A DNA stretch of 38,122 nt, taken from the NCBI GenBank assembly GCA_947472765.1, contig CANJCM010000043.1, positions 1 to 38,122 on the forward strand. Reading direction: 5' to 3'. Below the pieces are notes generated by a model. It was not told where the DNA came from and did no database searches. It worked only from the letters and a program-made list of their open reading frames with translations. The translations under genes and the position numbers were made by a program. Origin of the DNA: Opitutia bacterium. GTDB taxonomy: Bacteria > Verrucomicrobiota > Verrucomicrobiia > Opitutales > Opitutaceae. Shown here in pieces: positions 1-38,122 of the stretch (position 1 is its first letter; each line of letters begins with the position of its first letter).

Positions 1-783
1 ACGACCCTCGGAGTGCCCGTCACCATCAGTGTCCTCGCTAACGACACCGACGTGAATGGCAATGTTCTGACGGTTACGGCGATCACCCAAAGCCCCAACG
101 GCACGGCGAGCATCGTCACCACCGGCACCCAAGCCAACAAGGCGGTTCTCTTCGCGCCGAATGTCATTGGTGTTGCCACGTTCACTTACACGGTGTCGGA
201 CGGCAACGGTGGCACGGCCACTGGCACGGTGAGTGTGACGGTCGCCGCGGCCGCCAACCGCGTGCCGCTGGCCGTAGCCGACACCGCGACGACGGCCGGG
301 ACCACGGCGGTAATCGTCAACGTCCTGGCCAATGACAGCGATCCCGATGGCGATGTGCTCACGATCACCGCCGTAACGCAACCGGCGTCCGGCACGGTCA
401 CGATCACTGGCACGGGCAAGACGATCACCTACACGCCGGTGGCCGGCGCGTCCAGCGCTGCGCCGCAGACCTTCAACTACACTATCTCCGATGGTCGCGG
501 GGGCACCGCCACGGCCAGCGTCACCGTCACGGTCAAAGATGTGGTCACGATCACGGTGGCGGACTATACGGTCGCAAAGTCCTCCTGGAACATGAGCGGC
601 ACGGCGGGCTTTAACGCCACGGTCACGATCACGGCCGGCGGAACGGTCATCGCGACCACCACTGCCGACGCCCGTGGCGCGTGGGCGGCCAAGCCCACCT
701 TGACGATCCCGACCACGACGACGTCCATCGTAGTGACCTCGACGCAGGGCGGCACCGCCACCCGCGCGATCGCGAGAAGGTAA
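1..783 (+). CDS. C-terminal part of a large tandem-95/cadherin-like repeat surface protein (5' end outside window)
   Basis: The frame is open from the first base and ends with TAA at 781-783, so 260 residues of the C-terminus are visible and the start is missing. Residues 1-81 and about 82-175 are two copies of a roughly 90-residue beta-sandwich unit with the hallmarks VNVLANDSDPDGDVLTIT, then ITYTP, then TFNYTISDGRGGTAT, which is the tandem-95/cadherin-like (Big_9, VCBS-like) consensus. The last 80 residues form a different Ig-like module rich in Thr and Val. No membrane anchor, LPXTG or PEP-CTERM tail is present, and the protein ends in ARR. Such units build long extracellular stalks or adhesins; a surface or secreted role is inferred. 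A terminator follows 50 bp downstream. The function of the complete protein cannot be judged from this end. Confidence 0.85.
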   Translation, partial: TTLGVPVTISVLANDTDVNGNVLTVTAITQSPNGTASIVTTGTQANKAVLFAPNVIGVATFTYTVSDGNGGTATGTVSVTVAAAANRVPLAVADTATTAGTTAVIVNVLANDSDPDGDVLTITAVTQPASGTVTITGTGKTITYTPVAGASSAAPQTFNYTISDGRGGTATASVTVTVKDVVTITVADYTVAKSSWNMSGTAGFNATVTITAGGTVIATTTADARGAWAAKPTLTIPTTTTSIVVTSTQGGTATRAIARR

Positions 784-834
784 ACGGACGATCCATGGGG
801 CGGGGCGACGTGCTCCCCCCAGTTGTTTCCAACC

Positions 835-867
835 AACGCCGGAGGCCACCGCCTCCGGCGTTTTTCG
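835..867 (+). terminator. Rho-independent terminator
   Basis: A 10-bp GC-rich stem (ACGCCGGAGG paired with CCTCCGGCGT) with a 6-base loop is followed directly by TTTTTC. It lies about 50 bp behind the stop codon of the tandem-95 protein and points the same way. Confidence 0.85.
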
Positions 868-1202
868 TCTGGCGATGTGAAGGACCGGACAATCAAGGTT
901 CCGCGCTGGAAACTTGACGACCCACCCCGATTTGCCGGCGCACCGGCTCGAATCCGGACGCGATTCGTATGTTCACACGACGGGGCGCCAAGGACCCTCC
1001 CTCTTGGTGTCAACCGGCGAGCATGTCCGCCCGGTCCCGGCAGGTCCGCCGGCACGTAGCCGTGGCTCGTCTTGAACCACCTCTTCGCGAACCTTTCCAT
1101 CGACGGAATGCATCCGGACGGTGAGGACGCCGTCCCTCCATTAAGGGGATTCTCGAGGACCTCGTCCTTCTACTTCCGACCGCCACTGGTCAGGGTCCCC
1201 TC
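868..1202. other. Intergenic stretch without a recognisable gene
   Basis: Short open frames exist on both strands, but none resembles a known family or has a plausible start. The word CCTCTGG followed by GGAACGATGCA near 1198-1220 recurs near 23788-23810, so the right part belongs to the repeat described next. Nothing else is seen. Confidence 0.5.
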
Positions 1203-1344
1203 TGGAGTCGGAACGATGCAGTGGAACGGAATCGGCGGGTGTGGGCACCCGCCCTCCATGGTCGGCGGATCGTTCAGCCTTCCGTACCACGCTCCTCTCC
1301 AAGAGCAATCCATGGAGGGACGGTGCCCCCACCGTCCACGGCTG
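1203..1344 (-). repeat. GGAG-type REP pair (family D), inverted copy of 23850-23990
   Basis: Two imperfect hairpins of the type GGAGGG-CGGGTGCCC-CACCCG and GGAGGGACGGTGCCCCCACC lie head to head, separated by about 60 bp. The whole 142-bp block, read on the minus strand, matches 23850-23990 with only about 15 differences counted by eye. The hairpin pair has the architecture of a BIME (bacterial interspersed mosaic element). Confidence 0.8.
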
Positions 1345-1371
1345 ACTTTCGTTGAGTTGAACGTTCACCAA

Positions 1372-1728
1372 TCACTCTAGCAACCGCTGCTCCTCCAGCA
1401 CGTGCCGGAAGTTTAACACCGTCGTTTCATCAGGCACTTTCTGGGTCAACGGATCCAATTGCAGGAATCGCTGAAACGAGAGCCGGTCATGCACCGCGTC
1501 CTCGAGCGCGGGATCACTCAGATTGTACCAAAGTTGCAGGCAGTGCATTCGCAGCAGCAACGCCAGCTCGGTCGCCTTGCGGCCCGTCTTCGCCCCGCCC
1601 CAGTGCGGCTCCACCACCGCCATCAGCTCGCCCCACGGCACCACGCGGTTCATCTCCTCCAGGAAGCGGTCCGCCCGCGTCAGCTTCGTCATGCACCCCA
1701 GCGACAGGAACGACGTTTGATGGCCCAT
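1372..1728 (-). pseudogene. Truncated IS5-family transposase (N-terminal 118 residues)
   Basis: The product starts MGHQTSFLSL and contains TRADRFLEEMNRVVPWGEL, then VEPHWG, GRKATELALLLRMHCLQLW and LSDPALEDAVHDRLSFQRF. This is the N-terminal DUF772-type region of IS5/IS1106 transposases (usually more than 300 residues in all). It ends with a TGA at 1372-1374 just after FRHVLEEQRLLE, before the DDE catalytic core. The frame can be read upstream to an ATG at 1773, but the family start motif fits the ATG at 1728. No downstream remainder was found in the flanking bases, so this is a 3'-truncated, inactive fragment. Family assignment is confident; the cause of truncation (recombination at the adjacent REP block) is a guess. 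Confidence 0.8.
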
Positions 1729-1793
1729 CTCAAAGTTAACGTTCGCCACGCGTTTTGGATCCGAAAAAAGCAAACTGTTTTTCAGAGGCTCCC
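1372..1793 (-). mobile_element. Remnant of an IS5-type insertion sequence
   Basis: The left side is a truncated transposase frame. Its upstream flank reads GGAGCCTCTGAAAAACAG on the minus strand (to about 1793), which resembles a terminal inverted repeat of IS5-group elements. No matching right end is visible: the element stops at about 1372, next to the REP block at 1203-1344. The IS end is inferred by resemblance only. Confidence 0.45.
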
Positions 1794-1799
1794 TAATTC

Positions 1800-3419
1800 T
1801 TAATTCTTACCTTCCGCCGGCAGCAGACCGAACGCGTACAGCACGCTGCCGCCGCCGAAGAGGACGAATTGCCGGCCGTCGAGTTCGTAGGTCATCGGGC
1901 TGTTGCCGACGCGGCCGATGCCGGAGTGCCACAGCGTCTTGCCGTCGGTCGTGCGCAGCGCCATCGCGTTGCCGGTGGAGTCGCCGGTGAAGATGACACC
2001 CGAAGCCGTCGTGAGCACGCCGGCCGCGCCGACGCCGCCGTGCAGGTCGTGGCTCCAGCGGACTGCACCGGTCTGGTAGTCGAGTGCCCGCAGGATGCCC
2101 TTGCCGTGAATGCCGTAATCGGCGCCCGCCCAACCCGTGTCGCCGTGCTCGGGCTTGAAGAAATAAATGCCGTACGCGTCGTGGGCGCTGACGATGAGCG
2201 TGCCGGTCGCGGGATCGAACGAGGGTGAGCGGTAATTCGTGCCGCCGGATTCATCGGGTGAAACCAGCCGGCCGTCGCGCGCCGGTTCCTTGTCGACGAT
2301 CGGAATCGGACGGCCTTCATCGTCGACCCCTTTGGCCCAGTTCGCGCGGGCGAACGGCGTCGTCAGCAGGCTCTTCCCCGTCACCCGATCGAGGACGAAG
2401 TAGTACCCGTTGCGAGCAGCCTGGAGTAGGAGCTTGCGCGGCTTGCCCGCGAACGGCGCGTCGACGAGCACCGGCACCTCGGCCGCGTCCCAGTCGTGGG
2501 TGTCGTGCGGCGTGTTCTGGAAACCCCAGCGCAGTTCGCCGTTGTCCGGATTGATCGCGAGGATGCTGTTCGTCCACTTGTTGTCACCGGGCCGGACCGG
2601 ACCGTTGAGCACCGGCGTGGGATTGCCGGTGCCGACATAGACGAGATTCAACTCGGGATCGTACGTGCCGGTCATCCACATCTGGCCGCCGGTCGCGCCG
2701 CCGCTTATCGAGTTCGCCGTGCCCGCAGGAGGCGTACTGTAGAAGGTCCACTGCGGTTTGCCCGTCTCGGGATCGAACGCCCGCAGGATGCCGGGGAGAT
2801 TGTCGAAGTCACCCGAGACGCCCACGAGCAGGTGATTGCGGACGATCAACGGCGCATTCGTGCACCAGTAACCGCGTTTCGCGTCTGCGATCTCGACGGT
2901 CCAGCGCGGTTTCCCGGTGCGGGCATCGAGCGCCACGAGCTGGCAGTCCGGCGTGGTGAGATAGACGAGATCCCCGCGCACGGCGGCGCCGCGGTGGCCG
3001 ATGTGAAACGCCGTGTTCGTCGGGTGGGTGTGTTGCCAGAGCTGCCGGCCGGTGCGGGCATCGATCGCCCAAATCTTATCCGGCGCCGTCAGATAAAGCG
3101 TGCCGTTGACGACGATCGGGGTGCCCTTGATCGGCTGCGACTGGCCTGTGTTGAACGCCCATGCGAGTGTCATCTGCCGGACGTTGTCGGGCGTGATCTG
3201 CTTCAGCGGACTATGCCGGCGACCGGTGTAGTCACCGTGATAGGTCGGCCAGCTGTCGGTCGTCGGCTGGAGCAGGAAACGCGGGTCAACCTCCTGGGCC
3301 GAAGCGAAGGTGGCGAACAGGGAGACGAACGCGGTCGCGGCCCACGCGCCCGGACGGCACGCCGCGGCGAAACGGTGGCGCCGCGTTTCAGCGCAGGGTT
3401 TGAAGGTAGGCGAGGACAT
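1800..3419 (-). CDS. PQQ-dependent (quinoprotein) dehydrogenase, secreted
   Basis: This 539-residue protein is a periplasmic eight-bladed beta-propeller dehydrogenase that would oxidise an alcohol or sugar and pass electrons to a cytochrome. Start choice: only an ATG at 3419 gives a full signal peptide (hydrophobic stretch about residues 24-40, cleavage near FASA|QEV at 41), so the gene overlaps the upstream cytochrome gene by 32 bp. Propeller Trp-docking motifs such as DARTGKPRWTVE (165-176), DPETGKPQWTFYS (216-228) and NPDNGELRWGFQ (290-301) are visible. The conserved GTGNPTP...RPGDN region carries the probable calcium ligand Asn266, and HDTHDWD holds the probable catalytic Asp (309 or 311). 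No vicinal Cys-Cys pair, typical of methanol and ethanol dehydrogenases, is present. The protein lacks a fused cytochrome domain, consistent with the separate cytochrome next door. Substrate unknown. Confidence 0.88.
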   Translation of the reverse strand: MSSPTFKPCAETRRHRFAAACRPGAWAATAFVSLFATFASAQEVDPRFLLQPTTDSWPTYHGDYTGRRHSPLKQITPDNVRQMTLAWAFNTGQSQPIKGTPIVVNGTLYLTAPDKIWAIDARTGRQLWQHTHPTNTAFHIGHRGAAVRGDLVYLTTPDCQLVALDARTGKPRWTVEIADAKRGYWCTNAPLIVRNHLLVGVSGDFDNLPGILRAFDPETGKPQWTFYSTPPAGTANSISGGATGGQMWMTGTYDPELNLVYVGTGNPTPVLNGPVRPGDNKWTNSILAINPDNGELRWGFQNTPHDTHDWDAAEVPVLVDAPFAGKPRKLLLQAARNGYYFVLDRVTGKSLLTTPFARANWAKGVDDEGRPIPIVDKEPARDGRLVSPDESGGTNYRSPSFDPATGTLIVSAHDAYGIYFFKPEHGDTGWAGADYGIHGKGILRALDYQTGAVRWSHDLHGGVGAAGVLTTASGVIFTGDSTGNAMALRTTDGKTLWHSGIGRVGNSPMTYELDGRQFVLFGGGSVLYAFGLLPAEGKN

Positions 3420-4239
3420 CGTGCATGTCGGAGTCGGTGTACTTGGCGAGCTGCTCGACGTGAGCCTCGAGCGGATCGTCGACGGTGAATTTGACCCGAT
3501 CGGTCGACCAGGAACGCGTCCAACCCCTCTCGTCGAGCAGCGCGATCGTGAATTCGTCGCGATGGGCCAGTTTGCCCGTGACGACCTGGCCGTTACCGAG
3601 GGTGACGCGGACCGTTTGAGGAACCCGCGACGGATCGTCGCGGCCGCCCGGCGTCGGATAAAGCATCCGGCGGAGCAGTGGCAGGCCGACATGCCGCGTG
3701 GCGACGCCCGCGAGATCGCCGGTCGGCGAGTGACAGCGGGCGCAGGCGTTGGCGAAGTAGCGCTGGCCGGCGGCGGCGTTGCCGGTCTGCAGATCGGAGG
3801 GATCCACCGCGCGGCGGCCCCCGACGGCGCTGTCGGCGCGCTTCTTCTGCTCGTGGATATACGCGACGAGCGCGGCGATGTCATCGTCGGGCAACGTGAA
3901 GGCCGGCATGCCTTTTTCGATCCGGCCGGCGCGGAGGTGCGGGGCGAGCTTGTCGCCGCGCACATCGCTGGCCACGAGCGTGGAACGCGTCAGATCGGGG
4001 CCGGTTTCGCCGCCGAAGGCATCGCGGCCGTGGCAGAAACCGCACTGGGCGCCGAAGAGCACGCGGCCGGCATCGACCTGGGCGGCGGGAAATTCCTGCG
4101 CGACGACGGTGGTAGGCCGCGGCACGGAGGCGGGACTCGCCTGAGAAGGCGCGGCGGTTTCGGCGGCGCGCAAAGTGGGGGAGAGGCAGATGCCCGCGAG
4201 CGCCGTCGCGAGCAAGGGGACAAGGGATGGCCTGGGCAC
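3388..4239 (-). CDS. Diheme cytochrome c, partner of the PQQ dehydrogenase
   Basis: A secreted c-type cytochrome of about 283 residues. A GTG at 4239 is the only start near a good signal peptide (VPRPSLVPLLATALAGICLS, cleavage near LRAA|ETA at 26). The frame stays open upstream to 4560 through repeat sequence, which I regard as untranslated. Two heme-binding CxxCH motifs are seen: CGFCH at 66-70 with a distal-type Met in KGMPAF (111), and CARCH at 166-170 with Met near 192. Residues 200-283 form a small extra domain (VRVTLGNGQVVTGKLAHRDE) found in cytochromes paired with quinoprotein dehydrogenases. It overlaps the dehydrogenase start by 32 bp, so translational coupling is likely. Inferred role: electron acceptor linking substrate oxidation to the respiratory chain. 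The start codon is uncertain. Confidence 0.82.
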   Translation of the reverse strand: MPRPSLVPLLATALAGICLSPTLRAAETAAPSQASPASVPRPTTVVAQEFPAAQVDAGRVLFGAQCGFCHGRDAFGGETGPDLTRSTLVASDVRGDKLAPHLRAGRIEKGMPAFTLPDDDIAALVAYIHEQKKRADSAVGGRRAVDPSDLQTGNAAAGQRYFANACARCHSPTGDLAGVATRHVGLPLLRRMLYPTPGGRDDPSRVPQTVRVTLGNGQVVTGKLAHRDEFTIALLDERGWTRSWSTDRVKFTVDDPLEAHVEQLAKYTDSDMHDVLAYLQTLR

Positions 4240-4346
4240 AGCGCGGGAGAGTGGGGCGCGGGTACTCGCGGCGTCAACATTCGCGGAAGGAGTCAGGAGT
4301 CGGGATGGAGGAGTCAGGAGTCGGGGAGGACGGAAGGATGCAATGG

Positions 4347-4416
4347 AGGGCCGGCGCTTGCGCCGGGCCTTTGCGTGAATGAAGAACGCGGCCCGGCGAC
4401 GAGCGCCGGCCCTACA
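4347..4416. repeat. GTAG-type REP pair (family A)
   Basis: Two imperfect hairpins, GGGCCGGCGCTTGCGCCGGG and its inverted partner ending CGCCGGCCCTACA, are separated by about 20 bp. The outer right end reads CTACA (GTAG on the other strand). The same two-hairpin arrangement with a similar spacer containing GAATGAAG occurs at 22811-22884. Tandem copies of the word GGAGTCAGGAGTC lie just upstream (4285-4325). Confidence 0.75.
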
Positions 4417-4716
4417 TCGATTTGATTCCTTCGCCTCGTTCCGGCTCGAGCGGGGATCTGCGGAATGCCCTTGGCCTTGATCCCCTCTTGGAGAGGGGTG
4501 CCCGGAAGGCCGGGTGTTTGTTTCGAAGTCTACGCCGGAGCCGCATTCCGAAATGCTCACCGCGCCCGTCCGCTATCCGTCCTCCACCGTCTGCCCACTC
4601 CTCGCTCCTGAATCCTGACTCCTCCATCCTTTCTTAGCTCTTTCCTCCACTCCCCAACTTCTGCTTCATCCCGTCGGTCGCAACCTTCGGTTACCTCCGT
4701 CCTCCCTTCTACCCCT
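4417..4716. other. Gene-free stretch ending in a pyrimidine-rich leader
   Basis: No gene is seen. The last ~110 bases (about 4605-4716) are strikingly pyrimidine-rich on the plus strand, with repeats of CTCCT, CTGACTCCTCC and TCTTTCCTCC running up to the GTG start of the permease gene. No Shine-Dalgarno sequence is present there. Confidence 0.5.
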
Positions 4717-6132
4717 GTGGATTCCCTGCTCCTTCTCTTCATCGGCATGGCGGTCGTCATCGCCGGCATCGTCTGGCTGAAGCTGAATGCATTCGTCGCG
4801 ATGCTCGCCGGTGCCATCGTCGTCGCGACGCTGACGCCCGCGGCGTATGTTGAGAAGCACGTGCTGGCGCAGGGCGGAACGCAGGCGGCGGCGACCGCGC
4901 GCGCGAATGAGAATCTCGGCGCCAAGCTGGCGACGAAGTTCGGCAACACGGCGGGTCAACTTGGGTTGCTCGTGGCGATGGCCTCGATCGTGGGTTCCTG
5001 TTTGCTCGCGAGTGGTGGCGCGGAGAAAATCGTCCGGTCGTCGCTCGGACTGTTCGGCGAGCCCCGCGCGCCGTTTGTGTTTTGGATTAGCGGCTTCGTG
5101 CTCGGGATTCCGGTCTTCTTCGACACCGTCTTTCTCCTGCTCATTCCGCTGGTGCGGGCGATGACGCTCCGCACCGGGAGGAACTACATCCTGTTCATCC
5201 TTTGCACGGCGGCCGGGGCGACGATGACTCATTCGCTGGTGCCGCCGACGCCCGGACCGCTCTTTGTGGCGACCGCGCTGAAGGTGGATCTCGCGTTGAT
5301 GATGGTGGGTGGCATTGCGCTCGGCATCTGCAGCTCCGCGGTCGGCCTCGTCTATGCGTGGTGGGCGAACAAGCGCTGGCCGAAGGCGCTCGTGGTGCCG
5401 GCGGATGTCCCGTCTTCGGGTTCATCGCCGGTGTTCACGCAGCGCCCGGATCACGAGTTGCCGCCGCTGTTCCTCGCGCTGGCGCCGATCTTCGTCCCGG
5501 TGGTGCTGATCTCGGCGCAGGCCGTCATGCAGGCCCGCGGGGTGACGGGTTCCTCGATGGGAATTCTGAATGTGATTGGGCACGCGAACATCGCCATGGC
5601 CATCGCCGCGTTGATTGCGCTCGCGACGCTGGCGTGGAAGCAGCATGGCGATCGCAACATCATGAAGACGCAGGTGCAGGAAGCCCTGACCGATGCCGGC
5701 ATGATCATTCTCGTCACCGCCTCCGGCGGAATCTTCGGTGGCGTGCTGCAGGAGACGGGTGTCGGCGAGCGGATCAAGGAACTCGCGCAGGTTTACCGGA
5801 TTGGCGTCCTGCCGCTGGCGTTCTTTGTCACGGCGCTGGTGCGCATCGCGCAAGGCTCGGCGACCGTCGCGATGGTGACGGGCGTCGGCATTCTCAGTGG
5901 CTTCGGGTCAGCCGCGGCGCTCGGGTTTCATCCGTTGTATCTCGCCCTGGCGATCGGCTGCGGCTCGAAGCCCGGCCCGTGGATGAACGACAGCGGCTTC
6001 TGGGTCGTCTGCAAAACGACTGGCATGACCGAGGTCGAAACGCTGCGCACTTATTCGGTGATGTTCACCGTGATGGGCTTCGCGGGCTTCGGGCTGGTGA
6101 TGCTGGCGGCGTGGTTCTTTCCGTTAATCTGA
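4717..6132 (+). CDS. GntP-family gluconate:H+ symporter
   Basis: This inner-membrane transporter has 471 residues, the usual length for the family, and about 12 hydrophobic segments. GntP signatures are visible: KFGNTAGQLGLLV (74-86), GIPVFFDTVFLLLIP (130-144), VPPTPGP (175-181), TASGGIFGGVLQETG in the second half, and AQGSATVAMVTG. The family imports gluconate or related sugar acids with protons; the exact substrate is not predictable. The start is a GTG at 4717, because no ATG precedes the first helix and the frame upstream contains only pyrimidine-rich repeat sequence; no ribosome-binding site is visible. It is transcribed divergently from the cytochrome/PQQ-dehydrogenase pair, which could supply sugar acids in the periplasm. 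That link is inferred from position. Confidence 0.88.
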   Translation: MDSLLLLFIGMAVVIAGIVWLKLNAFVAMLAGAIVVATLTPAAYVEKHVLAQGGTQAAATARANENLGAKLATKFGNTAGQLGLLVAMASIVGSCLLASGGAEKIVRSSLGLFGEPRAPFVFWISGFVLGIPVFFDTVFLLLIPLVRAMTLRTGRNYILFILCTAAGATMTHSLVPPTPGPLFVATALKVDLALMMVGGIALGICSSAVGLVYAWWANKRWPKALVVPADVPSSGSSPVFTQRPDHELPPLFLALAPIFVPVVLISAQAVMQARGVTGSSMGILNVIGHANIAMAIAALIALATLAWKQHGDRNIMKTQVQEALTDAGMIILVTASGGIFGGVLQETGVGERIKELAQVYRIGVLPLAFFVTALVRIAQGSATVAMVTGVGILSGFGSAAALGFHPLYLALAIGCGSKPGPWMNDSGFWVVCKTTGMTEVETLRTYSVMFTVMGFAGFGLVMLAAWFFPLI

Positions 6133-6433
6133 ACGGAAAGAGTCGGGGCTCAGGGGATCAAGATGCCCGAGCCTTTTGAGCCGGAAGCCAGGAATTCAGG
6201 AAAGGACTTGGAGAGGTCCACGCCAGAGCCGGAACGATGGAGTCGGATGCAATTCGCGGCCTGCCGACGAGCGGCAGCCCTACACCGAATGGTTTTGTTG
6301 GCGGTCGTTGGCCTTTGTGGCCGCGAGCGTGAGCGAGTGGAATGCCGTTACGACTCCGGGAACACGATCTCGCCACTCGCTCACGCTCGCAGCCCCGGGA
6401 AAAAGCGCCCTCTTAACTCATAACTCATAGCTC
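6133..6433. repeat. Repeat island between convergent genes (families J, A, I)
   Basis: Contains the word TTTGAGCCGGAAGCCAGGAA (6175-6194; recurs near 8364), a single family A hairpin ending GGCAGCCCTACA (6257-6284), and an inverted pair of family I, GTGGCCGCGAGCGTGAGCG at 6317-6340 against CACTCGCTCACGCTCGC at 6373-6394. The right edge (TAACTCATAACTCATAGCTC) runs directly into the stop codon of the next minus-strand gene. No gene seen. Confidence 0.7.
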
Positions 6434-8239
6434 TCACTTCGCCTTTGGCGCGTTCGCGTACCGCTTCATTCCGAGCTTCACCACCGCTCCCGCTCCCGGT
6501 GCGAGTTCCACATTGAAGGTGTTGGCGTTGATCGCAGTGGTTTTACCGCCGACATCGGCGGTGAGGATCTGATGTTCGCCGTAGCCGCCACCCTGCACGG
6601 TCACAGTGCGTGAGGCGGACGGACTGAGGTTCACGAGCGTCACGGTCGTGCGGTCCGCAGTGAGCTCGCTCACGAGGGCGGCGACGTCCTCGGGGATGCC
6701 GGCCCGATTGCGGGCCGGATCGAAGTAACGCAGCCGCGCGCTCGCCAGCACGCTGCCTTCGCGGCCCGGGGGAATTGCGCCCCACATGAGTTGGAGCAGC
6801 GTTCCCGGCTCCACGGGGTTGTACTCCATCGCGTTGTCCGCGAGCCGCGTCTCGGGCGTCAGCGGATCCTTCCGCATCTTCTCCAGCCGGCGTGGAATCG
6901 CCTCGAGGTCTTTGCGCAGCGCCGTTTCGGGGAAGCTGGGATTCCGGCCTTCGAGAAATTCCACCCACGCGTTGCGGCCGACCCGCGGACGATCTTCCGG
7001 GCGCATGGACCAGTACCAGACCTCGAGCGCGCCGATGTCCCAGGGCTTGGGCTGCCAGCCGTACCAGCCATTCGCGCCATGCATCGAGGGATATTCCTTC
7101 TTCCCGTCGACGGTGCGGGCGTGGGAGTTCACGACGTCGATCATGTTGCGCCAGGCATCGACGTAACGCTGATCGCCGGTGACGAGGAGCGCGTTGGCGA
7201 AGCCGACCAGCGCGCGCGGAATCCGGGTGCGGTCCTCGCGTTTGCCGTTCACCGGGTTGATCGGGCTGAAGCCCCAGCCGTAGGCGTTGCCCCACCACTT
7301 GTTCTCCGGACCGCCGACTTTGCCATCGAGGGCGACGTAGCTTGGGATGATGCCGCCGGTCTGTTTCATGCGGTCGAGCCACGCATTCATGTAGTCGACG
7401 ATCCACTGTTTGTACTTCGCCTCGCTCGTCAGGAGGTAGGCGTTGAGCGGAAGCGTGGTGGCGACGAGGTTGATGAAGTGATCGCCGACGACGTCGGTGT
7501 ATTCCTGGTAGTGCGCGAGGAACTGTTCGAACGTGTTCTCGCCGTGGAGTGCGACGAACTTCGAGACGTCGAACGGATCGCCGACCCAGTCGAGCGAGGT
7601 CGCCGGCCGCAGCATCGGCCCGCGGCTGCCATTCATCATCGAGCGGATGAGCTTGTGCTGCGGGTCGTAGTTCGGCGCCTCGGGATCCTCGCCCATGTAC
7701 ATCGCGGCGAACGTGCGCGCCCGCTGCCGGTAGATCGGCAGCTGCGCCATCGAGAGGCTCATGGTGTTGAAGCTGCGCAGCGCCTCGCCGTGGTGCATCC
7801 AGTCCGATTGCACCGAGATATCCTTATAGAACATGCCCTGGCGGCCGGCCGGGACTTCCGTCGTCCTGGCCTCGGTGAACTGCCGCAGCATGCCGTTCCA
7901 GGTGCGCAGATGCAGATCGCGAATTTCATCGCTCGCCCCCAGCGCGTGGAATTCCGGCCAGCCGGCAAAGTTCTCCAATGCGTCGTCCGGTCCGTCATTG
8001 GCGCCCCAGCGGACGAAGTACTGGAAGTAGCCGCGGTCGTCGTAGTACTTCTGCGTGAATTCCCGTGCGGCGGGAACCGTCTCGGCGAGCAGCCGTCGCT
8101 CGAGCTTCGCCCACTCGGGCGCGGGCATGGGGGTGGTGATTTTGACGGTCGTCTCGGCGGCAAGGGCGGCGGACACCGAGAGCAGAGAGAACAAAGAAAT
8201 CACGCCGGCCACTCGGCCGAACTTCTGGATGGGGTACAT
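6434..8239 (-). CDS. Secreted protein of unknown function, probably mostly helical and carbohydrate-related
   Basis: The product has 601 residues with a clear signal peptide (hydrophobic core about residues 10-22, cleavage near ALAA|ETT at 28). The body is rich in Trp, Tyr and His and has helix-turn features such as YMNAWLDRMKQTGGIIPSYV, KWWGNAYGWGFSPINP, RALVGFANALLVTGDQRY, and ALEVWYWSM, which recall alpha/alpha-barrel hydrolases and lyases. The last ~100 residues (from about 500) look like a beta-sandwich (RTTVTLVNLSPSASRTVTVQ), a common C-terminal module of such enzymes. I do not recognise a named family, and no catalytic residues can be assigned. It faces a LarA-like gene across a palindromic repeat region and lies next to sugar-acid transporters, so a role in polysaccharide or uronate breakdown is possible but unproven. 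Confidence 0.72.
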   Translation of the reverse strand: MYPIQKFGRVAGVISLFSLLSVSAALAAETTVKITTPMPAPEWAKLERRLLAETVPAAREFTQKYYDDRGYFQYFVRWGANDGPDDALENFAGWPEFHALGASDEIRDLHLRTWNGMLRQFTEARTTEVPAGRQGMFYKDISVQSDWMHHGEALRSFNTMSLSMAQLPIYRQRARTFAAMYMGEDPEAPNYDPQHKLIRSMMNGSRGPMLRPATSLDWVGDPFDVSKFVALHGENTFEQFLAHYQEYTDVVGDHFINLVATTLPLNAYLLTSEAKYKQWIVDYMNAWLDRMKQTGGIIPSYVALDGKVGGPENKWWGNAYGWGFSPINPVNGKREDRTRIPRALVGFANALLVTGDQRYVDAWRNMIDVVNSHARTVDGKKEYPSMHGANGWYGWQPKPWDIGALEVWYWSMRPEDRPRVGRNAWVEFLEGRNPSFPETALRKDLEAIPRRLEKMRKDPLTPETRLADNAMEYNPVEPGTLLQLMWGAIPPGREGSVLASARLRYFDPARNRAGIPEDVAALVSELTADRTTVTLVNLSPSASRTVTVQGGGYGEHQILTADVGGKTTAINANTFNVELAPGAGAVVKLGMKRYANAPKAK

Positions 8240-8256
8240 GGGGCGGAGACTGTCGG

Positions 8257-8640
8257 TGAATTTTCGATTTTCGATTCTCGATTTTCGATTCCGAACCCAA
8301 GCCGGATTCGTGGCTGCGAGCGTGAGCGAGTGGCAGATAAAGCCTACCGGGAGGGCGGGGTGTTTTGAGCCTGAAGCCAGGAAACCCTGAATTTCCGAGC
8401 CGGTTTAACCACAGAGGCGCGAAGGCCACAGAGTAGAGCCGCCTCTCGAGAGCTCGATGACTGACGATCTCAATCGAACGGCTGGACCTATTCCTGGATT
8501 CCTGGCTTCAGGCTCCAATCGATCCGAATCTCGGTGCCTCGGTGTCTCGGTGGTTAACCCAAAGAGCGCCACTCGCTCACGCTCGCAGCCACCCGTCGCT
8601 GGCGTCCGAAATCGAAAATCGAGAATCGAAAATCCAAAAT
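8257..8640. repeat. Nested mirror-image array of four repeat families between divergent genes
   Basis: Left to right: F (TTTCGATTCTCGATTTTCG, 8257-8292), I (GGCTGCGAGCGTGAGCGAG, 8312-8333), J (GAGCCTGAAGCCAGG, 8367-8387), K (GGTTTAACCACAGAGGCG, 8402-8421), then inverted J' (CCTGGCTTCAGGCTCC, 8502-8517), K' (GGTGTCTCGGTGGTTAACC, 8541-8559), I' (CACTCGCTCACGCTCGC, 8569-8592) and F' (GAAAATCGAGAATCGAAAA, 8612-8640). It is a palindrome at the level of repeat units, with J' and K' exchanged. It separates the secreted protein gene from the isomerase gene. Confidence 0.75.
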
Positions 8641-8711
8641 CCGCCCCGCCGGCCGCGCCGACCGCATTTCTTCCTTCTTCCTTCTTAATTCTTCCTTACT
8701 TTTCCCTTCCC

Positions 8712-9971
8712 ATGACTTCGTTCCCCAAAATGGTCCGGGTGCAGCAGAACTATCCGGCGCCCGTGAAGCTCGACATCGACGGCGTGTTGACGCGCGAGTT
8801 CGCCGCGGTCCGCTCGCGGATCAAGCCGGGCGCCCGGATCGCCGTCGCGGTCGGCAGCCGCGGCATCTCGAATCTCGCCGCCATCATCACCTCCGTGATT
8901 AAAAATGTGAAGGACGCCGGCGGCGTACCGTTCATCATCCCGGCGATGGGCAGCCACGGCGGTGCCACGGCCGAGGGGCAGATTGAGGTCCTCGGCACGT
9001 ATCACATCACCGAGGCCGCGATGGGCGTGCCGATTCGCGCGTCGATGGAAGTGAAGCAGGTGGGCGTGTCCGAGGATGGCGTGCCGGCGTTCTGCAGTGT
9101 CGAGGCGGCGAATGCCGACGGCGTGATCATCGTGAATCGAATCAAGCCCCACACGGATTTCAGCGGCGAGCTTGGCAGCGGCATCATGAAGATGGCCGTC
9201 ATCGGACTCGGAAAGCAAAAGGGCGCGAACACCATGCACATGGCCGCCCAGCGGCTCGGTTACGAGCGGACCCTGCGCGGCATTGCGCGCACCATCATTC
9301 GCGAGACGCCCGTGCTCTGCGGCGTCGGCATTCTCGAGGACCAGCATCACGACACCGGCAAGCTCGCCGTCCTGCCGCGCGAACAGATCGAGGAGATGGA
9401 GAACCAGCTCCTGATCGAGGCGCGGAACATGATGCCGCTGCTGCCGTTCGAGGAAATCGATCTCCTGATCGTCGATCGCATCGGCAAGAACATCAGCGGC
9501 TGCGGCATGGATCCCAATGTGATCGGTCGCTCGGTCTACGGGTATACGAGCAGCATCAGCCCGATCGGATCGTTCCGTCCGTACATCCGCCGCATCCTCG
9601 TGCGGGATCTCACGGACGAGTCCCATGGCAACGCGATCGGCATTGGCCTCGCCGACATGACGACGTCGCGCCTGGTGAAACGCATGGATCACCAGTTCAC
9701 CTATGTGAACGCGCTCACCGCGGTGCAGCCCCAGGTCGCGAAGATTCCGATCTACTTCGACACGGATCGCGAAGCGCTCGCGCAAGCGATCGCGTCGCTC
9801 GCGATCACCGACGGCCGCGCGCCGATGATCGTCCGCATCGCGGACACCCTCTCCGTCGCCCACTTCGAAGCCTCCGAGGCGATGCTGCCGCTCATCCAGG
9901 CGAAGCCGCAGTTGAAAGTCCTCAGCGCAGCGAAAGGCATGGATTTTGGAACGGACGGCAACCTGCTGTAA
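8712..9971 (+). CDS. LarA-like nickel-pincer-dependent isomerase (lactate racemase N-terminal domain family)
   Basis: The 419-residue product belongs to the DUF2088/LarA superfamily, whose founder racemises lactate using a nickel pincer nucleotide. Family-type features: GSRGISN (48-54), AMGSHGGAT (78-86) with His82, NRIKPHTDFSGELGSG (142-157) with Lys145 and His147, Lys160, and MHMAAQ with His176; the H147/K160/H176 layout parallels the catalytic and nickel-binding residues of LarA. The length and sequence fit the shorter group of homologues that probably act on other 2-hydroxy acids or sugar acids. I chose the ATG at 8712, because the in-frame sequence upstream (from 8457) is repeat DNA. A pyrimidine-rich leader without Shine-Dalgarno precedes it. 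Neighbouring GntP and MFS transporters suggest a sugar-acid substrate. The pincer biosynthesis genes larB, larC and larE are not in this window. Confidence 0.85.
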   Translation: MTSFPKMVRVQQNYPAPVKLDIDGVLTREFAAVRSRIKPGARIAVAVGSRGISNLAAIITSVIKNVKDAGGVPFIIPAMGSHGGATAEGQIEVLGTYHITEAAMGVPIRASMEVKQVGVSEDGVPAFCSVEAANADGVIIVNRIKPHTDFSGELGSGIMKMAVIGLGKQKGANTMHMAAQRLGYERTLRGIARTIIRETPVLCGVGILEDQHHDTGKLAVLPREQIEEMENQLLIEARNMMPLLPFEEIDLLIVDRIGKNISGCGMDPNVIGRSVYGYTSSISPIGSFRPYIRRILVRDLTDESHGNAIGIGLADMTTSRLVKRMDHQFTYVNALTAVQPQVAKIPIYFDTDREALAQAIASLAITDGRAPMIVRIADTLSVAHFEASEAMLPLIQAKPQLKVLSAAKGMDFGTDGNLL

Positions 9972-9974
9972 GGC

Positions 9975-10002
9975 AGAGTTAGGAATTAAGAGTTAAGAGG
10001 GG
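9975..10002 (+). repeat. Purine-rich 3' tag (AGTTAGGAATTAAGAG type)
   Basis: GAGTTAGGAATTAAGAG followed by TTAAGAGGGGG begins four bases after the stop codon of the LarA-like gene and overlaps the 3' end of the convergent four-helix-bundle gene. Related sequences follow the stop codons at 1800, 6434 and 10489 in the same orientation relative to the gene. Confidence 0.6.
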
Positions 10003-10370
10003 GAAGCGCTTGCCCGGGTGCTTTTGAGGACGGCCACGAAAATGGCAGTGAGTTCGTTCGTTTCCTGGCGGACCGCCGCGAGGGGAGCTGACGGCACAAT
10101 TTCAGTGTCCACGAGAAGTTCGAGCCAGTAGCCGGTCTCTTCTAGCTCCCGCAAGCAGTCTCCCATCTTGGCAATGAACTCTGCGCGGCTGCGCGCCCGA
10201 AACGCTTCCCGATAGTTCGCTCCCACCGAAGTTCCGGAGCGGATGAGCTGTCGACCGAGCACGCCGGCTTCGTTCGAGCGCGGCAGTCCGCGACAGGCGC
10301 GAATCACGTCGATCGCGAACAGCTTTGTGCGCAAACGCAGATCGGATCGCATTCCGTGAGCCAGGCTCAT
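9993..10370 (-). CDS. Four-helix-bundle protein (S23-like family)
   Basis: This 125-residue soluble protein shows the motifs of the family originally found as open frames in 23S rRNA intervening sequences: LRTKLFAIDVIRACRGLP (12-29), LGRQLIRSGTSVGANYREAFRARS (38-61), EFIAKMGDCLRELEETGYWLELL (64-86) and a final helix rich in Ala. The fold is a four-helix bundle that forms pentamers in solved relatives; the cellular function is unknown. Either the ATG at 10370 or one at 10352 (MRSDLRLRTKL) could be used. It is convergent with the LarA-like gene. The gene is free-standing, with no rRNA nearby. The same repeat word flanks it on both sides. Confidence 0.85.
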   Translation of the reverse strand: MSLAHGMRSDLRLRTKLFAIDVIRACRGLPRSNEAGVLGRQLIRSGTSVGANYREAFRARSRAEFIAKMGDCLRELEETGYWLELLVDTEIVPSAPLAAVRQETNELTAIFVAVLKSTRASASPS

Positions 10371-10425
10371 GGCGGTACCCGCGCAATTGTCCTCGAACCC
10401 CGAAACGTGGGGCGTCGGTAAAGTC

Positions 10426-10497
10426 AGAATTAAGAGTTATGAATTAAGAGGGGCCAGTGCCTGTCTCTTAACTCCTAATTCCTAACTCTCACTTCCC
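10426..10497. repeat. Inverted pair of AATTAAGAG/CTTAATT-type simple repeats
   Basis: Left half AGAATTAAGAGTTATGAATT and right half CTTAACTCCTAATTCCTAAC are approximate inverted copies around a short GC-rich centre. The right half abuts the stop codon of the MFS gene at 10489; the left half lies upstream of the four-helix-bundle gene. Confidence 0.65.
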
Positions 10498-11811
10498 CTC
10501 CGCAATCACCGGTCTGATCTGTCTTATCGCCCCCAGGATCAAAAGAAATGCCAGAGGGTGTAGAATACCTGCCACGAAGAAGACCGGACCGTAGCCGTGG
10601 TTCTCCACGACGTAGGCGCCGACGGACGCGAAGAGGATCCCGCCGAATCCGCCCGCGCAGCCGAGCAGGCCTTCGACCGAGCCGACCACGCGCGAGGGAA
10701 AAAGATCGGCGGGCAGCGTCTGCACATTCGCCGACCAGAATTGGTGCGCGAACATCGCGGTGCTGAAAAACACGATCGCGAGACTCAGTGGCGCGGCGAC
10801 GATGAAGATCGAGGCGGGCAGCAGCGAAGCCGCGACGCCGAGGGCAATCTTCCGGGCGGCGTTGAGTGAGACCCCGCGGCGCATCAGGAAGCCGCTGAGC
10901 CAGCCGCCGATCAGGCTGCCCGCGCCGGCGAACGCGTAGGGAATCCAGGCGAAGTAACCGATCTGCTTGATGTCGAGGTGACGCACATCGCCGAGGTACT
11001 TCGGCAGCCAGAAGATGAAGAAATACCACGCCGCATCGGTCATGAACTTCGCGGCCATCAGCGCGAGGACCTCGCGGTACGTGAAGAGCTTGAACCAAGA
11101 GATCTTCGCCACCGGCCGGCCCGCCGCCGCATCAGCCTCATGCGAGGGAATCGGGATGAGTTTCCGCTCTTCGGGCGAGAGGTAGCGGTTCTTCGCGGGC
11201 GGTTGGTAATAGCGAAGCCAGATCCAGGCCCACAGGAAGCCCACGCCGCCCGTGAGGAAGAAGACCCAGCGCCAGCCGAGACTGGTGGCGATGTTCGCGA
11301 TCAGCAGCGGAGCGATGACGGCGCCGACGCTGGACCCGGTGTTGAAAAGCCCGAAGGCCATCGCGCGTTCGCGGGGCGGAAACCACTCGGCCACGACTTT
11401 GCCCGAGCCGGGAAATCCGCCGCCTTCGCCCATGCCGAGCAGGAAGCGGCACACGCCGAGTCCCATGACGGAAGCGACGAAACCCGTGCAGAAATTCGCG
11501 GCTGACCACCAGACGATCATCACCGCATAGCCGGTGCGGGCCCCGAGCCAGTCCATGATCCGGCCGCCGCCCGCATACATGATGGCATAGGCGAGCAGGA
11601 ACAGGGACGTGAGCTGACCGTACTGCTCGTTCGAGATCGGGATCTCCTTCCGGACTTCGTTCACGACGACCGGGAAACTCTGCCGGTCGAGATAGTTCAG
11701 CGCCGTCGCGATCGCGAGGAGCCCGGCGATCCACCAGCGGAGGTTCCGAATCGGATGCGCGGGTGCCGCGGAAGTGGAGGTGTCGATCGCAGCAGACGGG
11801 GTTTCGCGCAT
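10489..11811 (-). CDS. MFS transporter, anion:cation symporter (ACS) family, sugar-acid type
   Basis: The 440-residue inner-membrane protein shows about 12 transmembrane segments. ALNYLDRQSFPVVV (37-50) is the typical first helix of ACS permeases such as ExuT, GudP and GarP. GGGRIMDWLGARTGY (81-95) is the loop 2-3 motif A, and CRFLLGMGEGGGFPGSGKVVAEWFPPRERA is the loop 4-5 signature of this family. ACS carriers import hexuronates, glucarate, galactonate, tartrate and similar organic anions by proton symport; the substrate here is not determined. The central cytoplasmic loop (about residues 210-240) and helix order are normal, so the gene appears intact. It stands about 120 bp from the four-helix-bundle gene on the same strand. 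With the GntP permease it gives this region two sugar-acid importers. Confidence 0.85.
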   Translation of the reverse strand: MRETPSAAIDTSTSAAPAHPIRNLRWWIAGLLAIATALNYLDRQSFPVVVNEVRKEIPISNEQYGQLTSLFLLAYAIMYAGGGRIMDWLGARTGYAVMIVWWSAANFCTGFVASVMGLGVCRFLLGMGEGGGFPGSGKVVAEWFPPRERAMAFGLFNTGSSVGAVIAPLLIANIATSLGWRWVFFLTGGVGFLWAWIWLRYYQPPAKNRYLSPEERKLIPIPSHEADAAAGRPVAKISWFKLFTYREVLALMAAKFMTDAAWYFFIFWLPKYLGDVRHLDIKQIGYFAWIPYAFAGAGSLIGGWLSGFLMRRGVSLNAARKIALGVAASLLPASIFIVAAPLSLAIVFFSTAMFAHQFWSANVQTLPADLFPSRVVGSVEGLLGCAGGFGGILFASVGAYVVENHGYGPVFFVAGILHPLAFLLILGAIRQIRPVIAEGK

Positions 11812-12216
11812 GGACGGGGTAGGGTGGCCGAAGGGGCTCGGCGGTGCGGATGAACTACGCGCCGAATCCGCGAGTCAAACCTCGAGCCGTTTAACCACGA
11901 AGACACGAAGGCACGAAGCGCCCGGGCGCACTCCGTCGCCGGTTTGGGTGGCACGGGTCTCCTGACCCGTGAAATCCGTGTCGTGGCACAGCCGGGATTT
12001 TCGCCGCTGATTTTTAAACGCAGAGGACACAGAGGTGGACGGAGGTCACAGGGGAAACCAGGGGCTTTTGCCCGAACTCTCCGTCAACCCTCGGCGCCCT
12101 CCGTTCACGTCTGCGTCCTCTGCGATCAAACCAAACCGGCCGTCCGCCACCGAGGCACCGAGACAGGAAGAAGACTCCGAAGCTCGGTGTCTCTGCTCGG
12201 TGGTTAACTCGCCAAT
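11812..12216. repeat. Repeat island (family K periodic repeats and a GTGG hairpin)
   Basis: Holds TTAACCACGAAGACACGAAG with an 8-bp period (11890-11921), a family C hairpin CACGGGTC-tcct-GACCCGTG preceded by GTGG (11948-11971), CGCAGAGGACACAGAGGTGG (12018-12050) opposite CGTCTGCGTCCTCTGCGAT (12106-12126), and CCACCGAGGCACCGAGAC (12149-12166) opposite CTCGGTGTCTCTGCTCGGTG (12184-12203). Each K element therefore forms an inverted pair. The last one ends in GGTTAACTC seven bases before the stop codon of the aminotransferase gene. No gene seen. Confidence 0.7.
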
Positions 12217-13371
12217 TCAAATCGCCGCGATGGCCGCTTTCATCCGCCGGATGGCTTCGACGAGCGTCGCACGCGGGCAGCCGAAGTTGAGCCGGATATG
12301 CGAGCCCTTCGGCGACCCGAACGGCGCGCCATCGCTCAGGCCGGCGCCGAACTTTTCGAAATGCGCCACCGGATCGGCGAGGCCGAGCGCGGAGACATTG
12401 AGCCAGAGCAGATAGGTCGCCTCGACCGGCGCTTCCACTTTCACGCCGGGCAATTCCTTCCGCACCGCCTCGAGCAGGTAGTCGCGATTGCCGCGCAGGT
12501 AGGCGAGCAACGCCTGCCGCCAGGGTTCGGATTCGGTATAGGCGGCCTCGCAGGCGGTGAAGCCGAGGTTCGTCACCTCCGCGACGATGCCGGCCGTGGC
12601 GCGGACAAACCGGTGGCGCAGCGCCGTGTCCGGGATGATCGCCATCGACGTGCCGAGGCCCGGGACGTTGTAGGTCTTGCTCGGCGCCATCAGTGTGATC
12701 GTCCGCGCGGCGATCTCGGGCGAGAGCACTGAGGTCGGGATGTGCGGCAGCGTCGGATCGAGAATCAGATCGCAGTGAATCTCGTCCGAGCAGAGCACGA
12801 GATTATGCCGGACGCAGAACTCGCCGAGTCGGACGAGTTCGTCGCGGCGCCAGACGCGAGCGAGCGGGTTGTGCGGGTTGCAGAGATAGAAAAGCCGGGT
12901 CTGCGGCGTCACGGCGCGCTCCAGCGCCGCCCAGTCGATCGTCCAGTGTCCTTCTTGCAGGACAAACGGCACCGAGACCGAGGCGCGCGCGCTGTTCTTG
13001 GGCGCGGACATGAATGGCGGATACACCGGCCCGAGCGTGAGAACTTCCTCGCCTGCTTGGGCGAACGCCTGGGCGGTGACGTTGAGCCCGACGACGAGGC
13101 CCGGCAGCCACACGATCCACGAAGGGTCGATCGTCCAGCCGTAGCGCGAGGCCATGGCGTTGACGACCGCGTCGACGGTCGACTTCACGGGCCGCGCGTA
13201 GCCGAAGACGCCATGGTCCACGCGCCGGTGGAGCGCCTCGATGATCGCGGGTGGCGACTTGAAATCCATGTCCGCGACCCAGAGCGGCAGCACATCGCGG
13301 CCGGCATACTTCTGCCATTTCTGGGAATCGGTCCCCGCGCGGTTCACGGGTGTGTCAAAGTCGAAGGTCAT
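12217..13371 (-). CDS. PLP-dependent aminotransferase-fold enzyme, PatB/MalY type (probable cystathionine beta-lyase)
   Basis: This 384-residue fold-type I enzyme belongs to the PatB/MalY subgroup of class I/II aminotransferases, which cleave C-S bonds of cystathionine or cysteine conjugates. The start motif MTFDFDTPVNRAGTDSQKW and the stretch LPLWVADMDFKSP (28-40) are diagnostic. CNPHNP (164-169) binds the cofactor through Asn168, SDEIHCDL (195-202) holds the PLP-pairing Asp196, and MAPSKTYNVPGLG (228-240) contains the Schiff-base Lys232. The C-terminal SHIRLNFGCPR has the carboxylate-binding Arg. Length and motifs are normal and it appears active. The frame extends upstream to 13518, but family alignment supports the ATG at 13371. 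It is divergent from the small heat-shock genes; the 235-bp gap shows no clear operator. Confidence 0.88.
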   Translation of the reverse strand: MTFDFDTPVNRAGTDSQKWQKYAGRDVLPLWVADMDFKSPPAIIEALHRRVDHGVFGYARPVKSTVDAVVNAMASRYGWTIDPSWIVWLPGLVVGLNVTAQAFAQAGEEVLTLGPVYPPFMSAPKNSARASVSVPFVLQEGHWTIDWAALERAVTPQTRLFYLCNPHNPLARVWRRDELVRLGEFCVRHNLVLCSDEIHCDLILDPTLPHIPTSVLSPEIAARTITLMAPSKTYNVPGLGTSMAIIPDTALRHRFVRATAGIVAEVTNLGFTACEAAYTESEPWRQALLAYLRGNRDYLLEAVRKELPGVKVEAPVEATYLLWLNVSALGLADPVAHFEKFGAGLSDGAPFGSPKGSHIRLNFGCPRATLVEAIRRMKAAIAAI

Positions 13372-13606
13372 GCGAATGGAGAGTTCAGCGGACCAGCGTT
13401 GGCGCCGGCGCGCACGCCAAATTCCCGTCATCGATGTGAAGGCGCGACGAAAATTCCCAACTGGTCCGGCACACTGCGTGACGGAATTGCCCAGTGCCGG
13501 GAGGTCGGCCGGAGCCAAGTGGCCAAGCCTGCGTCACTTGAGATCGCGGCTCGTGCTGGTCCGGCGTGTGCAAAGACGGCGCCAACAACCAATCCACCCC
13601 ATCACC

Positions 13607-14068
13607 ATGACACTCGTTCGCTATTCCTATCCTTCGTTCCGCACTCTCTCGCCCGTGAATGGCTTCGGCCGTTCGCCGTGGCCCGGTCTCGAGACCGAAA
13701 TCGATCGCCTCTTCCAGAGTGCGGTCGGCGGCTTCGACTCCAGCTCCGCCCGGTTCCCCGTCGATCTCTACGAGGACAAGGAGAACACCTATGTCCGCGC
13801 GGAACTGCCGGGGTTCAATCGCTCCGACATCAACGTCGAGATGGTCGACGGCTACCTGACGATTTCCGCCGTGCGCAAGACCGCCACGCCCGCCCAGGCC
13901 GGCGAAGCTCAGCCCGAGGACTCGTTCACGCTTACCCGCTCGGTCAGCATCAATGACGAAGTCCAGACCGACAAGGTCAGCGCCGCGTACGAGAATGGCG
14001 TGCTCACCGTGACCCTCCCGAAGCGCGAGGAAACCAAGCCCCGCAAAGTCACCGTCGCCGTAAAGTGA
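13607..14068 (+). CDS. Hsp20 small heat-shock protein (first of a pair)
   Basis: This 153-residue cytoplasmic holdase chaperone has the alpha-crystallin domain from about residue 38 to the end: FPVDLYEDKENTYVRAELPG, then INVEMVDGYLTISAVRK and the highly conserved AAYENGVLTVTLPK (126-139). The C-terminal tail KVTVAVK ends with a V-x-V form of the I/V-x-I/V motif that docks oligomers. The ATG at 13607 follows CATCACC without a Shine-Dalgarno; the frame upstream reads through the divergent promoter gap and is not used. The second Hsp20 gene starts 53 bp downstream, so the two are probably co-transcribed. No CIRCE element or convincing sigma-32 promoter was found upstream. Confidence 0.92.
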   Translation: MTLVRYSYPSFRTLSPVNGFGRSPWPGLETEIDRLFQSAVGGFDSSSARFPVDLYEDKENTYVRAELPGFNRSDINVEMVDGYLTISAVRKTATPAQAGEAQPEDSFTLTRSVSINDEVQTDKVSAAYENGVLTVTLPKREETKPRKVTVAVK

Positions 14069-14121
14069 CGCGGCCCGATTTCTCTCAACTCTCAACTAAC
14101 GACTCTCAACTAGAATTAACC

Positions 14122-14523
14122 ATGTCTCTTCTCAACACACTCCTCCCTTCCCGCGCCCGCACTCAGTCCCAATCCGACAGCCAGGGCGCCGAACTTCCGC
14201 AGTCGGTGAAGCCCGCCTACGAGGTCAAGGAGACTCCCGAAGCCTGGGGTGTCACCGTCAACCTCCCCGGCGTAAACAAGGAAGGCCTTGAGCTCACCGC
14301 CGAGGAAGGGCACCTGCGGATCGTCGGTCGTCGCGCGTGGAAGCAGCCGGCCGGCTGGACCGCGCTCCATCGCGAGTCGGCCGATGCGCCCTATGAACTC
14401 GTCCTCACGCACGACAACGCGATCAACCTCGATGCCGTCGTGGCCGAGCTGACCGATGGCGTCCTGAGCGTGTCGCTGCCGAAACACGAGGCGCTGAAGC
14501 CGCGCAAGATTGCGGTGAAGTAA
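14122..14523 (+). CDS. Hsp20 small heat-shock protein (second of a pair)
   Basis: The 133-residue protein has a divergent alpha-crystallin domain (about residues 33-133): YEVKETPEAWGVTVNLPGV, LELTAEEGHLRIVGRR, and AELTDGVLSVSLPKHEALKP, ending in the I-x-V tail KIAVK. The variable N-terminus (MSLLNTLLPSRARTQ) is short. It differs enough from its neighbour that the two may form mixed oligomers with distinct roles, as reported for paired bacterial small heat-shock proteins; this is inference. Between the two genes the sequence repeats CTCTCAACT three times (about 14083-14112), placing a pyrimidine-rich leader and no Shine-Dalgarno before the ATG at 14122. Confidence 0.9.
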   Translation: MSLLNTLLPSRARTQSQSDSQGAELPQSVKPAYEVKETPEAWGVTVNLPGVNKEGLELTAEEGHLRIVGRRAWKQPAGWTALHRESADAPYELVLTHDNAINLDAVVAELTDGVLSVSLPKHEALKPRKIAVK

Positions 14524-14538
14524 ACCGACGTGTCCGGA

Positions 14539-14562
14539 GTGGCACGGGTCTCCCGACCCGTG
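14539..14562 (+). repeat. GTGG-type REP hairpin (family C)
   Basis: GTGG followed by CACGGGTC-tccc-GACCCGTG, 16 bp after the Hsp20 stop codon. The same unit occurs at 11948-11971 and as an inverted pair at 20937-20996. Confidence 0.75.
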
Positions 14563-14656
14563 TTCCCCGTCCGCGGCGCGGAGTCGTCCGGCGCCCCGGG
14601 CGTCCGCCAACACCAGTATTTCGACTCGTCGATCAGACTGACAGTAAGTTTCGAAT

Positions 14657-14714
14657 CCCTGCCCTCACGGGCAGGGCCACATTTCGGTCGTGGCCCGCTG
14701 CGTGAGCAGCGGGA
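14657..14714. repeat. GTGG-type REP pair (family B)
   Basis: CCCTGCCCTCACGGGCAGGG followed by CCAC, then GTGG and CCCGCTGCGTGAGCAGCGGG. The two hairpins point away from each other with the GTGG tetranucleotides on the inside, the reverse of the arrangement at 18079-18154. Confidence 0.75.
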
Positions 14715-14755
14715 GGGGTTGGCTTCCGAACACGTCAGTTTGTTGAGTGGGCATT

Positions 14756-14797
14756 AATAGGCGGCCGGTGGGGGCACCGGCCCTCCATTTTGGGCGG
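14756..14797. repeat. GGAG-type REP hairpin (family D)
   Basis: GGCCGGTGGGGGCACCGGCC followed by CTCCA, that is, a single D hairpin with GGAG on the minus strand. Confidence 0.7.
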
Positions 14798-14844
14798 CCG
14801 AAACAATTCAAGGCTGCGCCCGACCGAACCAAACATCCTGCAAC

Positions 14845-14887
14845 CGCCGGGTATCGCTTCGTGCGAGCCCGGCGTTTTATTTTTCCC
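14845..14887 (+). terminator. Rho-independent terminator
   Basis: Stem CGCCGGG paired with CCCGGCG, with an inner stem TCGC/GCGA around TTCGT, followed by TTTTATTTTTC. It could end transcription from the Hsp20 pair about 320 bp upstream. Confidence 0.75.
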
Positions 14888-15009
14888 CACTGGGAGTGCG
14901 GCGGCTCGGCGAGAGTGAAGGGTGCAGGGTCGTGACCAGCGGGAGGTTTGGTCTGCCAAGATCCGTCAGTCCATTGCGCGAGCCTCAATCAGACCTGCCA
15001 TGAACATTC

Positions 15010-15068
15010 GGGCGTGGACGAGCCCCGCCCCTACACGCATTTCGTAGGGGCGCGCCTCGTGCGCGCCC
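15010..15068. repeat. GTAG-type REP pair (family L)
   Basis: GGGCGTGGACGAGCCCCGCC followed by CCTAC, then GTAGGGGCGCGCCTCGTGCG. The GTAG tetranucleotides face each other across a 9-bp centre. It lies about 50 bp upstream of the next gene. Confidence 0.7.
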
Positions 15069-15116
15069 ACTTCTTCTTGTTAGCTCCACTTCAACTTAAC
15101 CGGCTCTAGCGCCGCC

Positions 15117-15593
15117 ATGAACCACCCCCAACCAAGTCCGGGGCCGGTCCTGCTCTTTGATGGCGAGTGCGGGCTCTGCCAGCGGATCGTCCGGATTTTG
15201 CTCCGGCTCGATCGGGCGGGTCGGCTGCGTTTCGCGCCGCTCCAGGGGCCGAGGGCGCAGGATTACCTGCGCGCCCACGGATTGCCCACAGCGGATTTCG
15301 AGACGCTGGTCTATGTGCCCGATTGGGCGCGGCGGAACGAGCCGGAGTTTCTGGTCCGCACGGCCGGGGTGATCGCGGCCCTGCGGGAGACCGGCGGCCT
15401 CGGGCGAGTTTTCGCGGCGGTGTTGCGGATTATTCCGGGGACGTGGCGGGATGCGGCCTACCGGCTGGTCGGACGCTGGCGTTACCGGGTCTTCGGCGCC
15501 TGGCAACCGCGACCGCTGGCGCGGCCGGAATTGGCGGCGCGCTTCCTGGAGGGCGTTGAAACTGTCCGGCGACTTGGAACGGAATCCCGTTGA
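15117..15593 (+). CDS. DCC-family thiol-disulfide oxidoreductase-like protein (DUF393)
   Basis: This 158-residue protein starts with the diagnostic VLLFDGECGLCQRIVRILL: Asp15, Cys18 and Cys21 form the DxxCxxC motif from which the family takes its name. FAPLQGPRA follows, as is typical. Relatives are predicted redox proteins with a thioredoxin-like fold, but the partner and reaction are unknown. The C-terminal half is basic (GRWRYRVFGAWQPRPL). The ATG at 15117 lies directly before the motif region. It is the first of three same-strand genes with gaps of 39 and 60 bp (TerC and MscS follow), so a small envelope-related operon is plausible. Confidence 0.85.
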   Translation: MNHPQPSPGPVLLFDGECGLCQRIVRILLRLDRAGRLRFAPLQGPRAQDYLRAHGLPTADFETLVYVPDWARRNEPEFLVRTAGVIAALRETGGLGRVFAAVLRIIPGTWRDAAYRLVGRWRYRVFGAWQPRPLARPELAARFLEGVETVRRLGTESR

Positions 15594-15632
15594 CCCTGCG
15601 GCAGGGCAGAAATCCATTCCCGGGCTTCCCGC

Positions 15633-16373
15633 ATGTTCCTCGCCGCCGTCACCGCTCTGCAGCCACACACGCCCCTCGAATGGGTGGTGGCCATTTTCAG
15701 CATCGTGCTGATTGATATCGTGCTCGCCGGCGACAATGCCGTCGTGATTGCGCTGGCCGTCCGGCAGCTCCAGCCCCGGCAGCGGCTGGTGGGCATCATG
15801 CTCGGCGCCGGCGTCGCGGTGGGCCTGCGCGTGGTACTCACTTTTTTCGCCGCGCAGTTGCTGGCGCTGAACTACATCAAGCTCATCGGCGGTCTCCTGG
15901 TCTTCTGGATCGCGATCAAGCTGCTCCGCGAAAACACCGGTGCCCCCGAGGGCGGCAAGGCGGCGGCCGGTCTGTGGTCCGCGGTGTGGCTCATCCTGGT
16001 GGCGGACATTACCATGAGCGTGGACAACGTCCTCGCGGTCGCGGCCGCCTCGAAGGGCAGCTTTGCGCTGCTGATGTTCGGGCTGGGTTTGAGCATTCCG
16101 CTGGTGGTGTTCACGAGCAACCTGCTCTCCAAGTTGATGGATCGTTATCCCATCATCGTGTGGATCGGGGCGGCCATTCTGGGCAAGGTGGGTGGTGAGA
16201 TGGTCGTGACCGACAAGCTGTTCTTTCCGCCGCCCGCGGTCCCGGATCCGTGGTTTGTCCACGGCGTTGGCACCCTGGCGGCATTGTTGGTCGTGGGCAT
16301 GGGCTGGTTCCTGCGCCGCCAGCGTCGCCGGCACCACCACGCGGCGGCCCATCCCCCGCACGGGACGAAGTGA
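15633..16373 (+). CDS. TerC-family integral membrane protein
   Basis: The 246-residue inner-membrane protein has about seven transmembrane helices. Two internally related motifs carry intramembrane acidic residues typical of TerC/YjbE: IVLIDIVLAGDNAVVIALAV (Asp28, Asp34, Asn35) and LVADITMSVDNVLAVAAAS (Asp125, Asp131, Asn132). Members are linked to tellurite resistance and to metal (Mn2+) loading or efflux during protein secretion; which applies here is unknown. The C-terminus is a short cytoplasmic His/Arg-rich tail (RRQRRRHHHAAAHPPH), which might bind metal. It sits 39 bp after the DCC protein gene and 60 bp before the MscS gene. Confidence 0.88.
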   Translation: MFLAAVTALQPHTPLEWVVAIFSIVLIDIVLAGDNAVVIALAVRQLQPRQRLVGIMLGAGVAVGLRVVLTFFAAQLLALNYIKLIGGLLVFWIAIKLLRENTGAPEGGKAAAGLWSAVWLILVADITMSVDNVLAVAAASKGSFALLMFGLGLSIPLVVFTSNLLSKLMDRYPIIVWIGAAILGKVGGEMVVTDKLFFPPPAVPDPWFVHGVGTLAALLVVGMGWFLRRQRRRHHHAAAHPPHGTK

Positions 16374-16433
16374 GCCGTCGGGAGCGTCAAAATTTTTGAC
16401 ACGCGTTCGCGGGGTCTTTCAGTGGCACCCCTC

Positions 16434-17726
16434 ATGTCACTGCTGCTGAGAATTCTCTGCCTGATGGGTCTCCTTTGGCTGGCGCCGCTGGCGTCGGCCC
16501 AGGCGGCCGACGCGCCGTCGGAAGCCGAGCGCACGACGCAGGCGGCGGTCGCGGCCACGGTGGCGGCGCGCGGTCAGCCGGTGCAGACGCCCGATTTCCT
16601 CGAGCATCTCGTCGACTCGGTCCTCGGCCTTTTCGATCTGCGGACCAGCGGCAACACGCCGGCGCACTTCGCCATCAGCGGCCTGCTCATCGTCATCGCG
16701 CTGCTGGCCCGGCGGATCGTCACCGGGATTATCTTCGCCTTGCTGCGCCGGGTGGCGGCGAAGACCGAGAGCACCCTCGATGACAAACTCTTCCTCGCCC
16801 TCGAGGCGCCGGCGGCGGCGTTCGTGGTCGTGGTGGGTCTCGTTGCCTCGCTCAAGGTCCTGAAACTCTCGCCCGAATCCGACGCCTACCTGGCCGGCGG
16901 ATCGCGGGTCGCCTTCTCGCTGGCGATCTTCTGGACCCTCTGGCGCGCGCTCGGCGCGGTGCTCGATCACGGACAGGAAGTCGCGGCCGAGAAAAAGCTC
17001 GGGGTGGCGGCCTTCATGCCGTGGATCCGGAAGTCGACGATGGCCGTCTTCGTCGTGCTCGGCGTCCTGCTCACGATCCAGAGCCTCGGTTACGACGTGA
17101 AGACCATCCTCGCCGGTCTCGGCATCGGCGGCCTGGCCTTCGCCCTCGCCGCGCAGGATACGATCGCGAACATCTTCGGCGCGATCGTCGTGGCCGTGGA
17201 TCAGCCCTTCAAGATCGGCGAGACGGTGCGGATCGGACAGAATGTCGGCGGCGTCGAGGACATCGGCCTGCGCTCAACGCGGATCCGCTTGCTCGACAAG
17301 TCTCTGATGACGATTCCGAACAAGACCGTCGCCGCGGAAACGATTACCAATCTCTCGCGTTTCACCCAGCGGCGGACGGAGCAGGTGTTCGGCCTGACGT
17401 ATGACACGACCCCGGATCAGCTTGGGGCGATGGTGGAGGAGATCAAAAAGCTGGTGCTGGCCGAGGAGGCGATCGATCCCACGTCGGTGCTGGTGTATTT
17501 TCGCGACCTCAGTGCGTCCTCGCTCGATATCTGGATGGTGTACGTCGTGAAGTCGGCGGACTTTCCGGCCTACATGGCGCTGCGCCAGCGGCTGAACCTC
17601 GCCATCATGCGGGCGGTCAAAGCGCGCGGTCTGTCCTTCGCGTTCCCGTCACAGTCGGTTTATCTCGAGGGCGATGTCGCGAAAAAGCTGGCGGGTCGTC
17701 AGGATGCGCCACGTCCCGGCGCTTGA
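16434..17726 (+). CDS. MscS-type mechanosensitive ion channel protein with signal peptide
   Basis: The product has 430 residues. A signal peptide (MSLLLRILCLMGLLWLAPLA, cleavage near SAQA|ADA) is followed by a periplasmic segment, three to four membrane helices, and the Gly/Ala-rich pore helix GLGIGGLAFALAAQDTIANI (about 229-248). The MscS beta domain follows (VDQPFKIGETVRIG...GVEDIGLRSTRIRLLDKSLMTIPN) and then the alpha/beta C-terminal domain. The channel opens on membrane tension to release solutes during hypo-osmotic shock. A GTG 12 bp upstream (16422) is in frame and could be used, but the ATG at 16434 gives the better signal peptide. It is the last gene of the probable three-gene group. 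Confidence 0.9.
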   Translation: MSLLLRILCLMGLLWLAPLASAQAADAPSEAERTTQAAVAATVAARGQPVQTPDFLEHLVDSVLGLFDLRTSGNTPAHFAISGLLIVIALLARRIVTGIIFALLRRVAAKTESTLDDKLFLALEAPAAAFVVVVGLVASLKVLKLSPESDAYLAGGSRVAFSLAIFWTLWRALGAVLDHGQEVAAEKKLGVAAFMPWIRKSTMAVFVVLGVLLTIQSLGYDVKTILAGLGIGGLAFALAAQDTIANIFGAIVVAVDQPFKIGETVRIGQNVGGVEDIGLRSTRIRLLDKSLMTIPNKTVAAETITNLSRFTQRRTEQVFGLTYDTTPDQLGAMVEEIKKLVLAEEAIDPTSVLVYFRDLSASSLDIWMVYVVKSADFPAYMALRQRLNLAIMRAVKARGLSFAFPSQSVYLEGDVAKKLAGRQDAPRPGA

Positions 17727-18037
17727 CGGTTGGAAGGCGTTCCTGGACGTAGTTTCGGTGCGACCCATCCGGTCCGGGAACGCAGAGGACGCAGAGGTTG
17801 AGGGAGGGCGCAGAGGTGATTTTTGGGGTCGGACACCGCGGAGGGGTGGGTTGGCTCGGCGGAACGCCACCCACTTCGAGCAACTTTCAACGCCCAACAT
17901 TCAACGCTGAACGCTCAAGGACCACTGCCCTGACGGCGGCCGACACCTGAACGTTGAGCGTTCAGAGTTGAGCGTTGCTCGAGCCGAGGGACGAAACGCC
18001 CTCGAACCTTGCCGGCGGGTTCCCTGCCCTGTCCGGT
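17727..18037. repeat. Repeat-filled gap without a gene
   Basis: Contains a family K periodic repeat (CGCAGAGGACGCAGAGGTTG, 17779-17818), then an inverted pair of a CAACGCT-type repeat: CATTCAACGCTGAACGCTC at 17898-17916 against GAACGTTGAGCGTTCAGAG at 17949-17967. No coding frame of interest was found. Confidence 0.6.
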
Positions 18038-18189
18038 TTGTCATCTCTCGCCTGGATTCCGAAGTTGATTGGCTCGGCGTAGCCCTGCCCGTGAGGGCAG
18101 GGACTAATTCATTCCTGCGCTCCATGCCGTCCCGCTGCTCACGCAGCGGGCTACGAAGCCAGCTTCGGAATCCAATTATCAGATGACAA
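18038..18189. repeat. Split TTGTCATCT palindrome carrying a GTAG-type REP pair
   Basis: TTGTCATCT at 18038-18046 and its inverted arm AGATGACAA at 18181-18189 flank an inner inverted repeat GGATTCCGAAG / CTTCGGAATCC, which in turn flanks a family B pair: GTAGCCCTGCCCGTGAGG (18079-18104) and its head-to-head partner ending GCAGCGGGCTAC (18129-18154). Compact versions of the outer palindrome lie at 19392, 19824 and 19878. The right end is 27 bp from the stop codon of the permease. Confidence 0.7.
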
Positions 18190-18215
18190 GGGAGCTCGGG
18201 TCGGCGGCGGGTGGG

Positions 18216-19349
18216 TCAATCCAGCGTCTGACGGTAGCGCTTCACGCCGATCGCCATTGCCACGGTCATGAACGCGAGCAGCGGCCAGATTTCCTGGGCG
18301 ATTTCGGCGAGGCCATTGCCCTTGAGCAGGATGCCGCGGACGATGCGGAGAAAGTGCGTGTTGGGCAGGATGCTCCCGACCCATTGCGCCCATTCGGGCA
18401 TGCCGCGGAAGGGAAACATGAAACCCGACAGCAGAATCGACGGCAGGAAGAAGAAGAACGCCATCTGCACCGCCTGGAGCTGGTTCTTCGCCAGGGTTGA
18501 AAACGTGATTCCGACCGCGAGATTCGCGGCGATGAACAGCAGCGCCACGAGGTAAACCAACCCCAGGCTGCCCACCATCGGCACGCGGAAGAGGAAGTGC
18601 GCCGCGATGAGGATCAGGGTGAGCTGCACGTAACCGACGGCGATGTAGGGAAGGATTTTTCCAATCATCACCTCGGCCGGACGCACCGGCGTCGCGAGCA
18701 GGTTTTCCATCGTGCCGCGCTCCCGCTCGCGCGTGATCGCAAGCGCCGTGATCACGACCATCGTCATCGTGAGGACCACGCCCATGAGCCCCGGCACGAC
18801 GTTGTACTGCGTGATGTTCTCGGGGTTGTAATGAGCGTGAATCTGGAAATTCACCGGGCCTTCGCGGCCACGCAGGCGGGCGATCGGCCCGGTGAGATCG
18901 CGATCGAAGACCGAGGTGGCGAGGACGCGCGCCGCGGCAATCGCCGGTCCGGTCGCAGCGGGATCCGTCGCATCCGCCTCGACCAGCACGGTCGGGCGTT
19001 CGCCCCGCAGCAACCGCCGCGAGAAATCCTCGGGAATGTTGATGACGAACTGCACCGTGCCGATGCGCAGCAGCTCCGCCGCCTCGGCCTCGGTGCGCGC
19101 TTCGCGGACGATCGCGAAATAATCGCTCTGCCGCAGGGCCGCCACGAGCGTCCGCGCAAACGGACCCTGATCAGCGACCCGGATCGCCGTCGGCAGATGG
19201 CGCGGGTCCGAATTGATCGCGAAGCCGAAGAGCATGAGCTGCATCAGCGGGATGCCGACCATCATGGCGAAGGTGACGCGGTCGCGCCGCATCTGGATGA
19301 ACTCCTTCAGCACAATGGCCCAGAGACGATGGAGGGTGAAACGTCTCAT
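18216..19349 (-). CDS. ABC-2 type transporter permease (YbhS/YbhR-like exporter)
   Basis: This 377-residue membrane protein has the topology of drug-exporter permeases: one N-terminal helix (about 25-45, FAMMVGIPLMQLMLFGFAIN), a large extracytoplasmic domain (about 47-175), and five C-terminal helices. TALAITRERERGTMENLLAT (about 203-222) is the conserved coupling motif of the ABC-2 family, and FFFFLPSILLSGFMFPFRGMPEWAQ the signature before the last helices. It follows the ATPase gene on the minus strand but with a gap of 598 bp filled with palindromes. A clear Shine-Dalgarno (GGGAGG, 8 bp from the ATG) is present, unusual in this window. Inferred role: export of drugs or lipophilic compounds together with the ATPase and HlyD-type protein upstream. 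Only one permease is encoded, so it would work as a homodimer. Confidence 0.9.
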   Translation of the reverse strand: MRRFTLHRLWAIVLKEFIQMRRDRVTFAMMVGIPLMQLMLFGFAINSDPRHLPTAIRVADQGPFARTLVAALRQSDYFAIVREARTEAEAAELLRIGTVQFVINIPEDFSRRLLRGERPTVLVEADATDPAATGPAIAAARVLATSVFDRDLTGPIARLRGREGPVNFQIHAHYNPENITQYNVVPGLMGVVLTMTMVVITALAITRERERGTMENLLATPVRPAEVMIGKILPYIAVGYVQLTLILIAAHFLFRVPMVGSLGLVYLVALLFIAANLAVGITFSTLAKNQLQAVQMAFFFFLPSILLSGFMFPFRGMPEWAQWVGSILPNTHFLRIVRGILLKGNGLAEIAQEIWPLLAFMTVAMAIGVKRYRQTLD

Positions 19350-19391
19350 GGTTGGTGCCTCCCTGGTTCCTGCCAGCTCGGACCGGCCTCG

Positions 19392-19412
19392 TTGTCATCT
19401 ATCAGATGACAA
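19392..19412. promoter_or_regulatory. Palindrome with TTGTCATCT arms, copy 1 (candidate operator)
   Basis: Perfect 9-bp arms TTGTCATCT and AGATGACAA around the triplet ATC. It lies 43 bp upstream of the permease start codon, where a repressor site could act. Whether it is an operator or a mobile palindrome cannot be told from one genome segment. Confidence 0.5.
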
Positions 19413-19459
19413 GCACGACTTTCAGCCGCGGCGGCATGGTGCCCGCACACACCGACATT

Positions 19460-19537
19460 GTAGCCCGGTGCGTGAGCAGCGGGACGGCATTTTTGTACAG
19501 GGCACGAAGGAGTCCCTGCCCTCACGGACAGGGCTAC
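19460..19537. repeat. GTAG-type REP pair (family B)
   Basis: GTAGCCCGGTGCGTGAGCAG (hairpin to 19485) and the inverted partner CCCTCACGGACAGGGCTAC (from 19512). The GTAG ends are outside. Confidence 0.75.
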
Positions 19538-19589
19538 ATCAATCCAACGGGTGCGAAATTCGGGTAATGGATGGCCGAAATGGCTCAGC

Positions 19590-19660
19590 GTGGCCCTGCG
19601 CGTGAGCGCAGGGATGCTGGCGTTTGCTCGGACGGATCGGTCCCGCTGCTCACGAGACCG
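19590..19660. repeat. GTGG-type REP pair (family B), right half degraded
   Basis: GTGGCCCTGCGCGTGAGCGC (hairpin to 19614) is complete; the partner GTCCCGCTGCTCACGAGACC from 19640 has lost its second stem arm and terminal CTAC. Confidence 0.65.
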
Positions 19661-19671
19661 TGTGAATTCCC

Positions 19672-19750
19672 TGTCATTCTGAGCGCAGCGAAGAATCCAT
19701 GCGCTTGCCCGCCTCGAGGGCATGGATTCTTCGCTGCGCTCAGAATGACA
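19672..19750. repeat. Perfect 30-bp inverted repeat (CATTCTGAGCGCAGCGAAG type)
   Basis: Bases 19672-19701 and 19721-19750 are exact reverse complements, beginning TGTCATTCTGAGCGCAGCGA, with a 19-bp centre. Sequences of this type (TCATTCTGAGCG...GAAGAATC) occur as intergenic repeats in several bacterial phyla. It lies between the permease and the ATPase genes and would form a very stable hairpin in the transcript. Confidence 0.8.
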
Positions 19751-19823
19751 AACGAGAGATTCTTTGCGGCTTTCACCCCGTCGTTCGTGCCGCGCGGTAA
19801 ATCGCAGGCCGCGACCCGTTCCG

Positions 19824-19844
19824 TTGTCATCTAATAGATGACAA
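19824..19844. promoter_or_regulatory. Palindrome with TTGTCATCT arms, copy 2
   Basis: Arms identical to copy 1, centre triplet AAT. It is located in the 598-bp gap between the ATPase and the permease genes. Confidence 0.5.
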
Positions 19845-19877
19845 CGAACCCGCAACCCCCCCGACGGGAAGTCGTGT

Positions 19878-19898
19878 TTGTCATCTGATAGATGACAA
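19878..19898. promoter_or_regulatory. Palindrome with TTGTCATCT arms, copy 3
   Basis: Arms identical to copies 1 and 2, centre triplet GAT, 33 bp from copy 2 and 49 bp behind the ATPase stop codon. Confidence 0.5.
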
Positions 19899-19947
19899 CA
19901 GCGTCGGGCCGCGCTGCCGGACCTGCGGGCGGTGGGTGGGTCGTGCC

Positions 19948-20874
19948 TCATTCGAAATTGTCCTTCGCCGTGTCCATCAGGCTGATGAAGACATCCTCGA
20001 GGCCCGCGCGGACGCGGACCCATTCGTGCTGGCGGTCGCGGACGCTCGCGATCGCCTCGTCGAGCTTGGCGGCATCGTGTCCGCTGACGTGGAGCGTGTT
20101 GCCAAACGCCACCACCTGCTCGACCCCGGGGTGGGAGCGCAACGCCTCCGCAATCCTCGGCAGGTGCGGGCCGGTCACGGTCCAGGTCGTCAGCCCGCCA
20201 CTCGCGATCACCTCGGCCACGGTGCCGCGCGCGAGCAGGTTGCCGTAGGCGAGATAGGCGAGCCGGTGACAGCGCTCGGCCTCATCCATGTAGTGCGTCG
20301 TAATCAGTACGGTGAGGCCCGTCGCCGCCAGCCGGTGAATTTCGTCCCAGAACTCGCGCCGCGCCTTCGGATCGACGCCGGCGGTCGGTTCGTCGAGCAG
20401 GAGCAGTTGCGGCGAGTGAATCAGGCAGGCGGCGAGCGCGAGGCGTTGCTTCCAACCGCCCGAGAGCTGGCCCGCGAGCTGGGCGCTCCGATTTTCGAGG
20501 CCGAGTCGTTCGAGGCTTTGCTGCACCGCGGCACGCCGGTCAGGCACGTCGTAGACGCGCGCGATGAAGTCGAGGTTCTCGCGAATGCTCAGGTCCTCAT
20601 AGTAACTGAAGCGCTGGGTCATGTAGCCGACGTGGCGCTTGATTTCCGCCTGCTGCTTCAGGACATCGTAACCAAGACACGTGCCGCTGCCGGCATCCGG
20701 CGTGAGCAGTCCGCAGAGCATGCGGATGAACGTCGTCTTCCCAGAGCCGTTGGGTCCGAGAAACCCGAAGATTTCGCCGCGGCGCACCTGGAGATCGATC
20801 GCGTTGACGACGGTCTTGTCGCCAAACCGCTTCGTCACGCCGGTGACGTCGATGGCGAGTCCGGGCGCGTTCAT
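19948..20874 (-). CDS. ABC transporter ATP-binding protein (drug-exporter type)
   Basis: This is a 308-residue single-domain ATPase. GPNGSGKTT (40-48) is the Walker A, GQLSGGWKQRLALA (135-148) the signature with the W-K-Q-R variant typical of ABC-2 drug exporters, LLLLDEPTAGVDP (157-169) the Walker B with catalytic Glu162 and D-loop, and ITTHYMDEAERC (191-202) the switch His194. The last ~90 residues form the small C-terminal domain of this subfamily (VFISLMDTAKDN at the end). It should energise the permease encoded at 18216-19349. The ATG at 20874 begins the conserved domain; the frame continues upstream through tandem repeat DNA that would encode a Gly-Pro-rich stretch, which I do not consider part of the protein. 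Confidence 0.92.
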   Translation of the reverse strand: MNAPGLAIDVTGVTKRFGDKTVVNAIDLQVRRGEIFGFLGPNGSGKTTFIRMLCGLLTPDAGSGTCLGYDVLKQQAEIKRHVGYMTQRFSYYEDLSIRENLDFIARVYDVPDRRAAVQQSLERLGLENRSAQLAGQLSGGWKQRLALAACLIHSPQLLLLDEPTAGVDPKARREFWDEIHRLAATGLTVLITTHYMDEAERCHRLAYLAYGNLLARGTVAEVIASGGLTTWTVTGPHLPRIAEALRSHPGVEQVVAFGNTLHVSGHDAAKLDEAIASVRDRQHEWVRVRAGLEDVFISLMDTAKDNFE

Positions 20875-20881
20875 ACGGAAA

Positions 20882-20944
20882 GGTGGCCCACTTGGCCCAT
20901 GTGGCCCAGGTGGCCCATGTGGCTCAGGTGGCCCAGGTGGCACG
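20882..20944. repeat. 9-bp tandem repeat (GTGGCCCAK unit)
   Basis: Seven successive 9-mers, GGTGGCCCA, CTTGGCCCA, TGTGGCCCA, GGTGGCCCA, TGTGGCTCA, GGTGGCCCA and GGTGGCACG, start 8 bp upstream of the ATPase start codon and merge into the REP pair at 20937. Unit number could vary between strains. Confidence 0.8.
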
Positions 20945-20996
20945 GGTCTCCCGACCCGTGTTCCGGCCCGCCACGGGTCGGGAGACCCGTGCCACC
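20937..20996. repeat. GTGG-type REP pair (family C)
   Basis: GGTGGCACGGGTCTCCCGAC (hairpin to 20960) and its inverted copy ending GGAGACCCGTGCCACC (20971-20996), with the GTGG ends outside. It lies between the HlyD-type gene and the ATPase gene. Confidence 0.8.
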
Positions 20997-21046
20997 ACGC
21001 GTGCCGCACTCACTCCCCGGGGCGCTGGCGGTCATTGTCGACCTCT

Positions 21047-22012
21047 TCATGGCGCGACGCGGGTCACATCGACGGGCTGGCCGGGATGAAGGTCGCGGGC
21101 CTGCTCGGCCGCGAACACCGCCTCGACCATGAACACGAGCTTCGCGCGGTTGGCGCGGTTGTAGAGGATCGGCGGCGTGTACTCGGGGCGGGGCGCGAGG
21201 TAGTTGATCTTCGCCTCGAGGGCGGGGCGACCGGAGATTTCGACGCGGACGCGGTCGCCGGCCTTGAGCCCGGCAAAGTCGGCCTCGGGGACGAAGAACC
21301 GGACCTTGATGAACTCAGGCGGGAGCAGCGAAATCACCGGTGTGCCCGCCGTGACGAACTCGCCCTCGCGGAAGAGCGTGTCGTAAACGAGGGCGGCGCG
21401 AGGCGCGGTCTGGGATTTCTGGGCGACGGCCCAGTCGGCACGCTCCTTCGCGGACGCCGCCGCGGCGGCCTCGGCCTCGGCGGCGGCGATGGCGTCACTG
21501 CGGCCGCCGAGCCGTGCCGTGGTGACCTGCGCGGTGAGTTCGTCGATGATGGATCGGTTGCGCTCGTGCGTGAGGCGGGCGCGGTCGAGATCGCTCGCGG
21601 TGGTGGCGCCGGTCTTGAAGAGATCCTGGAGTCGCGCGAGATCGCGTTGGGAAAGCTCCGCCGCGGCGCGCGCCTGCTCGAGCCGGGCCTCGAGCGCGGC
21701 GAGTTCGCTGGGACGGGAGCCCTTGCGCAGATCCTCGAGCCGGGCGCGGACGGAACGCAGGCGATCGTCGGCCTCGCGCTGGGCGGCTGTTTCACTGACG
21801 GCCTCGAGCCGGAAAAGCGGAGCGCCGGCGTCGATGCGGGTGCCTTTGGCCACGGCGAGCTGTTCGAGCCGGCCGGCCAGCGGCGCGGCGACGTAGACGA
21901 ATTCGCCCTCGAGATAACCCTGGTAACCGCTGGTGGCCCGCGGCTGGCAGCCGGCGAGGAACCCACTGGCGACGGCGAGGAGCGCGAGGCTAGCGAGGGA
22001 AGAGCTTTTCAT
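21047..22012 (-). CDS. HlyD-family periplasmic adaptor lipoprotein
   Basis: The 321-residue product is a membrane-fusion adaptor that would bridge the ABC exporter to an outer-membrane channel. A lipoprotein signal MKSSSLASLALLAVASGFLAGC with lipobox LAGC (Cys22) is present. The first biotinyl-lipoyl half GEFVYVAAPLAGRLEQLAVAKGTRI (36-60) is followed by a long coiled-coil hairpin rich in Ala, Arg, Glu and Leu (about 80-210), then the second lipoyl half and the beta-barrel region (VRFFVPEADFAGLKAGDRVRVE). The length matches YbhG-type adaptors. The ATG at 22012 overlaps the end of the tetR gene by 23 bp, so the two are translationally coupled; longer in-frame extensions run into tetR and lack a signal peptide. 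Confidence 0.9.
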   Translation of the reverse strand: MKSSSLASLALLAVASGFLAGCQPRATSGYQGYLEGEFVYVAAPLAGRLEQLAVAKGTRIDAGAPLFRLEAVSETAAQREADDRLRSVRARLEDLRKGSRPSELAALEARLEQARAAAELSQRDLARLQDLFKTGATTASDLDRARLTHERNRSIIDELTAQVTTARLGGRSDAIAAAEAEAAAAASAKERADWAVAQKSQTAPRAALVYDTLFREGEFVTAGTPVISLLPPEFIKVRFFVPEADFAGLKAGDRVRVEISGRPALEAKINYLAPRPEYTPPILYNRANRAKLVFMVEAVFAAEQARDLHPGQPVDVTRVAP

Positions 22013-22634
22013 ATTGTTTGCAGCCCGCCGGGGTGAGGAGACCGCCGAAAAAAACGTCGATGCCCCGGGCAATGGCCTGGCTCGGCGCCAGCCGCATCTG
22101 TTCGAGGACCGGGCCCTGCAGGATGCCCTGCATGGCGTTGAGGAAAAATTCGATCGCGAACGTGACCGGCAGGTCCGCCCGCACATAGCCGCCGGCCTGC
22201 CCCTCCTCAATCAGCTGGCCGAAAATGAAGGGCACGTTCTTGCGCCGCATCTCGTCGACCCGGGCGAACAACACCGGCGCGTGGCGCTGCAATTCGCGCA
22301 GCGTGCGCGGATCGAGCGCGGCGAGCCGCTGCATCATGCCCTCGACAAAGCCCCGCAGCTTCTCGGCAAAATTCAGCGAGCGGTTCCGCAGGATCGCCTC
22401 CGCGTCGGCCCGCGTCTCGTCGCCGAGGTTCCGCAGCACCGCGCCGATAATCTCGTCCTTGCCCGAAAAATGGACGTAGAGCGTCTTCTTGCTCATGCCC
22501 AGCTCGGCCGCGAGATCGTCCATCGTGAACGCCAGGTAGCCATGGGCGAAGAAATGCGCCCGGGCCCGGTGCAGGATGCGAAGGCGGGCGCCAGCATCGG
22601 TCTCGGTCGGGGGCAGTGAGACGGAAATGGCCAT
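21990..22634 (-). CDS. TetR-family transcriptional regulator of the ABC export operon
   Basis: This 214-residue repressor has the TetR helix-turn-helix at about residues 20-64: ILHRARAHFFAHGYLAFTMDDLAAELGMSKKTLYVHFSGKDEI. The C-terminal ligand domain is variable, as usual. It is the first gene of a minus-strand group tetR-hlyD-ATPase-permease, the order found around ybiH(cecR)-ybhGFSR of enterobacteria, where the regulator controls the exporter. The ATG at 22634 is the first in frame and lacks a Shine-Dalgarno. Upstream, a palindrome overlaps a promoter-like sequence, which suggests autorepression. The ligand is unknown. Confidence 0.9.
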   Translation of the reverse strand: MAISVSLPPTETDAGARLRILHRARAHFFAHGYLAFTMDDLAAELGMSKKTLYVHFSGKDEIIGAVLRNLGDETRADAEAILRNRSLNFAEKLRGFVEGMMQRLAALDPRTLRELQRHAPVLFARVDEMRRKNVPFIFGQLIEEGQAGGYVRADLPVTFAIEFFLNAMQGILQGPVLEQMRLAPSQAIARGIDVFFGGLLTPAGCKQYEKLFPR

Positions 22635-22642
22635 GGAACGCA

Positions 22643-22678
22643 GGAAACTAATAAGGTATTAACAGTTTCCTCCGTCAA
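22643..22678 (-). promoter_or_regulatory. Candidate promoter and TetR operator of the export operon
   Basis: On the minus strand, TTGACG (22673-22678) and TTATTA (22649-22654), 18 bp apart, resemble a sigma-70 promoter. Overlapping it is an inverted repeat with arms GGAAACT (22643-22649) and AGTTTCC (22664-22670), and inside it TAATA-agg-TATTA. The palindrome covers the spacer and -10 region 9 bp upstream of the tetR start codon, a typical place for autoregulation. Confidence 0.55.
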
Positions 22679-22680
22679 GC

Positions 22681-22791
22681 CGCATTCCGCTGGACTCGAG
22701 CGCTCCGTTTGTCGCGACCCTCGTGGATGTCACGGGGCTCATCATCTACTTCACCGTGGCGTACTTCATCCTCAGCGGAACGCTGCTCTAG
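22681..22791 (+). pseudogene. 3' remnant of an mgtE magnesium transporter gene (last 36 codons and stop)
   Basis: The plus strand reads RIPLDSSAPFVATLVDVTGL then IIYFTVAYFILSGTLL and TAG at 22789-22791. This matches the end of MgtE transporters: the DP-x-x-x-S/A-x-PFVATLVDVTG loop with the Asp that lines the magnesium pore, followed by the last transmembrane helix. No start codon or upstream mgtE sequence exists; the homology breaks off at about 22680, exactly where the tetR promoter begins. The fragment is therefore a truncated leftover. Identification is from memory of the family motif and not from a search. Confidence 0.65.
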
Positions 22792-22810
22792 CCGGTAGGG
22801 TTGATTTGGA

Positions 22811-22884
22811 TGTAGGGCCGGCGCTCGCCGCCGGGCCGCTTCGAGAATGAAGGGCGTGGCCTGCCGACGAGCGGCAGCCCTACA
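22811..22884. repeat. GTAG-type REP pair (family A)
   Basis: TGTAGGGCCGGCGCTCGCCG (hairpin to 22837) and the inverted partner GACGAGCGGCAGCCCTACA (hairpin 22858-22884), with a 20-bp spacer containing GAATGAAG, as at 4370-4389. The two halves differ slightly in stem sequence and so are two sub-variants joined. Confidence 0.8.
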
Positions 22885-22924
22885 CTTTAGGGAGTTCGCA
22901 CTGCCATCGCGCTTGGCGCGTCAC

Positions 22925-22952
22925 TTGACGCCCCGGGCATGCGTCCTATCTG
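22925..22952 (+). promoter_or_regulatory. Possible promoter of the small secreted protein gene
   Basis: TTGACG and TATCTG lie 16 bp apart. Transcription would start only about 5-10 bases before the ATG at 22967, giving a nearly leaderless mRNA. The -10 match is weak. Confidence 0.3.
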
Positions 22953-22966
22953 TGATGTCCCCCGTC

Positions 22967-23656
22967 ATGCGTGCGTCCCTTTCCACGGTTCTCTTCCGGT
23001 CCGGCGTGTTGCTGGTGCTGGCGGCCGCCGTGAACGGGCGGGCGCAGCTGGCCACGAGTTCGCCGTTTCTGGCCCCGCAGGCGCAGGCCACGAATGCGGC
23101 GGCGGCCAATTCCCCGCTGGAGTTCACCGGCTACATGGATGTTCCCGGCGGCGACCGGCTGTTTCGAATCAAGGATCCCGCGCGGAAGACGTCCGAGTGG
23201 GTGAAGTTGAACGAGAGAAGCCAGGCGCTCGATGTGACGGTGAAACAGTACGACGACAGCCGCAAAGCGCTGGTCGTGGAACATCAGGGCAAGACGCTCA
23301 CCTTGGCGGAGCGCGAGTCGAAGATCCTTTCGGCGGGCGCCGTTCCGCAGCCGGTGATCGCGATGCCGGTGTCGAATCCGGTGTCGGCCGCCGTCACGCA
23401 GGCGGTGGTGGTCAATCCCACGCCTGCGGACGAACAGCGTCGCCTCGAAGCGGTCGCGACCGAAGTGGCGCGCCGCCGCGCCCTCCGCGAGCAGGCCACG
23501 CAGCAGGTCAATCAAGGCCAGCCGCAAATGGGCATGCCGCCCGGGATGATGCCGCAGGGAAATTTCCAGCCGAATGGTCAGGATCAAAACGGGGCTCAGA
23601 ACGCGCAGCGGCGCGGCCAGGGCGGGATTCGGGCGAACAACCGGCAGCAACGCTAG
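22967..23656 (+). CDS. Small secreted protein of unknown function with Gln/Asn/Gly-rich tail
   Basis: The 229-residue protein has a signal peptide (MRASLSTVLFRSGVLLVLAA, cleavage near GRA|QLA at 26). Residues about 50-125 form a compact region (LEFTGYMDVPGGDRLFRIKD then KTSEWVKLNERS, YDDSRKALVVEHQGKTLTLA), which resembles a small beta-barrel of the kind found in pilus or secretion accessory proteins, though I cannot name a family. A helical stretch DEQRRLEAVATEVARRRALR follows, and the last 50 residues are low-complexity (QPQMGMPPGMMPQGNFQPNG). Another in-frame ATG at 22955 would add four residues. Its TAG stop forms the first bases of a repeated hairpin. The neighbours give no clue to the role. 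Confidence 0.7.
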   Translation: MRASLSTVLFRSGVLLVLAAAVNGRAQLATSSPFLAPQAQATNAAAANSPLEFTGYMDVPGGDRLFRIKDPARKTSEWVKLNERSQALDVTVKQYDDSRKALVVEHQGKTLTLAERESKILSAGAVPQPVIAMPVSNPVSAAVTQAVVVNPTPADEQRRLEAVATEVARRRALREQATQQVNQGQPQMGMPPGMMPQGNFQPNGQDQNGAQNAQRRGQGGIRANNRQQR

Positions 23657-23713
23657 GCTTTGCGCGGTGCGCAAAGCCCAGCCGCGCGCAACGCGGGCGG
23701 GGGAGGGCTCGGT
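23656..23713 (+). repeat. Family E hairpin with flanking sequence, copy 1
   Basis: GGCTTTGCGC-ggt-GCGCAAAGCC, a 10-bp perfect stem, overlaps the last base of the preceding stop codon. It is followed by GCGCGCAACGCGGGCG and GGCTCGG, a context repeated at 24083-24145. Confidence 0.7.
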
Positions 23714-23849
23714 CCACAGTCACGGGCGGCTGGATTGTCGTTCCCTCTCTCCAAGCGGGGATCTTGTCGGGCCACCTACGGAGATCTCCTCTGGATCAGG
23801 AACGATGCATTTGGAATGTAGGGCCGTGGACATTCCGTCGCACGTTAGG

Positions 23850-23990
23850 CAGCCGTGGACGGTGGGGGCACCGTCCCTCCATGGAGCGCTCTTGGAGAGG
23901 AGAGCGAACGGAAGTCTGAACGATCCGCCTGCCATGGAGGGCGGGTGCCCACACCCGCCGATTTCATTCCACTGCATGGTTCCGGCTGGA
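23850..23990 (+). repeat. GGAG-type REP pair (family D), inverted copy of 1203-1344
   Basis: GGACGGTGGGGGCACCGTCC followed by CTCC, a spacer of about 60 bp, then GGAG and GGCGGGTGCCCACACCCGCC. It is nearly identical to the minus strand of 1203-1344. Confidence 0.8.
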
Positions 23991-24082
23991 GACGGGTGGC
24001 GCGTCGCACCGGCGTGTGTCGGCCGGTTGCCTCGACGTCGCCCCCTTTCCGAAACAATCAGGGCAAATGTCCCCCGAACCCA

Positions 24083-24185
24083 GGCTTTGCGCGGTGCGCA
24101 AAGCCTGAGTCGCGCGGAACGCGCGACGGGGTGGGTGGCTCGGCCGGCCCGCCGCCCATTCAGGCTTTGCGCGCAGCGCAAAGCC
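24083..24185 (+). repeat. Family E hairpins, copies 2 and 3
   Basis: GGCTTTGCGC-ggt-GCGCAAAGCC (24083-24105), an inner hairpin GTCGCGCGGAACGCGCGAC, and a third GGCTTTGCGC-gca-GCGCAAAGCC (24163-24185). The last hairpin ends 17 bp before the start codon of the first ABC exporter gene. Confidence 0.7.
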
Positions 24186-24202
24186 GGTAGCGTGGGCGAT
24201 CC

Positions 24203-26074
24203 ATGGCCGAAGTGCGTCCAGGACCGGGGGCGGTCGAACTATCGAACTGGACGCTGGTCCGGCGGTTGTTCGCGCTCGCCTGGCGCTACCGGCTGCACTG
24301 CCTGCAGGTCCTGACGATTCAGCTCGTGCTGCTCACGTTGGGCATCGGCGGCCTGAGCCTGACGGGCGTCGGCATCGATTACATCCGCCACAAGATCGAG
24401 GGGACGCCGCTCGACGCGAACAAGCTCCATCTGACGCTTCCCACGGCGTGGGAGTATTGGGAGGTGCTGGGTATGCTCGCGGGCCTGATCCTCGTGCTCG
24501 CCTGCTGCCGCGCGTGGTTGAATTACACCTACGCCGTCTCGGTCAACCGGCTCGTCCAGCAACGGCTCGTGGTCGACTTGCGCGGCGAGGTTTACGACAA
24601 GCTCCAGCGGCTGAGCTTTCGCTTCTACGATGCGAACAACACCAGTTCGATCATCACGCGCGTTACCAGCGACGTGCAGAGCGTCCGGATGTTCGTCGAT
24701 CAGGTCCTGATCCAGAGCGTGATCATGGGCATCTCGCTTACGGTTTATCTGGTCTACATGATCAACCTGAGCCCGACGCTGACGCTCGGGTGCCTCGCGA
24801 CGACGCCGCTGCTCTGGGTCCTGACCGCGTGGCACACGCGCCGGACCCAGCCCGAGTACGCGCAAAACCGCCTGCTGGTGGAGCGCATGCTGCAGATCTT
24901 CGTCGAGGGCCTGCAAGGCGTGGCTGTGACGAAGGGCTTCGGTCGCGAAGCCACGCAGCGCGCGCATTTCGATGCGGCGAACGATGCCGTGCTCAAGCAG
25001 CAGGGGGTGATTTTCTGGCGCGTCAGCCTGTTCTCGCCCGCGATCGGTTTCCTGACGCGGATCAACATGATGGTGCTGCTCGGCTATGGCGGCTGGCTGG
25101 TGATTCATGGCCGCATTCCGCTCGGCACCGGCTTCGTCGTGTTCGCCGGCCTGCTCGAACAATTCTCCGGGCAGGTGAATAACATCGCGACGATTGTGAA
25201 CTCGGTGCAGCAGTCGCTGATCGGCGCCCGGCGGGTCTTCGAGATTCTCGACGCTCCCGTCGAGGTGCGGAATGCGCCCCAGCCGATCCGCAAGCCGCGG
25301 CTCGAGGGGAGGGTTGAATTCGAAAACGTCTCTTTCACTTACGACGGCGCCGAGGCGGTGGTCCGCGACATCAACCTCGAGGTGAAGGCGGGCCAGTGCG
25401 TGGCGATTCTCGGCGCGACGGGCGCCGGGAAGAGCGTCCTGATGAGTCTGGTGCCGAGGTTCTTCGATCCGACGTCGGGCCGCGTGCTCATCGACGGGAT
25501 CGACGCGCGCCAGCTCCACCTCGATGATCTGCGCCGCAACATCGGGCTCGTTTTCCAGGAAAGCTTTCTCTTCTCGAACACGGTCGCCGCGAACATCGCG
25601 TTCGGCCACCCCGAGGCGACGCGTGCGCAGGTTGAGAAAGCGGCGCGGATCGCGGCGGCGCATGACTTCATCCTGCAGCTCCCGCAGGGCTACGACACGG
25701 TCCTCGGCGAGAGCGGCAACAGTCTTTCGGGCGGACAACGGCAGCGGCTCGCGATTGCGCGCGCGGTCCTGCTCGAGCCGGCGATACTGTTGCTCGACGA
25801 TCCCACGGCGGCGATCGACAGCGAGACGGAGCACGAAATTTTCGAGGCGCTCGATCGCGCGATTGCGGGCCGGACGACGTTCATCGTCGCGCATCGGTTG
25901 AGCACGCTCCGCCGCGCGGACTTCATCATCGTGCTGGAGGACGGCCGGATCGTGCAGCGCGGCACGCATGAGGAGCTGATGCGGCAGCAGGGCCCGTACC
26001 TCCACGTCGCGAGCCTGCAACTCGTCGACGGCCGCGAACTGCAGCAGTTGAAGCTGAAGGAGGGTGGCCGATGA
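24203..26074 (+). CDS. ABC exporter half-transporter, subunit 1 (degenerate Walker B)
   Basis: The 623-residue fusion has six transmembrane helices (about 30-330) and one nucleotide-binding domain (about 368-610), the layout of MsbA/BmrA-type type IV exporters. Motifs: Walker A GATGAGKS (404-411), Q-loop FQESF (451-455), signature LSGGQRQRLAIARA (508-521), Walker B AILLLDD (527-533), D-loop AAID, switch His564. The residue after the Walker B Asp is Asp533 instead of the catalytic Glu, so its own ATP site is probably inactive or slow. The second half-transporter follows 388 bp downstream, and the two should form a heterodimer with one degenerate site (compare TM287/288 and LmrCD). Substrate unknown: lipids or drugs. 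The ATG at 24203 has no Shine-Dalgarno. Confidence 0.92.
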   Translation: MAEVRPGPGAVELSNWTLVRRLFALAWRYRLHCLQVLTIQLVLLTLGIGGLSLTGVGIDYIRHKIEGTPLDANKLHLTLPTAWEYWEVLGMLAGLILVLACCRAWLNYTYAVSVNRLVQQRLVVDLRGEVYDKLQRLSFRFYDANNTSSIITRVTSDVQSVRMFVDQVLIQSVIMGISLTVYLVYMINLSPTLTLGCLATTPLLWVLTAWHTRRTQPEYAQNRLLVERMLQIFVEGLQGVAVTKGFGREATQRAHFDAANDAVLKQQGVIFWRVSLFSPAIGFLTRINMMVLLGYGGWLVIHGRIPLGTGFVVFAGLLEQFSGQVNNIATIVNSVQQSLIGARRVFEILDAPVEVRNAPQPIRKPRLEGRVEFENVSFTYDGAEAVVRDINLEVKAGQCVAILGATGAGKSVLMSLVPRFFDPTSGRVLIDGIDARQLHLDDLRRNIGLVFQESFLFSNTVAANIAFGHPEATRAQVEKAARIAAAHDFILQLPQGYDTVLGESGNSLSGGQRQRLAIARAVLLEPAILLLDDPTAAIDSETEHEIFEALDRAIAGRTTFIVAHRLSTLRRADFIIVLEDGRIVQRGTHEELMRQQGPYLHVASLQLVDGRELQQLKLKEGGR

Positions 26075-26115
26075 GTGCGGCGCACCAGATGCAGTTGATC
26101 GTGGCGAAGGCCGGT

Positions 26116-26142
26116 TGTAGGGCCGGCGCTAGTCGCCGGGCC
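26116..26142 (+). repeat. GTAG-type REP hairpin (family A)
   Basis: TGTAGGGCCGGCGCTAGTCG with its stem partner CGCCGGGCC, alone, 42 bp after the stop of ABC subunit 1. A related, GGAG-ended half lies at 26404-26430. Confidence 0.7.
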
Positions 26143-26146
26143 TCGG

Positions 26147-26422
26147 CTTCCCTCGTCGCTCGTCCGCTCTTCCCCGTAGCCCGCTGCGTGAGCAGCGGGA
26201 CCTCTTCGTTCGAAAGAACCTGCCGGTCCCTGCGCTCACGCGCAGGGCTACGTTCGATCAAGGAGTCCCGCCGGCGAGCGGCGGCTTTCCGGGTAGCTCG
26301 CTTGGCCTTCCCCGTAGCCCGCTGCGTGAGCAGCGGGACCTCTTCGTTCGAAAGAACCTGCCGGTCCCTGCGCTCACGCGCAGGGCTACGTTCGATCAAG
26401 GAGGCCCGCCGGCGAGCGGCGG
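26147..26422. repeat. 138-bp tandem duplication, each unit holding a GTAG-type REP pair (family B)
   Basis: The stretch 26169-26284 is repeated at 26307-26422 with one difference (T at 26266, G at 26404). The remaining 22 bp of each unit are only similar. Each unit contains GTAGCCCGCTGCGTGAGCAG and the partner GCGCTCACGCGCAGGGCTAC around a centre with TTCGTTCGAAAGAACC (26174-26249 and 26312-26387), then the hairpin CGCCGGCGAGCGGCGG. It fills the gap between the two ABC exporter genes. Confidence 0.85.
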
Positions 26423-26462
26423 CCCTCCATTTCGGAACCGGTTCGGTGCAGGAGGCCGCGCG

Positions 26463-28535
26463 ATGAAAGACCCCGCCGCCAAGCTTCCCGAAATCCGCGA
26501 TCTCGGACTCGTTCGCCGACCGCGCGACGAGGACGACGACGAGGAGATCCAGAAGCCGCTGGAGTGGTCGCTGATCCGGCGGCTGTTCACCTACGCCAAG
26601 CCGGTGCAGCGGAAGCTGAACCTCTTGATCGTGATGAGCACGATCCGCGCGGCGCAGATCCCTGCCTTCCTCTGGATCACGTCGATGATGATCCGCGGGC
26701 CGATCACGCACGCCGATGTGCGCGGACTTGCGTGGGGCGTCGCCGGTTACCTCGCCCTCGCGCTCTGGACGGACGGGATGTTTCACTTCCGGCAGCGGTT
26801 CGCCCTCGAGATCGGCGAGACCGTGGTGAACCGGCTGCGGGCGGACATTTTTGCGCGGGTGCAGCGGCAGCCGATGAGCTTCTTCCACCGGATGAAGATC
26901 GGCCGGATCATCGGCCGGATGACGAGCGATGTGGAAGCCCTGCGCGTCGGCATCCAGGACGTGCTCTTCGTCAGCATGATTCAATCCGGCCAGATGCTCT
27001 TCTCGGCCGTGGTCATGGCCTGGTCGGACTGGGTGCTGTTTCTCGTGGTTCTCGGAATGGCTCCTGTGATGTGGATCATCAACCGCCACTTCCGCGTGAA
27101 GCTCAGCCACTACTCGCGCGCAGCGAGCGACAGCTTCAGCCGGGTGACGGCGACGCTCGCCGAATCCGTGAACGGGATTCGCGTAACCCAAGGCTTCGTG
27201 CGGCAGCAGACCAATGCCGGACTCTTCCGCAACCTGCTCGCCGACCACTCGCGGTTCAGTATCGCGCTGGCCCGGACCTCCGCGATCCTGACGCCGATCC
27301 TGGAGCTCAACAGCCAGTTCTTTGTGGCCATCCTGTTGATGTTCGGGGGCTGGCGCGTGTTTCACGGCCAGATGGGCGTGGGCGACCTGATTACGTTTTT
27401 CCTGCTGGCCAACCAGTTCTTCGCCCCGATCGCGGTCATTGGGAATCAATACAACCAAGCCCTCGTCGCGATGGCCGGAGCGGAGCGCGTGTTCCGGCTG
27501 ATCGATGCGAAGCCGGATTGGGAGGACGCGGCCGACGCGAAGGACCTGCCGGATCCCAGGGCGGAATGTGGGTCGGCCGCGGTTCCGGGTCCTGAGTTCA
27601 ACGTTCTGGGTTCGAAGGCGGACACGAAGCCCTTCGGGCCACACGGAGCCCAGAACGCAGAACCCAGAACGCAGAACCCAGAACCCAAAACCCAACCCTC
27701 CGCCCTTGGAGGCGCGGTGCCCCCACCGCGCGAAAGTCATGACGAAATACCTCCAGCGGCGGGTGGGGGCACCCGCCCTCCAGGGAACGGCGCGGGGATC
27801 AAAGTTGAGTTTGATCGCGTCTCCTTTGGCTACGATCCCAGCCGTTTAGTGCTTCATGACGTGACATTTACGGCCGAGCCTGGCCAGACGGTGGCCCTCG
27901 TCGGCCATACCGGCAGCGGCAAGAGCTCGATTATCAACTTGGTGGCCAAGTTTCACCTGCCGACGCAGGGCGAGTTGCGGTTGGACGGCCGTGAAGTCCG
28001 GAGTCTCACGAGCCTCTCACTCCATCGTCAAATGGGTATGGTGCAGCAGCAGAACTTCTTGTTCAGCGGCACAGTTCTGGAAAATATCCGCTTTGCCCGA
28101 CCCGAGGCGACGGAGGCCGAGGTTAGGGCGGCGGCGGCGCAGCTTGACTGTCTCGATCTGTTCGAGGCGCTGCCGCAAGGGCTGCACACGGAAGTGGGGG
28201 AGAAAGGCGCCGCGCTGTCGGTCGGGCAGCGGCAACTCGTGTGTTTTGCGCGGGCCCTGCTGGCGGATCCTCGTTTGGTAATCCTCGATGAAGCAACGAG
28301 TTCAATCGACGCCTTGACGGAGGCCCGGTTACAGCGGGCCCTGGTCGCCCTGTTGCGCGGGCGGACGAGCTTCGTCGTGGCCCACCGGTTGAGCACGATC
28401 CGGCACGCGGACCTCGTCCTTGTCCTCGATCAGGGCCGGATTATCGAGCGCGGGACCCACACCGAGCTGCTGGCCGCCGGGGGGCACTATGCCGCGCTTT
28501 ACCGGCAGTTTGTCCAAATCGACGACCGGAAGTAG
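26463..28535 (+). CDS. ABC exporter half-transporter, subunit 2 (degenerate signature, enlarged linker)
   Basis: This 690-residue partner of subunit 1 has six transmembrane helices (about 45-340) and a nucleotide-binding domain (about 446-690). Motifs: Walker A GHTGSGKS (481-488), Q-loop QQQNF (528-532), signature LSVGQRQLVCFARA (585-598), Walker B LVILDE (605-610) with intact catalytic Glu610, D-loop SSID, switch His641. The signature Gly-to-Val change pairs with the weak Walker B of subunit 1 in the same composite site, leaving the other site canonical. Residues about 361-443 are a Pro/Gly/Asn-rich insert made of translated repeat DNA; subunit 1 has about 20 residues between the same landmarks and this one about 100. 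A strong Shine-Dalgarno (GCAGGAGG, 7 bp before ATG) is present. The N-terminal 30 residues are acidic. Confidence 0.92.
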   Translation: MKDPAAKLPEIRDLGLVRRPRDEDDDEEIQKPLEWSLIRRLFTYAKPVQRKLNLLIVMSTIRAAQIPAFLWITSMMIRGPITHADVRGLAWGVAGYLALALWTDGMFHFRQRFALEIGETVVNRLRADIFARVQRQPMSFFHRMKIGRIIGRMTSDVEALRVGIQDVLFVSMIQSGQMLFSAVVMAWSDWVLFLVVLGMAPVMWIINRHFRVKLSHYSRAASDSFSRVTATLAESVNGIRVTQGFVRQQTNAGLFRNLLADHSRFSIALARTSAILTPILELNSQFFVAILLMFGGWRVFHGQMGVGDLITFFLLANQFFAPIAVIGNQYNQALVAMAGAERVFRLIDAKPDWEDAADAKDLPDPRAECGSAAVPGPEFNVLGSKADTKPFGPHGAQNAEPRTQNPEPKTQPSALGGAVPPPRESHDEIPPAAGGGTRPPGNGAGIKVEFDRVSFGYDPSRLVLHDVTFTAEPGQTVALVGHTGSGKSSIINLVAKFHLPTQGELRLDGREVRSLTSLSLHRQMGMVQQQNFLFSGTVLENIRFARPEATEAEVRAAAAQLDCLDLFEALPQGLHTEVGEKGAALSVGQRQLVCFARALLADPRLVILDEATSSIDALTEARLQRALVALLRGRTSFVVAHRLSTIRHADLVLVLDQGRIIERGTHTELLAAGGHYAALYRQFVQIDDRK
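27583..27790 (+). repeat. Repeat DNA translated in frame inside ABC subunit 2
   Basis: Two elements follow each other. At 27602-27693, GTTCTGGGTTC is opposed by tandem copies of CAGAACGCAGAACC. At 27707-27784, a GGAG-type REP pair shows GGAGGCGCGGTGCCCCCACC and, inverted, GGGTGGGGGCACCCGCCCTC. Both types are otherwise intergenic in this window. The reading frame is kept and no stop codon is introduced. Confidence 0.8.
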
Positions 28536-28823
28536 GCGGGTGGCCCGGGTTTTGCTGCCACCGAGGGTAAGCCTGAATGCACGTAGAAGATTCCCCTTAA
28601 GCATTTTAAGGCGAATTCCTCACCTCTTGACAGAAGAACTACGCGGGACCATGCCGGGAGTTCCCGATTTCCGTCCGCTTCCCTTGCCTTCCCTTCGTTT
28701 CCGTCTCCTCGGAACGGATACCTTCTGAAACCTTAGCAATTGTTAGCACCCCTCGCCGGGGGAGCGCGTCTTGCGTGCACCCCTGAAACTTTCGCGTCCG
28801 TAGTTTACGCAATTTTTTGTCTC
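28536..28823. other. Gap upstream of the giant protein gene
   Basis: 288 bases without a gene and without REP units. A small palindrome CCTTAA-gcatt-TTAAGG lies at 28595-28611 and a lone TTGACA at 28627-28632 has no good -10 partner. The last 40 bases before the ATG are A/T-richer (TTTACGCAATTTTTTGTCTC) and lack a Shine-Dalgarno. Confidence 0.4.
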
Positions 28824-31800
28824 ATGAAAACGTTCCGCTCCGCCCTTGCCCTCTGTGTGTCGACGATTGGATTTGGACTCTCCGCCGTCTTCGCGGTTCC
28901 GAGTATCACCACGGAGCCGGTTCCGACGAGCATCACCGTGAGCGGCTCCGCGACCCTCACTGTGGCCGCCAGTGGCAGCGGTGCCCTCAGCTATCAATGG
29001 TACAAGTACGGAGTCGCGGTCACTGGTGCCACCAACGCCTCCCTGCCGTTGAACTCGGCCAGCCTGAGTGACGCCGGCCTGTACAATGTTATTGTCACCG
29101 ATCCGGACACTTCGACGGCGACCTCGCGCACGGTCCGGGTCGACGTCGTGCCGTCCAGTTACGTCGGTGGCGTTCTTCGCCCGCGGCCCAGCTTCATGCC
29201 GCGCATCGAAATCGCCAGTGCCGGCATCAACGCCTTCGCCTACTTTACGCATCCGACGGACGCGACCCAGAACAAGCTTTATGTCGCGGGCGATTTCACG
29301 CGCGCCAGCGACGCCGGTGGGACGCTGACGCAGCGCCTCAACATTCTGCGCTTCAATGCGGACGGAACCATTGACACATCTTATGCTCCGCCGGCGATCA
29401 TCGGCGGCGGTATCCGGGCGCTCTATGTGCAGTCGGACGGCAAGGTCGTGATCGGCGGCGACTTCTCGGCGGTTAATGACGCCACTGCGGGACAGGTCAC
29501 GCGCGGTCGAATTGCGCGGCTCAACGCCAACGGCTCACTCGACACGAGCTTTGTGAGTGGTAGTGGTGCCGGCGCGAACGGCTCCGTGTACGCGATTGCG
29601 GCCCAAGGTTCGAACTATCTTGTCGGCGGCCAGTTCAACTTCTTCAGCGGGACGAGTGTCAACCGCCTGGTCCGAATCAGCGCTTCCACGGGTACGGTGG
29701 ATTCGACATTTGTCCAGACCGGGACGGGATTTGCTTCGGATATCCGGGCGATCGCGGTGGATTCCAACGCCAACACGATCTACGTCGGCGGCCTTTTTGC
29801 CACCTACAACGGCAGCGGAACCAATGCCACCCGTATCGCGCGTCTTGGACAAAATGGCGGCGCCATCGATGCGACGTTCGCCACCGGCACCGGCTTCAAC
29901 AGCGACGTCCGCGTCCTCACCCTTCAGGACGTTGGAAGCGTCGGTGCGCCGGACTTGCGCTTGCTGGTCGGCGGTCTTTTCACGACCTACAATGGAAGCG
30001 CCGCGGGGACGACGAACCGGATGGTGCGGCTCAAACTCGACGGCACGATCGATACGGCGCTCAATCTCGGTTCCGGCACCACGCACGGTTTCAACAGCGA
30101 CGTTGTGACGTTCGCAGTCGACAGCACGAATCGCATCTATGTTGGCGGCCTGTTTACGTCGTTCAACGGCACTTCCACCAACGTCAACCGGCTGATCAGG
30201 ATCGATGCGACAGGAGCACTCGATACCACGTTTAATCCGGCCAGCGGTGCCACCAGCACGGTGCAGGCACTGCTGCTGCGGGAGGCCGATAGCCAGGTAT
30301 ACGTTGGCGGTATCTTTAGCAGTTTCAACAGCACCGCCCGGGCGGGCTTTGCCCGGCTTGGTACCGCCGTCGGCGCGCTCGATTCGCTCGCGCCGCTGTT
30401 TCGCCGGCCCGGCTCCGTTTTCGCCCTGGAAGCCGCGCCGGGCGGGAAGTGGTACATTGGCGGAGCGTTCAGCCACATCGACGACACCCCGCGCAGCAAT
30501 TTTGCCCGGTTGAATGCCGACGGCACGCTGGACACCTTTACGGCCGCCGGTTCGGGATTCAACGGGACCATCATTACGCTGGCGGTGCTGGGTGATGGCC
30601 GGGTGATGGCTGGCGGTAGTTTCAATGCCTTTAATGGCACGAATCGGAATAATGTTCTCCGGATGGCGGCCGACGGCACGCTTGATACGACGTTTGCCCC
30701 CGCCGGCACCGGTCTGAATGGCACGGTGCCCACGCTCGCCCTGCAGGGAGATGGCAAAGTGGTCATTGGTGGCACGTTTACTTTGTACAACGGCACCTCC
30801 CGGAACCGGATCGCCCGGCTGACCTCGACGGGCGCCCTCGACACCACCTTCGATCCCGGAACGGTGGGATTCAACGGCACCGTAAATCAGTTAGCGCTGC
30901 AATCTGACGGCAAAATCCTCGTCGCTGGGGCGTTCGGCCAGTTCAACGGGGTCACCGTGAACGGATTCATCCGGCTGACCTCCGCCGGACTCGCGGATTC
31001 CGCTTACCCGGCCACTGGCACCGGCATGGGGAGCACCACATCGGACGCGGTCGCGATTCCGTTTTCCACCACGCTCGCCGGTGAGACCCCTTATGTCGCG
31101 GGCTCGTTCACGGCTTACAACAGCGTTACCCGTAATCGCATTCTCCATCTCAATGCCGACGGAACTCTGGATACGACCACCTTTGGCGCTGCGGCCAGTC
31201 TCTCCCTGTCCAACAGTAGGCTCTCGGCGCTCGCCCTCCAGTCCAACGGCCGGGTTGTGACCGGAGGCTTCTTCACGACGGTCAACGGCACGGCCCGCTT
31301 GGGCCTGGCCCGGTTCAATGCAGATGGATCGACGGACAACTTTTCCGTGCCCTCCATCCTCGTTGTCCCCTCCAGCGGCATCAACGCGCTCCGGTTTGCG
31401 GCGGACGGCTCGGTGATCGCCGCCGCGACGCGGGTGGACTTTGCCGAAGGGCTGGGCAGTGGTACGCTGTTTATGCTCGAGGCGGCGCCGGTCCCGGCGA
31501 TCACCGCGCATCCGTCCAACTCGACGACGATCCAGGGAGGAACAGCGACGTTTACCGCCACGGCCACGGGAGAGAATCTCCAATATCAGTGGTTCCGGGA
31601 CAGTACGTTGCTCACTGGCCAGACCGCGGCAACGCTGACGCTTAATAATGTGCAGCTGTCGGATCTCGACAGCTATACGGTGCGCGTTTCCAACGTTTAC
31701 GGCTCCGTCACCAGCAATGCCGCCGTGATTGTGGCATCGAATGCGGCCCCGAATATTAGTTCTCAATCGACGACCGTGAACGCCGTTTCAGGTGCTACGG

Positions 31801-34800
31801 CGACGCTGACGGTAAACGCCTCAGGTGCGGCGCTGGGCTATCAGTGGCGGCGAGGTGGAATTCCTCTGGCCGGCCAGACGGGCGCGAGCCTCGTCATCAA
31901 CCCGGTCAAGCGTTTCGACGCGGACATTTACGATGTGGTGATCAACAGCGGCATCGCCGTGACCGTGTCGCAACCGATCCGGCTGACCGTCGCGCCGGTG
32001 ACCCAGCCAGCGGGCTCGAGAATCGATTCGGCGTTCTCGGTCAACATCGACTCCAACAGTCAGAACAGCGTCAACAAAGTCGCCGTTGACGGAACGCCGT
32101 CGGGCAACCGCGTCGTCGTGGCGGGCGAATTTCGGATGATCGGCACGGCAGCCCGCAATCGCGTGGCGCGCTTCAATGCCGACGGCACCCTCGATACAAC
32201 CTTTGTGCCGCAGGTCGTTTCGCCCACGCCCATCAGCGCGCTTGCCGTGCAAAGCGATCACAAGGTGCTCGTCGGTGGTACCATGAACACGACGGCGCAG
32301 AAGGATGCCAAGCGTCTCGTGCGAATGATGGAAGACGGCTCCCTCGATACCGCTTTCAACAATAACATGCCGATCGTCTTCGGCAACGTGCTCTCTATTG
32401 TCGTCCAGCCGGACGGCAAAATTCTGGCCGCCGGGGTGTTTTCCTTCAATCCCGACGGGATTCAGCGGAATCGCATCGTACGGCTGATGCCGGATGGGAC
32501 TCTCGACACGTCCTTCTTTGCCGACGTCAACAGCACGATCAATGCGATGGCGTTGCAGGCGGACGGAAAAATCCTGATCGGTGGAAGCTTTACGGCAGTG
32601 AATAACGCGACGCGGACGCGGATCGCCCGGCTCGAGGCGAACGGCACGCTTGATACAACCTTCACGCCGGCAGCACCCGATTCTACCGTGCTGGCGATTG
32701 CTCAGGCGCGGGATGGTTCGAACAAGATCTACATCGGTGGCCAGTTTAATAACGTCGACGGAAACTCCTCAGCCCGGCTGGCACGCCTGACTTCCACGGG
32801 TGCTTACGATGCGCTGAGTTCGCTCGGCACCGGATTTAACAACAACGTCAACGACATCGTCGCTCAGGCCGATGGGAAAATCATCGTCGCCGGACCGTTT
32901 ACTTCGCTTGGTCAAACCGGCGGTTCGGTCACGGTTAACCGGGTTGCGCGGCTGACCACGGCAGGAGCCGTCGACGCCACGTTTGCCGTCGGCACGGGAC
33001 TTAACTCCCAAGCTCTGACGGTTGCGCTTTACCAAACGACGGCGGCGGACGACACCGTCCTCGTTGGCGGCCAGTTCACCACCTTCAATAACGCGACGCA
33101 CGGTCCGGTCGTCCGGCTCACGTCTGCAGGTGCGGAAACCACCCCGGCATTGAATCCGACGATGGTGGCGGCAGCGATTCCCAATGCGGTGGCGGCATTG
33201 CCGAACGGCCAGTTCCTCGTGGCCGGTAGTTTCTCTGCGGTGGACGGCGTCGCCCGTTTCAACCTCGCCCGCTATAATGCGAATGGAACGTTTGACTCAA
33301 CTTACAATCCCGGGTCGACGGGTGCGACCAGCATCAATGGCACCGTGAATGCCCTCGCTGTGCGCGGCGACGGCAAGGTTATGATAGCGGGTGGCTTCAC
33401 CACGGTGGGAGGTGCCGCAGCCGTGCGTGTGGCGCGTTTGAATGCCGACGGGACGCTGGACGGCACTTTCAATTCCTCGGTCGGTATGAGCACTGCGCCG
33501 AGTTGGATCCTCCTTCAGCCAGACGGAAAGGTGCTCGTCGGCGGGCCCACCAGTTTCACCTACAATGGTGGCGTTACCCGAACTGGCGTCGTGCGCTTGC
33601 TCGCGGATGGGTCGGTCGATCCGTCCTGGGTGAATCTGAATACGAATGGTGGATTCAACGGAACGATCCTCGGTGCTGCTGTGCAGTCTGACGGTCGAGT
33701 CCTTGTGGGCGGCCAGTTCACGACGCTTAACGGCACGGCGCAGACCAATCTCGCCCGGCTGCTACCGGATGGCTCGCTGGATACCAGCTTCGCAGTTGGA
33801 ACGCTCAACGGCCAGGTGAATGCGATCCTCGTAATCCCGGGCACGCCGGGGTCGGAGTCCGTGATGATTGGTGGCGCTTTCACGACCTACGGGGGAACCA
33901 CCCGCAATCGGGTCGCGCGGCTGACATCAACCGGTTCGCTTGATGTGGCATTTGATCCCGGTACCGGTGCGAATTCGAATGTGATAGGATTCCTGCTGCA
34001 GGAAGATGGCAAGGTCCTGGCTCGGGGTTCGTTCACCAGTTATGGTCCTACTAACGCGAATACGGTCGGCATCGTCCGGCTGCAGAGCGATGGCACCAAG
34101 GATCCGGCGTTTGGGGTCTACGGTCTGACAATTTCCAGCACGGTGGCCGGACTCATCGTTCAGGATGACGGCACCCTGCTGTTCCCGGGACAGGCGATTT
34201 ACGACAACTTCGTCGCGCGCGCGTCCGTGGCTCACACGGTCCCGGCCACCGCGCGGTCGATCACGACGCCGCCGCAGTCCGTGACGGTGAACGAAGGCGT
34301 TAGCACCACTCTGAGCGTCGTGGCTGACGGCACTGGTCCGCTCACCTACCAGTGGCTCAAGGATGGCAGCACCATCGCAGGCGCCACGAGCAGCACGCTC
34401 TCGATCACCAATCCGTCCCGTGAAGAGGCCGGCAGCTATTCCGTCCAAGTGACGAACCTGGCCGGCACGATCACCAGTCCGGCTGCGACGCTCACGGTCA
34501 ATCCGACTCCGTACATCACGTCCATCAGCCCGAGCCAGACGGTGGATCCGCAGAGCAATTTCACGCTCTATGCCGAGATCCAGTCGGTTCCGGCGCCCAC
34601 CTCGGTGCAGTGGTTGAAGAATGGCACCCCGATCCCCGGTGCCACGCTGCCGAGCCTCAATATTGGCAGCTTCCAGGCTTCGGATGCCGGTACGTATTCA
34701 CTCAGCGTGACCAACAGCGTGGGCAGTTCCACCTCGTTGCAGCAGTCGGCCATCGTCGGCGGCTGGTCCTTCACGAACGCCGGCCCGGCTCATAGCAACG

Positions 34801-37800
34801 GTGTGATCACGTTCCTCGCCGACGGCCGCTTCTTCCTCGCCGAGGATGGCGATGCCACGGCGGACCCCTCCGGGCACGATGGCATGGAACGCGGTTTCTA
34901 TACCTGGAATCCCGGCAGCGGAGAGTACACGATGAACGTCCGCAGCGATACGAACGGCGGCTGGGGCTTTGCGCACATGACCGGTGCCTCCACGATCACG
35001 GTTTCGGGCACCACGCTTACCGCCGGCTCCGTCACGTTCACCCGTGTCACCAATGCTTCCAACCCGGCGGTCGGCAGCTTCGCGGGAGGCGACGCCCTCG
35101 GCCAGGCCTGCATCACCTTCTTCGCCGATGGGACGTACTTCATGGCTGAGGACGGCGCACCCGATGCCGGCGGCGGCCCCGGCATGGAGCGGGGCACATA
35201 TACCTATGACGCCGGCACGGGTGCCTTCACCGCGACGGCCACCGTCGACACCAGTGGTGACAGGGGTGCTTCGGGGGCCGTGGGTACAGTGAAGTTCTTC
35301 GGCAATACGATGGTCTTCATGGACCAGGATACGACCCGCCTCGATCGCGTGGTGCCGACGGCGACGACTCTCACTCTTTCGAGCAAGCCGGTGATCACGG
35401 CGAACCCCGTCTCCGCCGCGGTGGCGGTGGGCGGTTCCACGACGCTGAGCGTCACGGCTTCCGGCACCGGTACGTTGACTTATCAATGGCGCCGCAACGG
35501 AGCGAACATCCCCGGTGCGACCAATGCCACGCTCCCGGTCACCCTCAATGCGGCGACGGACGGAGCGCTCTTCGACGTTGTCGTCGGCAGCGCGGCGGGC
35601 AGCACCGTCAGCCACGCCGCAAGCTTCGTCGTCGACTCCTCGATTCTCGATGAGAGCTTCACGCCCCCGCAATTTGCGGGACCGGCCTCCGGCTGGGGCG
35701 AGGTTCTTTCCGATGGTTCGTTCCTGGTCAGCGCCCGGATTCGCCAGTCCGCTGGGACGCAGATGTCGGAACGCGGCGCCGGTATCGCCCGCTACCTGGC
35801 GGACGGCACCCCGGATGCCGCCTTCAAAACGAAGTATCCTGCTGAATACGGTTCGCTCGCGTCCCGCGTGCTCGCCGTTTCGGGCAAGTTCTATGCGGCC
35901 GTGGACACGAGCCGCTATCTTGGCACGACGGCAAAGGCCACCATCGCCCGGTTCTTCAATGACGGCACGCTGGACGGCAGTTTCGCACCGTACACCTTTG
36001 ATCCCGGTTCCACTGAAAACAACGTCACGGGATTTGTCCTCCAGACGGACGGCAAACTTATCGTTTCGGGTCAGTTCACGAATGTGAACGGCACCGGCCG
36101 TTCGGGCCTCTTCCGCCTGAACACAGATGGGTCACTCGACACCTCTTTTGTTGTTACGACGTTCAGCGGCGGTCGCGGGCTGTATGCGACCCCGCGGGTC
36201 GACAGCAACGGCAAGATTCTCGTCGCGGGTGAATTCAACAACTTCAACGGCACTGCGAGTACGGTGGGCATCGTTCGGCTGAACGCCGACGGCAGCCGTG
36301 ATAGCACGTTCACGGCTGCTGGATTCACCACCTCCTTCGGTGCGATCCGCGGGCTGATGATCCAATCCACCGGCAAGATCGTGCTCGGCGGCCGTTTCAC
36401 GGTGAACGGCGTCGGCCTGATTCCGTTCATCCGGCTGAATGCTGACGGTTCGCTCGACTCGACCTTCTCGACCTTCACGGTCTCCAAGCCCAGCTTTATC
36501 AATGCGGATCTACTCCCTCTGCCCGGCGACAAGTTTGCCGGCTCGCCGATGGATATGGTCGTCTGCAACGCCGACGGCACGCGCGTTCCGGCCTCGGAGT
36601 TCACTTCCCCGGTGCGCTACGATATCACGGATCCGAGCGAATCCTCCAACACCGGGGTGAGTCAGATTCGGCTTCGGGCGGATGGTTCCTACCTCATCGG
36701 TGGCAACTTCTCGCACCTGAATGGAGTGGCTGTCCCGCGGGTCGCGATCCTCTCTGCAAACGGCACGGTGCAATCCACGAGCATCGATGGCATGGGGACA
36801 ACCGTCCTTCCGCTCACTTTCGTGAGGACCGCCAACGGTCACACGATCGGCGGCTACAGCACCTATGTTGCCGGAGTGTCGAACACCAATGGCATCATGT
36901 TCGACCTCCAGGCGAATGGCTCGGTGGCGACCACGCCGTTCAGCACCGCGCTGTCGTCGGGTGGCTTCTACTTCTCGTTCGCTCGTGTCGGTGACGGCCG
37001 GATTTTTGTGATTGCCGAAGACTACGCGCAAAACCGTTTCTTCCGCCGGCTGCTGCCGGACGGCTCGGTCGACTCCAGTCTGACGACGACCGCCGCCCCG
37101 GCGGGCGGGCCGAACCCGGACTTCGCGTTTGTGCAGCCCGACTTCAAGACGCTCATTACGGCCCGGTTCCCCGAAGATCAGGAAATCGTGAATGGGGAGA
37201 ACCTGCGTCGGTTGAACGTCGATGGTTCTCTCGATACCGGATACACGGCGGAACTCGATCAGGTGGCCACTCCCGCGCGCGGCACGCCGCTGTCGGGTGA
37301 ATCTGTCGGGCCGCTGCAGTCAGTGACCCGCCTTGGGATCGAGGTGCTCGCGGTGGATGCCTCCAACCGCGCCTATGTCCGCTATCCGGCCACCGGCGGG
37401 GTTACCCGTCTCGCCCGCCTGAACGCGAATGGCTCACGCGACACCACCTTCGCGATCGTCACGGCTCCGACGATTGTGGGGACCTACACCTCGCAATCCG
37501 TCACCGATCCGCTGCGTCCGACAGCGTCGCCGGCCACCGTCACGGTCAACACCGCGTCACGGCGCGAGTTCCTCGACGTCGTCGTGCAGGCCAGCGGCAA
37601 GATCGTCATCGCGGGTAATTTCAAGTCGCTCACGATCGACGGCACGACGACGAACCAGCCTGGGCTGGCCCGGCTGAACGCCAACGGATCGCTCGATACC
37701 ACCTTCAACTCGGGTAACGCCGGACCGGCCTGGACCACCACGCCCGTGACGTCGACCGACTTCCCGGCGGTGGAGGCCATGGTGCAACAGGCCGATGGCC

Positions 37801-38122
37801 GTATCCTCCTCGCGGGCAACTTCGAAGCTTACAACGGCATGCCGGCGCCCGGCTTGGTGCGGATTAATCCGAACGGCACCTATGACCCGACGTTTGTTTC
37901 GCCCGTGGCCCGCAGCCTGCGGTATTCGGCCTGGCCCGAAATGCAGATGCAGGACGATGGTTCCATCCTGCTGATGGGCGGGTACGTCGTCCCGGGTGAA
38001 CGTTTCGCCCGCGGGATCGTCCGCCTGACCATCGATGGCGCCGCCCCGACGATTACCCAGCAGCCCGCACCGGCCACGGTCATCGCCGGTGGCGAGGTGA
38101 CCCTGAGTGTCGCGCCCGCCGG
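28824..38122 (+). CDS. Giant secreted delta-60 repeat/Ig-like protein (3' end outside window)
   Basis: One frame, checked at many points, runs from the ATG at 28824 to the last base: more than 3,099 residues with no stop. A signal peptide (MKTFRSALALCVSTIGFGLS, cleavage near FA|VPS) is followed by an Ig-like domain (28-107). Delta-60 repeats, units of 50-65 residues with the core RLNADGTLDTTF and then QxDGKxxxGGxF, fill about 130-885, 1066-1800 and 2273-3072; about 40 units are seen. Ig-like domains (LSYQWxxxG, AGxYxVxVTN) lie at about 888-1060 (two), 1811-1977 (two), 2188-2271 and from 3074. A duplicated module (LADGRFFLAEDG, GMERGFYTW) occupies about 1980-2189. Delta-60 units are predicted to form beta-propellers. 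The C-terminus, which would show anchoring (autotransporter, PEP-CTERM or T9SS-like), is outside. Surface adhesion is a guess. Confidence 0.9.
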   Translation, partial: MKTFRSALALCVSTIGFGLSAVFAVPSITTEPVPTSITVSGSATLTVAASGSGALSYQWYKYGVAVTGATNASLPLNSASLSDAGLYNVIVTDPDTSTATSRTVRVDVVPSSYVGGVLRPRPSFMPRIEIASAGINAFAYFTHPTDATQNKLYVAGDFTRASDAGGTLTQRLNILRFNADGTIDTSYAPPAIIGGGIRALYVQSDGKVVIGGDFSAVNDATAGQVTRGRIARLNANGSLDTSFVSGSGAGANGSVYAIAAQGSNYLVGGQFNFFSGTSVNRLVRISASTGTVDSTFVQTGTGFASDIRAIAVDSNANTIYVGGLFATYNGSGTNATRIARLGQNGGAIDATFATGTGFNSDVRVLTLQDVGSVGAPDLRLLVGGLFTTYNGSAAGTTNRMVRLKLDGTIDTALNLGSGTTHGFNSDVVTFAVDSTNRIYVGGLFTSFNGTSTNVNRLIRIDATGALDTTFNPASGATSTVQALLLREADSQVYVGGIFSSFNSTARAGFARLGTAVGALDSLAPLFRRPGSVFALEAAPGGKWYIGGAFSHIDDTPRSNFARLNADGTLDTFTAAGSGFNGTIITLAVLGDGRVMAGGSFNAFNGTNRNNVLRMAADGTLDTTFAPAGTGLNGTVPTLALQGDGKVVIGGTFTLYNGTSRNRIARLTSTGALDTTFDPGTVGFNGTVNQLALQSDGKILVAGAFGQFNGVTVNGFIRLTSAGLADSAYPATGTGMGSTTSDAVAIPFSTTLAGETPYVAGSFTAYNSVTRNRILHLNADGTLDTTTFGAAASLSLSNSRLSALALQSNGRVVTGGFFTTVNGTARLGLARFNADGSTDNFSVPSILVVPSSGINALRFAADGSVIAAATRVDFAEGLGSGTLFMLEAAPVPAITAHPSNSTTIQGGTATFTATATGENLQYQWFRDSTLLTGQTAATLTLNNVQLSDLDSYTVRVSNVYGSVTSNAAVIVASNAAPNISSQSTTVNAVSGATATLTVNASGAALGYQWRRGGIPLAGQTGASLVINPVKRFDADIYDVVINSGIAVTVSQPIRLTVAPVTQPAGSRIDSAFSVNIDSNSQNSVNKVAVDGTPSGNRVVVAGEFRMIGTAARNRVARFNADGTLDTTFVPQVVSPTPISALAVQSDHKVLVGGTMNTTAQKDAKRLVRMMEDGSLDTAFNNNMPIVFGNVLSIVVQPDGKILAAGVFSFNPDGIQRNRIVRLMPDGTLDTSFFADVNSTINAMALQADGKILIGGSFTAVNNATRTRIARLEANGTLDTTFTPAAPDSTVLAIAQARDGSNKIYIGGQFNNVDGNSSARLARLTSTGAYDALSSLGTGFNNNVNDIVAQADGKIIVAGPFTSLGQTGGSVTVNRVARLTTAGAVDATFAVGTGLNSQALTVALYQTTAADDTVLVGGQFTTFNNATHGPVVRLTSAGAETTPALNPTMVAAAIPNAVAALPNGQFLVAGSFSAVDGVARFNLARYNANGTFDSTYNPGSTGATSINGTVNALAVRGDGKVMIAGGFTTVGGAAAVRVARLNADGTLDGTFNSSVGMSTAPSWILLQPDGKVLVGGPTSFTYNGGVTRTGVVRLLADGSVDPSWVNLNTNGGFNGTILGAAVQSDGRVLVGGQFTTLNGTAQTNLARLLPDGSLDTSFAVGTLNGQVNAILVIPGTPGSESVMIGGAFTTYGGTTRNRVARLTSTGSLDVAFDPGTGANSNVIGFLLQEDGKVLARGSFTSYGPTNANTVGIVRLQSDGTKDPAFGVYGLTISSTVAGLIVQDDGTLLFPGQAIYDNFVARASVAHTVPATARSITTPPQSVTVNEGVSTTLSVVADGTGPLTYQWLKDGSTIAGATSSTLSITNPSREEAGSYSVQVTNLAGTITSPAATLTVNPTPYITSISPSQTVDPQSNFTLYAEIQSVPAPTSVQWLKNGTPIPGATLPSLNIGSFQASDAGTYSLSVTNSVGSSTSLQQSAIVGGWSFTNAGPAHSNGVITFLADGRFFLAEDGDATADPSGHDGMERGFYTWNPGSGEYTMNVRSDTNGGWGFAHMTGASTITVSGTTLTAGSVTFTRVTNASNPAVGSFAGGDALGQACITFFADGTYFMAEDGAPDAGGGPGMERGTYTYDAGTGAFTATATVDTSGDRGASGAVGTVKFFGNTMVFMDQDTTRLDRVVPTATTLTLSSKPVITANPVSAAVAVGGSTTLSVTASGTGTLTYQWRRNGANIPGATNATLPVTLNAATDGALFDVVVGSAAGSTVSHAASFVVDSSILDESFTPPQFAGPASGWGEVLSDGSFLVSARIRQSAGTQMSERGAGIARYLADGTPDAAFKTKYPAEYGSLASRVLAVSGKFYAAVDTSRYLGTTAKATIARFFNDGTLDGSFAPYTFDPGSTENNVTGFVLQTDGKLIVSGQFTNVNGTGRSGLFRLNTDGSLDTSFVVTTFSGGRGLYATPRVDSNGKILVAGEFNNFNGTASTVGIVRLNADGSRDSTFTAAGFTTSFGAIRGLMIQSTGKIVLGGRFTVNGVGLIPFIRLNADGSLDSTFSTFTVSKPSFINADLLPLPGDKFAGSPMDMVVCNADGTRVPASEFTSPVRYDITDPSESSNTGVSQIRLRADGSYLIGGNFSHLNGVAVPRVAILSANGTVQSTSIDGMGTTVLPLTFVRTANGHTIGGYSTYVAGVSNTNGIMFDLQANGSVATTPFSTALSSGGFYFSFARVGDGRIFVIAEDYAQNRFFRRLLPDGSVDSSLTTTAAPAGGPNPDFAFVQPDFKTLITARFPEDQEIVNGENLRRLNVDGSLDTGYTAELDQVATPARGTPLSGESVGPLQSVTRLGIEVLAVDASNRAYVRYPATGGVTRLARLNANGSRDTTFAIVTAPTIVGTYTSQSVTDPLRPTASPATVTVNTASRREFLDVVVQASGKIVIAGNFKSLTIDGTTTNQPGLARLNANGSLDTTFNSGNAGPAWTTTPVTSTDFPAVEAMVQQADGRILLAGNFEAYNGMPAPGLVRINPNGTYDPTFVSPVARSLRYSAWPEMQMQDDGSILLMGGYVVPGERFARGIVRLTIDGAAPTITQQPAPATVIAGGEVTLSVAPA

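Follow-up and report, generated by a model that had tools for sequence, protein, structure and literature searches.

The interdomain linker of one ABC exporter subunit as an apparent hotspot for palindromic repeat DNA

Introduction

How does repeat DNA that otherwise lies between genes come to form part of an intact protein gene, and does the protein have any need of it? The question is raised by a two-gene ABC exporter located in a 38,122-nt stretch of DNA from Opitutia bacterium (contig CANJCM010000043.1; the whole stretch is referred to here as the window). A reading made from the sequence alone had noted that the second subunit contains about 80 extra residues between its membrane and ATPase domains, encoded by a REP pair and a CAGAAC-type repeat. 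We have investigated the anatomy of this insert, the corresponding site in orthologous loci and in the partner subunit, and the occurrence of the repeats in the window's genome and in the genomes of relatives.

Results

The exporter genes and the linker of subunit 2

The exporter comprises two half-transporters, in each of which a profile search detects both the membrane domain (PF00664) and the ATPase domain (PF00005). The features of the locus are as follows, coordinates being those of the window.

24203..26074, + strand: ABC exporter subunit 1; PF00664 and PF00005, Walker B DDPTAA, signature LSGGQ
26463..28535, + strand: subunit 2 of the exporter, 690 aa, carrying the long linker; PF00664 at 54-322, PF00005 at 464-613
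27561..27794, + strand: linker, residues 367-444, 78 aa; disordered in the AlphaFold2 prediction
27581..27613, no strand: 5' arm of the 7-mer inverted repeat (GTTCTGG type), inverted-repeat pair I17
27660..27692, no strand: 3' arm (CCAGAAC-type tandem 7-mers), pair I17; the array starts at about 27647
27708..27735, no strand: left REP (GGAG...GGTGCCCCCACC), from repeat queries; not in sister L001
27756..27785, no strand: right REP (GGTGGGGGCACC...CTCC), repeat family D19 and repeat queries; not in sister L001

Subunit 2 retains Walker A (GHTGSGKSS), the signature (LSVGQ), Walker B (LVILDEATSS) and the H-loop. LSVGQ is a degenerate signature, yet it is the consensus of the exporter family and the degeneracy is therefore no sign of damage. 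By the usual motif rules, the pair has one degenerate ATP site, subunit 1 carrying DDPTAA and LSGGQ and subunit 2 DEATSS and LSVGQ. Judged by these sequence motifs, the two-gene exporter is of the heterodimeric ABC exporter type. When solved structures are searched by sequence, double-length ABCB proteins of eukaryotes rank first (E to 1e-125), and bacterial half-transporters such as YheH and TM_0288 come after them (E 1e-89 to 1e-95).

The gap between the two exporter genes is filled by a 131-aa ORF with two 138-nt REP-containing units (26071-26466, + strand), which overlaps the stop codon of subunit 1 and the start codon of subunit 2, the overlap being ATGA in both cases. The distance from the subunit 1 stop to approximately residue 30 of subunit 2 is 478 nt in the window, the longest among 92 loci (median 80). 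At locus L015, an ~80-nt high-copy palindromic repeat lies between the two exporter genes (6807-6915); a search with the whole L015 match as query, 40 of 770 candidates being scored, found it at least several tens of times in the genome concerned, counting the two strands together.

The linker extends from after ...LPDPR366 to before G445-IKVEF. Within it, the two arms of the 7-mer inverted repeat are 82% complementary and 46 nt apart, and the hairpin score of 21 exceeds that of all 200 dinucleotide shuffles (mean 10.5). The predicted RNA fold of 27560-27800 has a z of -4.1, with 0 of 200 shuffles equally good. The subunit 2 reading frame is open through both repeats, and the insert is presumably translated. 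In the AlphaFold2 model (alignment of 42 sequences; mean pLDDT 78.7 and pTM 0.68 for subunit 2 overall) the insert is predicted to be disordered, residues 371-442 having a pLDDT below 50 with blocks of 33-39. The neighbouring domains are mostly at 75-97 with a few dips to 55-60, and the N-terminus (1-27) is low.

Linker length in orthologous loci and in the partner subunit

We compared 110 orthologous loci, consisting of the best 80 of 94 relatives and 30 loci from 57 genomes, with 11 genomes common to both. The linker was obtained in one frame from 107 of the 110, giving 96 distinct linkers. Three loci were left out: L094, in which the contig ends inside the ATPase part, L110, in which there is no membrane-domain match, and L107, in which the stretch corresponding to approximately query residues 249-527 is absent with one frame kept (a 361-codon open frame), an apparent internal deletion representing either a deletion or an assembly fault. 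From the equivalent of residue 350 to the start of the ATPase domain, subunit 2 measures 20 to 98 residues across loci, 98 being the value in the window. In L039 and L041, which are 81-84% identical to the window's subunit 2 over the two domains, only two residues are present as linker (...LPAMR-GT-GVRVEF and ...LPAAR-GT-GVRVEF, respectively), compared with 78 in the window, in which ~76 residues are therefore extra. The alignment of orthologues thus bears out the ~80 additional residues of the sequence-only reading, which had placed the insert at residues 361-443, close to the 367-444 measured here, and had correctly described the ATPase motifs as intact and the frame as kept.

In subunit 1, the linker is exactly 16 residues long in 93 of 93 loci (104 of 104 before 11 duplicates were removed; five loci lack the part and one is below 40% identity). 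The subunit 2 span, by comparison, has 30 different lengths over 91 loci of the same set. Since the linker is fixed in subunit 1 and variable in subunit 2, tolerance is a property of one subunit. The suggestion that the insert lies at the one place where an exporter tolerates a flexible linker is therefore retained for subunit 2 and not for subunit 1.

The 7-mer hairpin is present in the sister L001/L082, in which the REP pair is absent, suggesting two insertions of different age. The REP pair would so be a younger addition in the window's lineage, as judged from one sister only. Look-alike linkers are also found in the more distant L014 and L102, as might be expected of an old protein segment; these loci are placed apart on the tree, however, and independent recruitment of one repeat family is the more economical reading of the sequences.

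Copies of the linker repeats in the window's genome

With the insert as query, at least 61 matches are detected in the window's genome, the insert itself included (40 of 280 candidates scored). The genomic context of the repeats was determined over 438 kb, made up of 20 stretches plus the window and equal to ~9% of the genome, for which rough gene calls give 376 genes and 85.7% coding sequence. In addition to this linker's copies, five repeat queries find 62 intergenic matches, a number in which the two halves of a REP pair can score one place twice, together with one match at a gene edge and four other gene-interior matches of 14-17 nt, which is chance size. No full-length copy is found in any other gene among the 376 rough gene calls of this ~9% sample. 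Within this sample, the description of the insert DNA as two repeat types that are otherwise intergenic is upheld, the exceptions being short or at a gene edge.

The linker REPs fit the REP/BIME pattern, being short palindromes arranged as an inverted pair and present in many, mostly intergenic, copies. By eye, the linker pair carries GGAG and the other REPs in the window carry GTAG; degenerate tags have been reported for O. terrae REPs (PMC3733652). The window's genome has seven matches to PF01797 (RAYT), and one of these loci, L120, adjoins a strong GTAG-type hairpin. RAYT flanks were considered as the source of the linker REP and rejected, as only L120 of the seven has a strong hairpin and this is of another REP type. 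Among the seven PF01797 loci, none ties a RAYT to the REP type of the linker.

Inverted pairs of 7-mer arrays number at least 11 in the 438 kb, three of them around PF05635 genes, five intergenic and three overlapping gene ends. None was found inside another gene in the 438 kb, the detector being one that misses imperfect hairpins; one pair that is not of the 7-mer kind, 15 nt long with 541 nt between its members, lies within a gene. When the 438 kb are combined with loci L001-L080, at least seven gene-less 7-mer hairpins occur outside linkers, with 41-164 nt between arms and a mean of 29% of six frames open. The detectors overlook imperfect hairpins, that of the window's own linker included, and the counts are therefore lower bounds.

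Other repeats are present in the window. Two neighbouring inverted pairs ~22.5 kb apart (1197-1352 and 23842-23996), one of 89 nt with 89% and one of 61 nt with 92% agreement, include REP units, and the DNA that they enclose could invert by means of them. A 9-nt tandem repeat (AGGTGGCCC type) forms six overlapping 27-nt copies at 20881-20952, and a hairpin of 34 bp, 97% complementary with an 11-nt loop, is located at 19672-19750. Many dispersed repeats, 'NADGTLDTTF'-like in one frame, occupy 29332-37897 (+ strand), and these may correspond to the delta-60 repeats of a large exported protein.

The 7-mer hairpin and PF05635 (S23p) genes

The CAGAAC repeat had been correctly recognized as a repeat; its nature is corrected here to two 7-mer arrays in inverted orientation, resembling those found on either side of PF05635 genes. 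One such gene is present in the window.

9993..10370, - strand: PF05635 (S23p / 23S rRNA intervening-sequence protein) gene, E = 1.2e-17
9975..9999, no strand: first 7-mer arm flanking the PF05635 gene, AGAGTTAGGAATTAAGAGTTAAGAG, pair I15
10465..10489, no strand: second 7-mer arm, inverted, at the opposite flank of this gene, pair I15

In the window's genome, all five PF05635 genes above the cut-off are flanked by inverted 7-mer arms and a sixth, below the cut-off, is not. A set of 84 loci whose flanks are complete was drawn from the PF05635 list plus the window's genome (4 of 60 later-fetched loci were dropped for their flanks); inverted arms are found around the gene at 52 of these and not at 32, with a corresponding frequency of 2 in 300 random windows. 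The best-fitting period among the 52 armed loci is 7 in 37, 8 in nine and another value in six. An earlier PF05635 set had arms at 20 of 28 full-flank loci, or 20 of 34 with six loci cut by contig ends included. For a first group of 20 arms, the mean self-match is 0.74 at a shift of 7, and other shifts give 0.21-0.32. Sampled more broadly across the phylum, only 9 of 26 PF05635 loci have such arms. An assignment of the 5' arms to the strand of the PF05635 gene was dropped, as an inverted repeat reads alike on both strands. Elsewhere in the window, inverted TTTTCGA-type 7-mer arms 295 nt apart (8255-8302 and 8598-8645) are possibly a decayed S23p element.

Linker inserts also match the PF05635 flanks directly. 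Seven of 27 inserts of at least 60 nt do so at E 0.01 or better, a figure obtained after more loci had been added and run without the random control; with the first, smaller flank set, 2 of 27 matched at E 0.001 and no non-self match was observed in 105 random control windows. The inserts of the window (L081), L014 and L102 match the flank of L220, in which a CAGAAC array is located directly 3' of the PF05635 gene. The L001 insert matches the flanks of L113, L212, L221 and L220, that of L085 matches L216 and that of L099 weakly matches L164, while the L094 insert matches L115 and L164, the latter being in L094's own genome (G018). On this sequence likeness, the linker hairpin looks like a gene-less relative of S23p-type elements, from which it may well descend. 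Alternatively, the 7-mer hairpins without a gene might form a repeat family of their own, within which PF05635 genes simply happen to be located.

Palindromic repeats at the same site in other lineages

A hairpin test set was formed by the 43 of 96 distinct linkers that continue for 40 nt or more beyond their first 16 codons. In 14 of the 43 (L014, L001, L081 of the window, L015, L029, L002, L005, L021, L012, L038, L099, L009, L011 and L032) the inverted repeat beats all 200 dinucleotide shuffles, a cut-off reached by same-length segments of the same genes in 0 of 43 cases upstream and 0 of 43 downstream (2 and 1 of 43, respectively, with two shuffles allowed). In a selection of 14 linkers, 11 match themselves best when shifted by 7 nt. 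L094, outside the hairpin test, likewise has a 7-mer hairpin, L085 is borderline (2 of 200 shuffles) and L102, despite having matching units, did not pass (51 of 200). The shuffle test gives no hairpin signal for the long linkers L103, L013 and L095.

These classes were placed on a quickly built tree of 96 rows, from which the linker was excluded and which contains several long branches. Five states were labelled by hand, L102 according to its units and L085 and L103 as 'none'. The five-state label requires 12 changes and shuffled labels 14-15, the observed label thus being somewhat more clustered than chance, and palindrome presence or absence requires 11 changes, 10 of which are forced by starred branches; gains and losses are not told apart in these counts. 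Marked differences between starred sisters are seen in the case of L032 (7-mer) and L038 (REP), of L099 and L055 (7-residue segment), of L014 and L034, and of L009 beside L039/L041. The occurrence of distinct repeat families at one site indicates several independent gains. On the sequences compared, the subunit 2 linker is observed to be a recurrent hotspot for palindromic repeats of several families.

The linker repeats of other lineages also have copies in their own genomes. The counts include both strands, places being fewer, and are lower bounds because several of the searches scored 40 candidates. With the linker itself removed, the GTTC-type query (L014) gives at least about 9 matches in G000, 12 in G004, 41 in G031, 16 in G061 and 2 in G062, and the REP type (L038) at least 54 in G063, 5 in G064 and 23 in G065. 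The CAAGTGA type (L015) has at least five in G057, the best at 75% over about 106 nt, and one or two short matches each in G029, G058, G059 and G060, where support is weak. Comparison of linker DNA with its own locus (up to about 14 kb searched) reveals a 48-nt copy at 98% for L009 and, for seven others, only 15-19-nt matches of chance size.

Discussion

Combined, the existence of relatives without the segment, the presence of the repeats elsewhere in the genome and the intact frame support recruitment of repeat DNA as coding sequence, as the sequence-only reading had proposed; its view of a single snapshot is replaced by that of a recurrent hotspot. We consider it probable (approximately 0.7) that the insert is translated, disordered filler that arose when mobile palindromic repeats inserted in frame twice in succession, filtered by tolerance and with no function required. 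The first to insert would have been a hairpin without a gene, its arms being tandem 7-mers like those flanking PF05635/S23p genes here, and the REP pair would have come later. Hairpin repeats may land widely, and in coding DNA, where many would break the frame, they would persist only if the frame stays open and a floppy segment is harmless. The linker of subunit 2 would be tolerant in this respect and the fixed linker of subunit 1 would not. Recurrence would then reflect a tolerance filter acting on a steady supply of hairpins, the insert needing no function and being, we infer, near-neutral.

The same observations bear on other explanations. Control could be exerted at the RNA level if RNase III cut the mRNA at the 7-mer hairpin, and thereby either determined how much full-length subunit 2 is made or split its domains apart, a scheme for which the strong predicted RNA structure (z = -4.1) and the excision by RNase III of the S23p-type IVS of Coxiella (PMC4990558) can be cited. 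This appears unlikely, as quite different insert families, and many hairpin-free orthologues, occupy the site, the frame is preserved across the linker, which would be needless for an excised element, and the ATPase part would presumably have no evident start site once the mRNA was cut. Inserts begin right after the conserved ...DPR codons, beside GGATCCGCG-like DNA in many of 20 linkers, as would be expected were the site a true sequence-specific insertion target, beyond mere tolerance. The conserved domain ends at DPR, however, so that this starting point is expected in any case, and the main repeat classes are unrelated in sequence and the same repeats are found at many other sites; such a target is, in our estimation, quite improbable.

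That the linker is instead a long-established part of the protein with a function, such as a tail for regulation or docking, and has DNA that is merely repeat-like, would accommodate the protein-level likeness of linkers in separate lineages (L081, L001 and L014). We regard this as very improbable, because the tree places between them numerous relatives whose linkers are short, at about 2-10 residues, close relatives vary in the repeat family as well as in the length and sequence of the linker, linker DNA has matches elsewhere in its own genome and the model is disordered. Repeats are where assemblers fail and the window's genome is in 157 contigs, so that repeat DNA might have been misjoined into a metagenome-assembled gene. 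The hairpin is, however, common to a separate genome (L001/L082) and comparable inserts are present in many separate assemblies, those of L099 and L102 in genomes of one and two contigs, and the frame is open across both repeats, although the REP pair itself is seen in the window's genome alone. An assembly artefact is a most unlikely source of the insert.

Two insertions of mobile repeats into a tolerant linker thus remain our preferred reading, and give the locus the character of a replicated natural experiment, in which one protein site would have taken up hairpin DNA several times independently and the paralogous site of the partner subunit forms a built-in negative control. The frequency and cost with which non-coding mobile DNA turns into protein become testable in this way, and an uncultured Verrucomicrobia group provides a natural series on how non-coding DNA becomes protein. 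The link between the hairpin and S23p offers related elements, with and without a gene, in rRNA and in a protein gene, with which to study spread.

Comparison with known systems

In-frame REPs and RPEs are already known. In Rickettsia, palindromic repeats (RPE) are inserted in frame in protein genes with the product apparently kept, according to PMC10969869, and the linker is like them in that a palindromic repeat lies within a gene whose frame is kept. RPEs are reportedly spread over many unrelated genes within one genome, whereas here a single linker is affected across many lineages, the hairpins involved belong to two or more unrelated classes, and a full-length copy was found in no other gene of the 438 kb. 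Additional residues encoded by REP dimers have been reported from the same bacterial group as the window, with flexible linkers or loops suggested as tolerated sites (PMC3733652); in the passages of that source considered here, same-site hits are stated only for recB of two Xanthomonas species, and neither 7-mer hairpins nor ABC exporters are mentioned. A case in which hairpins of unrelated classes were recruited time and again at one linker, the paralogous control being invariant, was not found among the top open-licence literature matches, which is weak evidence.

The 23S rRNA IVS of Coxiella burnetii contains an S23p ORF preceded by tandem 7-mers (GACAGAT), and has terminal inverted repeats, a 28-bp terminal stem and reported excision by RNase III (PMC4990558). 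The linker hairpin shares with it terminal inverted repeats forming a stem and tandem 7-mers, and differs in the lack of an S23p ORF, for which its 46-nt loop is too short, and in lying in an exporter gene rather than in 23S rRNA. With neither an ORF nor an rRNA location, it is thus not a member of the rRNA IVS; hairpin versions containing a PF05635 gene do occur elsewhere in the window's genome. We would give even odds to the broader proposal that PF05635/S23p genes outside rRNA belong to a mobile hairpin family whose inverted arms are made of tandem 7-mers that diverge from one another and for which the rRNA IVS is one habitat, and that its gene-less members, together with REPs, have repeatedly fed one tolerant linker across a bacterial family. 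S23p genes outside rRNA between inverted 7-mer arms were likewise not found among the top open-licence matches, weak evidence again, only the Coxiella paper being relevant.

The STRR sequences of cyanobacteria are short tandem units, with a 7-nt unit, dispersed in the genome, and are alike in that tandem short units are scattered over a genome; they are not known to form inverted arms around an S23p gene. Heterodimeric ABC exporters such as TM287/288, TmrAB and BmrCD consist of two half-transporters with one degenerate and one consensus ATP site, an arrangement which, by its motifs, the exporter examined here shares. It is set apart by the 78-residue linker of subunit 2, opposite a partner linker fixed at 16.
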